Both the position numbers and the translations under genes were made by a program. Source: Caprella mutica (lineage: Eukaryota; Arthropoda; Malacostraca; Amphipoda; Caprellidae). Taken from it: a stretch of 64,000 nt of DNA. This document shows, piece by piece, positions 1 to 64,000 of the stretch; positions within the stretch are counted from its first letter, which is position 1; each line of letters begins with the position of its first letter. The stretch is from assembly GCA_947561585.1 (NCBI GenBank), contig CANNZV010000432.1, forward strand, positions 248,001-312,000. Direction: 5' to 3'. The notes under the pieces were generated by a model. It was not told the origin of the DNA. It worked only from the letters and a program-made list of their open reading frames with translations, and searched no databases.

Positions 1-1084
1 GTCAGGCCTAGTTTTAGTAGATAGATACAGTAACGCAACTACAGCTGACTGATATTTAGTTTTATCTACTAGTTCACAATCATCAGTAGTTGGTTCCAAA
101 TGAGAATTAACATCAGCAGGAGTTGATACAGGTTTACAGTTATTGAATTCAAATCTATCTAATAACTCGTTGACAAATGAAGATTGATTTAATGATATTT
201 TATTTTCGTCTTGTACGACTTTTATGCCTAAGAAATAGGATAATTTTCCTAAGTCTTTCATCTCAAATTTAGCACTTAAATCAGTCTTGATTTTAGTCAG
301 GTCATCATAGTTCTTACATGCTACAATAATATCATCTACATACACAGAAATGAAGCATGGTGAGTTATTGATTACTTTAACATAAATACATGAGTCACAA
401 GAGGACTGAATAAATCCTAAGGATTTAAGATATGCATCCAAGGAATCATTCCAACATTTGGGTGATTGTTTTAACCTATACATAGATTTGTTTAGCTTGC
501 ACACTAAATCTTCTTTTCCTGGTAGAACATAGCCTGGAGGCTGTCTAATATAAACGTTTTCTTTAAGATCCCCATTTAAAAAAGCAGAATTGACATCCAA
601 GTGATGTACAAATAATTTTTGATTAGCAGCTAAAGATAACATGGTTCGCACCGATTCAAATCTCACTACAGGAGCAAAAATTTCATCATAGTCGATTCCA
701 GGTCTCTGTAAAAAACCCTGAGCGACTAATCTAGCTTTATATGAAACCACTCTACCATCAGATCCCTTTTTCTTTTTAAACACCCATTTAGATTTAATTA
801 TGTTTAAATCTGAGGTAGGTTTTATGAGTTCAAAAACTTTATGTTTCTCAAAAGCATTTAATTCCCTCTCCATGGCAAGTTTCCATTTAGAGGATTCAGA
901 ACCGCTATTAAGAGCCTCAGATACCGACCTAGGTTCGATATTGATATTCCCATTTACTAATAAACCCTCCTCCTCAAACTGATCATGGCTATAATCCCAA
1001 CTACCGTATCTAACGGGAGCTCGACGCGTTCTAGACGATCGTCTAAGATCCTCATCTGGTCTGATAGCTGGTACAGGTTGCGCC
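1..1084 (-). pseudogene. copia reverse transcriptase (runs off window)
   Basis: Minus-strand translation gives a copia RT (RVT_2). Landmarks in order are a KWVFK-like start, the ARLVAQGF block, the FAPV block, DVNSAFLNGDL, and the catalytic YVDD box within SVYVDDIIV near 315-340. The frame is open to base 1 with no stop that I can see, and ends in the post-RT region that precedes RNase H. It is out of phase with the integrase frame. Confidence 0.9.
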
Positions 1085-2242
1085 TCAGGGAGGATTATTG
1101 TCAGGAGTTTGATTCTCAGGCCCTGCAGGTTCTGAATCTTCTGAAGGGAACACCAGTGGAGAGGTAGGGGTCTCAATCAGTTGAGGGGTCTTAATCTTAG
1201 ATGAAATTGATTCATCAAAGGTTACATTCCTGGAAAAGAAGATTCTTTTAGATTCAACATCATACATCTTATACCCTTTAGTAACAGTGCCATAACCCAG
1301 AAACAGGCATTTGGTAGCTTTACTTTCTAATTTTGATCGTTCATCTCGAGAAATATGCGCATACGCAGTGCATCCAAAAACTTTTACATGATTTACATTT
1401 GGTTTTCTAAGATTTAAAGCTTCATATGGAGTTTTATTAACTAAAAATGAATTAATGCATCTATTATTAAGGTAATTTGCAGTATATAGTGCTTCACCCC
1501 AGAATTCCTTATCAATTCCTGAATCAGATAACATACATCTAACTTTTTCCATAATAGTTCTATTAAATCTTTCAGCTAACCCATTTTGTTCAGGAGTTTT
1601 AGGAATAGATTTCTGGTGAATTATACCTTCATTGCGTAAATATGATTCAAACTTATTTGAGGTATATTCTCCTCCATTATCTGACTGCAAGGTTTTAATT
1701 TTCCTTTCGTAAATATTTTCAACCATTGCTTTCCATTCCAAAAACTTCTGAAACACATCACTCTTATGGGCAATAACATATATCCAGGAGTATCGAGTAG
1801 CATGATCAATAAAGGTCAGAAAATATGAATTATTACCCTTGGAAGTGGGAGTAATTTTCCCACAGACATCTGTGTGGATTAAATCAAGAGGTTTACAATT
1901 TTTCTTGATGCTTGTAGAAAATGGTATTTTATGCATTTTCCCATTACAGCAGTGTTCACACACACCTTCTATAGCCTTTAATTTACTATCCAGACCATTA
2001 ACTGATTTAGTTCGGATCATTTTAGTCAAGTTGTCGTTACCTATATGACCAAGCCTTCTATGCCATAGAAGGTTTACTTTATTTTGATCAACAGTTACTG
2101 CAGCTTTATGTACTAAAGTATTTAGATAATAGAGTTGACCAACACAGTGAGCCTCAGCAATTAACTCTTTATTTTCGTTCAATATTTTACATTTATCATT
2201 TTCAAAAATAATAGATTTATTATTATTTGTCATTTTTGACAC
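1085..2242 (-). pseudogene. copia integrase
   Basis: The first methionine is at 2242, but coding similarity starts earlier, right after the TAG, so 2242 is not a true start. The N-terminal zinc-binding region (GAG_pre-integrase) shows H61, H66, C95 and C98. The catalytic core has D125 (HTDVCG), D188 (QSDNGGEY) and E224 (LAERFNRT), a complete DDE triad. The frame stops at TGA 1085-1087 in a Pro-rich linker. The RT module continues in another phase, which indicates a one-base indel in the linker. Confidence 0.92.
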
Positions 2243-2260
2243 TGATAGTAGATTAAAAAG

Positions 2261-3298
2261 CTAGATTTGCACATATAGTACATCATTTATTGTACATTTT
2301 CTACTTCCACCACCTGGTATATTCACAATAACAGAAACATTTCCTAGTGAAATAGCTTGCAAAACAGCTCCATTACCTACTTTAACATTGATAGGTTTGG
2401 TAATATTTGCAAAATCTCTACATAAATTTTTATCACCACTCATGTGTGATGAAGAGCCTGAATCTATTATCCAAATATTACTGTCGTCATATTTGTTACA
2501 AAGAGCGATATCATTAGCATACATTGTGTGATTAAGTTCTATATGACTTACGTTTACACCATTTGGCTGATTTTGAGTTCTGTTAGTTTGAGAATACCGT
2601 TTAAATTTAAAGCAGTCTTTCTTCACGTGTCCTAATTTTTTACAAAAATGACACTTGATTGACTGTTTATTTACTGCAGCATCAATCTGAGTATTTGATA
2701 ATGCCAAACCATCATTGGATTTAATACTCAACTTTTCAGCTTCTATCCGGAGTGTGTCAGCTACGGTAATCCATTTAGGGATGTCTGACTGAGCTTCAAG
2801 TGCAGTAACAAGCACTTCAAACTGTTCTGGTAGTGATGATAGTAGACAAATAACTTTATCCTCTTCACTGATCACTTGATTTAACAAGGCAAGCTCTTGA
2901 AAAACTTCAGTTAGTTCTTTCAAATGGGAGTTGAGTAGTTCGGGAGATTTCAATTTTAAGTTGTAAAGTTTCTTCTTCAGACGAAATTTATTCGCCCACG
3001 TGTTTTTCTGAAACGTTTCTTGAAGGGTGGTCCAGACAGCGTGTGGATCCGTGGGTTGTCCAACTAAGTACAATTGATCCGGTGAAATAGATAGTACTAT
3101 ATCTGCCAGAGCTTTATTCTTATTAGTTGCATAGGCAGCCTTAACCTCAGTTGAATCGGAATCTGTTGGAACTGGTTTAGATCCATCTGCTATATCCATC
3201 AGTTTCTCTCTTAAGAGATACATCTTCATTTGTATCCTCCATGTGGGGTAATTATTTCCGTCTAGGGGAACAATCCCCGGTAACTTATTTGAAGACAT
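2261..3298 (-). pseudogene. copia gag and protease
   Basis: The 345-codon frame opens with an ATG at 3298. Residues 1-200 match the copia gag (UBN2-type) region. A CCHC zinc knuckle follows at C216, C219, H224 and C229. The aspartic protease active site is DSG at 279-281 in the context WIIDSGSSSHM. The frame ends at a TAG at 2261-2263. The downstream integrase frame is in the same phase, and copia normally makes one continuous polyprotein, so this TAG is a nonsense mutation rather than a natural gene end. The leader at 3299-3794 holds no other gene. Confidence 0.92.
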
Positions 3299-3794
3299 GT
3301 TTTCAAGTATTTATTATCATTCAATACTTAACAAACATAAACAAACAAAGCAGTTAAATTGATTTACTGTTTAACTGAATTGATGTTTACTCAGGAATAA
3401 TTATTCTAATCCATAAGAATAACTTCACAGAATATAATTAGTAATTATTCAAATTGGAACAGCAACACAAGTCTTAGTTCGCAAGAACCTTTTGTTGAAA
3501 GACTGTTTACCAAAGGATAAGGTCACAGATTTAAAGGTAATTTGTGACCTCTCTTGACACCTCTTCCGCACAGAATAATAAATAATTATACGATAAAAAA
3601 CAAGTACATATCGCAATAGCAGTCAATATTATTGACCTCAATAGCGCATTAGCAAGATATGCTTACACAAACGTTCGTGCGTATATGTGTCATTTAGTTT
3701 AACACTTTTTTCACTGTACTTAGTTTCACTTGATTACTGTAATAAACTTCTAAGTATATTTAAACATAATTTGATTTATAAACTCTTATCGTTC

Positions 3795-3809
3795 ACTGGG
3801 CCCATAACC
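3795..3809 (-). promoter_or_regulatory. copia-type primer-binding site
   Basis: The minus strand reads GGTTATGGGCCCAGT immediately 3' of the LTR. This is the copia-type site that pairs with an internal part of initiator tRNA-Met rather than with a tRNA 3' end. It supports both the family call and the LTR boundary. Confidence 0.8.
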
Positions 3810-4146
3810 TGTTAGAATTAGGTTAAATTATAGTGGGTTAACAACGTTAAGACATAGAGTTTATTTAAAGAGTAATATGCTATACAGTTAGAAGTCTATT
3901 GGAGAGATGAGTGAAACACATCTCTCACTGAGTAATGTAAAAGACCGACTGACTTAAGAATTTACATGCGATGGTATTTAAAACGCACCGGAAATGTAAT
4001 GGACTTTAAACCTTCAATCCGTTTCTCATAAAAGTAATACATTGTTATTTAAACAATAGGTAATTAATATAGCTCAGCTAATCTAACAGGAAGTTAACAT
4101 TAAACATATAAAGAGTGTGTAATACATTTAAACTAAAATTCCAACA
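3810..4146 (-). repeat. copia 5' LTR (337 bp)
   Basis: Read on the minus strand, the block starts TGTTGGAAT and ends ATTCTAACA, a TG...CA long terminal repeat with short imperfect inverted ends. Its end touches the primer-binding site. The second LTR is outside the window, so LTR identity and insertion age cannot be judged. Confidence 0.82.
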
Positions 4147-4229
4147 AAACAAACCAGATGATCACCAACTCTGGTAAATATGTTCCATTTTAAGTTATAA
4201 ATTACCCATCTAATTCTACTCTGGTAAAA

Positions 4230-5201
4230 ATGTCAGGATTAGATAAAAGACAAAGATTTAAGTCTCTCAGAGAATTAGAAAAGACTTGTGAACAGAATAA
4301 AGATATCTTATTGTATTCATTGGAGAGTGATTTCTCAGCTATAGATCAAAATGACCATCAATTACTCACAATAGCAAACCAAATTAAGAAAAGATTTTCT
4401 GATTACCATGATTCATGCATTGAATTTGTAAATTCTTTAACCAAACATGCAGCATTAGAAACTGCACAAGAAAATAGAAGTGAGAGGTTTAGACTAAGAA
4501 AAGAAACTCATGAAGCTTTGAGCATAATAAATAGTTTAAGAAAGACAATAGGTGTTGATTCAATATCTAATATAGACACAGAAAGTGTAAGGACTCTAAG
4601 TCAGAAATCTGACAAACATTCTTCTGTTTTAAATTGTCCCAGTGTTAAATCAGATTCTGTTACACCGACTGCATGTGAATTAGTCCTACAGAAACAGTGT
4701 CTAGATGAAAAAAGAAAATTACTCCAAATGGAGAGTGAAGTAGAAAAAATAGAGAGGCAAAGTTCACATGCAAGAGAAGAGTTAGAAATCCAGAAAAGAG
4801 TATCTGCATTAAATCTACAAGAAAGTAGACTTGAGTTTCAAATGAATCTTGATCAAATTGTTTCTGATGTCCAATCAATCAAAAACATACATGATAATGA
4901 AGCAATTAAGAGCTTCAACATCCCTCAAGATCCACCAGAGGTCAGAGTAGCCTCTTTTATATGTGACACATCAAATGTAAACCAAATAACTACCCACAGT
5001 GTCACTCTTTCTGCTTCAAGCCCAATCTTTACACCAGTTTCTTCATTTGGTACACCACATATAAGCCCTCAAGCAATTCATTCATATACTCATCAAACTA
5101 TGTCTACAGTAAACTCCTCAATAATTCCTGCAACCACTACTTCTATTTCCCCTTCCCACAACTTCCCTCTCAAGCTTTGCCCAAGCTACTCCCCTCATTA
5201 G
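4230..5201 (+). pseudogene. Pao/BEL gag, N-terminal part
   Basis: The ATG at 4230 in the context AAAAATGTC opens a 323-codon frame. Residues about 1-230 are charged and predicted helical or coiled coil (repeated Glu/Lys/Gln, for example the segment around LQMESEVEKIERQ), as in BEL gag N-termini. A Ser/Thr/Pro-rich linker follows. The stop at 5199-5201 reflects a frameshift, because the same low-complexity linker continues in another phase downstream. Confidence 0.75.
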
Positions 5202-5204
5202 TGC

Positions 5205-5912
5205 ACCTTCTTCAGATAGGAATGAAGTGCTGAGATCAGCAGTCCAAAGCACAATGTCTGCAGTTTACTCACCATTAGTTTCAGCTACTGTGTCACCAAC
5301 ACTGCCGCCATTGACGACGGATTTTCATCTTCCTGTGGTGTCAGCTGCACATACTCCTGTAGTATCAAGCGTTCAACCTTCTACTGCACTGAATAATCCT
5401 CTTCATCCAGTGTACACATTACAGGCAGTACCTTCACTCATACACATGGGAGGTGCAATCAATTCTGTAACTAGTCCTCTAATTGCACCCCAATTAACCC
5501 AATCTGGTGTGCCTCCTCAAATGTTGAATTCTGCTACAGTGGGGAGTGGCCTACGTATTGATGCGGCCAATCCATGTCCTTTAAATGTCCCTAACTCCCA
5601 TATCGATGTAATGTTGTCTTATCTGCTGAAGCAAGACCTATTCAAGAAAGCAGTTGACCCCTTTGATGGTGACCCATTTCGATATCATCCATGGATTAGT
5701 CTTTTGTCTAATCGCATAGCAAACTTAAACTTGAGTAGTTTGGACATTATAGATGTTTTGTTGGCTAACACATCCGGCAAACCATTCAATATGATTAAAA
5801 ACTATAATGCTGCAGCAGGATATTCAAGTCCTCAAGTCACTCTTCAGAACATATTGGCTGCTTTACATAGAGAGTTCGGTTCCAGTTTGAGAGTCTCTTC
5901 TGAATTAATAAT
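5205..5912 (+). pseudogene. Pao/BEL gag, middle part (DUF1759-like)
   Basis: This continues the gag linker in a shifted frame. No natural start is visible; the open frame seen from 5227 begins with GTG. The C-terminal half has the typical BEL gag core with FDGDPFRYHPWISLL and then helices up to about LALHREFGSS. Coding is cut at about 5910 by the LINE and resumes at about 8090 with the rest of the core. Confidence 0.8.
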
Positions 5913-8085
5913 GAGTTGGTAATAGCAATAAAACAAAAATTTGTTCTTTTTAGGGGTTACAAATCGGGTGTTAATAGCTTCGATGATTACAATAGTTTCA
6001 AAAATAAACTTCAATACGACATTAGACGTGCTAAAAAGCACTATTTTCATCTGAAATTTAACGAGGCATCTCAAGACATGAAATCGACTTGGAAATTGTT
6101 AAATAAACATTTTCTTAAGCGGGAATCGAAGGTCAATATATTGCTTGAGGATTCTAATGGTATGAATGTTGTTTCTGATGTAGAAGTTTCCAGGGTGTTT
6201 TCGTCTTATTTTTCTTCCATTGCTAGGTATCTAAATGAAAAAATTCCGGTTCAACAGGGAGATCCTCTGCAATTCATGCCCGAGCCGCTAACAAATTCAT
6301 TCTTTGCTTCGCCAGTCTCATGTGTTGAAGTTGTGAATTTGGTGCATGGTATGAAGAATGGTAATTGTAATCTATATGATATTCCGACCTTTATTTACAA
6401 AATGCTCATTAATCTGTTAGCACCTATTATTTCCCATATATTTAATGATTCTGTTGTGATAGGATGTTTTCCAAACTGTTTGAAATTGTCAACAATAATT
6501 CCAATCTTCAAAAGTAAAAACTCAAAAGTTAAGGAAAACTATAGGCCAATTTCAACCATGAGTGTTATGTCAAAAATAATGGAAAAATTGATGAGCGTCC
6601 GAGTGGTGGAATACTTGACTAGGTATGATATCCTGAATAACAGTCAATATGGATTCCGACCCGGAAAATCTACGGCTGATGCTATTTTGCGTATGGTTGA
6701 TGAGTGTTCAATTGCTTTGAATGATAAGAAGATTTTAGTTGCTGTATTATTAGATTTCAGCAAGGCCTTTGACACCATTAGTCACGATATTTTGTTAAGG
6801 AAGCTTGAACGCTATGGGTTCAGAGATAATATTTTGTCATGGTTTAGATCTTTCTTGTCAGATAGAGTTGGAAGAGTCAGAGTGAATGGAGCTTTCTCCA
6901 ATTATGTTTCCTATGATATTGGAGTTCCCCAGGGATCTGTTTTGGGACCTATGTTGTTCGTTCTTTACATCAATGATTTGTCGGAAGTTAGTGCTGGGAT
7001 GACTCAATCATTGATGTCCGTTGATTATTGGCTAAGTCTAAATAGGCTCTCATTGAATTTATCTAAGACTTCCTATATGATTTTTACTCATAAACCTCTG
7101 AGCCTGCCTTTGACTGATATTTTACTTAGGGGCACTCCAATTGTAAGAGTGAGCAGCGCTAGGTTTCTGGGAGTTATACTTGATGACAGACTATCATTTT
7201 CTGACCATATTGCTGATATATCAACAAAAATATCAAGATCTCTAGGTGTAATGTATCGTATTTCCCTCTGTTCACCTTATACTGTATTAAAAACTATTTA
7301 TTATTCTCTGATCTATTCTCGCATGACTTATTGTATATCGGTGTGGGGTGCCAGTGGTACATGCAATGTGGCAAGAGTTAATGGCCTTCAGAAGAGAGCG
7401 TTTAAATTGTTGAATAGAACAAATCCTCACCATTGCGATACCTATATGTGTTATGATTCTCTTTATAGGTATTTTATATCTCTCAAAATGTTTACTTGCT
7501 TCGTAGATAATTCAGACCCATATTTTCATAATAGATATTTACAATTAATTCCAAATCATAATCACCTTACTAGATTCAGGGTAGTTGACCATTTAAATTT
7601 GCCAATTGTTACAAAATCGATCTGCCAAAAAAATTTCTTTTATAAATCTATAGTTGTGTGGAATTCATTGCCTCCAGAGTTACGCCAGTGCGAAACATAT
7701 AAAATATTCAAACGTCATGTTAGGAAATATTTCATCCAGTAATATAAATGTAGTTGTCGATGTTTTTGTTTTTGAATAATTTGTGAAAAGTGTTGTATGC
7801 CTATAATACTATTTCTTAGTAACTTTATTGCAGTCACTGTATCTTCAATTTTTTTTTTTTCATTTGTTTTTGTTTAATATAATTCAATAGTTTTCAGTTG
7901 TCACATTATGATTAATCTTGATAACTGAATTATTTTATACATAGATATATTTTAATTTGCCCGAATAACTTTTTTTAAAGTTACCTTAGGGCTTTCTTCA
8001 ATCAAATAAATTATCCTTTTTTTTTTGTATATAAATGTAGTTGATTGATTAAATAAACTCTATTATTATTATTATTATTATTAAT
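5913..8085 (+). mobile_element. 5'-truncated LINE inserted in Pao gag
   Basis: It carries the 3' part of a non-LTR retrotransposon: RT ORF, an AT-rich 3' UTR (7743-8050) and an (ATT)n tail at about 8060-8083. It splits a continuous Pao gag domain. A candidate imperfect target duplication is AATTAATAA near 5903-5911 against AATTATTAA near 8083-8091; the tail microsatellite makes the right edge uncertain. The 5' end lacks any endonuclease domain, as is usual for truncated LINE insertions. Confidence 0.88.
5916..7742 (+). pseudogene. LINE reverse transcriptase, catalytic box deleted
   Basis: The 608-codon frame has jockey/CR1-like RT blocks: NYRPIST, the GFRPGKSTADAI region, LLDFSKAFDTI (first catalytic Asp), GVPQGSVLGPMLFVLYIND, then WLSLNRLSLNLSKT and a C-terminal thumb ending in RQCETYKIFKRHVRKYFIQ. 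Between INDL (about 6980) and WLSLN (about 7030), where the A/DD catalytic box should lie, there are only about 15 residues and no ADD motif. This is an in-frame internal deletion that must abolish polymerase activity. The apparent first codon (TTG) is not a real start. Confidence 0.9.
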
Positions 8086-8089
8086 TATT

Positions 8090-11000
8090 AAATAGGCTAG
8101 ATAATTTTCCCACGATGAGGACCGGTCAAGACGACAAGATGAGAGAACTTTGCGTCTTTTGTGAAATTCTATTGAGTAACATGCCACACTGTCCCGATCT
8201 TTCAGTATTTAATTATGTGATCGGCTGCAGTAGGGTTTGGTGCAAGCTGCCTGAAACTATACAGAATAAGTGGAGAGCTTGTGGACATAATTATGAGAAA
8301 ACTCACCCTGGAATTCACCCCCCTTTTAATGCTTTTGTTGACTTTATAAAGGATCAAGTTGATACTCTGTCGAATCCTAACTACATGATTTCCTCACTGT
8401 ACAAGGCAAAATCTGCTAGAAATTTTCAAACCACGGTGGAACCTGCATCCGTCGAAGCATCTGTTAAATGCCTTATTCATCCATCTTCTTCTCATGAACT
8501 TAGTGAATGCAAGAATTTCATTAGACGTAATCACCAGGAGAAGATGAAATTCCTCAATGAACACAAACTGTGCTATGTATGTGTGGGAAATCATTTCAGG
8601 AAAGACTGTAAGGCAGATGTGAAGTGTGAGAGATGCGGCTACAAGCATCTGACTATTATGCACAATGAAAACGTAGTGTTAAAGTCTAGAATGAAATTCA
8701 GAAGTTTACCCCCGTCAAGTATAGGTTATGACAATCGCCTCAAGAACGTCAGCAGAAATGATCGCAAAAACAACCATGCAAGTGCCTACTGCAGTGAAGT
8801 GTGTGGAAGTGAGTTTGAAAATGTCAGCTGTTCCAAGACCCCCTTAGTCGAATTGTGTATACCAGATAGAAGTGCAGAAACTATTAAGTGTTATGCAATC
8901 ATCGATGAACAAAGTAACCGTTCCTTTGCCGATCCCAAGTTACTTGAGTTATTCGATATTGAAACTCCCATTGAGGAATATTTCCTCACAACCCTCTCAG
9001 GCTACAAGAGTCGCGTTCAAGGCTCCGTTATAAATGGCCTGCAGATAAAAGGAATCTATGAATCTGACGTCTACCCTCTTCCTGCATTGCTGAACTGTGA
9101 TTCTATTCCAGACACTAAAGGTGAAGTTGCTACTCCTGCCATTGTGAAGGCTCACCCTCACATCTCTGCAGTTGCCCACAAGTTCCCTGATATAGATCAC
9201 GAGGCACAAGTCCTTCTCCTACTTGGACGAGATTGTCAAGATATCATGCGAACCACATGCTATGGTCATAAGCCACCTTATGTGCACCATACCGCACTAG
9301 GTTGGAGCGTGGTAGGATCAGTATGTCAATCCAAGTGCACCATAACTTCTAAAAGTACTGTTATGAAAACCATTATCAGCCACGATCATTTTTCTTCTCC
9401 CATCCCTTGCTTCCCCACAAGCTCTAGTTACTCTGTCTTTGATACCCATGCAGATGACGAGTTGCCAGGGCTCTCATCCGAAGACAGAAAGTTCATTGAC
9501 TTGATGCAAGACTCCATCACAACTAATGCAAAGGGAAACCTCGTCATGCCACTTCCCTTCAGAAATCCAACAATACAGCTCCCTGACAATTGCTCCGCTG
9601 TATATGTAAGAACTGCGAACACCTTAAGAAGACTTTCGAAAGATTCAGATAGACTCAAAGAATGCCTTGATGTGATGGAGCGCTATCTAAGCAATGGGCA
9701 CGTTGAACAAGTTCCCCAAAACGAAACGTCTAGAACAGGCAGAGAATGGTTCATACCAATATTCCCAGTCACTCACCACAAAAAAGGAAAAACCAGAATA
9801 GTTTTTGACAGCACAGCCTCGTTTAAAGGAAAAAGTTTAAACACTGAATTAATGCAAGGGCCTGACGAAAATAATAGACTGAAGGGCGTTCTGCTGCGTT
9901 TCCGTCTTGGTCCAATCGGATTTATAGCGGACATTCAGATGATGTTCCATTCTTTCTATTTACCTCATGAGCATAAAGATTTTGTACGCTACTTCTGGTT
10001 CAAAGACAATGACCACACTCAACCATTAGTGCAGTACAGAGCAAGCGTGCACGTTTTTGGCAACAAATCATCGCCAGCGGTAGCCACATGCAGACTCAGG
10101 TATGCAGCCGAGCACGCTGATTGTGTTGGCGAAACCCCAGCAAGGCAGTTCATAGAGAACAACTTCTATGTTGACGACGCCCATGGAGCAACAGAGTCTG
10201 CCGAAGAGGCCATTTGCCTTCTTAAAGACACTTCCAAGATATTGAAACAGTATAATATTGTACTCCACAAAATCAAGTCTAATAGCAACGAAGTCTTGGA
10301 AGCATTTAATGAAACCGAGAAATCTGACACATCGGCATTAATCGAGTTGCAGAAGTCAGATTCTCAAATACAGAAAACTCTAGGAATAGCCTGGAACACT
10401 CAATCTGATGAGTTCGTAATGACTGTCGCTCTCCCAAAGAAACCATTCACGAAAAGAGGTGTAGTGGCAGTAGTCAATTCTATCTTTGACCCATTGGGTT
10501 TGGTGTCTCCCATAACATTAGGAGGCAAACTCATTCAGCGTAAAATTCTCCCATCTAAGAAGCACTCCACTGAGGAACTCCAGCAATACGGATGGGATGA
10601 TGCACTACCACCGCAGTATCTACCTTTTTGGATTGCCTGGAATAGTTCCTTAGAGGATATATCCAAGATAAAGCTCCGCCGCAGTATTGTTCCTAAAGAC
10701 TTCGGAGATATTGGTAAACGAACGATTCATGTATTTTCTGATGCCTCTGAAGAGGCGATCGGATATGTCTGCTACTCAGAGTTTCGCAATGAAGAAGGTG
10801 TCAAGAACATTTCATTTGTTTGTGCATCTTCAAAGGTAGCCCCTAGAGGAGCAGTTTCCATACCAAGACTGGAGCTATGTGCAGCGGTTGAGGCGGCCAA
10901 AGCTTCAGTGGAGATAAACTCTGAACTTGGGCTGTCGCCTGAAGATACTTACCTCTACACCGACAGTATGGTAGTCCTTGGCTACCTAAAGAACAGCGAG

Positions 11001-11378
11001 AAGAGATTCGCAAGATATGTATCACGAAGAATCAACATAATAACAACCTTGTTGCCATCCACATCTTGGAGATACGTTTCTACTAAAAAAAACCCTGCAG
11101 ATATAGCATCCCGTCCTCATTCACCACAATCACTCCTAGATTCATGTTGGCTAATCGGCCCAGGTTTTCTTCACACTGATGACGAGTACGATATGATTGA
11201 GGTAGAATCAGCTTTAGACGATTTGGAACTCCCAGAAGTCGTCGAGAACAATGTCGTTACTTTTACAAGCAAAGTAGAATCCTGTTCTGTATTCTATTCT
11301 CTTTTCCTTATATCTAATAACTGGTTATTTATCTTAAATGTTGCTCGCAAAGTAATTATGTTTGCATTCTATTGGTGA
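8090..11378 (+). pseudogene. Pao/BEL gag end, protease, RT and RNase H
   Basis: The frame runs from the LINE junction; the ATG at 8115 lies inside the gag domain and is not a start. Numbering from 8115, Cys/His zinc clusters sit at about 119-183. The DUF1758-type aspartic protease has D264 in AIIDEQSN. RT shows KTRIVFDSTA and YVDD at 685-688 in NNFYVDDAHG. RNase H has D876 in VFSDASEE, plus an RLELCAA helix and YTDSMVVLGYL. TGA at 11376-11378 ends the frame, but the same phase continues into integrase, so it is a nonsense mutation or a short replaced stretch. The last roughly 30 residues are unusually hydrophobic for this linker. Confidence 0.92.
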
Positions 11379-12240
11379 GATACTGTTAGTCAGGGTTTAG
11401 GTATTCCATTGGCTTTACGACCTATCCCAAATTTCCGTTATATATTGAATATCCTAATCCATGATGCCCAATTGCACAGTTATTATAGTCTCTTTTCTCC
11501 TCAGGGAGAACTCAGCTTGCCAAAGTCACATCATTTGCACACTTTCAGCATTTTTCTCACAGATGAGGGCGTCATTAGAGTGGGAGGACGCATACAAAAT
11601 GCAGAAGTTTCTTACGACGAGAAACACCCTTACCTTATTCCCCACGATCATCCCTTGGCCACGGTAATTGTGCTCCATTATCACTCGCTAACGAAACATC
11701 AAGGAAGACACGTGACTATGGGAGCTATACGAATCAACGGTTTCTACATTGAAAAAGGAAAGAAAATAGTTCAAAGGATCATAGGTCAGTGCGTCATCTG
11801 TAGAAAACTTAGATCAAAATTAGGTGTACAGAAGATGGCAAATCTCCCTACAGACCGCCTTGAAGAATCACCTCCATTTACGAACACAGGCATCGATGTG
11901 TTTGGACCTTATTTGATAACTGATGGCAAGTCCACAAAAAGAGCCAACTCCTCTAAGAAATCCTGGGTCCTACTATTTACTTGTCTTGTATCTAGAGGAA
12001 TTCATCTGGAACCTCTCCCTAGCATGGATACTTCATCATTTGTAAATGCACTCCGACGCTTCTTTTCAATCAGGGGAGTCTGCAAGTGTCTGCGGAGTGA
12101 CAGAGGTACGAACTTCGTTGGTGCCCTCAATCAGGGTGCTACCTTGACAGAGATTGAGAGGGAAGTTACTTCTCATGACTGCAAGTGGATAATGAACCCT
12201 CCTCATTCGAGCCATAGCCCATATGGGTGGACCATGGGAA
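11379..12240 (+). pseudogene. Pao/BEL integrase, zinc domain and core
   Basis: It continues in phase after the TGA. The H2C2 zinc region contains HYHSLTKHQGR and CVICRKLRS. The core has the first two catalytic Asp residues in TGIDVFGPY and RSDRGTNF. Near 12225 the NPP...SH motif is followed by a frame change, so the third acidic residue region lies in another frame. The apparent frame to 12392 past that point is out-of-phase translation. Confidence 0.88.
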
Positions 12241-12546
12241 AGAAAAATTGGCCAAGTGCGGAGAATTTTAGACACAACTTACCTGAAAATTCGGGATCAT
12301 GCCTTGTCACGCGACGAATTCTCCACGCTCCTAGCAGAGTCGGCCGCCATTGTGAACAATACTCCTCTAACAGCCATCTCAGCAAGCCCTGAAGAACTAA
12401 TCCCAATCAGTCCTGCTAAGCTTCTGACTTTAAAAGATCAACCGAATCCCCAATCCATCGCCAACGTGACCGAGTCAGATATCTCGGTCACGTTGTCAGA
12501 TATCATTCATGAACTTGTTCTATTAATTGAAATTGAAAATCAATAG
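12223..12546 (+). pseudogene. Pao/BEL integrase, C-terminal remnant
   Basis: The +1 frame picks up the integrase core with GGPWERKIGQVRR, then the helical region through VNNTPLT and ISPAKLLTLKDQPNP, a typical BEL landmark. Family similarity stops at about 12465 at a hairpin (12462-12495); the last 25 or so residues are unrelated. The usual C-terminal domain that follows LLTLKDQ in BEL elements is missing. Confidence 0.85.
12462..12495. repeat. 13-bp perfect inverted repeat, 8-nt loop
   Basis: CAACGTGACCGAG at 12462-12474 is the exact reverse complement of 12483-12495. The loop and the following bases also repeat TCAGATATC directly. It sits exactly where integrase similarity ends, and looks like a template-switch or quasipalindrome scar. 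Confidence 0.85.
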
Positions 12547-12753
12547 CTTAATTTATTCATAAATTTGTACTGCTTGTATCTCAAAAAATAATGTATTATT
12601 TTTGATGATTAATAAATAACTATTGTCGTTTATAATTTATTGTGAACATGTAGCTATATCATGTTATTGAGTAGATATTATAGGTTATTATTTACTAAAA
12701 TTCTTGTAGTTTTGTATTTACTATAAGCGACTTCTCAAGTCGAGTGAGGAGTG

Positions 12754-13190
12754 TGCTGGCCGTAAACGACCAGCATTAATTTTTCCTATAATTTATCAAC
12801 TGGTTTATTTTCTGATACCACTACTATATCTGTGTGTAATTCGTGTGGTTCACACATTTATTGGAACAACAGTCTGGATCGCACGCATCACCGAAACAGT
12901 TCTGCCTGAGTTGTTTCGGTGCTAATTTTTCTATTTATTTATGATTTCCAGTGTTATAAGATAATTCAACTATATTTACTTCGCTTTATACTTTCTTTAC
13001 TTTATTCTAGATTCCATTAATTAATCAATATTCACTAGTAAGCCCCTATTATTGCCTTTCTAATCAGCCTCTCAAATCCGTCACTGTGGTACGTTTCTTT
13101 TTTCTTCTAATATTGTTATATTTCTACTTATTTAGAGTGTTGTTTATTTACAAATGTTCATATTTACAGCTTTACGTCATCGCTAGGACT
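12754..13190 (+). repeat. probable Pao/BEL 3' LTR
   Basis: A purine-rich tract (GAGTGAGGAGTG, about 12743-12753) is followed by TGCTGG and, after ten bases, its complement CCAGCA (12770-12775), a self-complementary start like that of several BEL LTRs. AT-rich sequence with Inr and poly(A)-like AATAAA signals follows to about 13190. With no second LTR to compare, the 3' border is a guess. Bases 12547-12753 hold no gene. Confidence 0.45.
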
Positions 13191-13193
13191 GGT

Positions 13194-13700
13194 TCAATAA
13201 AATAACTTCAGCTCAAGAAACGTTTTATTCCGGCCTAGACAGTGCATGTGGAGTGGAGGGAGAAGGTGGAGTGGAGGAGCAGTCTGAGGCTGTACGAGAA
13301 ATTGAAGAGGAAGATGAAGGATGAGGAATGGCGTCAAGTCAGTGGTGTGCTGCAAGGACCGGTTGATTGAGGTTGGAATGTAGAAGATGGGGTGAGGAGA
13401 GTGACCGATGTAGGTTGTAGCAGATAGGGAGGATGAAGAGCATTTTATCTTGGGAGTGTTGGGAATTTGAAGGTGAGAGAAGGCAGGCAGTGGAATTGAA
13501 GAGACCGAGACAGGAGAATGGAGATGAGGTACTGGGGAGATTTTTTTTGGAAGTGAAGATGAGAGGGAGAGGAAGAGGCAGTGATGGGATTCAAGGGTTC
13601 GCACCGGTTCGCGCGAACCGGTTTCTAAAAATATAGAAGTTCGCAGAACCGCCTGAACCAATTCCTGGATTATCTTTTCCGAATGAAACATACATAAATT
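13194..13700. other. GA-rich block with a perfect 20-bp palindrome
   Basis: Bases 13240-13590 are strongly purine-rich on the plus strand (GGAG/GAAG repeats), which keeps frames open on both strands; I see no domain in them. At 13603-13622 lies the perfect palindrome ACCGGTTCGCGCGAACCGGT, preceded by CAAGGGTTCG, which resembles the start of a hAT terminal inverted repeat. No matching opposite end was found. Confidence 0.5.
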
Positions 13701-14159
13701 TCTGGGGGAAAAAACATTATTTTTTTAAATCGTTGACAGTACATTGTGCATATTTTGTTCTCAAACAAAGAGCTCATTGAACATGTGTAGAATTGGTTTA
13801 GAATGAAGTACTACACAGGATAGTGTAGTAATGATGGCACTACACGTACTGTGTTCCATCACAAACGTCATTTTTAAATTGCCAATTGGTAGAACTTGAA
13901 ATTCTTCGAGTCGTACTATATTTGCGCCATTTTGTTCATAAAGAGTGGATTTTTATCGCTCTATATAAAAATTCGCAGTGATCTTCAACCATATTAAACC
14001 TGAAAAATGTTTTCTGAACTTGGAAACTGATCGTTCTGCAGTTTGCCAAAACACCTGTTACTTCAACAGTATGCCGAGAATTCATACTTAACTTGAAGGA
14101 TGGTTAAATCTTACCACCTGAAAAAGTTCACTAGTTCGTTTACTTTTCAATGAAACTGA
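13701..14159. other. No gene seen
   Basis: Ordinary AT-rich sequence without a supportable ORF or clear repeat. It may contain the decayed 5' part of the Tc1/mariner fragment that follows. Confidence 0.5.
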
Positions 14160-14624
14160 TTCCATTCACAAGAAACAGCAAATGAAAACAAAATCAAAAA
14201 GAACACAAGCAGTGATTCAGGAGGTGAAGACTTTTTTTGATAAAAAAAAACAGTTGCTCTCTCAGAAAAGCTTCTCAGCAGATTTCACCCACCAAACCCA
14301 CGTTTAGGAGGATCGTCACACATGAACTTCGTTTACGTTTTTATCATTACACTTCAGTTCAACCATTGATTGATGTCTACAAAACACAGAGAAGGCAGTT
14401 TTCTCATTGGATTTTGCAGAAACCATCCAACATTGCCGATAGAATCGTTTGGACTGACGAGAAGTTCTCTTGTCTCAATCAAAGACAACATCGAAAGAGT
14501 GTGTGGACAAATAAAAATCATCAAAATCTCTGCGAAACAACTGTCAGGTATGATCTTTGTTGCCATTATGAATGGAATGGTTCCAATCGTTCATGCATTC
14601 ATTGACGATGATGGCTACTTGTAA
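14160..14624 (+). pseudogene. Tc1/mariner transposase fragment
   Basis: Two overlapping frames share a Tc1/mariner transposase core: a region reading SLRKASQQI, then RRQFSHWIL, then the first catalytic Asp in RIVWTDEKFS with the usual NxQ/R residues after it. The frame shifts at least once near 14450-14560, and the second and third acidic residues cannot be placed. No inverted repeats were found, so only a dead fragment remains. Confidence 0.75.
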
Positions 14625-14903
14625 TCGGTTAATGGTATGTTTGTAAGAATGTTCTGAAGCGTTCTGTCTTCAGTCTGGAGGGGATAATTCTCAACAACTT
14701 TTGTAGGGCCTCAGTAGATGTGCCTCGTACGATATAGAACAATAAATATTTAATAATCATAAAAATCCATTATTTCCATTTAAAGTTATGATTTTATCAT
14801 CAGAAGCATTTTAAGTGATTCTAATTTGCAATTTAATAATGACGTTTCTAATGACAGTGTATATGTTCCGCGCAACTTGTCGATTTTGCACAATCTCGAG
14901 AAT

Positions 14904-14988
14904 GCGCTGCGCGTTTTCTAGGATCTTGAAAATGTGCGACAATCTCGTGATTATCGCACATTTTGAAGATCCTGAAAACGTGCAGCGC
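14904..14988. repeat. Long hairpin with a 4-nt loop
   Basis: The arms 14904-14944 and 14949-14988 are about 40 nt each and pair with four mismatches and one indel. The arms begin GCGCTGC and end GCAGCGC and are separated only by TCGT. This is far stronger than expected by chance in AT-rich DNA. It contains no tRNA box and no ORF. Confidence 0.9.
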
Positions 14989-15059
14989 CCCAGAAAACAC
15001 AAAGTAATGAAGTAGAAACGAAAAAGATATGTACGCTCTAAGCTTAAAGGTCCCCTCCA

Positions 15060-15225
15060 AGCAAATTTTTTTATTGCTTGAATCAATGAGGATAATGTTT
15101 GAAGATCCTTCGTATAGGCTTGATTAATGTTTTTTTTTTTTTTTTGTATTGTGCAAATTATTTTTTGTTCCTCTGTAAAAGATGTAAACCTATTTTTTGA
15201 AATAAAGATTATTATTATTATTACT
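15060..15225 (+). mobile_element. LINE 3'-end relic
   Basis: A poly(T)-containing 3' UTR-like stretch ends in GAAATAAAGATT followed by (ATT)n at about 15203-15225. This is the same style of tail as the complete LINE 3' end at 8040-8083. No RT coding remains. Confidence 0.5.
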
Positions 15226-16039
15226 TTTTTTTTAATTTTCACCAGAATAGCTTTCAGATGACAAAAATCGTGTTTTGTCTAGTACGAGGTTTTTTCCAGT
15301 ACAGTTTCAAAAATTTCTTGGTCTAATAGGAGGTTTGTCTACAGGCTGGTCTACTACGAGGTTTTGCTGTATCTTTACAAATAGTGCAGCTGTATTGTTC
15401 CATTTTGAAGTGTCCATGAAATTTCTTAATAATTTGAATCTTAATTAACTCAATATATTAGTTGGGAACTGCGGGAGCATTCGGACATAGGGAAGGATTG
15501 GACAACTCGTTTAGACATGTTTATAATTGTTGGAACTACCGCTTATTGCAAATGAATGTGTGAAACGTGTTACCCGTCAGCTATTTGAAAAATCCCGTGT
15601 GGAGATTCAGTACGTGTCGCCCCCAGGGGGCAATTTACTGTTTTCTTCAATATTTCGATGTAATTTTTCGTGATTTAATTGGATCGTGTGTGGACCATAT
15701 GAATACTATACTAATTCTAAATCTGAAAGGTATGAATTTATTGAATTATGTCAATATTTTATGTTATGTTTGGTGTGTTAAAAAATAATAGGAATGAACT
15801 AAAAAAGGTGATGTGTTCAATTTTGTAGTGTCATTTGGGATGAATCGGACACTTCTGTTGAGGTTGGTTCGGACAGTGTCCTAACTTTTCCTATGTGCTC
15901 AATTCAGCCCACCATTGCGATTTATTGAAGTAATTCTTATTAAAAAGGACATTCAGAACTAAAAGTTAATTATTTTAATTTAAATAGGATTCGTTTATAT
16001 AATTAGTTTCAACTTTTTATATTAGCGTCTTTAGTATTC
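15226..16039. other. No gene; degenerate short repeats
   Basis: Three degenerate copies of a GGTCTANTACGAGGTTT-like motif lie at about 15277, 15320 and 15350. No supportable gene was seen. GGACA-containing words recur between 15480 and 15880. Confidence 0.5.
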
Positions 16040-16077
16040 ATGCCTTTTCATCATAAAAGGAAGACTGATGAGGCCCT

Positions 16078-17652
16078 TGTATACTTGTAGTTATAAAATC
16101 TTCAGACCGGTTTGTATTTGAAGTTAATTATTTTGTGACTTTGAAATAAAACAGTGTCATTGGATATTTCCCTTCTGCTCAAATGTTTGTGGTTTTAGAA
16201 TGGTTGTTTGACAATAATATTTATTGCTTTAAGAGAGTTAATAAGACTTTCAAACTCTGTTACATGTAATGCATTTGGTGAGGGTAATTAACCACCTACT
16301 GTTTTCTCTAGGCCAGAGGTTTTCTGTGGTTTACTTTATAGAAATAACGAGCTCTTGAGGTTTCATGTATCCTAACAGATTTCAAGTTTGATGTTTCTTT
16401 TCTGTGAGAAAGTAATTAGTTTAGTCGGAAATATAGGAGGAGTTATTTTTGAATTGGTCAGTTTCTATTAGTTGAGGGTAGAATTAGGGACAGCCTACAG
16501 GAGGGTTGAGAACCAATCGGAATTGGGGAAGTGAGATCAGCGGAACTTAAGTTTGGATCTGGGTGGAGTTTTAGATGAATCTGGGGAGTATAAAAGCGGT
16601 GGATTGAGATTATGAGGGAGTCTTACTCTGTCTGTCGTCGCTCTCTGCTTACAAGAGTGCCTTAAGTAGTTTACCGGTCTGGATAAGACCCCGGCGGGGT
16701 AAAGTCTTCTCTCACCCCAGCCTTAGGTGACCATCGCAGGACTTAGTCGATGAAGATCTCCGCCCGTCATAGTGGTGGAGATAGGATTTCTAGCAAGTGG
16801 TTGAATCTTGCAATTCAATGGATCCCAGCAGCAGAGGTTGTATTCTTTACGGCAGAGTCGAAGCCAAATGAGACAGGATGTGGGAGCCAAGAACTGAAGT
16901 CTATTGCAGAATAACTTCTGACGTTGCAGAACAACTTCTCATGTTGCAGAACAGACATTCAATAAGCAGTAGGAGTCTGAAGCCAGAGTCACCATCATCG
17001 TACCGAGATTTGCACGAGTTGTCGTCCACGTCAATTAACAAAGTTCTAGTGGAGGACTTCAGCCGTTCCCAATACCCTAGTACAGGGGTTATGAAGAGTT
17101 TCCAGCCGCATCAACTCCATTAGAAATTCAGTAACCCCACCCGTATTCCCTCGGTGATTGTGTCAGTGTTTATTTGTGAAAAGTATACTCTCAACCTCCA
17201 AAGCTTGACCCATTTTGTAAGTTAAACTCCTCCATAGGTAGAAATTTGATTAATTGGATTAAATGTACGATGTATATGTAGGATTTACTATTTTCGAACC
17301 TTTTGTCTGATCGATTACTTAATTAGAGTACACTTAATTTAAACGTATGAATGTGTTTTATTTAACCTTGTTATTTTGGTACGATATTTGATTTGATGTT
17401 ATTTAATGAAGTGATGGAATTAATGATTATTATTGACAAGTAACGTAAACAGTAAATTAGACAAATTGATTATTCTTTCTAGGGAGAATCGTAACCCACG
17501 TAAATAAATGGCCGCTCGGCACCAATTAATAACCACGCTACCATGTGAAAGAAAGAACTTAACTAATATTGAATATGAATATTGAAATAAAGAAATGCCT
17601 GCAAAGCAAGAAATAAGAAACACCCCCCCCCCCTCAGGGCTCCGAACATACA
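16078..17652 (+). repeat. 5' LTR of the LARD-like element
   Basis: 1575 bp. U3 ends at a TATAAAAG box (16589-16596). The presumed transcript start is about 30 bp downstream in TCTTACTCTGTC. A C-run at about 17622-17633 lies near the 3' edge. An 81-codon open frame at 16878-17123 recurs unchanged in the other LTR simply because the LTRs are identical; it has no recognisable domain. An AATAAA at about 17585 could serve as the polyadenylation signal. Confidence 0.93.
16589..16596 (+). promoter_or_regulatory. TATA box in LTR U3
   Basis: TATAAAAG preceded by GGGGAG and followed by GCGGTGG is a canonical core promoter, 511 bp into the LTR. It is repeated at the same offset in the 3' LTR. Confidence 0.75.
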
Positions 17653-20244
17653 TTGGTGGCCTAGCGTTGGGATAATCAATTTGTCTTATGTTGCAAATCG
17701 TACCAGAAAACAAGGAATGTAGGTTGATTTATTTTCATTTCATTGTATTGTAGAATGTTTTGTCTCTATTTCTTATATTAATAATGTGTAATTTTTTTGA
17801 TGTAATAATTTGAGGGATATTAAGTCATTGCAAAGTTAGGTCCCGAATCGAAGGGCAGGGAATATAACTCAGAGGTACAGATTGTTGGAATGGCAGTGGT
17901 AATTAATAGAGGTAAATACTTATATTATTGTGTAGGTAGAGTCAGGACTGAACTCAGTTAGATGGGATATTAGTAACTAAAGTGGTACTTATGATAAGAG
18001 GTTAGCTATGTGGAATAGCGACTGTAATTGAGTATCACCGTAGAGAAGCTTAGGGACCCCTACTGTTTCAACTAGTGGTGTTAGTGATGGTACATGACAT
18101 TAGGATACTATATACGGGAATTTAAAGTTCGCGCCAGTTAGTTTAAGGGTAGGTAACTGTATTTCCAAGGAATATTTAGATTTGACTATCAACTATGATA
18201 GGTAATGGATATTAGGGATAACTGATAACTGCGTATTGATATATGAATTAATTGATCACTAATTTGATATAGCAATTTACCCAAGGGTCCAGTTGCAACT
18301 TTGAAATGTTGTATTCTTTATTGTTGGATTATCAGAATATCTATGACCATTGAGAGATAGGGAGGTTCAGAACTGTAGATTTTTAATAGACGGGCGTAGC
18401 CAGGGATAGAAGGTATTTTGAGATACGGAAAATGGTCTAGAATAGAGGGAGGTATTTTGAAGAATTACCTAGAGTAGAAACAGGGATTTGAGGAAGCCTG
18501 AGATTGAGGCAGAGATTTTGGAGAGTCATAAATAGCAAAGATAGACAGAGGCAAATGATGAATTGTCGGGCATATGAAGTTGTATTGAATCTCTCTGGAG
18601 TAGTATTAAAAGTGTACACTTAAATAATGGAAAGTCCATATGGTGGAGGAGAGCACAACTATAATAGGAGTTGATTGCATACCTCAGGTCGTGTCCCTCT
18701 GCTTTAAAGAAGTATGAGGAGGTTGAATTTGTTATGACTGGTGCCGTCTTAATTTCAATAATCTTTTTGGCCAATTTTTGGTTTTTGTAATTAATTGCTT
18801 TCGGGCACGGCTTTCGTGAAAACGATATTCCTACGGGATGCCAAGATGCGTCAACTGTTTTGGGCAAGTGAAGCTAGCTTGCAGTGTTACGACCGGTAGA
18901 AAGGTAATAGAGACCTTGTTATTTTAGACTCAGAGATGATTGCAAACTAACGAAGAAAGTTATGTGGAGCCCAGTGCCTATTTTTCTCAAAGAAATAGAG
19001 AAGTTGCTAAATGACAATTGAAAGGGAATTTTTGATATTAGAATAGTGATAGGATAGTTCAGAAATAGGGAAGTTACTTAAGGACCAGAGGATAGGTACA
19101 GTTAGTAGTACTCAGGCGTAGGGAACCAATTTAATGGTGCAGATGTTATTGGGAAAGATGAATAGTGGTGAAGTTAACCACAGGTTGTAAACAGAAGTTA
19201 GACTTGTTTCGTATTTGAAGGGACTGTCAGGAAATTACTAATTAGTGAGGAATTTATTGTGAGCTATGAAGGAAACTTCAATTTTGAGAATTGATTAAAG
19301 TAAAGTAAATTATGAATCTTTAATCCAAACATCTAAATTAAATTAGGATAAAATTGTAACTCATTCATACCTTTTTAATCTTAAGATAATTATGTAATTA
19401 ATTTTAAGGTGGTCAGACGAAGGTTCGTTAGGTAGGCTAGCTTTAATATGTAATGAGCACTATTTGTAATATTATGCATTTGCATTGTAAGAAATAATCT
19501 GGAGAAATTTCTGTTGTAATGAAATTGGAATGTAAAAATGGAGGAACCTATGTAATTTCTGTCATTGGTAGACATGAAGAATTATTGAAATAGGAACAGA
19601 GAATTGGAAAAGGAATTTTGATATGTTCATTGTCATTTTGAATCAATGATTTTTAAAATGTGTTTGACAGATATATGGAGATGGGTCAGAGATAAAGAAT
19701 TGTCATTATCGGAATTGGTTGATTAAATGTAGGCAGAGTTACAATAAGGATGGTGTCATTGTAGTTTGATAATTAGTGTACGCTCTTTTAGTTTAAGGTA
19801 ATTTTTAAGGATAAATAATCTAAGGATATTTTTTCCCATTGTAATAATAATATTGTCACTACTCGAATAATATTACCTACATAGAATTCATATTTGTTTG
19901 AACAAAGAATTGTATTGATTAATTTGTTTTTGGTGATATTGTGTTGCTTTTGATTTTATTATTTTTTTGTATTCAATAATATTGTGTTTTGATTTTGGAA
20001 ATAATTTTGATACTAGGATGCTATTATTAAGGGACAATTTTTTTTTTGTAATGATTAGATTTCTAATGAGCACAAGGGAAGTGTGTATTCGTAAACGTCT
20101 GATGGCCGAGGCTTACCGTTTTCTATGAATATTTCTACTTAACTTTGAAGGGAGTACCAAGATAAATTGTAACGTACATGTAGTGTGATGAAGAATCAGG
20201 GTAATTTTTTTTCGGTCTGAATATTTTTTCCACAGAGGGGGTTA
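17653..20244 (+). other. Non-coding interior of the LARD-like element
   Basis: 2.6 kb of AT-rich sequence without gag or pol similarity or a credible ORF. It begins TTGGTGGCCTAGCG, in the position of a primer-binding site, though I cannot name the tRNA. It ends with the polypurine tract ACAGAGGGGGTTA at 20232-20244 directly before the 3' LTR. Confidence 0.8.
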
Positions 20245-21821
20245 TGTATACTTGTAGTTATAAAATCTTCAGACCGGTTTGTATTTGAAGTTAATTATTT
20301 TGTGACTTTGAAATAAAACAGTGTCATTGGATATTTCCCTTCTGCTCAAATGTTTGTGGTTTTAGAATGGTTGTTTGACAATAATATTTATTGCTTTAAG
20401 AGAGTTAATAAGACTTTCAAACTCTGTTACATGTAATGCATTTGGTGAGGGTAATTAACCACCTACTGTTTTCTCTAGGCCAGAGGTTTTCTGTGGTTTA
20501 CTTTATAGAAATAACGAGCTCTTGAGGTTTCATGTATCCTAACAGATTTCAAGTTTGATGTTTCTTTTCTGTGAGAAAGTAATTAGTTTAGTCGGAAATA
20601 TAGGAGGAGTTATTTTTGAATTGGTCAGTTTCTATTAGTTGAGGGTAGAATTAGGGACAGCCTACAGGAGGGTTGAGAACCAATCGGAATTGGGGAAGTG
20701 AGATCAGCGGAACTTAAGTTTGGATCTGGGTGGAGTTTTAGATGAATCTGGGGAGTATAAAAGCGGTGGATTGAGATTATGAGGGAGTCTTACTCTGTCT
20801 GTCGTCGCTCTCTGCTTACAAGAGTGCCTTAAGTAGTTTACCGGTCTGGATAAGACCCCGGCGGGGTAAAGTCTTCTCTCACCCCAGCCTTAGGTGACCA
20901 TCGCAGGACTTAGTCGATGAAGATCTCCGCCCGTCATAGTGGTGGAGATAGGATTTCTAGCAAGTGGTTGAATCTTGCAATTCAATGGATCCCAGCAGCA
21001 GAGGTTGTATTCTTTACGGCAGAGTCGAAGCCAAATGAGACAGGATGTGGGAGCCAAGAACTGAAGTCTATTGCAGAATAACTTCTGACGTTGCAGAACA
21101 ACTTCTCATGTTGCAGAACAGACATTCAATAAGCAGTAGGAGTCTGAAGCCAGAGTCACCATCATCGTACCGAGATTTGCACGAGTTGTCGTCCACGTCA
21201 ATTAACAAAGTTCTAGTGGAGGACTTCAGCCGTTCCCAATACCCTAGTACAGGGGTTATGAAGAGTTTCCAGCCGCATCAACTCCATTAGAAATTCAGTA
21301 ACCCCACCCGTATTCCCTCGGTGATTGTGTCAGTGTTTATTTGTGAAAAGTATACTCTCAACCTCCAAAGCTTGAACCATTTTGTAAGTTAAACTCCTCC
21401 ATAGGTAGAAATTTGATTAATTGGATTAAATGTACGATGTATATGTAGGATTTACTATTTTCGAACCTTTTGTCTGATCGATTACTTAATTAGAGTACAC
21501 TTAATTTAAACGTATGAATGTGTTTTATTTAACCTTGTTATTTTGGTACGATATTTGATTTGATGTTATTTAATGAAGTGATGGAATTAATGATTATTAT
21601 TGACAAGTAACGTAAACAGTAAATTAGACAAATTGATTATTCTTTCTAGGGAGAATCGTAACCCACGTAAATAAATGGCCGCTCGGCACCAATTAATAAC
21701 CACGCTACCATGTGAAAGAAAGAACTTAACTAATATTGAATATGAATATTGAAATAAAGAAATGCCTGCAAAGCAAGAAATAAGAAACACCCCCCCCCCC
21801 CCTCAGGGCTCCGAACATACA
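20245..21821 (+). repeat. 3' LTR of the LARD-like element
   Basis: 1577 bp, collinear with 16078-17652. The differences I saw are one base near 21375 and a longer C-run. It has the same TATA box at 20756-20763. Confidence 0.93.
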
Positions 21822-22446
21822 CCCTAATAAAGAAGGTATTCGAAAAGCATTTGATTAATTCCAAAAAAAATTATCTGTCAGAAAAGCTGCTGAAATTGGA
21901 GGTGTAGCAAGATCTTCACTTATGAGCTACATATAACATTCGATGAAATATTTACTAACTTTTGGCGTAATTCCAAAAAAAAAAAGGAAACAGTTTTACC
22001 CAGAGTAATTAAAGGAAATAGTTATACCATTTGTTTTTAATATTTAGCTATTGAATTAAAATATAATCACAACACATTTATTACACCTGTCAAACTATCC
22101 TTTTTTTCTACGTAACAATTTAATATACAATTACATAAATACTACCCTTTTCCCTCATCAATCATTGATCACCTGTCAAACTCCCCTCTTAGGGTACGGT
22201 TACTATGCGTGCGTATTCGAGCGAATTTTCGCACTGACGATATCGTCAGAACTGATCGTCAGTGCGAGGTGGTTATACTGTACGCGATTTCTGATCGTCA
22301 TGTATGTTTCTGTCCCATTAATATTGGGGTCTAAACTATGTTTATTTGATATTATGTTTGGGAGGATTTAATACATGTGTGCCTCTGAAATAATAGACTC
22401 AACGCTAATTTGATTATTATTTTTACAATTTCACTACACATGTAAT

Positions 22447-22554
22447 CACTCACAGTTATTCAGTCACTCACAGTCATTAAGTCACTCACAGTCATCCAGT
22501 CACTCACAGTTATTCAGTCACTCACAGTCATTAAGTCACTCACAGTCATTCAGT
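22447..22554. repeat. 18-bp tandem repeat, 6 copies
   Basis: Six 18-bp units of CACTCACAGTNATTNAGT. Units 1 and 4 (TTATTCAGT) and units 2 and 5 (TCATTAAGT) match each other, which suggests duplication of a three-unit block. Confidence 0.92.
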
Positions 22555-22684
22555 TGCACAATTTTGAAATACCTAAATAGAGAAATGATGAGAATATTTT
22601 TTTATGTGATATAATTATTGAAAGATATTCCATTTTATTAAAAATAAAAATTGTACAAAGTAACAACCAATTCAAGCCTTTATA

Positions 22685-24207
22685 CACACAGAGAACGGTT
22701 TTGTTGATACAACAAAAGAAAGTAGGTTTTTGGTTGTATCAACAAAATAAGTTAGTCAGCTATGAGCCATCAAAATAATTTTGTTACAGTAAATATATAT
22801 TTTTGTTAAGGTTTTTTTGTTATAGTTACACTAAATTTTTTAAGGTAACAGTAACTAGAGCTTATTAGTTATAGTAACATTACAATACTGTTACTTCAAA
22901 AAATGTATTTTGTTATGTCAACAAAAAATATATTTAAAGTAACACAAATAATTTTTTGTAGCAACAAAACCATCTTGTTATTTTAACTGATAAAATAGAT
23001 TATGCTGTTTTAATTAGTATTTCTTATATTATTGCATATGGTGTATATGTAAATTTGGCTGCATATCAATTAGATTAATGTTACATGTTGTTATACACAA
23101 ATTAAATGGGAATAAATGAACATATAAATGAAGTGGTACATTCAGGACTCGAACCGACGATCTCCAATCTCAAGTCTGCGGCGCTAACCTCTCAGCCATC
23201 CTGGACATGGTAGAAGTAGGATTGGAATGAACCAATATGAAAACATGCAAGCCATTTAAAGAAATTATAGATAAATATTATTTAATATTCTATTGATACC
23301 GTATCTTTTCTTTTTTATAATGACAAGCAAGCAATAGAAAATTTTAATTGAATATTTTTAAAATAGCTATCTATTAATATTTATCAATTCCCACCTACCT
23401 ACGGTAACCTACCTAGTTTCTTACTAGGTTTTATTAATCAATACCTACATAGATACCTACATAATGTGTATCATTACTTACGTAGTTATGATACGTAAAA
23501 AAGGCTTCAGAATGAACTTGCTGTAATATGTATCAATATTTTTACCACTAAGATTTGCCCCAAGACTCAATGCATAACTATTTCCCGCGTAAAACAGACG
23601 AGGGACATCACGCGTGGGACATACGTGGGAATATCGATGCAAAATAGCACTCAAGAAACACGTATAAATTTATATATATATATTGATTCTGTACGAACAA
23701 TGAATACATATTGTGGTAACTAAAAATTTATATGAAGCCTAATAACAAAAAGAAATGGCAGATAATTATTACTAATGACAATATAATATTGTTAATAGTA
23801 AAAAATATATCAACAAAAATATAATATTATTGTAGCAAAATTATTATTTATAAAGACAAAGGCATTTTGTTAACAACAATGTTATATTTTAACTAAATTT
23901 TTCAAGTTACTACAACAAAAACATTTTGTTATAAATAAAAAAACATTTAACAATAATATATTGTTATCATAGCAATATTTAAGTTAATATGAACAAACCT
24001 TTTTTAGTAACCTTAACAATATTCCATTACAAAAATTGTACTGTTAACTTAAAGAAATATTTTGTTGTAGTGAAGAAACCTTTGAACATTATTTTATTGC
24101 TGATTTAACTGAATTGATGGTTAATATAACAAAATTTTCCCATTACCATAACCAAATGTTATCGACAAAATACGTTTTGTAAATTTAACAAAACCGTTCT
24201 CTGTGTG
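22685..24207. mobile_element. Nested inverted-repeat element with TATA flanks
   Basis: Ends are CACACAGAGAACGGTTTTGTT and its complement; TATA lies directly outside both ends (22681-22684, 24208-24211). The interior is filled with short TTTTGTTA / TAACAAAA words in both orientations. No transposase is present. The family is unassigned. Confidence 0.82.
23139..23206 (-). tRNA. tRNA-like relic (Ser/Leu-like), not functional
   Basis: The minus strand has an A-box-like TGGCTGAGAGGTTAGCG and a B-box GGTTCGAGTCC at tRNA spacing, but T-arm pairing is poor and the acceptor pairs only about 5 bp. It is best read as a decayed tRNA or the head of a tRNA-derived SINE inside the MITE. Confidence 0.4.
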
Positions 24208-24639
24208 TATATGAAATAATATAATTATATTATGATTAAATTAATTTTATATAATTAAATAATATCTGTATTATTTCTGATACCTAGTATCAAATAATAT
24301 ATTTCCAAAATGCATGGGTAAACAGTAACAGCAGTCGAAAGAAAGAGAAATATACGCAAAAATTACCGAAAGTTGTCGCAAGTCGCATGAAAAAATCAAA
24401 CTCATTTGAACGCTAAAGTTAGTCTGACGACTTCGTACGTATTCTGACGACTAAATCGCAGCCACTGTAATCACTCCCATTGGAAAGTATGATTTTGATT
24501 TTCATCAGAAGTCGTCAGTGCGAAAAATCGCTTGAATACGCATCCATAGTAACCGTACCCTAAAACACATGATTACCCCTCACGAATATACTAATTATAG
24601 CCACCCGTGTCGACAATACCACTTTTTACCACGTATACT

Positions 24640-24990
24640 TTCCATGTAGAAAAAAATAAACAAATCGATCTCTCTGCATCGTTCAGATATATCTTTAGAT
24701 TAGCGATGCAACACTCAAGTAAATAAAAAAAGAGATATAAACGAAATCGTTTTAGTAATATAAAAGACACCAAATGCGATATAAAAACATATCTAAATTG
24801 AAGATATTTGGAAATTGTTTCGATGGAATGTTGATACCATTATACTGTATCAATACTCTTTCTAAATGATGCATAGAAACAAAAGCGTTTTAGTAACGAA
24901 ATAGACAGAAAATTCGATGTCAAATATATATCTATATTGAAGATATTATTTCAGAAGAAAGTTAAAATATCGTACTGTATTTCTTACCTA
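24640..24990. repeat. Dispersed module, also at 30390-30780
   Basis: Shared words include TTAGATTAGCGATGCAACAC and AGAGATATAAACGAAA with collinear flanking similarity to 30440-30720. The two copies lie on either side of the foldback-like element in the same orientation. No gene is present. Confidence 0.75.
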
Positions 24991-25080
24991 CATCTACTTT
25001 GTTACATGGAGTGCAATTTACGTTTGGGAGCATATGAATTTTATTAATGCTATACATACAAATAAATGGGTTACACTAAA

Positions 25081-26055
25081 TACCAAATTATACCGAATTA
25101 TACCAAATTACACCGAATTATACCGAATTACACCGAATTATACCGAGTTACACCGAATTATACCGAATTACAATTAATTAATATACTCAATACCGAATTA
25201 TACCGAATTACACTATACTCAAAACCAAATTATACCGAATTAGACTATATTAAACAATAATCAATACCGAATTACACCTGATTATACCAAATTATACCGA
25301 ATTACACTACACTGAATACCGAATTACACATGATTATACCGAATTACACCTGATATACCGAATCACACTACACTGAATACCGAATTACACATGATTATAC
25401 CGAATTACACAGAATTATACCGAATTACACAGAATTATACCGAATTACACCGAATATAATACCGGATTACACCGAATTATACCGAATAATACCGAATTAT
25501 ACCGAATTACACAATACTGAATACCGAATTATACCGAATTACACCTTATATACCGAATTAAACTACACTGAATACCGAATTACACATTATTATACCGAAT
25601 TACACAGAAATATACCGAATTACACCGAATAATACCGAATTATACCGAATTACACCGAATTATACCGAATTACACTATACTCAATACCGAATTATACCGA
25701 ATTACACTATATTACACAATAATCAATACCGAATTACACCTGATTGTACCAAATTATACCGAATTACACTATACTGAAAACCGAATTACACAGAATTATA
25801 CCGAATTACATTATACTCAATACCGAATTATACCTGATTATACCGAATTACACTACACTGAATACCGAATTATACTATAGGCTAATCAATACCAAATTAT
25901 ACCGAATTACACTATACTAAATACCGAATTACAGTATATTACACAATAATCAATACCGAATTATATCTGATTATACCGAATTACACCAAATTATACCGAA
26001 TTACACATAATTATACCGAATAACACTACACTGAGTACCGAATTACACCGAATTT
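25081..26055 (+). repeat. 11-bp satellite array (ACCGAATTAYA)
   Basis: About 975 bp of degenerate ACCGAATTAYA units interspersed with CACTATACTCAAT-type spacers that create a higher-order pattern. The 64-codon open frame at 25066 is a by-product of the repeat. Confidence 0.95.
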
Positions 26056-26173
26056 TATCCTTGATCATTGGTCAGGATTTTTCGATATTAATTTAAAGTT
26101 ATTACACTGCAATGATTATGGGCAAATAGGCTTCACAGCATTATCAATATCAAAATGTATGGTTACTATCTAT

Positions 26174-26549
26174 TAGTCCGACACCCCATTAGCCCGACAC
26201 TTTTGTAGTTTATTACTGATTTAACATCAAATTTATATGTCGTCCTGCCCGGTTATTAAATAATCAATAAGTGTGCAGTACAACTAGCGGATACAAAAAA
26301 CTACATTAAATGAGGGACAGCTTTTAATAATATTAGAATAAATTAGATAGGAATACATATAACATTAGAAAAATGAAATTAAGGAAAATTACTGAATTGT
26401 TTATAAGTTATGTATATATATTATATGTATATATGCAGTCTAGTACCTATATCTATTTAATTATAATTTTTATTTCAATCGAAAAATAAAACGAGAAATA
26501 ATAATACAGAAAGATGTAACTGTCGGACTGACTATTGGGGTGTCGGACT
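26174..26549. mobile_element. MITE with GTCGGAC-type tandem ends
   Basis: The left end is TAGTCCGACACCCCATTAG followed by CCCGACAC; the right end is the inverted counterpart with two GTCGGACT units around 26521-26549. The core includes words shared with the GAGCCCC-type elements (tgtgcagtacaac...gcggatacaa...actacatt). Confidence 0.8.
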
Positions 26550-26729
26550 TTTGAGACGTCCCAAAAATGTATTAAGTCATACCATTTTATTTCTATAGAA
26601 TTTTATTTGAAAAATTTAGCCCTTTCACTACGAAATAGACATATATGTCCCAGCATTTTAATATGTAATTTTTAATTGACAAAATTAAAAATACGTAAAA
26701 TTTTTACACCAAAATGCTTCAATTGAGCT

Positions 26730-27225
26730 CTGACAAGGGGCTGTAACCTGAAACTGTCTGTGGTGAATGGAAAATGAAGGTGGCCAGAACTGTTGTAATT
26801 AGGATTATGCAATAATAATTATGCATTGTCTTTTTTTCATTTTTACCATGTTCATCATTTTTAATAATTACTACTCGCAGTTTTAGAGGATAACGCTAGA
26901 GTAATGCTCTTCAACTATACGAGATCTTAGATTTTATGTTAGGTTTCATTTAGTATCACCTCTTCATTTTCCACTTCCATCCGTGTGAGTGCAGCCACCA
27001 GTGCTTGTGTCCCGTTTCGTAACATTCCTTGGTAAGTGACGGCATTCACGGAGTAGCTTTTCTGAATCCATGAGCTTTGTCACCGACGGTGGTTGGTGAC
27101 TTTGTTCATGAAGCCATTTTCCTTTCTGACTGCTTCTTCCAGTTCCTTGTATTTAAGATCCTTTTGACGTCAACGATATGGTCGAAGCAGACGTTTAACC
27201 CCTACTAAAATTTGCTAAACTTTAT
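26730..27225 (+). repeat. Dispersed repeat, inverted copy at 62950-63385
   Basis: Collinear matches on opposite strands include GAGGATAACGCTAG, CACGGAGTAGCTTTT, CATTTTCCTTTCTGACT, TTTTGACGTCA and the end AAACGTCTG...ATATGG. Both copies have a GTCGGAC MITE on the same relative side, so the two may form one composite unit. I recognise no protein. Confidence 0.8.
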
Positions 27226-27639
27226 GAACCATAATTAATATTGGTAAAAATGAATATTATACGTAATTATTAATAAATCGTAGTGAATTTAGTATTAATA
27301 AATTACATTTTTAAACTCTACACAACAATTTCACTTTTCAAAATAAGAATTTCTTTTCTTGTACTTTTATATATATATTTTTTCTTTGTCTAACGCACCT
27401 GTTTCAGACTTTCAGCTCAAATATATCCCTTATCCTTATTTATAATAGTAGTATAGTAAATATTAATTTTCCAACCAATAGTAAATCTAAATTATTTGTT
27501 CCAATAAATCTTGTGTCAGCTGAAGACTTTGAGGTCATAGGTCAAGATTAAGAGAGTAAATGTTATATTTTTCATCTAAAACGTTAAATTATAATAAATT
27601 TTGTACACCTAAGAAGATTGCCTAGCTTATTTGAACGAA

Positions 27640-28040
27640 AAACCTGTAATATTGTTAGATTTCGGGAGCGATCAGGTCAAAGGTTAAAGATCAAGGTCAA
27701 GGCCATTTGTAGCTCAAGAACTTGAAAAGTTTTCAACCAAATTGTCTGAAATTTGATGAGACGATTGGTCAATGTCCAGGAACCATCTGGAAGAATTTTG
27801 GAAGCGATCCGGTCAAAGGTCAAGGTCATTTATAACTCAATAACTCGAAAGGTATTCAATCAAATTGTCTGCTTGGCGGAACGATTGGTCAATGTCCAGG
27901 AATCATCTGGTACAATTTTGGGAGTGATCCGGTCAAATGTCAAGGTCATTTATAAGTCAATAACTCAAAAACTATTGAACCATATTGCATGAAACTTGGT
28001 GGGACGATTGGTCATTATCCAGTTACCAGTTTATTAGACT
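27640..28040 (+). repeat. About 120-bp tandem repeat, roughly 3 copies, with AGGTCA sites
   Basis: ACGATTGGTC recurs at 27761, 27881 and 28004 (periods 120 and 123 bp). Each unit has GGTCAAAGGTCAAGGTCA-like sequence followed by an AACTCNATAACTCNAAA segment. The half-site AGGTCA repeats with one-base spacing. The 79-codon frame over it is a repeat artefact. Confidence 0.88.
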
Positions 28041-28081
28041 TTGGGAGAGAACGGGTCTCTTGCACGTATTCTAGTTTGGCT

Positions 28082-28200
28082 TGTTGTATCCAGTAGTTTG
28101 TTGAAATACACACTGCTTGTTAAATTACATAGCAGGGGGGTTCGGAGGTGGCACATCCCGGTCTCCCCCCCCCCCTGCTCATATACCTACACATATATTA
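28082..28200 (+). mobile_element. Fragment of a GAGCCCC-type MITE core
   Basis: It contains the core words TTGTTGTATCC, AGTAGTTTGTTG and GCAGGGGGGTTCGGAGG. The terminal tandem repeats are missing. Confidence 0.6.
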
Positions 28201-28282
28201 TAACAACTCATATATTATAACAAAAGAAAATTCATAAAGTTGAATAAATTAAGTTACTTTCCCTCCTCTTGCTTATAATATC

Positions 28283-28704
28283 CGGTCAAGAGCCCCCTTC
28301 CCCGGTCATTAGCCCCCCCCCCCCTCCGGTCATGAGCCTCCCTAGGTCATTAGCCCCCCCCCCCCCCCTCCGGTCATGAGCCTCCCTAGGTCATAAGCCC
28401 CTCCCCCGGTCACGAGCCCCCCCTCCCTGATTTTTAATCCTTATTTACCTAGTTAAATAAATGAAGAACTACTTAGATAGAAATAACTGAGAGTTGCTAA
28501 TGTAGTTTGTTGTATCCGCTAGTTTGTTGTACAGTACTGCACACTTCATGATTGTTTAATGACCTGGCAGGGAGGTTCGAGGAGCGGCACGGCCCCCGAT
28601 ATACATATATTTTATGTTTAATCAATAATGAACTACAAAAGTGTCAATAAGTATTAAAAACAGGGGGGGGGGGGCTCGTGACCGGGGGGGGGGGGCTTAT
28701 GACC
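28283..28704 (+). mobile_element. MITE with terminal GGTCATGAGCCCC tandem repeats, copy A
   Basis: The left end is a tandem array of GGTCAWKAGCCCCCC units (28283-28425); the right end is the inverted form (28660-28704). The core is TTAATCCTTATTTACC...TGTTGTATCCGCTAGTTTG...CATGATTGTTTAATGACC. There is no coding capacity. Confidence 0.85.
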
Positions 28705-28894
28705 TACACCCACACCGTTATGTCATTGAGGGGTATCTGTACCCCGTAGGACACAAACCCCTGTTCCCCCAGTCATCCCCTGTTTTACCTTTATTAATAA
28801 GGTGAAATCAAGACCTTTCTTTTAACATAATATTGATCAGTTCCTTTATTCAATATATAGTAGAATTGGTAAAGTATACATTTTGTCGGCTGTA

Positions 28895-29300
28895 GGTCAT
28901 AAGCCCCCCCGGTCAAGAGCCCCCCACCCCCACGGTCATGAGCCCCCCCCCCCCCTCTGACTTTTAATCCTCATTTACCTATATTATTTAATCCCTATTG
29001 ACACTTTTATAGTTCATTACTGATTAACATAAAATATATGTATATCGGGGGGCGTGTCGCCACCTGAACCCCCCTGCCAGGTCATTAAACAATCATGAAG
29101 TATAGCAGTACAACAAAATAGCGGATACAACAAACTACATTATCAACTTTCAGTTATTTCTTCATTTGTTTAACTAGGTAAATAAGGATTAAAAAAACAG
29201 AGAGGGGGGGGGGCTCGTCACCGGGGAGGCTTATGACCTAGAGGGAATCATGACCGGGGGGGGGGGGGTGGCTCATGACTGGGGGGGGGGGCTCTTGACC
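28895..29300 (-). mobile_element. MITE with terminal GGTCATGAGCCCC tandem repeats, copy B
   Basis: The core is the reverse complement of copy A; the two elements are arranged head to head about 190 bp apart. Both ends carry several GTCATGAG/CCCCCC units with C/G-runs of different length. Confidence 0.85.
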
Positions 29301-29334
29301 GTACCCCCATTTTGTCACTGTCCAATCGCGGTGT

Positions 29335-29699
29335 AAGACATCAGGTGTAATTCGGTATTCAGTGGAATGTAATTTGGTATAATCAGGCGTAATTCAATAT
29401 AATCAGGCATATTTCAGTATAATCAGGCATAATTCGGTGTAATCAGGTGTAATTCGGTATTCAGTGGAACGTAATTCGGTATAATCTGGCGTAATTCAGT
29501 ATAATCAGGTGTAATTCGGTATTCAGTGGAATGTAATTCGGTATAATCAGGCGTAATTCGGTATTGATTATTGTGTAATATAGTGTAATTCGGTATAATT
29601 AGGTGTAGTGCGGTGTAATTCGGTATTGAGTATAGTGTAATTCGGTATAAATCGGTGTAATTCGGTATAATTCGGTGTAATTCGGTATAATTCGGTATT
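29335..29699 (-). repeat. 11-bp satellite array, inverted
   Basis: The same unit on the opposite strand (TRTAATTCGGT), with spacers such as ATTCAGTGGAATG. It mirrors the array at 25.1-26.1 kb. Open frames of 66-96 codons here are repeat artefacts. Confidence 0.95.
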
Positions 29700-29732
29700 T
29701 AGTGTAACCGCAAATGGGTGGGGAGAAATGAA

Positions 29733-29808
29733 GTGATGTGTCTGGGTATCGAACGTGGGCCATGCAGTTCTGGGCTCTGGAACGCCACCACTCTGCCAAT
29801 CTGGATGC
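29733..29808 (-). tRNA. tRNA-like relic
   Basis: The minus strand has TGGCAGAGTGGTGGCG (A-box-like) and ACGTTCGATACCC (B-box-like) at tRNA spacing, directly outside the foldback-like element. Stem pairing is poor; it is probably a SINE head or pseudo-tRNA. Confidence 0.35.
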
Positions 29809-30094
29809 ATTTGATTAAAATAAAAATAAAAATTATATACACTCAGGCCTAACTTCAATAAAAGCGGTAATTATTTTAAGATATATCTCGAAATGATTAC
29901 TGTTCGTAGACATAGAAAATGGAGACAAGATTTTCGTGATTATTTCACGGCAACTAAAAAAAATCAAACTTGTAATTCAGAAGAGGTTATTAGAAGCAAT
30001 TGATTCAGAAATTCAATATGTCCCATCTTATGGTAAGCTGTGTTATCGCACGGTTCCATATTCTCGAACACATAAAATTCTGTATATAATAATC

Positions 30095-30157
30095 ATTATT
30101 TAACTTTTATTTTCAATTGGTATCCATGATACCAATTAAAATAGAAGTTAAATAATA
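30095..30157. repeat. Hairpin centred on GGTATCCATGATACC
   Basis: About 30-bp arms (30095-30124, 30128-30157) with one mismatch and one indel and a 3-nt loop. The same GGTATC...GATACC core occurs near 49808. Confidence 0.85.
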
Positions 30158-30389
30158 ATTACAATATTTTCTTTTCTAACGTGTCCGAAATTGTAGAACC
30201 AACCTTTAACTTGGAACTTAGTACCCTACTATACCTAAAATATTTCATTGAGCTTAAAATGTAGGTTTTTGTTCAATATAACACATAATTATAGAAATAT
30301 AAGTATCTATTTATTACTAACCTATACTGAGTGAGAGTTATCTATGGATGAATTTTAAAACCTTTCATAAATTCACAACTTTAATTTTT

Positions 30390-30780
30390 CTAAATGACGC
30401 ATAGAATCTTCATTTTTCATTTCTAAAATAGTAACCAAAAAGAAACATCGCATCGTTTAGATACATAATTAGATTAGCGATGCAACACTCAAATAAATAA
30501 AAAAAGAGATATAAACGAAAGCGTTTTAGTAATGCAATAGACACCATATCGATATCAAATACACTATACATCTAAATTAAAAATATTTATTAACTGATAC
30601 CTATATTTATATTGATACCGATATACAGTATTAAGTACACTTTCTAAACGATGCAACTATATTTCACTTATTGCTTCTAAATAGTAACGATAAAGAAAAA
30701 TCTGATCTTTCAAGTACATTTTCGGTTGGCGATGCAACACTATTCTGATCATAAATGGAATGAAATTTTAGGTATCTATT
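30390..30780. repeat. Dispersed module, second copy
   Basis: Collinear with 24640-24990 (TTAGATTAGCGATGCAACAC), with a further partial repeat at about 30650-30745 (GGCGATGCAACACT). Bases 30781-31119 hold no gene. Confidence 0.7.
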
Positions 30781-31439
30781 CTAAAACGGAATTCAATAAT
30801 ATAATAGATATCTATTTACTGTTGTTGTTTCGATATGCATTAAACGATTTCTGATTAGAAAATATACGATGCGGACTAGAGTGAAGATTTTTGGATACTG
30901 ATGGTAGAAACAAATTAGATTTCTAAACAGTCAAATAATTAAGATACATTCAGTTAGATATCTAATTTAAGTGTATTTCATATCTATTACCGGCATGCGC
31001 TACCAGCGCAACGAATTAGACACAACCCGATATCGAATAGATTCGAACGTTTGCTGGGGAAATTTTAAAAGTACCAATATTTAATTATTTTATATCAGAT
31101 CTAATTACCAATCACTTGTTTAGTACGTAGTATTATAAGCTCATATACCGTAAATATTTTGTGTAGTCATTGTAAGAAAAAAAAATCTGTTATAAAAACT
31201 AATTTTTCACCCAATTGCTTTAATATCCTAATCTGTGTTTTGCAATACGTACATGAAATCTCTCCAAAATGTTTGAATTGGTTCCATTTGAAAAATAATA
31301 TTGATGAATATTGTAGTTACCGCGAAAGTGAGATATAATTCGCAAAAAAATTAGAAAATAAAAATAAATTTTTTAAACATCCCAGTTTGATTGTATTCTT
31401 ATTTCGATTCTTATGTATAGAACATTTGATGTAACCATT

Positions 31440-31530
31440 GGCGTGTTCTCTACTTCCATTGGTTCTCTCTACTCTCTCAGTCTATTTGTAAACAGTGTTC
31501 CTATCATAAATCGAATTTATCTGTGCGTAG
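31440..31530 (+). promoter_or_regulatory. Probable RpS21 promoter and 5' leader, copy 1
   Basis: Collinear with 44640-44717 upstream of copy 2: both have CCATT(G/A)GC, pyrimidine runs such as GTTCTCTCT, TTTGTAAACA and TTATCTGTGC. Pyrimidine-rich start regions are typical of ribosomal protein genes. At the place where copy 2 has the donor GTGAGT, copy 1 has GGGAGT, so the original donor GT is lost. The exact transcription start is not visible. Confidence 0.5.
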
Positions 31531-31929
31531 GGAGTGTATTCTGTGAATTTATTATTTAATTGTTAGGTATTGGTGAATTTTATTTTTAAAGTGAAGTGAT
31601 TTTGGTTCCTTGTTAGATTATCGGCGAAATATTTCTATGTTATTCGCACGGGGAGAAAAATTGTGGTAGAACATCCATTACAGCTGAGTATTTACTTAAC
31701 TCTTGGGAAAATTTTAAGACTCCATATCGATACCTAATAACTAAACGCATCCATTGCTACCAAGTTCATTGAAATGTGTATTTGATTAAAAAAAAGTTCT
31801 TGGCAATTTACCTAGGTAATTAGAATACCTAACTTCAATCAGGAGACAAAATCCGTAAATTAGGTAATCTGTAAAACATATTTTTACGGGAAAAATTGCG
31901 TAAGGTACTGCGTTGAAGCGTTCATAGGT

Positions 31930-32008
31930 AGATACGTATCTAAAAGCTGAGTGGCGCACCACTGTACGTTCTAATAGATAGGTAATTTGAATGGAGATTA
32001 ATGATATA
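31930..32008 (+). repeat. Direct repeat of 36938-37005
   Basis: TACGTATCTAAAAGCTGAG and the following GTGGCGCACCACTGTAC and TAGGTAATTTGAATG occur in both, about 5 kb apart. A diverged inverted third copy lies near 35893-35935. They bracket the MITE-dense part of the RpS21 copy 1 intron. Confidence 0.75.
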
Positions 32009-32359
32009 GGTATGGAGTGAATTTGATAATTGTTATCAAATTTATGACTGACTGTACCTGAATGCTGAATCCAATGTTTATACCTAGTAACCTACTAGTA
32101 GTACCTAGTTACCTACTAGTTAGGTAGCTACCCAGACTGCAAAATGTGTCTCTTCTCCTGCAGAGATTTTAATTTGAGAGTTACTCTCTAGTCTCTGACT
32201 CTCAGCAGCAGATTCAGAATCTCCTGCAGGCTGCAGCTAAATTAATGCCGTTACTTAGGAATTAATTCAAAATCACCCGCAGCAGGCTAGCAGCGGCAGC
32301 GCAGCTCAATTAATGGTAACATAGGAATCAAATTCAATTCATGAATCATGATCTCCTCC

Positions 32360-32575
32360 CCAGTCTGCAGAATGAGTCTCTTCTCCTGCAGAGATTTTAA
32401 TTTGAGAGACAGTTACTCTCTGACTCTCGGTAGCAGATTCAGAATCTCCCGCAGCTAAATTAATGGTAACATAGGAATTAATTCAAGATCTCCCGCAGAG
32501 ATCTCAAATTTCTAAAATTCAATCAAAAACTCCCGCAGAGAGTCTTGGAAAAATGTTCCATATTCTGCAGACTGG
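32360..32575. mobile_element. CCAGTCTG-family MITE, CTCCTGCAGAG arms
   Basis: Ends are CCAGTCTGCAGAATG and ATTCTGCAGACTGG. Flanks are TCTCCTCC / TCTCCCGC (6 of 8 match). The arms repeat TCTCCNGCAGAG; the core TTAATGGTAACATAGGAATT is at about 32459-32478. Confidence 0.75.
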
Positions 32576-32623
32576 TCTCCCGCAGAGATCTCCAATTTCT
32601 AAAATTCATTCAAAAGCTCCTGC

Positions 32624-33091
32624 CCAAGTAATAAAGCATGTCCAAACTCGCCATTTTAATGGCGAGTTTGTGACAGTTATTTTGAGCCCTTCAATTGCAA
32701 ATGGCTAGTTTTATCTATTTTTCTCCTCCAAGTAAAATAGTATGTCTCCTAAACTCACCATTTGTCTCTCCAGCTCTCTCCAAAACTCAACAATTTCTCT
32801 CCAAATTCCAATATGATCAAATTATCATTAATTCTCTCCAAAAAAACATTGTAGCATAGAAGAAAAATAGATAAAACTCGCCATTTGCAATTGAAGAGCT
32901 CAAAATAACTGTCACAAACTCGCCATTAAAGTGGCGAGTTTGGACATGTTTTATTACTTGGTTTCTCCTATGCTACAATGTTATTTTGGAGAGAATTTAT
33001 GAAAATTTGATCATTTTGGAGAGAATTTGTTGAATTTTGGAGAGAGCTGGGAGACAAATGGCGAGTTTATGAGACATACTATTTTACTTGG
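32624..33091. mobile_element. CCAAGTAA-family MITE with interleaved inverted repeats
   Basis: Ends are CCAAGTAA and TTACTTGG, with an exact 8-bp target duplication GCTCCTGC (32616-32623, 33092-33099). Internally it has order A-B-A'-B': A is about 32624-32735, B about 32736-32860, A' about 32863-32960, B' about 32961-33091, where primes are reverse complements. A related element lies at 45586-45819. Confidence 0.85.
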
Positions 33092-33216
33092 GCTCCTGCA
33101 GAGAGTCTTGGAATAAATGTTCCAACTTCCATTATCCATACCATATTCATGATGTTCCATGTTTCAAAGTGTGGCAGGAAAGTCGCCAGTTTAGTGAGAA
33201 AATGGATCCAGGTCGC

Positions 33217-33361
33217 CCAGTCTGAAAAGTACAGCAGGATTTGTGGATTAATCCTGCGCTCAAGTCCTATTTAATTCCTATGTTCCCATGTTATTAGCTG
33301 CGCCCAAATCCCAATTTTTGTAAAAAATCCTGGGTCTGAGGAGACCTTCTTTTCAGACTGG
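33217..33361. mobile_element. CCAGTCTG-family MITE, 145 bp
   Basis: Ends are CCAGTCTGAAAAG and CTTTTCAGACTGG, with exact 8-bp duplication CAGGTCGC (33209-33216, 33362-33369). The core is the TTCCTATGTTCCCATGTTAT variant. The arms (CAGGATTTG / AATCCTG) differ from those of the other copies. Confidence 0.92.
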
Positions 33362-33448
33362 CAGGTCGCCACATTTAATGATTTAAAATACTTTATAGAT
33401 GAAATTTGACTTCCTAGTGAAGATTTTACAATTGAAAATATCCTCATG

Positions 33449-33686
33449 CCAGTCTGTATTTCATGGTAAATTCCACCGACATGTCGGTGGAATTTTTCCC
33501 CTTTAAAAATAATATTCTGACTAAGTCGGTGGATTTTTAGCTATTTATTCCTATGTTACCATTAATTTTCGGTGGATGAATTGGGAAAATGTTGGTGGAT
33601 CAGCCAAATTACTGGAAATTTATGGTGGATTTTTTCATCTTTTTGAAAAAGTCAGTGGGATTTTGTGTGCACCAAATACAGACTGG
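33449..33686. mobile_element. CCAGTCTG-family MITE, GGTGGATTTT arms
   Basis: Ends are CCAGTCTGTATTT and AAATACAGACTGG, with exact 8-bp duplication TCCTCATG (33441-33448, 33687-33694). The core is TTCCTATGTTACCATTAAT. The arms hold at least five copies of a TCGGTGGA-like word. The 62-codon open frame at 33576 is incidental. Confidence 0.95.
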
Positions 33687-33913
33687 TCCTCATGGAGTCA
33701 TGCTTCATGTCTGATGCATGTGCATCTTTTGAGACTATTTTATGAGTGGTTTACTTGTTTTTAAACTTATTTCACCCCTCAAAAGTCACCAATATACTGG
33801 CGACTTTGTCCATACTTTGAAACATGGGAGGTCGCCACATTTAAGATACTTTAAAGGAGAAATTTGACTCTCTTGTGAAGATTTTACACTTGGTCCTTGG
33901 AAACATCATTCAG

Positions 33914-34160
33914 CCAGTCTACAAAACATGCACAATCAGTCTACAGATATTTATTTTTGGGGGCAATTTTTTCTCAAGAGATTTTCAAATTTCTCTCTAA
34001 AATGGCTAAAAATCTTGTAATTCTCTCCACTAATTACATGTAAACATAAGAATTAATTAGAAAATTGTCGCCTGATAATTCAGGAGACCAATTTCAAAGC
34101 CTCAATAGTCGCCGGATAAACTTCACAACTTCATGCATCTTTTACAGTCTTATAGACTGG
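33914..34160. mobile_element. CCAGTCTA-type MITE
   Basis: Ends are CCAGTCTACAAAA and TATAGACTGG; flanks TCATTCAG / TCATTATG match 6 of 8. The core variant is AATTACATGTAAACATAAGAATTAAT; the arms carry TCTCTNNAAA and GTCGCC words. Confidence 0.7.
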
Positions 34161-34302
34161 TCATTATGCTTCATTTCTGATGCATGTGCATCTCTTGAGA
34201 TTATTTTGGGGTTGAAATACTAGTTATTTAAATGTTTTTCAACTTATTTCAACCCCTCAAAAGTCACTAATATTATTTATAGTATATACTGGCGACTTTG
34301 TC

Positions 34303-34538
34303 CCAGTCTGTATTTTGTGGTAAATTCCACCAACATGTCAGTGGAATTTATACCCTTTGAAAATATTATTCTGGCAAAGTCGGTAGATTTTTAGCTATTT
34401 ATTCCTATGTTACCATTAATTATTGATGGGTAAATTGGAAAAATGTTGGTGGATCAGCAAAATTACTGGAAATTCTTTGTGGATTTTTACAGCTTTTTGA
34501 AAAAGTCAGTGGAATTTGGTGCACTAAATACAGACTGG
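34303..34538. mobile_element. CCAGTCTG-family MITE, GGTGGATTTT arms
   Basis: Same subfamily as 33449-33686 (about 236 bp), with exact 8-bp duplication ACTTTGTC (34295-34302, 34539-34546). Confidence 0.95.
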
Positions 34539-34744
34539 ACTTTGTCCATACTTTAAAATATCATAATATGGTCCATATTCTGCAGACTGGGTAGCTATTC
34601 TCTTTTTGGAATAGAAAATATAATTTATCATAAACTGTAATAATTATAATTTTATGAGGTAACTATTGTTATATGTAAACTTTCAGTCTTAAGGTTAGAT
34701 ATAATTAAAAACTTATCAGTTAGGTACATGTATGTATGATGATT

Positions 34745-35029
34745 CCAGACTGCAGAAACGGGTAAACTGTTCTCGAAGAAATCCTCTATTTTGGCTTTTG
34801 TTCTCGGTAAAATACTTGTAAATATCCAGTCTGCAGAACGAGACATTTTTAATATTTTCTGTGTGAACTAACATTAATTTCCTCTTATATTTATATATAT
34901 TTTACTGAGAACAGAACCAAAGATGGAGGTTTTCTTGGAGAACACTTTATTAGTTCCTGCAGTCTGGGTAAATATAAGTGAAAATTAAGGATTGCTCACA
35001 CAGAAAATGTCACGTATTCTCCAAACTGG
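34745..35029. mobile_element. CCAGACTG-type MITE interrupted by 34826-34977
   Basis: Ends are CCAGACTGCAG and CAAACTGG; flanks TGATGATT / TGATGATG match 7 of 8. The arms carry TTCTCNAAGAAATCCTCTATTTTGGC-like sequence. A copy of the same family is inserted inside it. Confidence 0.75.
34826..34977. mobile_element. CCAGTCTG-family MITE nested in a relative
   Basis: 152 bp, with exact 8-bp duplication GTAAATAT (34818-34825, 34978-34985). Ends are CCAGTCTGCAGAA and TTCCTGCAGTCTGG. Confidence 0.9.
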
Positions 35030-35034
35030 TGATG

Positions 35035-35130
35035 ATGTATCGGGGGTGTGTGGCGTTCTGCCCCCCGAACCTCCCTGCGGCTGCCGGTTCATTGAACAAT
35101 CATGATGTGTGCAGAACAACAAACTAGCAT
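35035..35130 (-). mobile_element. Fragment of a GAGCCCC-type MITE core
   Basis: Contains CCCCGAACCTCCCTGC, TTGAACAATCATGA, GTGTGCAG and AACAAACTAGC, matching the reverse complement of the 28.3-kb core. The terminal arrays are absent. Confidence 0.65.
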
Positions 35131-35131
35131 A

Positions 35132-35400
35132 CCAGTCTGTATTTCCTGGTAAATTCCACCGACATGTGGGTGAAATTTTTTCCCTTTGAAAATAATATTC
35201 TGGCAAAGTTGGTGGATTTATAGCTATTTATTCCTATGTTACCATTAATTTTCGGTGGATAAATTGGGATAAAGTTGGTGGATCAGCCAAATTACTAGAA
35301 ATTTATGGTGGATTTTTTCAAAAGTTCCCAGTCTGCAGAACATGGGACATTTTTAACATTTTATAAATATACCATGAAATACAGACCATGAAATACAGAC
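35132..35400. mobile_element. Mosaic of CCAGTCTG-family MITEs
   Basis: It starts as the GGTGGATTTT subfamily (35132-35335), then passes into a CCCAGTCTGCAGAACATGGG segment and two tandem ACCATGAAATACAG segments. The right border is unclear. Confidence 0.55.
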
Positions 35401-35521
35401 CATTGATAGAAAGTACAGTTGTGCGCTGTATTTCATGTTTCACGAGGCTGGAAAATTGTAAGCTAATTTTTGAGCCAAAATTTCACAAATTCTGAGCCAA
35501 GGCAATTTGGTTCATTCTTTG

Positions 35522-35679
35522 CTAGACTGTAGGAACTGGTAAAGTGTTCTCCAAGAAATCCTCTATTTTGACTTCTATTCTCAGTAGAATACATGTAAAT
35601 ATTATTAATAAAATATAAGAGGAAATTAAGAATTGTTCGCACAGAAAATGTTAAAAATGTCCAATGTTCTGCAGACTGG
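35522..35679. mobile_element. CAGTCTGCAG-family MITE, diverged
   Basis: Arms with TGTTCTCCAAGAAATCCTC and core AAGAGGAAATTAAGAA; it ends TTCTGCAGACTGG. The left end is degenerate (CTAGACTGTAGG). Confidence 0.6.
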
Positions 35680-35937
35680 ATTTTTTGAAGATTTCAAGAT
35701 AAAAATTAACATTAGACATACCTGAGTTTTAACCTTTTGAAATCTAAGCCAATTAATTGGCTTTAATGGTCATGCTCTGTAACATGGGCTGTATTGCGAG
35801 TGGGACATTTGTAACATTTTCTGAGGGAACAATCCTTAATTTCCTCCTGTATTTCACCAGTTCCTGCAGTCTGGCTGCAGCCTGTATTGTAGTGCACCGT
35901 AATGTGATGCGCCACTCTGCTTTTAGATACTGTTGCG

Positions 35938-36450
35938 TTCATATGTGGTTACCACTTACCATACGGCTCACACCCGCATTCCGGTGTCACAGGTCTATTT
36001 GGCCTCAAACTTTTTCATTTGAGCAGCTATGAAGTTTAAACTTATACAATGTTTGAACTATACTAATACCGATAATATAAAGTGAAAATATCGTCAATTA
36101 TTTGAAATTTGAATTCGTAATATGCAACACAAACTTTAAAAATGGAAACAACCCCCCCCCCCTCCCTTCTACCAGGTCATTGAACAATCATGAAGTTGAC
36201 ATAACAGAACCATAGTGGGTCAAAAATCTACATAGCAAAATTATAAAAGCTGTAAATGCTAGTCAGCATACGACCTTTATTAATTCCAATTTCAATTAAT
36301 TGTTTATGTTTTCACAGGATATTATAGGTATTGATATATTTCAAACATTGTATAAGTTTAAACTTAATAGCTGTCCAAATAATAAAGGTTAGAAGCCAAA
36401 TGTACCTGTGAGTTGTGACACCCGAATGCAGGTGTGAGAACCACATAGGA
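35938..36450. repeat. Large inverted repeat with a MITE fragment in the loop
   Basis: Arms of about 115 bp at 35938-36060 and 36335-36450 pair along ATGTGGTT, CACCCGCATTCCGGTGTCAC, ATTTGGC and AAGTTTAAACTTATACAATG. The loop holds a fragment of the GAGCCCC-type core (36140-36200). No transposase is seen. Confidence 0.82.
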
Positions 36451-36479
36451 GAGAAATTTGAAAGATTTGTTCCCAAATA

Positions 36480-36830
36480 ACATAAAGTTCTCTCAATTAT
36501 GGGAGTAAAATTTGTTACTGGAAGTAATTTTATTTATTTAATACCCTTTATTTTGAAAGCTAACAAGGTATGGGGAACTCAGATTGTATTTGGTGATAAA
36601 TTCCAATGGTATGTTGCCAGATATTATATTTCTCAAATAAAAAAATTCCTGCAATGTCGGAGGATATTTAACTATCGATTCCTATATTACCATTAATTTT
36701 TGGAAGGAAAACTGGAAAAAAGTCAGAGGACTAGACAAAGTCACAAATTGAGGAAAAATGTTGGCAGATATTTCACAGATTTTTGAAAAAGTCAAGAGTT
36801 CAGTGCATCAAATACAAACTGATGGGGAAC
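36480..36830. mobile_element. Diverged GGTGGATTTT-type MITE
   Basis: Contains AGATTGTATTTGGTGATAAATTCC, the core variant TTCCTATATTACCATTAAT, then GTTGGCAGAT and CATCAAATACAAACTG, a decayed relative of 33449-33686. Confidence 0.55.
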
Positions 36831-36887
36831 CTACCAATTGTTTCTGGAGATGAGAACTATTTACGGTAAACCTACCTTTTAAGGTTA

Positions 36888-36925
36888 CTATTCAGTAAAT
36901 AGACGCCCCACTAGTGACTAGTCAG
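36888..36925. mobile_element. Left terminus of a GTCGGAC-type MITE
   Basis: GGTTACTATTCAGTA followed by GACGCCCCACTAGTGACTAG matches the end of the element at 63424-63868. The rest is missing. Confidence 0.5.
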
Positions 36926-37181
36926 ACACTTTAATACGTATCTAAAAGCTGAGTGGCGCACCACTGTACATTCTATCAAATAGGTAATTTGAATGAAGAT
37001 TATGGGAGCAAGTAAAGGTGACAGACCAGGTTTCGTTACCTTTACTATTTCAAATTCTGGTCCGTTATGTTTACTAGCTTCAATTCTGGTTCATAGTCTT
37101 TACTTGGTTAAATTATTAATATTTGACCAATAATTGGGATAAGAACCTAATTTTGGAATCATAGATACCACATTAAAGGAT

Positions 37182-38217
37182 TTAAGGGCACCGTTCCCAG
37201 ATTTTAAAAGTTTTTTATTATTGAAGCTATGGTTGTAAAACTTTGTACACATTTATAAAATGAATTCTAAGATGTTTTTGTGTCCTGACATTTTTTTGAT
37301 TCGACCCATAGAAAATGAGTTATTCGAATTTCGAACAGTGTGTAAATTAATAAATGGATACGACAATTTTGTAGCTATGACATTATGGTTTTTGCATTCG
37401 ATTCTCCACAAGATTCTCTACTATCTGTGGAAGCATTTTTTTTATTTTTCTAATTGGTTTTCGAATTATGAAATTTTTTTAGTGAAACAAAAAAAATTGA
37501 AAAAATATAAATTTCAAAATTCAATATTTTGAAAAATAATTCGAAAATTTAATAAAACTCTTCCAGAGTTTGTAGAGAATTCCGGGGAGAATTGAATGCA
37601 AAAAAACGCAAAGCTGTAGCTTCTACCAAGAAAAGGCCTTAGGCTTTTGAATTACATGATTTGTAGACATCTGAAGTAACGAGTAATCTCCCAAAATTTG
37701 ATAATCTGGCACACAGCATACTACTCTCGTGAAGGTCTGCGGGTAACTGAGGAATATTTCTTTGTAAACCTTAGTGGGGGTGTTATTAGTGGTAGGTTAG
37801 ATACCAGATATAGAGAGATAATTAATTATTACGAATTATAATTGGCTGAGAGATGGTTTTTAGAGTACATATCGACTCCCTACCCCGGCCCTCTTTTCCC
37901 TTTCTCCCTCTCCCCAGGGGGGTTAGAGTTACATGATACCTCTGGTATTTTGCACACACTATATGAAGGTTATAAAGCAAATATTTACACTAAAAAAAAA
38001 TGATAAAATTTAGAGATTTCTTCAGGGAGATTTAGAGATTTCTTCCTTAAGCAGAAAATTTTTTCCATTTTCAAAATGGATCATGTTTTTTTATCAATTC
38101 TTTCAATCAATGAATAAGCAAAATAAATGTATAATCATTAATATTATCATTTATAAGGTTGTATTTTTATTAAATACTAAATCAAATTTTTTTAAATCTA
38201 AAAAATGTGTTCTAGTC
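37182..38217. mobile_element. TTAA-type MITE remnant
   Basis: It starts TTAAGGGCACCGTTCCCAG and is collinear with the reverse complement of 46621-46977 for several hundred bases (shared AGAAAATGAGTTATTCGAATTTCG, quoted here only as a position marker around 37307-37335). An internal hairpin spans about 37389-37605. No right terminus is visible. The 90-codon frame at 37260 is incidental. Confidence 0.55.
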
Positions 38218-38219
38218 AG

Positions 38220-38710
38220 TTAAGGGGACCGTCTTGAGTTTTTTGCAATTTCTACCGATTTTCTTTTTTCTTTAGTTCCCCAGTAAACATTCCAAAGAAA
38301 ACGTACAAAAAAAATTATTTTGCTGTGACAACTAGAAGTCAGTGTAGAGGAGGTTGAATAATGGAAGGGGTGAAATTAGGATTGTGTTTTTTTGACTTTT
38401 TTTTAGCTACTTCATTATCTCTGTTCCTTTTTACTCAAATCATACTTGTGCCAAGTGTATGGACTCAATGGGGGTTGATCCTACAGAAAAATTTATAGAA
38501 GCTAATATGCTTAGCTCGAAATAACCTAGATTGTCCAATGAGCTTTTTTTAATTTTGATATTTTTTTTAGACGAAAAAAACAACTTTAAAAAAATTCAAA
38601 ACGAAAAAAAAAAGTTAAATATATTTTTTATTTTTTATAAAACACTTATAAAAAAAAGAACCCAAAATTTAACTGGAAGATGCAACTGTTGGACTATTGG
38701 GGTGTCTCCC
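38220..38710. mobile_element. TTAA-type MITE, left end
   Basis: TTAAGGGGACCGTCTTGAG is the end sequence of the element at 51480-52279. The right part runs into TTGGACTATTGGGGTGTC, a GTCGGAC-type terminus near 38690. Bases 38711-39015 hold no gene. Confidence 0.45.
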
Positions 38711-39015
38711 CTTTGTAACTCATTAAATATACCTAGGTATTTAAAATTCTTGTACTGATATTATATTATGAAACTAACAAGTTATTAACTTATTATTGAA
38801 GAGAATCTCACTCTGGTTTAAGCATGGGATTCCTATGTGTGAAATGTTAGCTAAACATATAGCTAAGTACATTTTATAGTTAACTTTGGATTTTTTTTTC
38901 TGTTCAACTTTGTTTAAAACTTTTGTGGAGTATAAGTAACTAACTAGATGAACCAGTGCAAAATTATTATGACAATTTGAGGATAAAGATTTGTCAGGGG
39001 GAAGCAGTCATATGT

Positions 39016-39255
39016 CTCATCCCAGACTGTATTTCATGGTAAATTCCATTGACTTCTCTCCACTTACAATAATATTCTATCCTATCAAAGTCTGTGGATT
39101 TTTAGCTGATTATCCTATGTTACCATTAATTTTTGGTGGCTAAATAGGAAAATGTTTGTGGATACTGGATCAGCCAAATATGTTGGTGGATTTTTTTTTT
39201 AGCTTTCTGAGCATCAGAGCAAGTTGGTGGATATTGGTGCACCAAATGCAGACTG
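39016..39255. mobile_element. CCAGACTG-type MITE, GGTGGATTTT arms
   Basis: It starts CCCAGACTGTATTTCATGG, has core CCTATGTTACCATTAAT and ends CCAAATGCAGACTGG. No target duplication is recognisable. Confidence 0.7.
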
Positions 39256-39315
39256 GCTGTCAGCAATTATGGATGTTACTAGACTTCTCATCCTTTATAT
39301 CACCTTTATTCTGTT

Positions 39316-39550
39316 CCAGTCTGCAAAAGATGCATGAAGTTGTGAAGTTTACCTGGCGACTATTGAGGCCTTGAATTAGTCTCCTGAAATATCCGGGAAA
39401 AAATTCCCAATTAATTCCTATGTTTGTGTTATTATTGGAGAATATTTTGAGATTTTTGCCTATTTTGGAATGTAATTTGAAAATCATTGGAGACGAATTG
39501 CCCCAAAAATTAAATGTCTGGGGATTGATTGTGCATGCTTTGCAGTCTGG
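39316..39550. mobile_element. CCAGTCTG-family MITE, GGAGA/CCGG arms
   Basis: Ends are CCAGTCTGCAAAAGATGCATG and GCTTTGCAGTCTGG; exact 8-bp duplication ATTCTGTT (39308-39315, 39551-39558). A relative lies at 46381-46598. Open frames of 72-106 codons here are incidental. Confidence 0.92.
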
Positions 39551-39600
39551 ATTCTGTTCACACACATCTTGTACATTCATTCTTCATAAGTCATTATTCT

Positions 39601-40720
39601 CAGGGTTGGTTAGGGGAAACCTCAAGGAGGTTTTTTTAGTTTCCCCCAGGGGAATCTGGGGGAAACCTTGGCTGTCTGTTAATGATAAATTCAAGTTTAC
39701 ATATTGACCATTAACATGTATTACAGTAGCTAAATGTCAAATGAATCATTGAGTCTAATGATCAATAAATGCATAATATGATAATATGTTGGTATAACTA
39801 CTTCTAATTAATTTATTCATCAATTAAAAATCATAATTGCCAAAATTATATTATTTAAATATCTATAATGAATGATGATTAATATAGGTAGTAATCATCA
39901 TTTCATTCCCATCATCCCATGACATGTGCAATGTTAACTTTAAGGTTACAAGGTATTGTAATTTTTATGGAACCACTTCAGACTCCAGAGAACCAGAGTG
40001 CTCAATACTCAGTGACAAGTCGTAATTAAGCTTGCTAGTTACCACTGCAAGTTATATAATTGGCTATATTAAGATAATAGAACTATTTACTGAAAGGAAG
40101 AATGTAGTACCAAATATAAAAGTTTAGTTTTGTCATATTTATCTACAGTGAACAATAAAAAAAATTACAAATATTTAATATCAGTATATTTGATATTATT
40201 ATCCCTTAGTTATCACAGTTTCTCACCAAGAAGTTATTATAAATCAAAGGAGCACACAGACATTGTAAAGGAGCACACAGACATTGTAAAGGAGCACACA
40301 GACATTGTAAAGGAGCACACAGACATTGTAAAGGAGCACACAGACATTGTAAAGGAGCACACAGACATTGTAAAGGAGCACACAGACATTGTAAAGGAGC
40401 ACACAGACATTGTAAAGGAGCACACAGACATTGTAAAGGAGCACACAGACATTGTAAAGGAGCACACAGACATTGTAAAGGAGCACACAGACATTGTAAA
40501 GGAGCACACAGACATTGTAAAGGAGCACACAGACATTGTAAAGGAGCACACAGACATTGTAAAGGAGCACACAGACATCGTAAAGCCCTTGGATAAGTAA
40601 TAAGTATAGCTAATTTAGGTTTCCCCCAGTTTCCCCCAATTTTTCAGTTTCCCCCAAATGTTTTTTTCAGTTTCCCCCATGTTTCCCCCATTTTGGGGGA
40701 AACCTACCTTGCCAACCCTT
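39601..40720. mobile_element. hAT-like non-autonomous element
   Basis: It begins CAGGGTTGG and ends CCAACCCTT, with exact 8-bp duplication ATTATTCT (39593-39600, 40721-40728). CAGGG-type ends and 8-bp duplications fit hAT. Subterminal regions carry GTTTCCCCC / GGGGGAAAC words in both orientations. The interior contains the 16-copy minisatellite. There is no transposase. Confidence 0.88.
40247..40582 (+). repeat. 21-bp minisatellite, 16 copies
   Basis: Sixteen 21-bp units, nearly identical (the last has one C for T), that read KEHTDIV in one frame and are open on both strands because the unit length is a multiple of three. The 156-codon plus-strand frame and the 108-113-codon minus-strand frames that cover it are consequences of the repeat; there is no sign of a gene. 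Confidence 0.95.
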
Positions 40721-40849
40721 ATTATTCTTTCATGGTTGTTTCTGTAATTTGCATGTGGACTGGAACTTAAGTCACTCATTAAGTTTGAGGTCAATTCATT
40801 AATAATTAGTCTAAGCCCGTAAAGTAGTATCAATTATATATTATTAAAT

Positions 40850-40964
40850 TAAATTAATGGTTACATAGGAATTAATTAAAAATCTCCTGCAGAGATGAAA
40901 AATTCTGAAATTGGTCTCAGATTTGTTTGAGTCTTGGAAAAATGTTCTATATTCTGCAGTCTAG
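40850..40964. mobile_element. Truncated CTCCTGCAGAG-arm MITE
   Basis: Contains core AATTAATGGTTACATAGGAA, TCTCCTGCAGAGAT, GTCTTGGAAAAATGTTC and the end ATTCTGCAGTCTAG, like 32360-32575. The left half is missing. Bases 40965-42290 hold no supportable gene; the 98-codon frame at 41007 has no recognised domain. Confidence 0.65.
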
Positions 40965-42330
40965 ACCTATATCATATCAAATGAGTTGCAATATTATGAT
41001 CTATGATTGATGTGCCAATGGCAAGCATGGCATTATGAGATCTATCAATATTGCAGATTGGCCAAAAGAGCACAAAGAATATTAATCATGCTTTTTGTAT
41101 ATTGCATGTTCTACAGTTCTTCTTTTGAAATAGTTTTTGAAGTATATTTTCTCTTAATTTACATGTGTTATAACTATCACCACTCCGAAGCTTTTTTCCT
41201 AAATGTCTTGTTAAAAAATAGTCTCTTTCACATGAAACTAAAGGTCTGTGCACAAAGTATTGACAGAAAGCATATTGTTCTCAGTACATATTTCATAATT
41301 TGATGAATTGTTCATGAAAGAAAAGTGTCTCTCTCTGTTTTTTAAATGTAAGCCTATATTATCCTAATTAGCTTTTTCTCCTCAAAAATTGTGAGAATAA
41401 TATCTCCAATGAATAAAGCACAGTTAACTAAATTATTTCCTAGTGTTTCAAAGTGTAGACAACAAATTCAGCTGAAGAAATTGAGGAAAATATCTTGTAT
41501 TGACTGGAGGAATAAAATGAGTTTTATAATATTAAAATAAATATTCAAGCACAATGATGTTTTTAAGTGGCAAAAAAGTTCCCTTTTGATCCTCCCTCTT
41601 CATCTATTTAATTTATCTTTAATATATAGTTACCTGGGAAAGGGTTTTGTTTCCAGCTAACTTGTAGGCAAATTATTTTCTTGCTCTGCTGGTGTGTTGG
41701 TGACATGATTTGCATTATTACATTCTTAGCTCTGTATACACTTGATGCAAAAAGTGTGTGATTCTGAATCACTAATTTAAAAACAAGGGACAGATTTGCA
41801 ATAATGTAACTTTTTGTCTCCTTGAGTTTTGGAGTATGGTATCATTTATTGCGTGATGCTGCACTTCCAGAAACTGATTATGATGCAATCCTGCACTTGT
41901 ATCAAATAGTAAAGTAAATTCCATGTTTCTTGAAGCATTGGTTCCATTTTCTATATCAATAGGAAATGTATCTCCAGTATAAAATAAAATGTAGATGGGG
42001 TATATGAAGAAACAGATCCATTTTTGTAAAAACTTCTCCCAAGGGTCTTAAGAACAGGGATAAAGAAATGTAGACTATTTCGTGCATTTTATTTATGAGT
42101 GTCAGTTATGTTACATATATTCATCAGTGTAAATTGGCAACAAATTATTTGTTAAACATGTCTCATTGAAGAGTAGATAAGCCTTTACTTTGGATAATTT
42201 TCTAATTTGCTTTTCTATTCATTCATAAATTAATATCCTAGAAGATATTTTCTTAATTTCCCTATTTTATATTTAATTCTTAGTTTTCAGATTTTTTCAT
42301 AGTTATCACTCACACATTAATAAAGCAAAG

Positions 42331-43253
42331 ATGCAAAACGAAGCCGGAGAATATGTTGATTTGTACATCCCCAGGAAGTGCTCCACTTCCAACAGGATTA
42401 TTCATGCCAAGGACCACGCCTCTATTCAGATCAACCTTGCTGAGGTGTGTTACTAGAAGATTTATTGCTTTTTATCAGAAGTACTCTTTTTATCCTAATC
42501 ATTGCAGCTGTTCTTGGAATGATTTTCAAATCCTGGCTGTCAATTTTTTTTGTGTTCCTTGAATCCTTAAAGTAATGAACAATTAGGATTGAAATCATAA
42601 ACTATATTTTATTATTTATCATACTATTTGTCCAATATATTAATTGATTAATATATAGGTATGAACTACTGTTTATTTATAAAATTATTTTATGACAGGT
42701 TGACGAGAAGACCGGCATCATGACCATGTCCTACACAACCTACGCTATCTGTGGGAAAATCAGGAAAATGGTAAATAATAATTCTGAACATGTGACTATT
42801 TTTCCGTTAGAAACGTAAAGATAAAAATCCTCTAATTAAGAGGTGATAATTTTCTGTGGTGCGATGATTAAATTATTCACTCTATATAATTTAGATTAAA
42901 TTAAGCAATAGTGGCAAAACTATGAGCTATTCAGTTTGCTGATTAATGAGTGAATTATGATGATTATGGGTCGTACAATAATCAGCTTTGCCATTAATTA
43001 TATTAATTTTAGTTCAAACTGGAAATTCTATTGATAATTAATTATGAAGAAAAACTCCACCTATAGAATAATTAGAAAACAAGTAGTTAAATCTTATAGG
43101 ATTTCATTTCAATACACTAATGTAATTTAATTGTTTGTGATTTGTTAGTTTTTCCATAGCAATTAATGATTGGTCTCTTTTTTTCAGGGTGAAGGTGATG
43201 ACTGCATTTCCAGACTTGCCATCAAAGATAATATCCTCGTGAAGCATGATTAA
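42331..43253 (+). CDS. RpS21: 40S ribosomal protein S21, copy 1
   Basis: RpS21 is an 83-residue small-subunit protein, and this copy encodes 83 residues in three coding exons: 42331-42444, 42699-42770 and 43188-43253 (stop TAA). All four splice sites are GT-AG and both introns are phase 0. Landmarks are the start [18 protein letters not shown], the [13 protein letters not shown] block and [17 protein letters not shown]. It differs from copy 2 by K instead of E at residue 58 and K instead of R at residue 75. A 3' splice site (TTTTCAG, 42300) just upstream shows that the 5' UTR is spliced; the matching leader is probably about 31.5 kb, making a first intron of about 10.8 kb. AATAAA follows at 43365. 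It could be an expressed paralogue or one beginning to decay. Confidence 0.95.
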
Positions 43254-43364
43254 AGCCTTCAGTCTTTCATGAAAAAGATTTTCATTTGATATCCCATGAA
43301 ATTATCACTCTTGATCACTCGCTATATTTTAATTTTAGTGTTGACTTTTCATACCTATTGATGA

Positions 43365-43370
43365 AATAAA
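43365..43370 (+). terminator. Polyadenylation signal, RpS21 copy 1
   Basis: AATAAA 112 bp after the stop codon, in a stretch not conserved after copy 2. Bases 43400-44300 hold no gene; 43376-43560 is collinear with about 49330-49520. Confidence 0.65.
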
Positions 43371-44639
43371 GCTTATAAAAAAGCATGTTTAAATCATGAA
43401 ATACATGTGTAAATTGGTAAAATTAATATGCAAATAGAAAATGGTTCTTCAAATAAGTTTATGATATTCAAATGATAAACTTCTACATAATTCAGACGAT
43501 TGAATATGAGCTAGATTTGGTGTTTCTATTTCATAAATTTAAATTTATTATAGGCTAGATTTTAACTGGTTTGTGACATTGCGTATGCATGTATGCAAAA
43601 ATAAAAATGAATGTGCAAATGATGAAAAGGAAAATTAAAAGTGTATATGTAAAATTAATTGCCCTAATGAAAATGAAAGAAGTACAGTACAGGCCTCTCT
43701 TTAAGTACAACTCACTTCAATAAAAAGGTGTACTTATTTCAAGTCATGGTAAGGATATGGAAATGTCATGGCATGTCTTGTCTTAAATTATAAACGAGGA
43801 TGATTTCAAGTTTCGAGAATAATTATGATATATTTGTGTGATTTCATTCGAACACCTACATAAAGATATTTCAATAATACCAACCAAACTTTCCTATTGC
43901 TATAGTTCAGGCTTACTAGTACTTCCATAAGTTCTGGTAAATAATTATTTGCAATTATTTATTTGACTTTTTAACATTCTTATACTTATTTGATATTAAG
44001 TGACCAAAACGAAATAGTGAAAATATCTTAATTATTACTGGAGAACGCAAATCAATAATTACAATTAATTTTAATAGAAATGTAAAGCTAATCGTAAAAC
44101 AGTAAAATTTAATGCCACCATCATTCTATATTCAAAGATAATTCAGTAATTGGTATCTTGATATAAATTTATTGGCATCTTTTCTCAATACTACGAGAAG
44201 GTGGAGCTTATCCTATGCAACGGTGTCGTATCTTAAAACTTTGACTGAAAACTCCACGGTTTTTGCTTCAAAAATATAAAATGACCTCGTTAATTCTTTC
44301 CCTGATAATACATTGTAGTATATTATAAGTTTATATTCCGTATGTATTTTGTGTTGTCATTATTTATATAAAATCTGTTATCAAAACAAGTTTCTGACCC
44401 AATTGCTTTTAATATCCTAATATGAATAATAAAATCGATGGTTATTGTAGTTACCGCGAAATAGACTCCACTAAAAATGTTAAAAGGCTCACATAGTTTA
44501 AAAATACGATTAAAGTGCGATAGAAATCACAAATAAAATAGAAAATAAAGTGAACTTTTTTTTACATGTTCCAGTTTATCATAAATACTCCTACAATTAA
44601 TTATTGTATTCTGATTTCGATTTTTATCTACAGAACGTT

Positions 44640-44717
44640 TGAAGGAACCATTAGCCAGTTCTCTCTCCTCTGTTTGTAAACATTGCTCCTATTATAAATT
44701 GAAATTATCTGTGCAAA
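44640..44717 (+). promoter_or_regulatory. Probable RpS21 promoter and 5' leader exon, copy 2
   Basis: A pyrimidine-rich stretch (CAGTTCTCTCTCCTCTG) followed by TTTGTAAACATTGC and a good donor, AAA|GTGAGT at 44718. The acceptor TTTTTCAG ends at 47069, giving a leader intron of about 2352 bp. The transcription start is inferred only from the pyrimidine tract typical of ribosomal protein genes. Confidence 0.5.
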
Positions 44718-45123
44718 GTGAGTGTGCTCTGTGAATTTATTATTCATTTGTTATTGGTGAATTTCAATTGATCCGTAGTTATATACCTTTGAATGTATAG
44801 CTGCATTATTACCTCATGGATGTGGATTATGTTGCTAATCTGGCGTAATTTGTTTCGAGTTGGGTAGATCAGCGGCCTGAATGTCGTACCTACCTGAGTT
44901 GCCGTAATACCAGTGTTATCTTTTATTTCTACCTAAGTGTTGTCTATACTTTTTCAATATTTTCTGATGAGTTGACAATATTTTGAGTGATTTACTTGTT
45001 ATTTTGTATTTACAGGTTTATCAACTTATTTCAACCCTCAAAATTTGCCAATATACGGTTACCTATAGCTACCTATACCAAATACAAATACTATGAAACG
45101 TGGGGTATTTGGTGTACCAAAAC

Positions 45124-45284
45124 CCCAGTCTGCAGAAACTGATGAAGTGTTTGTAGAGAACTCTTAGGTATTCTGTTCGTAGCAAAATTAATGTAAATAG
45201 AAAATAGGCCTAACTATAAGAATTAATTAAAATTTGTTTGGAGAGAATATCCCAAATAGGTATCTCCAATATTCAGCAGACTGG
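45124..45284. mobile_element. CCAGTCTG-family MITE
   Basis: 161 bp; ends CCAGTCTGCAGAAACTG and ATTCAGCAGACTGG; flanks CCAAAACC / TCAAAACC match 7 of 8. Arms resemble 34745-35029. It lies in the first intron of RpS21 copy 2. Confidence 0.85.
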
Positions 45285-45299
45285 TCAAAACCCACAGGC

Positions 45300-45543
45300 T
45301 TAATCATAAAGCTGAAAAAATCTACCAACATGCCCATGGCAACATATTAGGCTGAAGCTGCTGGTCCACCAACAATTTCCCCATTTTGAATTAAGGTAGC
45401 CACCAAAATTTAAAATTAATGGTAACATAAGAATAAATAGCTAAAAATCCAGACTTTGCTAGAATATTAAAATTATTTTCATAGGGGGAAAATCCCACCG
45501 ACAATTGGTGGATCAGTGGAATTTACCATGAAGTACAGTCTGG
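45300..45543. mobile_element. GGTGGATTTT-arm MITE, reverse orientation, left end degraded
   Basis: Contains AATTAATGGTAACATAAGAAT, GATTTTT-complement words and the end TACCATGAAGTACAGTCTGG. It is the reverse of the 33449 subfamily. Confidence 0.65.
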
Positions 45544-45585
45544 TAGAGAATATCCCGAATTTCTCCTAAATTTCTAGAGTGCAGT

Positions 45586-45819
45586 CCAAGTAATATAGGT
45601 AGTATAATTTATATACTCTCCATCTCTCTCCTAAAATTACTAAATTTCTCCAAAATGATCAAATTATCGTAAATTCTCTCCAAAATAACATTGTAATTTG
45701 TAGCATAGGTGAAAAATCAGAAAGTTAGATAATTCTCACCATTTGCAATTGAAGGGCTCTAAATAACTGTCACAAACTCGCCATTAAAATGTCGAGTTTG
45801 GACATACTTTATTACCTGG
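45586..45819. mobile_element. CCAAGTAA-family MITE
   Basis: It starts CCAAGTAATATAGGTAG and ends TTTATTACCTGG; interior with CTCTCCAAAA words and AACTCGCCATTAAAATG. A relative of 32624-33091, but shorter and with unclear target duplication. Confidence 0.7.
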
Positions 45820-46380
45820 TCTTCAGTGTGCACTGTGTCAAATATGTCTCCAAACATTTTGAAATCTCAAATAACCAAAATGTCACCAATAATTACATAT
45901 AAAATCTAGGAATTAATTAGAAAATTGTCTCAAAGATCTTGCAAAGATAATTTTCCCCTCAAAATGTCTCCAAAGATCTTCGACAACAAGGACGTGATCT
46001 GCAGACTGGAATTAAAGCCCTAATTAACCAGTCGGCATAATATAGGAGATATTGGGGATAGGATAGGTATACTGTATCTCTTAAGAAAAATTTAGAATTA
46101 GGTAATTCCTGTATTTTATACTGAATTCTTGACTTTTCTGAAAGTTAAATATCCTCAAGCATTTTCTCTCATTTTGGCTAGTCCTCCCAACATTTTTCCA
46201 ATTTCTCCTTCAAAATTAAAGATAATATAGGGATAAATAGCTAAAAGTCCTCAGACATGTCAGGAATCTGAATTTACCATCAAATACAATCTGATATATT
46301 TACATAATTTAGCAATTAGCTACAATCACTTGCAATAATCCCTATATTTACATTAATTTTACTGTGAACAGAGAGAGATT

Positions 46381-46598
46381 CTAGTCTGCAAAAAGATGGG
46401 TGAAGTTTATCCGGTGGCTGTTCAGTCCTGAAATTTGTGTCCTGAATTATCCGGTGACAATTCTCTAATTAATTCCTTTGTTTACATGTAATTATTGGTG
46501 AGTTTTTTGGCCATTTTGGAAAAAATTTATTCTTTGGAGATCAATTGCCCCAAAAAATAAATATCTGGAGATTTGATTGTGCATGCTTTGCAGACTGG
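46381..46598. mobile_element. CTAGTCTG-type MITE
   Basis: Arms match 39316-39550 (AAAAGATG, TATCCGGTGG, CCTGAATTATCCGG, TGTGCATGCTTTGCAGACTGG). A shorter decayed piece with GATCTGCAGACTGG lies at about 45860-46016. Confidence 0.7.
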
Positions 46599-46620
46599 CT
46601 GATAGATCTCATTCCATTCT

Positions 46621-46977
46621 CCATAAAGTTACCTACAACATAATGCTATACCATTTTTGATTCTCGAATTTGTTGTCAAAATATTTTTCTAAAAAAAATT
46701 TCACGAAAACGTCAAAATATTGAAAATCAAAAATTGTATAGCATCATGTTGTAGGTAATTTTATGGATAATCGAATGCAAAAAACCGTAAAGCCGTAGCT
46801 TCAACCAAAAAAAAAAGCTGTAGGCTTTTTGGACAATTGTTCGAAATTCGAATAACTCATTTTCTATGAGTCTAATCGAAAACACAATAGAGAATTCCAT
46901 TTTATATATATGATTAAGTATCAGAACCATAACTTCATTCATAAAAAAAATTCAGCATCTGGGAATGGTCCCCTTAA
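46621..46977 (-). mobile_element. TTAA-type MITE, reverse orientation, with internal hairpin
   Basis: The right end GGGAATGGTCCCCTTAA matches the 37182 element in reverse. A hairpin with arms of about 42 nt lies at 46621-46662 and 46725-46766. The 71-codon frame at 46727 is incidental. Confidence 0.7.
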
Positions 46978-47109
46978 TTAATATCTCTGATAATTTCCTG
47001 GAAGCTATTTCCTGTACCCAATGTTAATTTTTTTTAAATTCTGTTTCTTATTTAAATTTTATTTTTCAGATCTGTTTGATAGTGATCACTCACACACATC
47101 ACAGCAAAA

Positions 47110-48035
47110 ATGCAAAACGAAGCTGGAGAATATGTTGATTTGTACATCCCCAGGAAGTGCTCCACTTCCAACAGGATTATTCACGCCAAGGACCATGCCT
47201 CTATTCAGATCAACCTTGCTGAGGTGTGTTATTAGAAGATTTATTGCTTTTTATCAGAAGTACTCTTTTTATCCTAATCATTACAGCAGCTGTTCTTGAG
47301 ATGATTTTCCATGCCTGGTTGTCAAATGTTTTCTTCATTCATATAGTAATGAACTACTGTTTATTTATATTTTTAATTACAGGTTGATGAGAAGACCGGC
47401 ATCATGACCATGTCCTACACAACCTACGCTATCTGCGGGGAAATCAGGAAAATGGTAAATAATAATTCTGAATATATAACTATTTTTACATTAAAAACAA
47501 AGATCTAGTTCATGTAATTAAGAGGTGTTATGCTATGTTCTCTGTTATGCTATGATTATGTTATTCACGCGATGCATAATTTAGATAAAATTAAACTATA
47601 GTGGCTATGGTTAACTGTGCAGTTAGCAGACTAATGAGTGAATTGTGATGGTTATGGCTAGAATAATAATCTGCTTTGCTCCTAAATTATCATTAAACAT
47701 GAGGAACGAAATTTATATTTCATTAATCTCCTAATTCTTTAAATTGGAAATTCTATCAATAATTAATTATGAAGAGAATCTGTAGCTACCATATAAATAA
47801 TTAGAAAACAAATAGATTCAGTCTTGTCGTGTAAAACCCTCAATGAGTTTTAACCAACTTTTGTGAATCGCTCAGCTAATTAATTTTAATTATATAATTT
47901 AATCATAGTTATTATACTCGAGATTTTCCTAGTATTTCCTTGCAACTAAGTATTGCTCTCTTTTTTCAGGGTGAAGGTGATGACTGCATTTCCAGACTTG
48001 CCATCAGAGATAATATCCTCGTGAAGCATGATTAA
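47110..48035 (+). CDS. RpS21: 40S ribosomal protein S21, copy 2
   Basis: Three coding exons, 47110-47223, 47383-47454 and 47970-48035, with GT-AG phase-0 introns at the same positions as copy 1, encode 83 residues. The family-typical ICGEIRKM (E58) and R75 are present, so this is the more conserved copy. The 5' UTR is spliced (acceptor ending 47069) and the leader is likely at 44.6-44.7 kb. Similarity to copy 1 continues only about 45 bp past the stop; an extra segment (about 48085-49330) then separates the gene from sequence that follows copy 1 directly. The nearest AATAAA I see is near 49144. RpS21 sits on the small subunit and takes part in late 18S rRNA maturation. Confidence 0.96.
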
Positions 48036-48084
48036 AATTTTTAGTCTTGCGTGAAAAAGTTTTTCATTTGAAATCCCATCAAAA

Positions 48085-49330
48085 AGTTGTTCCCAACTTC
48101 AAACGCTAACCCATGTTCATTCGCTCGATACAAGTAGTAGAATTCTTGATTACCGTGATTTTTAAATGGCATTTATTTTTGCTGTGTTCTTTCCGTATCT
48201 TATATAGACTCTCATATAATATAGTAAATATACCATAAATAGATGTACCTTACAAAGTAGCTACAAGTAGAAATATCATAAAAGAACATAATGTTCATTA
48301 AAATTTTGGAAGTCCATATAATATAATTATTCATCAAACCTCTACAGTAATTGTTAAATAATATCTAATATAATATGAGGATGGTTACAACGTGTAGGTC
48401 AGTGGTTCTTGGGAGTATTTTTCTCGGCACACCATGGTTACAACCCTTGCTTATCATTGTATTCCAATTAAATATATTGAAAAGCTGAATTACTATTATA
48501 TATTTGGTTACTCTGATTTTTGAAAATGGCAAATACCCTCGTGTATATACTGCATGATATTAGCAGCTAAAACCGAACTAATAAGCGACTTATACATTAT
48601 ACAACAGCTATAAACATTCCAGGCTCCAAAGTGATGCCGGGCACCCCACTTTTTCCGGGCAAGTTGAATCTATACTTATTTTCTTCCATAAATGGTTACG
48701 ATATTACCAAAGAAATACTCAGCGTGCAAAACTAGTATCTATAAAAGATAAACTAAACAATGTAAAATGAAAAACTACCTTATATAAAAAGTAGCTGAAT
48801 TTTTAAAGGTAGAAGGAAACCAGTGACTCTGCAATAATTGTAGTGAAGAGATTGTTACAGTAATCATTGCGTGTAAACAGGTGATAGTAGCGATTTATTG
48901 GAGTTGGAAATAGATTGATGCCAGCAGGCTCAAACTCATACGAACCTTGGCGACAAATTTGAACATATCCGGGTTCCAAGAAATAGTTACAATCTAGCTC
49001 TATATAATGCTACAGACATTCCAAATGCAGACCACCATAATTTTTCATCCAACTGCCAGTAAAAAAACAAATATTTGAGTTAAAATCGTTGCGTGTTAAC
49101 ACTATTTCAATCATCCGATAAATTATTACGATCTCTTGTGTTCAATAAATCGCTCCAATTTATCGTAGCGTTTAAACATGCATATTGAAATGGCAAGACT
49201 TGTTGGACATGGCAGGGTTGAATCGAAACTAGTAATTTAACCATTAACAAACTTTATAATTAGTCAGACACTAGTTTTTAAAACCCTCAATTTTGAGATT
49301 ATGTTTGTAGGGTTGTGATTTGCATATTGG
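48085..49330. other. Segment present only after RpS21 copy 2
   Basis: Downstream similarity between the two duplicates stops near 48085 and resumes near 49330 (AAATCATGAAATNCATNTGNNAAT and beyond). The 1.2 kb between has no gene and no clear inverted ends; it is either an insertion in copy 2 or a deletion from copy 1. Confidence 0.6.
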
Positions 49331-49689
49331 TTAAATGATTTATATAAAAACGTACAAATCATGAAATGCATATGCGAATAGAAAATGGTTATCTAGTCAA
49401 ATACATTTATTTATGATATTCAAACTATAAATCTCTTCATAATTGAATAAAAAGGAACAGGTGAGTGAATATGAGCTAGATTTTTATTCTATTTCAGAAA
49501 ATAAAATTATTATTAGGAATTGATTTTGTATCGTCTTCATTTTGGGAGAAATGGGGTTTTTCAAACAGGTATACGCCAAATTGAAAAAAAACTACTAGCT
49601 ATGGGACTTGTCAAATTAGTCAAGTTTCTGGAGAGGATGAGTTGCTTAGGAAGACGGAGAGCACAACGAAGGAATGAACTCTAAAGGGG

Positions 49690-50312
49690 CGTATATACGC
49701 AGGGTTTTTGAAGTCTTTCCATCAGACTTTTTGCTAAGCTCCTACTTTTTCCACTAGATTTTTTAATTTTATAAGAAAGAACGACATAATTATGATTTAT
49801 ATTAGCTGGTATCCATGATACCTTCAAGGTATCATGGATACCAATAAAAATAAATAATTTTGTTCGGTAAACTCCAGTTTAGTTGACCCTTGGATAGGGT
49901 CAACTAAACTAGGTAGCGGGTATATAAATCCTATATTATAGCGTTGAACAATAAAAAAATAAGTTCAAATTATTTTATGACAGTTGTAAAATAACTATTA
50001 TGATTCTTACAATTTAAATGAAAATAAAATATTTGAATGTAATTTGTATCTATGATACCGATCAACTATTCAAGAGAATGCCTTATGGAAACCAATAGGA
50101 AAAATGACAACTGAAGGTAAATTTACCAAATTATGTTAATAAGAATAGTCTTGTTAACGGATCCTTAACCTCAATAAATATATGTAAAATATGATTTAAA
50201 TATTAATATCCCTTTATATTTAAATGATGAAAGCTTCCTATGATGTTAACTAGGAGTTTACTGATTTTTCTTATAAAATTCAAAAATGTATTGGAAAAAG
50301 TAGGAGGAGCTT
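49690..50312. mobile_element. Inverted-repeat element, relative at 54430-54575
   Basis: AAGCTCCTACTTTTTCCA...TTTTATAAGAAA at 49733-49770 pairs with the reverse at about 50263-50312. A perfect hairpin GGTATCCATGATACC / GGTATCATGGATACC with a 5-nt loop lies at 49808-49842. The leading part (CGCAGGGTTTTTGAAGTCTT) recurs at about 54440. Confidence 0.65.
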
Positions 50313-50538
50313 TTTATTTCGAGACATGTCTCGAAGTAAGTACCACTTTCATTAAAGCGTGGGTGTAAAACCTTATTTCGTTTTGTTCCTTATTTCGATC
50401 CATGGAATTGACGCTAGATTGCCAGTCACGTGACCTCAAAATAAGGAATTAACCGTCCTGCAAGTTGCAATATAATTTTGTCCACAGGCTATTATGTCCT
50501 CATTATAGCAACATTATCAATTTTCAGGCATTAATTAA

Positions 50539-51260
50539 GCCCCTTTCACACGAGTGGTTTTCTCATACCGCTGTAAAACAAAAGAAAACGGCCAATTTTA
50601 GCGGACATACAAAACGCATACTTCTATTCACACGGCCTTTCTAAAGCAGGGTATAAATTTTATACCTGATGCCTAGCATGTGATTTCTAAAAACTCGGCA
50701 TAAACTTCATTCCGATGTTTTAGCTTACCATTGTGTTCAATGTAGTCTTTCACACTAGGCATGAAACACCTTGCCGCTAACTAGATTAGCACAGAAAAAT
50801 AATGTAAATTTTCATATTTTACGAGGATTTGAGAAGTCTAGAGAGGGATGAGTATAATCAAGTGAATGATTAATTTAAATTGTTATATAGCAATTTAAAT
50901 TAAATAAACTATTCAAATTGTTTAACAACAACAAGAATTAATCACTCACTTGATTATTATATTTTATTTATCTGTCTCATTTATATTTGAATACTTGTTA
51001 TCTGTCAGAAGAATCTACCTTATAATTAAAATCCATAAAAAATAACATTAGAAATAATGCAATAGCGAGATGTAGTAAGAATAAATGAAACATCTCGTAC
51101 TTCCTATTTTATAACTTGCCAACAGTCGCTAGATAATTAAAATTACTGATATTAAGTCTGTATGGTTAGAAGCAGAGACCAGGATCTGACTTAGAAATAC
51201 CGTGTGTTTCATGCAGCTTTTATTTTACAGCGGTATGGGAAAACTACTCGTGTGAAAGAG
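50539..51260. mobile_element. MITE with about 40-bp inverted ends
   Basis: CTTTCACACGAGTGGTTTTC and CATACCGCTGTAAAA at the left are mirrored at 51216-51260. About 720 bp with no coding capacity. Target duplication is not clear. Bases 51261-51479 hold no gene. Confidence 0.8.
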
Positions 51261-51479
51261 TATAATTTTCCTGTTAAATCATTATTTATGCACGTAAAAT
51301 TGTAAATAATACGTAACTATGCTACGAACTATCAGGAAGCTAATCCATCATTTAAAAAAAATCATTTTTAAATGCGTTCTTCTGGAAACTTAGCATCGTT
51401 TCGATTGTTGTAAGAGCAAATTACAATAAACTACGCTAGATAAGTGTGTGTTACTTGAAATAATATTACTCACAAACGG

Positions 51480-52279
51480 TTAAGCGGACCGTCTCCCTAA
51501 AATAAAATAAAGTTTATTAATTAATGTGCAAATTTGAAACTTTCAGGGTTTTTATTTAGGATATTTTTTTCGTCTCTTCCCTCTTCACCCCTCACCCCCC
51601 AAAAAACCTTCAAATAGGGGGGTACTTTCAAAAAGCATCAACTCATTCAATGTTTGAGCTAGATACATGATGTTGGTTTCATCTGGTTCAGAATTTAGTT
51701 GTCTACAAAGTGACAGCGCTATTTTCCCTAATTTCGTCTCAGAAAATTTCTAAAAGAATTTTTTCTAATTATTTTTCAAAAACATTGATTTCTTTCATAT
51801 ATCTCATTATACCTCCACACACATTGAAAAATTTGAAAAACCTGCCTGTTACTCTGTGAGCATTTCATTTGCGAAGAAAATGAAACAAATCCCATGGCTC
51901 TAGCTCAAAAACTGTAGGAGTTGATGAGATTGAAGTCGAAAAAATGTACTTTTCAGGAGTGCCTATATACTTAAATTTTTTTGGAAAAATTGTCTAACTC
52001 AAATACTTCTGGTTTCATAAATAAGCGTCGAGACTCTTGTCTGGTTGTTGTGTCCTCTTTTTGATGCATCTAGTCAACAAATCATTTGATGTGACATCTA
52101 AATAAAAACTCAATACCTGTGCTGACAGGAATAATTTAAAATATTGTAAATCTTTTTTTGAAGCAGTTCTAGATTGTTTTTAGCTCTAATATTTTAACAC
52201 GTTATCCGAGAGACTATAAGACATCATTTTATAAAAAAAAATCTTATTTTTTCAGATTTGAGAGAGAAGGTCCCCTTAA
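51480..52279. mobile_element. TTAA-flanked MITE, complete
   Basis: Bounded by TTAAGCGGACCGTCTC and GAAGGTCCCCTTAA, with TTAA at both ends (51480-51483, 52276-52279). TTAA target sites are used by piggyBac and Kolobok elements. 800 bp, non-coding. Confidence 0.75.
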
Positions 52280-53871
52280 ACCTAGACTTGAAAATTAACT
52301 ACTATTTAATTTAAAAACTGATGTCTAATATATCTTGTTGAAATTATCTTCCGTAATTCAAACTGGTTTTTTAATTTGTAACATTTAATTTATAATGTGA
52401 TAGATAAGAATTAATTATAATCGGCAAAAACATCGGAATATAAAAAAAATATAATCTCATAATTTCGATTTAAATAAATTTATTTCCACGCTGGTTATCA
52501 TTTTTTCTAATGAAAATATATGACATACTTTGCATCAGGATACAGTAACATAGGGTATGGTAATCAGCTGATAGAATCTATAGTTTGACGTGACCACCGG
52601 ATGACTGGAAATGGCGACTCTGACCACTTTTTGAAACATGGGAAAACCTACTTAAACTTAGCACTTCTATATTTAATTTTTTTTTCATCAATTACTAACT
52701 AGGCATTGGTTAAATTGTATTCCATTATTTTTTTCCTTATTTGTTATTCATAGGAACTACAATTGAGCAGTTAACTAGCACTACCTAACGCTTCTAGGTA
52801 GCATATTTTCAAGACTTTATTTTTATAGATAAGTTAAAGAAATTAACAATAAAAACACACCTGAATTATGTCTATATATTCAACTTTGAGGTTCAATCGT
52901 CATTTTCGCTTTTCTTTTGTACGAAACCCTTATAAAATGACTTTAAACTTCTCGATATTAACATGCAAATACGAGGAATTATGAGCCACTCGGTCACAAA
53001 CAAGGAATGTGTTGTTGTGGTGACGTCATATTTTTGTGTCGTCTGCTAGGTACTATACCCGATTATGTTCCTGTACCGTGCTTTGCATGATTGAAAATAT
53101 AATATTTATTTTAATTGGTGATTATTAACGGTGAAAAGTTGATTAATTGTTCGAAATAAATTATATTTAAATCAAATAATAACTAATTTTATTAATTAAT
53201 TTATGTGAATGAATACATGGGGATTATGAATAGGGTAAGTTACGATATATTGGACAGTTCAGTTGCTCGGACAGTCAAAGAAAAAATGAACACCACTGAT
53301 CAGTGGTAGATCGTAGAGTGATGTGTTAGGAAGCATCGTTTTCAGAGACTTCTATTTCATCATTGTCTATATCCTCTGTGAATTAAGTAGATTAATTTAA
53401 ATCTAAATTAACGTTATTCGATAATTTTCACTACTATTGTTTGTTCCACATCGAACACACCAACAAACATACCCAGGTTCAAACATCTATACCAATACTG
53501 CCTTCCTTTAGATTTGAGTTGTACCGTCATATCTACATTTATAAATAGTGTTGTAAACATACCTATAAGGTTTGTAACAGTTTTACCCACCTCATAAAAA
53601 TAATAATCGTGTCCGATAAAACGTAACCAAAATGAGCAGTTCTATTTTACTCGGACAACTGTCCGGATGACCGAAACGCTAGCTAATTTAGTTACGAATT
53701 GTCGGACAGATTATTTTTTCAATTTTGAATCTAAGATATAGGCTTTTTTATTAGTAAGAAACCTACCTATATTTAATAAGATACAGTATAATAAATTCAA
53801 TTTTTTCATTCCAAAATAGATGTCAGTAATAAATAATTTCATATACCTTAACGTACACAGCAATAACTATA
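52280..53871. other. No gene; dispersed repeats
   Basis: Bases 53237-53270 (AGGGTAAGTTACGATATATT, then GGACAG) recur near 53692-53712 and 59535-59560. Otherwise ordinary AT-rich sequence. Confidence 0.5.
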
Positions 53872-54052
53872 ATGGCACCTAAAAAAAGATCCTCTAATCC
53901 TTCTTATAGTGAATAAGACATACTTAATGCTTTAGCTGAATTGAAAAATAAAACCCTAACCTTAAGAAAGGCTGCCGAAAAATACAGGGTTCCTCATTCA
54001 ACACTTGGCGATCGAGCTTCCGGAAGATTTGCACCTCTGATTGAAAGGCCAG
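53872..54052 (+). pseudogene. psq-type HTH exon relic
   Basis: ATG at 53872, a basic start (MAPKKRSS), then an in-frame TAA at 53914-53916, followed in the same frame by LTLRKAAEKYRVPHSTLGDR, a clear psq/HTH motif of pogo-like transposases and related host proteins. A strong donor, CAG|GTAGGT, ends the exon. No continuation was found downstream. Bases 54053-55644 hold no gene apart from the MITE-like repeat at 54430-54575. Confidence 0.65.
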
Positions 54053-55644
54053 GTAGGTAGGTATGTCTTGTTTGTCTTGAGTGCAAATAATGTAGGACTT
54101 TTAAAAATATTAATTAATTTCCATTTATAATATAATCCATTAGGAAGACAATGTAAACTGCGTATATGGGGATTATATTGTACTTATATTTTACCTACAT
54201 ATTTTACTTTTCATAATGTCATTATTTAAATAATGCTTAATTTTTGTAATTTATATTTATTTATACGGCTATTTTATATAATAATTAAAATAGCATAATA
54301 ATAATAAAGAACACGACAACATTCTTCACAAATGAATGACTTCACGTGACTGAAAAGAACTGTTTATCAGTAGGTACCTAGGTACCTAATTTATGAGAAT
54401 TGTAAATATGTAATGAAAAAGTGGGAAAAAGCCGTACACACGTAGGGTTTTTTAAGTCTTTCCACCATACTTTTTACTAAGCTCCTCCTACTTTTTCCAT
54501 GAGAGTATAAGAAAAAAAAACATAATTATTATTTATTTCAGTTGGTCCCCACGATACCTTCAGGCATCATGAATTTTCTGAATGGCTCACTACCAAATGT
54601 TTAAAATGATAACCAAGAATTGAATCAATATTTTGATATGTTTTCCACAAATCACTTATGATTGTCGTTCCGGGATGAATATTTCCCGGAACTTATTTGC
54701 TAACTTATTTATCTACTAAAGATTTTTGGTGGCAAAACTTGTTGGGTAAAAAATAACCAAATATTTTTGTTCTATTTCCAATTCCTCACCACACGCAAAT
54801 ACACTAACCTTCTATTGAATATTTGTTATTTTGTAATGTTGGTGAGAAATGAAACTTTAATGTCATCAATTTTATGCTCTATCTAAAATTCTATTTGAGG
54901 TTATTTATAATTAAACGCATCTTAGAGTCTTGAAATGTATTTCTTAATTATCGTCAACCATCACATTATCATCAATAGGTGTTTAACGTGACATACGAAT
55001 ATGAAACGTATGAAAAAAATATGAGCTTAGTTAGTTATGTCTAGTTACTACATATTTGTGGTGTCTGTACTGTATGCCTGTGTGATATTCTCTGTGTTTC
55101 GTTACTGTGAACGTAAACGCTAACTGTTAGTCTGTTACTCAATATTTATTCTATACTTTACTTGCATATTAGATATAAAAATATCAACAAGTGAAAAATA
55201 TAACAAAAACGAAATATTCTGCAACTATATAGTAGCTACAAATAATATCCCATTTGGACATTCTTGAATAAACCAATTATTATATAACCTGTTAATTAAA
55301 AGTACAATAATTGTTTCTTTTTTATTCATATTTATTTTAATATCCAATTATTTTACTTGATATTAACATTGAAGTGCACTTTTTCTGAAAATAATTATTA
55401 ACAATACAAAAAAAAAAATCGTGAGTGTTTTATGGTAAAAAAAATATTAAAAACCACAAAAAAAATCAATTTGTATTATTACATCACTACAATTTTATAT
55501 TAACAAGAATATTTTGAACTTAATTTTCTATATTTACTTCAATATAATTATACTTTATTCCCATCACTGACAAAATAAGAAAAATCCTGTTATACATGCA
55601 TGGTAACAATGTTAATCTTGAGAAATATGATTTTATTTTATTAG

Positions 55645-56827
55645 TTAATCGAGAACTAAATTATTGAATTGTTTGCACCGCAACCTATCAGTCGCTTTCT
55701 CCAGTATCTCACTCATCCTGTTCATATTGGATATTCTTTCGCTATTATCTTGAATTGAAATGGGCAGCCTTTGCTCATCCATTTGCAGTTGCCTCACTCT
55801 ATCTTTTTGTTTCTTCGCATAACGTTGACTCGTTTCTAAAGCTAATTTCTTTTTCCTTTCCTCCTTCTGATCCTCGGATAAACAATTATATTCTGCATAA
55901 GGAAGCTTGTTTCTACTCCTCTGTTTTCTTGGCTTTTCACTGTTTTCAGGCAGTACCAGGTGACCACGCTGTATTTCCGAATGTAGCAAACCGCCATGAA
56001 GATGATTGCCGTTAAAATTATTCATTGGTTGTATAGGATTGAAAAAAGTTTGTCTGTTGTCTCCTGCAGCTTCATTGCTAGAATTAATTGATGTTGCAGA
56101 ACCAGAGTATCTTGGGAATGTAGAGATATTATCGAAATCACTGTAAGAACAAGTAGCGGGATATTCATTTTTTGGTAACTGCAGTTCAGCTTGTCCAGGA
56201 AGCTTCAAACTTCGAAACTTATCGTAATTTGAGGTTTGAAAATTTCCGTCGAATGGGAGATCATTTTGGACATTGTAACTATTAGAAGGAACACCTTGTT
56301 GGAAGTTACTGCTCAGTGAAATCTGTTCATATCTGCCAAATAGGCTTTCACTCTGACAGTTCTGAAAAAAATAATTCAAAATAATTTAAGACAATGTAAT
56401 TTGATTGAATAATAATTTCAAAATTTTATGGAACGCATATTTATAGTTTAACAGTTTATTTTGAGCATAGACGTAAAGCTGATTGAAAATGAATTTCTGA
56501 GTTTGAATAAATTTGATATTTTAAAAATTTACATCCATCATATCCACCAAAGAATCTATAATTTTTTTTCATTGTCATATCAGCAGTTATTACGAAATCA
56601 ATCACGAATAAACAAAATAATCAAACCTTTTATTGAATATTCACCTGAGTTTTTGCTTGATAGTCAAATAATTCACCATGGTAACCCGAATCATTGGAAG
56701 TTGACTCCTCGAACAAATAATCACTGTGGTTGACTTCATCGTTTGATTGATAAAGTTTGTCAGGATCTATCAAATCCAAATCTGTGTTATTGCCCATAAC
56801 AGGTAAATTATATCCAAATAGGTCCAT
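55645..56827 (-). CDS. Two-exon gene, possible bZIP-like nuclear protein
   Basis: Exon 1 is 56827-56645 (ATG, 61 codons, donor CAG|GTGAAT) and exon 2 is 56361-55645 (acceptor TTTTTTTCAG|AAC, 238 codons then stop). The 283-bp phase-0 intron joins two open frames into a 299-residue protein. Exon 1 is acidic with DSGYHGELFDY. Exon 2 has a Ser/Asn-rich middle, then RKQRSRNKLPYAEY, LSEDQKEERKKK and QRYAKKQKDRVRQLQMDEQRL. That basic helix resembles a degenerate bZIP basic region but lacks the conserved Asn, and a Pro breaks any zipper after two Leu repeats. I do not recognise the family. A TATATATA run about 100 bp upstream of the ATG is a candidate promoter, and AATAAA runs follow within about 15 bp of the stop. 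Confidence 0.75.
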
Positions 56828-56925
56828 AGTAAGGTAATTAAATGATTTTCTCTCCGTGATTAGTATAGTCCTCGTACTTCTCGTCTCTCGACAGTAAGTG
56901 ATTGAATAATAACTTTGTGAGCAAA

Positions 56926-56933
56926 TATATATA
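56926..56933 (-). promoter_or_regulatory. Candidate TATA box of the 55.6-kb gene
   Basis: The minus strand reads GCTATATATATTTGC about 100 bp upstream of the exon 1 ATG, leaving room for a short 5' UTR. The prediction rests on position and sequence only. Confidence 0.4.
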
Positions 56934-57111
56934 GCATTGCAAAACGTTCCCCTTTTCTCTATTCATACTACTTTGAAGAACGTTATCTACCTCTGATGTC
57001 TTCTAATACATTAGGGTATATAATACATAGCTAGGGTACGTGCAGCTTATGTATATATACAGTGACGTTACGCGCTAAACTGTGACGTCAGAGGACTTGG
57101 TTGGTTACTCA

Positions 57112-58132
57112 AGGTAGCCAGACGTGGCTAATTTTAGCCAAAGTGGCTATTTTCAATGAAAGGTGGCTAGGAATTTTTTTCATAATTTAGCCGCCATGAT
57201 TTTGGTTAGTTGTGGCTAATTAATCGTTGGAAGTAAATTTATATAATAAATTACGGATAGAGACCATAAAATTTTGTCTCGGATCCTGGAGAGCACCTTC
57301 GAAAAGGATAGAAGAAATTGATAACAGAATGTTACAATGGATTTCAATGTCAGAATTAATATATATGGGGAGCTGAATAATTGTGTGATATATTGTTCAA
57401 AGGATTGTCATTTGTCGAGTGATGTCATCCATTTTGAACAAATAAGAGACTCGTGGAGTCACTTGCCTAATAGACCATCCATAGTATAGGTTTCATTTTA
57501 ATGTTAGACGTATATTTGATTTTAATATGTTGGTACAGTTAGGCATCTGCATTGTTCTTTGTATATACCTATGTTCAAATTATTTCATTTCAATAAGGTT
57601 ATCATTATCAGAGTTTGAGGGTTTTTGATGAATGTACGTGTTGGATTTTGGGGTACGGTCAAGAGCCCCCCCGGTCATGAGCCCCCCTAGGTCATAAGTC
57701 CCCCCGGTCAAGAGCCCCCCTCCCTGTTTTTTAAATCCTTATTTACCTAATTAAACAAATGAAGAACTACTTAGATAGAAATAACTGAGAGTTGATAATG
57801 TAGATTGTTGTATCCGCTAGTTTGTTGTACTGCACACTTCATGATTGTTTAATGACCTGGCAGGGGGGTTCGGAGGGCGGCATCAAAATACGAATTGTCT
57901 ACCTATAAAAATATGAATCCAAGCATGAGTTTTAAATACTTACTCCTCTGATTGTCGCGAGTGAAATAAACTCATCACAACAGAGTAAAAGAAATTCTAT
58001 ATTAATTTGTAGGTATGTATCGACAGTATCGTTTGATATTTTCTAAAATTTTAAGTGGCTATTTGTGGCTAATTTTCTACTTGGATTTGGCTAAAAAGTT
58101 GGAAACCATCTGGCAACCCTGGGTTGGTTTAG
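57112..58132. mobile_element. hAT-like element with a nested MITE
   Basis: The left end CAAGGTAGCCAGACGTGGC and right end CATCTGGCAACCCTG are inverted and imperfect; subterminal GTGGCTAATTTT / TTGGCTAAA words occur at both ends. A possible target duplication around GGTTGGTT is imperfect. The 85-codon frame at 58015 covers only the right end and is not a gene. Confidence 0.65.
57652..57890 (+). mobile_element. GAGCCCC-type MITE, right end missing
   Basis: GGTCAAGAGCCCCCC / GGTCATGAGCCCCC units at the left, then the core as in 28283-28704 (AGAACTACTTAGATAGAAAT, TTGTTGTATCCGCTAG, GACCTGGCAGGGGGGTTCGG). It stops abruptly inside the core and has no opposite terminal array. Confidence 0.85.
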
Positions 58133-60518
58133 TGACACATCACCAAGTTCTGAAATCTGATGAACCTATGAACATACACATCGAACAGTTGACCTCTAGA
58201 AATAAATACCTAAATGTACCGACCGATATTTTATTTTACTTTACTTGGTTTCTTATCTTTCATGGTAGGTAATTCTAAAAAAAATAGACAGTATATACTC
58301 ATAACATTTTGATCGGTATTAGATATAATGAATTATTATGGAAATTAGTTTGATGTTACAAACTTTCTTTTTTTAATCATACCGATTACATTTAATAATG
58401 TTTAACTGTTTTAAATTGAACATGGAACATGTTACATTTTCGTACAAGGCTATTTGGTTATCTACGATATCCACAAATATTTAAAAAAAAATTATTAAAT
58501 TTATTCTTTAAATATTTAAATCAATAATTTTCGAAAGAATATTGATTTTGATCTTTTTGTATTGCAGTTTTCGAAGCTATAGGCACCGAAAAAATGTCAA
58601 TATTTGCATTCTTTGTCTAAATTAAAATTCTCGAAATATCAGCTAGTAACAATTGGGGGTCGTTAAACTATTGAGCTTTTCCTCTTCATTTTCCTCTTTA
58701 TACTTGTAATCTTTAAATATATACATGTTTGTTCACTGCCAAAGACGTGTTCACGTTTTCAGCCATCTTGGATATTTGGCATGGATGTTTTTACACGTTT
58801 TATTGTATACATATTATTGTAGCGTGCTTTAAAACGATGTGGCGTGCAGATGCGTTATTGAGAGACTCTGGGAGGAGAATATTTTTTGGGAGGTGTTTAT
58901 AGTTGAATATATAGTTCAATACTAAAGGTTATTCAAAGTAATATAGTATTTGTTTCAATGATTAAGTACGTGTGCCCCTCGTATGCGCAAACATACATAT
59001 ATAGGTACTAGCATCCTTATCTCGATATACATGCAGTGGAACCAGAATGTTGAAGAGTATTTGTACGTTTGTCATTTGTTTGTACGTTCACATGGGAATG
59101 CATATGAAGCAGGAAATTAACCTACGCAAACTTAGCAACTAATTAGGCCTAGATAAAGGCTTGATTCATTTTAGTCTGAAATTTTTTCCTCATTATTTGT
59201 ATGAATTTTCAATAAAGCTATTATCCTGTTACTACCTATTATAGTTGAGAAAAAATTATTTGTTTTACCTATTATCAATATTTGTTTCTTCATACTAACT
59301 ATAAATGCCTAATACATCAATATAAAGGGTGTATTTTTTAGAATGCGTAATTGGTATACTACTCCTGACCACTAACAGTCTATCCTAATAATTTCCGTCG
59401 TGTGTTTATTTATTATTTATTCTGCTTCTTAAGAATTAAATAAATTTAAGTATGTTGATGGCAAGCTGTATCACAAATACGGACTACTCAAATATTTTGA
59501 GGAAAATTGAATTATAATTCATTCATTATGCGAAATAAATAGGGTAAGTTACGAATTATCGGACGGTTTCACAATTTCGATCATATAAGAAATTAATGTA
59601 ATTCATCCTTTTTAACATGAAAATTGTAACCAGGATATCCCATCATTTAATTCTTGTTTAAATTTTAACGGGAAAGTACACTTCTAACGGGTTAAGCTAC
59701 ACTAATATTAATACTATTGAAAACCCGTTATTCTTAACGGGAAGGTGTACACCAGTCTATATTAAATTGCTGGTTATTGAGCTTTGAAAATTAATACAAA
59801 TGACTGATATATTGTCAAATATCAATATCTGGACAGTATTTGAACTGGATTGATCTCTAATAAATAATTTTTAGTAGAACACCCCCGGACAGGTAATTAA
59901 TATATCAATGAACAACCTTTTTCATTAAATTGATATACTCTATGAATCTATCCTATAATATTATCGTCATTATTCAATTAATAATAATTCCTGGCTGTAC
60001 ATGTGTAAGTTAAATCGATTTTTTTTAAAGTAAAGGCTTGAATTATTGCATATAGTGTTCATTGAATGAGGTAGCAAATACATGCAAAAACCATAGAGAA
60101 GAGGCTTGTGTCACACATTAGCTAGAGTGCTAAAAGGCTCTGATCGACATATGTATTTAAAATCCACCTATTATGTTTCATACGTCCTTTTTCAATTACC
60201 AATTTATAGACTTAGAGAGTTCAAACCCTTATAACTTTTTACTAGTAAATCTTGAATAGAGTTTCTGAAAATTTGTGATTTGTACAGTACTATAGTTTAA
60301 TACCTATTTAAGCAAAATCAATGAAAATAATCCAACAAATTTCGTTTTGTAACATTTTATTACCATGCGTAAATCGGGACCTCTGGAGAAATGCATGCGC
60401 TGTTCCATCACATTGTAATTCACAGCATAAAATAGGTAATATTCCTGTAAGTGATGTTACTAGTGTGATGAAATATGTGACTCAGCAATGATTGTATCAA
60501 AAATGATGTAAAACAAAA
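58133..60518. other. No gene seen
   Basis: AT-rich intergenic sequence; 59535-59560 shares the AGGGTAAGTTACGAATTNTC word with 53.2 and 53.7 kb. AACGGG words recur at 59670-59750. No supportable coding region. Confidence 0.5.
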
Positions 60519-60674
60519 TACAGGATGGGGCGTAAGTTTGGAAGCAATTTTTCAAACATTAATATAATTCTTTAAAATAAGTTCCTAAGTAGGTGATAGG
60601 GTTTGAACTATAGTAGAGACACTACATTATGAAGTGGCAGTGTTATTTTTTACAAAAATTTAGTCAGTTCAAAA

Positions 60675-61665
60675 ATGTCAGACAAAAGAGAAGCCATTAT
60701 TGCTCTACACCGTGCCGGGAAGTCAGATTCCGTCATTTCAAAGACTCTCTCAATAGCGAGATCGACTGTTTGGAAGTGTGTGAAGCGTTTTAATGAGAGA
60801 GAGGAGACTTGACTGATCGTCCAAGAAGTGGTAGACCACGCTCACAACGCACCAAACAACTGATAAAATGTGCCCGAGAGAAGATCAGGAGGAACCCGAA
60901 AAGGTCAATACGATTGTTAGCCAAAACAGCTAATGTGAGTCCCAGAACAAAGAGAAGAGTTGTCAAAGAAGACCTAAAGATGTCCTCTTTCACCCTCCAA
61001 AAGAGACAGACTCTGTCAGAAGCTGTAAAGAAAAAGAGATTGGAGAGAAGCAAAGTACTTCTGAGAGAATTGAAGTCTGGCATGGCTGGTGAAATTGTTT
61101 GGTCTGACGAAAAAAATTTCACAGTGGAAATGGCTCACAACCGGAGGAATGACAGAATAATTGGTAAAAGTGCAAAAGACATCCCATACAACCAAAAAAC
61201 TGTCCACAGAACCATGAAACCTGCTTCAGTAATGGTCTGGGCCGCCGTTTCAGAAACTTGGAGATCTCCTTTAATTTTTGTGGAACAAGGCGTCAAAATC
61301 AATGCTAAATGTTATATTGAGAATATTTTGACGCCAATGTTGGAGTCAGCTAAGGATCACTTCGGTAATGACACTCTATGGACATTTCAGCAAGACGGCG
61401 CGACTTCACATACTGCAAATGTTTTTTATTTTTTATGTTTTTTTTTGTTTTGTATTTTTTTTGTTTTGGTCTTTTTTTGTATTATTAGTTTTATCTGTGT
61501 CTTTTTTTTTTTTTAATTTATGTTTATTTTTTTTTTGTTTTTTATTGTTGTTGAGAGAGGATAAGCAGTGGTATCAACGCAGAGTACTCAGAGATCTTGG
61601 AAGGAAATTTCACAAGAACAGTTGCGTGCCGCAGTAGGAGGAGATTTGAGGCTGTTATCAAAAAC
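60675..61665 (+). pseudogene. Tc1/mariner transposase, broken
   Basis: ATG at 60675 starts an HTH region (MSDKREAIIALHRAGKS, then SIARSTVWKCVKRF). A one-base shift near 60800 moves the frame, which resumes with TDRPRSGRPRSQRT (numbered from 60809). The first catalytic Asp is D100 in IVWSDEKNF and the second D196 in FQQDGATSH. After HTAN (61423) coding is replaced by T-rich sequence and an adapter; C-terminal coding (KEISQEQLRAAV) resumes after 61590. The third catalytic acidic residue region is therefore absent from the assembled sequence. Confidence 0.9.
61424..61590. other. T-rich run plus SMART cDNA adapter (probable artefact)
   Basis: Bases 61424-61550 are an almost pure T-run with scattered other bases. 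Bases 61563-61587 match all 25 nt of the commercial SMART cDNA primer, beginning AAGCAGTGGTATCAACGCAG. The block interrupts the mariner transposase exactly between two recognisable coding parts. A natural origin of a perfect 25-nt match is very unlikely. Confidence 0.9.
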
Positions 61666-61811
61666 AAGGGGGGACATTTTGAATAAATTTATGATTTTTG
61701 AATTCTTAAAACCCTTATGTAATAATACATAACTGTAAATTATTAAATATATTTTTCGTTGGATTATAATATGCACTTTCATTTGCTTCCAAACTTACGC
61801 CCCACCCTGTA

Positions 61812-62949
61812 GAACCAATTTTGTTCCATTATTTTAACTGATTATAATAATACGATAAATAAATAGGTCATAGACAATGAAAGTCACAAAGTCTCAACAA
61901 CTCAAGTCAATTAGTTTTCAAATTAGGCACCAATATTACAAATTGGACAGGGCCTCTGATGTCCACTGGTTCGTTCCGGGGTTTAGTAAGAGTAACATAT
62001 CAGACTTGTTCAATGAGTTATATACCGCTATTTGAAATAAATATTTGATAGCACTGTGAACACATTATGACGTAAAGTAGATATTATGTGTAAGTATATT
62101 ATCAGGAGTAAGATAAAACTTACATTTCCGCTGCTAAATACGCTTTAAAAACTATAATGAAGATAACATAATCTATATCAATTGAAAGGAGTTAAACCCT
62201 AAAGATTAATTTTGAATAATTTTTATTAGAAACTACTGATACAAATATATGGAGCTAAATTTTGATGTTAGTATAGTTTTATATATAGTATCATAATTTC
62301 CAGGAGATGTTATAGTAAAGATTAAACAACTGCTGTATAATATCATGCATATTTTTAATGTAATAATGAAGATTTAAAATATGCCAATGGTTATGTTCCC
62401 AGATCACAGTTTACTTGTAAATTTGTCGTGGTGTCCCCAGGCAAAATATAAAATAACTGCAATCATAACGATCATTAAAATTTGTATTTGTAAATGTGAA
62501 AATAGTAAACTGTTTTAAAGTCATCACAGATACACCCTTACCTGACTGTACGTGCAAACGGATAGATAAATGTCAGAGATAAATAAATAGCTATTTAACA
62601 TTTACAGACCTCTTAAACGTTAGACAAGAACGTCACATCTTGAGCAGGATTACTCAAATCTCATCCGTGTAATACGTTGAGTGACATTCTCCAACCACTG
62701 AGAATGTTTCTGCTAGAAATTCCCTATTTTGTTTGTCTATACTGTTAGTATAGAAGGTAAATGTACGTTTAGTCAGAGTAGTAAAATATTTAGAAAATAA
62801 AGAACGAAATAAATAGGAATGTCACGGCAGAGATATGAAAATTCTTCACGGGATCGTAAAATTCAAAAGAATTTATATTGAGTGATATTAGAATGTTAAA
62901 AAATGTTTCATCGAAATATTCTTCGAATAGAGATCGATGATGTATATTT
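61812..62949. other. No gene seen
   Basis: AT-rich sequence without a supportable ORF, repeat array or inverted ends. Confidence 0.5.
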
Positions 62950-63385
62950 TCTGCAATAATAAATTTAGTAGGGGTTTAACGTCTGAATCAGAACCAAATG
63001 CCATATCGCTGACGTCAAAAGTAAAATAAGTACAAGGGACTGCAAGAAGTAGTCAGAAAGGAAAATGGCTCCATGTACAAAGTCGAACTTACCATCAGTC
63101 GTAGACAAAGCGCATGCATGGATGTTGAAAAAGCTACTCCGTGAATGCATTTACCGAGGAATGTGACGAAAAGGGACGCAAGCACCGGTGGCTGCAATCA
63201 CACATATATGTAGGAGAGGAAAATGAAGAGGTGACAGTGAATGAAGCCTAGGAGTCTTACCTAACACAAATATCTAAGACCTCGTAGTTGAAGAGCATAA
63301 CCCTAGCGCTATCCTCTAAAACTGCAAGTAGCGTTTAATAAAATATTGCACATGGCAAAAATGAAAAAAGACAATGGACAAGGCA
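62950..63385 (-). repeat. Dispersed repeat, inverted copy of 26730-27225
   Basis: Reads the same landmarks on the minus strand (see the 26.7-kb copy). The 60-61-codon open frames at 62965-63197 are incidental. Confidence 0.8.
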
Positions 63386-63423
63386 AAACAGAGCAGTTCG
63401 TGTCCCCGAAGAAGAAGTGCCAA

Positions 63424-63868
63424 TAGTCCTACGCCCCACTAGTCCGACAGTTACATCTTTTTGTGTCATTTTTCGTATTATTTTTTTGATTAAAATAAAA
63501 AATATGATTAAATAGGTATACTCAATTAATAACTAATCTAAATAATAAAATAATTTTGCATCTTTTCATTTTTTAAATTTTATATTACTCTTTTATTTTA
63601 CTTTATTTCTAATATTAATTAGTATGATGAAATCCCTCATTTGATTTCATCATTTAATGTAGTTTTTTGTATCCGTTAGTTTGTTGTACTGCACACTTCA
63701 TGATTGTTTAATGACTTGGCAGGGGGTTATATACATATATTTTATGTTAAGTCAGTAATAAATTACAAAAGTGTCGGACTACTGGGGTGTCGGACTAGTG
63801 AGGCGTTGGACTACTGGGGCGTCGAACTAGTGGGGTCTCGGACTAGTGGGGCGTCGGACTACTGAATA
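63424..63868. mobile_element. MITE with GTCGGAC-type tandem ends
   Basis: The left end is TAGTCCTACGCCCCACTAG then TCCGACAG. The right end is six 16-bp units of GYGTCGGACTASTGGG (63771-63866). The core shares TTGTATCCGTTAGTTTG, TGCACACTTCATGATTG and TTTAATGACTTGGCAGGGG with the GAGCCCC-type elements. Bases 63869-64000 hold no gene. Confidence 0.88.
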
Positions 63869-64000
63869 GTAACCCCTCCGAAGGACGCCATCCCCTTTCA
63901 ATGATTAAACCTAAAAATGTCCAATCTATAAATTATCATTTTTAACATTCGGCATTTAATTTAAATGATTTAACAAGGTTCAACTGCATAAATTTTTTCT

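Follow-up and report, generated by a model that had tools for sequence, protein, structure and literature searches.

A window of 64,000 nucleotides from the genome of the amphipod Caprella mutica carries many short elements that have the same ends and the same central core, but arms that fall into several seemingly unrelated groups. The amphipod character of the DNA is also evident from eS21, which is 90% identical to that of Hyalella. How do families of transposable elements come to differ in nearly everything except their termini and their core? A sequence-only reading of the window had offered two answers, namely that arms are swapped by recombination or template switching, or that they evolve rapidly under selection for symmetry or hairpin form. 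Neither is supported as a general account of these elements. The families differ through joint change of a short repeated word at the positions of a common scaffold, and not through the exchange of whole arms.

The common ends and core are not chance motifs, as is evident from their excess over expectation in the window and over controls genome-wide. In the window, CCAGTCTG ends have 19 matches against 0.85 expected, a number reached in none of 100 shuffles, and the core, TTCCTATGTTACCATTAAT, has nine matches at up to three mismatches against 0.07 expected. Across the 903 Mb assembly, core matches at up to two mismatches number 24,756, compared with 55 for the reversed control, and exact ends paired 216-245 bp apart number 3,420, against 0. 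These end pairs, together with end repeats, 8-bp duplications, family lengths of 144-266 bp and the absence of coding capacity, identify the elements as MITEs. The 31-47 kb interval of the window contains no open frame of at least 150 amino acids besides a simple repeat at 40094-40600, and a scan of viral contigs for the core gave no match. The idea of a single transposon group with common ends, a common core and group-specific repeated words is supported.

Eight core-bearing families (A, B, C, D, E, G, K and X) with three kinds of ends were distinguished in 202 kb taken around core matches, and the arm groups recognised in the sequence-only reading coincide with BLAST groups. Consensuses were built from copies in this sample and the window (21 for A, 14 each for B and D, 12 for X, nine for K, six for C, and four each for G and E). 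Family K was a later addition, found through the core alone, and its nine-copy consensus was extended to full length. Clusters F4 (composites of B ends), F8 (family H), F9, F10 and F11, and 16 single elements, stand outside the comparison, which was sampled on core-bearing loci, a circumstance that counts against the scaffold explanation given below. The core is also present in elements with other ends, a point absent from the sequence-only reading, and this putative third site is common even to families with different end repeats. Among 67 CCAG-ended elements, the core is found at 0-1 mismatches in 31, at 2-5 in 17, and at six or more in 19; family D belongs to this last group, as do F9 and other coreless families.

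Several elements of the window lie within one another. B1 (family B; BLAST and profile matches) is split. Its left part, with a duplicated core and the outer end CCAGACTG at 32132, occupies 32132-32359 on the minus strand, and its remainder, beyond the nested elements, is represented by matches at 32576-32623 and 33091-33137. Nested in B1 is B2 (family B, 32360-32575, minus; duplication TCTCCTCC/TCTCCCGC, 6/8). Its exact core (32459-32477, minus) is flanked by the B word TGCGGGAGA on the left (32489-32497, minus; position 79 of the B consensus) and on the right (32445-32453, minus; position 123). X1 (family X, ends CCAAGTAA, 32624-33091, plus; exact duplication GCTCCTGC) lies inside the B1 remainder and carries X2 (family X, 32728-32961, minus; exact duplication TTTCTCCT), inverted and inserted in the X1 core region. 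E1 (family E, 33217-33361, plus; exact duplication CAGGTCGC) has the word CTGCGCTCA left of the core (33254-33262, plus; position 38 of the E consensus, which there reads CTGCGCCCA) and, 44 bp from it, CTGCGCCCA itself right of the core (33298-33306, plus; position 82). In A1 (family A, 33449-33686, plus; exact duplication TCCTCATG), the word GTCGGTGGA occupies the first position (33483-33491, plus) and the position left of the core (33525-33533, plus), and the core is exact (33548-33566, plus).

Further along lie C1 (family C, 33914-34160, minus; BLAST; duplication TCATTCAG/TCATTATG, 6/8) and A2 (family A, 34303-34538, plus; exact duplication ACTTTGTC). D0 (family D, 34745-35029, minus; 7/8 duplication) is split near its centre by an inverted copy, D1 (family D, 34826-34967, plus; exact duplication GTAAATAT), and A3 (family A, 35132-35327, plus; BLAST and profile matches) has no right end. 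A K element with CCATGTTTC-type ends (35433-35787, minus; exact duplication GCTGTATT) is split by D2 (family D, 35522-35679, minus; 7/8 duplication). A4, of a diverged family A clade (36579-36822, plus), has ends TCAGATTG/TCAGTTTG and the exact duplication TGGGGAAC. A5 (family A, 39022-39256, plus; BLAST; duplication unmatched, 5/8) is followed by C2 (family C, 39316-39550, plus; exact duplication ATTCTGTT) and a family B fragment with a core (40850-40962, minus; core and profile match). D3, of the D/G group (45125-45284, minus; 7/8 duplication), is inserted in an A element, A6 (45285-45543, minus; BLAST and profile match). The remaining elements were placed by profile match: X3 (family X, 45594-45820, minus), the C-related C4 (45832-46009, minus), A7 of the diverged A clade (46110-46293, minus) and C3 (family C, 46382-46598, plus). 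Both left-arm words of C4 read ATCTTTG(G)AGAC; those of C1 and C3 read ATC(C/A)GG(C/T)G(A/G)C.

The five target duplications named in the earlier reading, at 33217, 33449, 34303 and 39316 and at the nested element at 34826, are all exact over 8 bp. When the window was searched blindly for end repeats bordered by exact 8-bp duplications, 13 places emerged, some of them due to chance, whereas 10 simulated windows gave 0-2 apiece. It added exact duplications at 36579-36822, at the CCAAGTAA element at 32624-33091 and at the CCATGTTTC-type element at 35433-35787. The nested CCAAGTAA element at 32728-32961 was removed by the complexity filter of the scan, yet its duplication is exact. In all, nine window elements have exact duplications, three match at 7/8, two at 6/8, and 39022-39256 at 5/8.

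Which enzyme moved the elements is a separate question from how the families came to differ, and its probability is judged apart. Transposition by a hAT enzyme had been suggested from the 8-bp duplications, which are indeed present. The hAT target preference is nTnnnnAn. Among 78 target duplications, a few of which may be copies of one locus, T at position 2 and A at position 7 occur together in eight, against 8.5 expected; C/G is preferred at positions 1 and 8 only. This lack of the hAT pattern argues for another superfamily, as do the CCAGTCTG ends, which presumably do not fit the hAT end consensus. At least 57 hAT-domain places exist genome-wide (150 of 297 candidates scored); at the four of them examined, with flanks of about 0.4-2 kb, no family ends flanked the hAT open frame. 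It is worth considering, if somewhat unlikely, that the enzyme belongs to a different superfamily that also leaves 8-bp duplications, for instance the P superfamily. Duplications of that length also occur in P-element MITEs, according to an excerpted account (PMC1562414). Against such an enzyme, an excerpt presents short words in both subterminal regions as a defining hAT feature (PMC4890040). Words near both ends are clear here in A, B, E and the family averages, and weak in family D and in single C copies. The elements are hAT-like, and assignment to hAT is possible.

Each family repeats its own word, of 8-10 bp, at the scaffold positions. Repeats were scored with a composition-aware score; an 8-mer repeat finder was discarded, as it favoured A+T-rich words. 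The claim that each group repeats its own word on both sides of the core stood up in part when 12 single elements were compared with 60 shuffles each: total scores exceeded the shuffles in A1, A2, B2, D3 and E1, X1 did so by its best single segment, and A5, C1-C3, D1 and D2 did not. D3 scored 40.6, no higher than when its arms were paired with those from other groups (mean 49.3). In the element at 33217, AGGATTT recurs, partly inverted, and the strongest same-strand repeat is CTGCGCCCA at 38 and 82. Selection for hairpin form does not hold as a general rule: with the end repeats removed, folding reaches z of about -2 or lower in only seven of 16 elements (A1, A2, B2, E1 and X1-X3), and does not do so in A4, A5, C1-C3 and D0-D3.

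The words occupy the same places in different families. Counted from the left end of the long forms, they lie at 35-39 and 76-80 bp in each family, and the core-flanking words are 43-45 bp apart (mode 44 bp in six of eight families, 43 in X and 45 in A). In the consensuses, words start at 35 and 78 in A; 38, 78 and 122 in B; 37, 78 and 122 in C; 35, 77 and 120 in X; 38 and 82 in E; 38 and 83 in G; and 35, 76 and 120 in K. Those of D (38 and 82) are weak, scoring up to 8.1 against 12-19 elsewhere. The left-arm self-repeat profiles of A, B, C and X have a mean correlation of 0.874, against 0.002 (sd 0.209) for random shifts, none of 2,000 reaching it. The K profile correlates at 0.79 with the mean of these four, a value matched only at shifts 1-4 of 77; an earlier K consensus that lacked its first seven bases gave r = -0.15. 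Short left arms correlate less (0.31-0.73, compared without a null), and right-arm profiles do not correlate between families (0.04, P 0.30). The sequence-only reading had made no mention of these shared positions.

Within a family, the words resemble one another. Left and right core-flanking words agree at 7.38 of 9 positions within their own family and at 5.43 between families (a score equalled in 13 of 40,320 pairings), with the right window of K placed by hand one base closer to the core; without K, the figures are 7.29 and 5.52 (13 of 5,040). First and second words agree at 8.80 within their family against 5.85 (1 of 120 pairings). The right core-flanking word is unlike the left one in A, C and X, and in C and X it fits its own family no more closely than it fits the other of the two (6 and 6 against 7 and 7). 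Three further approaches were set aside. A concerted word change between two A clades did not emerge (the diverged clade, A4 and A7, scored 0.48 within and 0.49 to the other clade), alignment of the core flanks past about 8 bp from the core gave only a weak signal, and a test of G+C phase beside the core (0 of 5,000 random offsets) is not used as main evidence because its windows were picked after looking.

On balance, it is probable that these elements form one short, non-autonomous cut-and-paste group with a fixed scaffold, on which the word follows the specificity of a putative transposase. The order would be terminal repeat, word, (word,) core, word, at conserved positions. The word is most likely a transposase binding site, putatively for the DNA-binding domain of the family's own enzyme; the word array would follow changes in its specificity, and the ends, spacing and core would be held by the common geometry of the transposition complex. 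We suggest more tentatively that one chassis with eight words at the same positions may be a fossil record of transposase specificity switching, with the core as a putative third essential site.

The words could instead be functionless, their positions inherited from one ancestor whose arms drifted neutrally while only core and ends were held. The arms had been described as unrelated, and anchored alignment of arms from different window groups indeed gives scores close to chance (mean z 0.36, sd 1.08, over 168 pairs). That they are wholly unrelated cannot be upheld, since profiles and consensuses of several pairs show homology, which favours plain descent. The C profile finds B2 at 24.0 bits (shuffled-arm null 7.3, maximum 20.3 of 200), similar homology links C with X1 and X3, X with C1 and C3, and D with the left end of B2, and G connects D and B in consensus comparison. 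The core is also the best conserved stretch within family A (0.922 against 0.699 for the arms; none of 170 blocks as high). Against this, the reverse B profile, built from fragments, misses C (P 0.16-0.56), and no link of A to either B or C is detectable (P 0.045-0.17). Neutral drift would also separate words within a family as much as between families, and the near identity of first and second words requires some homogenisation or selection. Plain descent by itself is unlikely.

Homogenisation of words inside an element, by unequal exchange or gene conversion with transposase specificity unchanged, could produce such near-identical words. It draws support from tandem word-core duplications bounded by words, 44 bp long in B and 43 bp in G, which unequal exchange between core-flanking words would explain. 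Homogenisation can act together with the scaffold explanation. As the sole cause it is rather improbable: fixed ends, spacing and core beside changing words would go unexplained unless the words were functionless, and gene conversion would have to act over very short tracts, about 9 bp.

Exchange of arms at the common core and ends, through recombination or template switching, has in its favour that C and X resemble each other more in the right arm (mean local z 2.76, 12 pairs) than in the left arm (0.84, 12 pairs) and that two chimeras exist. In one, a left half from G meets a right half from A at the core (L037:1248-1495), and the other is a C element with one A end (C6:1219186-1219424). Neither has matching 8-bp target duplications, which is what one would expect if the copies had been rearranged and had not moved, and so neither shows transposition after exchange. 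In single copies, both core-flanking words come from one family at 156 of 157 scorable core sites (34.3 expected), where 155 of 312 core-like sites were left aside with at least one word unclear and the words scored came from the same data. The first 50 end-pairs listed include 49 family elements, and in 48 of these both arms come from one family, as classed by eye on 80 bases from each end. Moreover, swapping unrelated arms would not keep left-arm word coordinates across families. Pure word pairs and chimeras without duplications therefore indicate that arms are rarely swapped and that the copies of the word change together while the scaffold stays constant, and exchange is improbable as the origin of the groups. 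Evasion of a host repressor or small-RNA system is very improbable. An arms race would equally account for words that turn over on an unchanged geometry, but short words repeated close to the ends are, in the excerpts available, a known layout of transposase sites (PMC4890040, PMC3260210, PMC3143072).

A fixed scaffold with changing words bears on a hard question, the joint change in specificity of a transposase and several binding sites, which is difficult to explain because low mobility is to be expected of the intermediates. A natural series for testing such change is provided by sister families with the same positions and core but a different word, and, if the reading is true, their plan may record how transposons change the word recognised by their enzyme. 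There is also a practical implication. When MITEs are clustered on overall identity, a single group can fall apart into families that look unrelated, and repeat position reveals kinship here that alignment misses.

Among the matches listed for CCAGTCTG and transposition, no title or abstract opening concerns these elements, and no title found for chimeric or mosaic MITEs, conserved cores or co-evolving sites describes the arrangement; absence from print is not claimed. The comparisons that follow draw on excerpts of the sources. P-MITEs of Anopheles gambiae, where one family has the ends of two masters, likewise have 8-bp duplications, related ends and no significant interior identity between families, but the excerpt describes no common core or position-matched words (PMC1562414). 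Galileo, of the P superfamily in Drosophila mojavensis, likewise has subfamilies, and chimeras bounded by non-matching flanks; its end repeats are long, with internal repetition, and its copies undergo exchange (PMC3573991), whereas exchange is rare in the present sample and the core-bearing elements are 144-260 bp long. Transposases of hAT elements bind short repeated words near the ends, which differ between elements (PMC3143072, PMC3260210, PMC4890040). Herves, Tgf2 and other hAT elements thus share with the present families a short motif repeated near the ends, there bound by transposase, but the excerpts describe neither a fixed word position between elements nor a common core (PMC3143072, PMC4890040). 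In maize Ac/Ds, also hAT, the non-autonomous Ds1 and Ds-l4 have common short ends, 8-bp duplications and some transposase-binding AAACGG hexamers, with otherwise different interiors (PMC3260210). The word to which the Ds classes relate is that of a single transposase, whereas in Caprella mutica the word differs by family, at fixed coordinates and with a common core.

There is nothing out of the ordinary in the MITE-like character of these elements, their end repeats, their 8-bp duplications or their subterminal word repeats. What is unusual is that one scaffold and a common 19-base core carry a different short word (8-10 bp) in each of eight core-bearing families (A, B, C, D, E, G, K and X) at the same positions. 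A sequence-only reading had described the cluster as having the same ends and core and interchangeable arms, and this stands in part: ends, core and duplications hold, while the account of arms and words needs correction. The CCAGTCTG ends occur 19 times in the window, against 0.85 expected, and the core has 9 matches, against 0.07 expected. All five 8-bp duplications already named are exact, and nine window elements in total have such exact duplications. A blind scan of the window for an exact 8-bp duplication with a 10-bp end repeat (8 or more positions matching) found 13 places, compared with 0-2 in each of 10 simulations, and recovered three elements of the group that the earlier list had missed.

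The group is real and very abundant. The assembly comprises 7,200 contigs and 903,207,152 bases, the window being positions 248001-312000 of contig 432. Across it, the core at up to two mismatches occurs 12,295 + 12,461 times, against 33 + 22 for a reversed control, counts that exceed element numbers because many elements have two cores. There are 3,420 places with exact CCAGTCTG ends at a spacing of 216-245 bp, against 0. The first 50 listed were sorted by eye on 80 bases from each end, a span that stops short of the core, and comprised 27 A, 17 C, 2 B, 2 resembling the window copy C4, one chimera and one GC-rich stretch outside the group. In this last stretch (G000, contig C1:3732615-3732841) the pairing of CCAGTCTG is probably due to chance; from its composition, contig 1 appears to be bacterial, possibly a symbiont or contaminant contig.

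Several window copies are nested. D1 (34826-34967) sits close to the middle of D0 (34745-35029), and X2 (32728-32961) interrupts the core region of X1 (32624-33091); both are inverted relative to the element around them, and each has an exact 8-bp duplication. X1 itself lies within family B sequence, D2 within K, and D3 within A6. Two families have an inverted copy in the core region of a same-family copy (X2 in X1; D1 in D0), and from these two nested cases the core may be a preferred insertion target. By eye, E1, A1, C1 and A2 appear to be inserted in a host repeat, H, at 33140-34570, which has CCATGTTTC ends and GTCGCC words and is related to the 266-bp family H of the fetched DNA.

The cluster lies in part upstream of and between two intron-bearing copies of the eS21 ribosomal protein gene, identified by eye at 42331-43253 and 47110-48035. 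The encoded protein is 90% identical to eS21 of Hyalella azteca, the highest among the matches listed (at least 120), which would make this an amphipod genome or one of a close relative. A tandem array of a 21-bp unit at 40246-40602 can be translated without interruption into EHTDIVK repeats. Copia-like, non-LTR, BEL/Pao-like and mariner-like sequences lie at 1-3310, 5904-7742, 8085-12392 and 60797-61516. Pfam supports only a reverse transcriptase at 5904-7742 and a Pao peptidase at 8085-11378; the remaining assignments are by eye, and no Pfam family matched 60797-61516.

The scaffold was characterised in 202,040 bases of sequence, taken as 40 stretches surrounding core hits, which contain 154 end/duplication pairs, some overlapping, 67 of them with CCAG-type ends. 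Consensus lengths are 238 bp for both A and C, 227 bp for X, 225 bp for K (noticed solely through its core match), 179 bp for G, including a 43-bp tandem duplication, 145 bp for E and 144 bp for D. The B consensus of 260 bp comprises 216 bp plus a 44-bp tandem duplication. Core hits are often paired 44 bp apart (stretches L010, L013, L028 and others), these being B copies with the word-core unit duplicated in tandem. The core starts at offset 98-100 in the long families and at 58 in the short ones.

Word positions were taken from self-repeat profiles computed without specifying the words, and the profiles peak at similar coordinates across families. Counted in bp from the left end, the A word GTCGGTGGA lies at 35 and 78, with a GGAGGA form right of the core; the B word CTGCGGGAG at 38, 78 and 122; the C word TCTGGCGAC near 37 and 78, with a GGAGAG form at 122; and the X word AATGGCGAG at 35 and 77, with a GGAGAG form at 120. 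K has ATTGGCTTA at 35 and 76 and TTTGGCTTG at 120. D, with a weak signal, has GTGCGAACA at 38 and a GAGAACA form at 82, E has CTGCGCCCA at 38 and 82, and G has CTCCGAACA at 38 and CTACGAACA at 83. Profiles of the four long left arms correlate pairwise at 0.82-0.92, and their mean of 0.874 was reached by 0 of 2,000 random shifts. Those of the three short left arms correlate at 0.31-0.73, figures without a null, and right-arm profiles show no correlation (0.041, P 0.30). The modal distance between core-flanking words, in single copies with words at up to one mismatch, is 44 bp in B (44/50), G (9/9), D (12/16), K (5/7), E (5/8) and C (3/5), 43 bp in X (17/18) and 45 bp in A (7/10); same-family copies are not independent, and the unit of comparison is the eight families.

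Within a family, the words also change together. Core-flanking left and right words match at 7.38 of 9 positions within families versus 5.43 between them, with 13 of 40,320 pairings as good. First and second words match at 8.80 versus 5.85 (1 of 120 pairings), and control windows in the arms show no such effect (24 of 24 and 4,954 of 5,040). Among 312 core-like sites, 155 were set aside, and 156 of the 157 scored, with clear words on both sides, agree, against 34.3 expected if the sides were independent. In C4, read directly from the window alignment, both left-arm words have changed alike relative to C1-C3. Counting against concerted change, word coherence is lost in a diverged A clade, and the right-hand words of C and X are as near each other as they are to their own left-hand words.

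The core extends to families with other ends, since X (CCAAGTAATA ends) and K (CCATGTTTC-type ends) have both the core and the word positions. Under a model built without X, the core of X1 reaches 14.5 and that of X2 10.7, where shuffled elements give -0.4 and -0.9 (sd 3.3); the core of X3, which bears a short insertion, does not score above them (0.2, P 0.50). In the fetched DNA, families H (266 bp, CCATGTTTC ends) and F9 (257 bp, CCAGACTGGA ends) have no recognisable core, which is therefore not general to elements with such ends. Within A, no stretch is as well conserved as the core, which scores 0.922 where the arms score 0.699 and which none of 170 blocks equals. Its conservation is not exceptional within C or X, and constraint on the core is therefore most evident from the fact that different families have it in common.

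The arms had been regarded as unrelated. Alignment of window copies agrees, with a mean z of 0.36 (sd 1.08) over the 168 arm pairs compared between groups, but profiles do not, and relate B, C, D and X. The null for each comparison was 200 targets with shuffled arms and retained ends and core. Along its whole length B2 is matched by the C profile, at 24.0 bits where the null averages 7.3 and peaks at 20.3; the same profile finds X1 (12.4 bits, P 0.010) and X3 (7.1 bits, P 0.005). With the X profile, C1 and C3 are each found at P 0.005 and C2 at P 0.04, and the left 42 bp common to D and B2 score 15.0 bits (null maximum 14.8). Profiles found no match of C to E1 (P 0.19), of B to C1-C4 (P 0.16-0.56), or of A to B or C (P 0.045-0.17). 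On these matches and misses, the sequences of B, C, D and X are related, and A is too distant for alignment to tell its kinship with other families. Family G, from fetched DNA, links D with B. Single-linkage clustering, a method liable to chaining, with thresholds of 60% for both identity and length covered, joins B, C, D and X in one set of 51 elements, with A a set of 23 and E apart (4).

These elements combine 8-bp duplications, paired ends, a fixed geometry of left arm and core flanks, and words that change together. In hAT elements, the putative relatives, the transposase is established to bind short words repeated within the ends, and these differ between elements (PMC3143072, PMC4890040, PMC3260210). 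In the most likely account, each family would follow a transposase with its own word, and the core and 44-bp spacing would belong to a common complex. The assembly has at least 57 hAT-domain places; in four of them, inspected together with some 0.4-2 kb of flanking sequence, neither flanking family ends nor a partner transposase was found, and two have one CCATGTTTC motif inside a transposase-like open frame. Stretches L049, L050 and L052 have open frames of 597, 347 and 600 aa for hAT-derived proteins, with no family ends in the fetched sequence; these proteins resemble those of ZBED-type genes.

Exchange of arms occurs, but as far as the sample shows, the families were not founded by it. In one chimera (L037:1248-1495), read from left to right, G sequence gives way to A sequence at the core; the flanks are ACCAATCA and TACGCCAG. 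Another (L053, C6:1219186-1219424) is a C element with an A end at the right, flanked by ACCGTCTG and CATGTTTG. Neither pair of flanks forms a duplication, and in this both resemble the chimeras of Galileo (PMC3573991).
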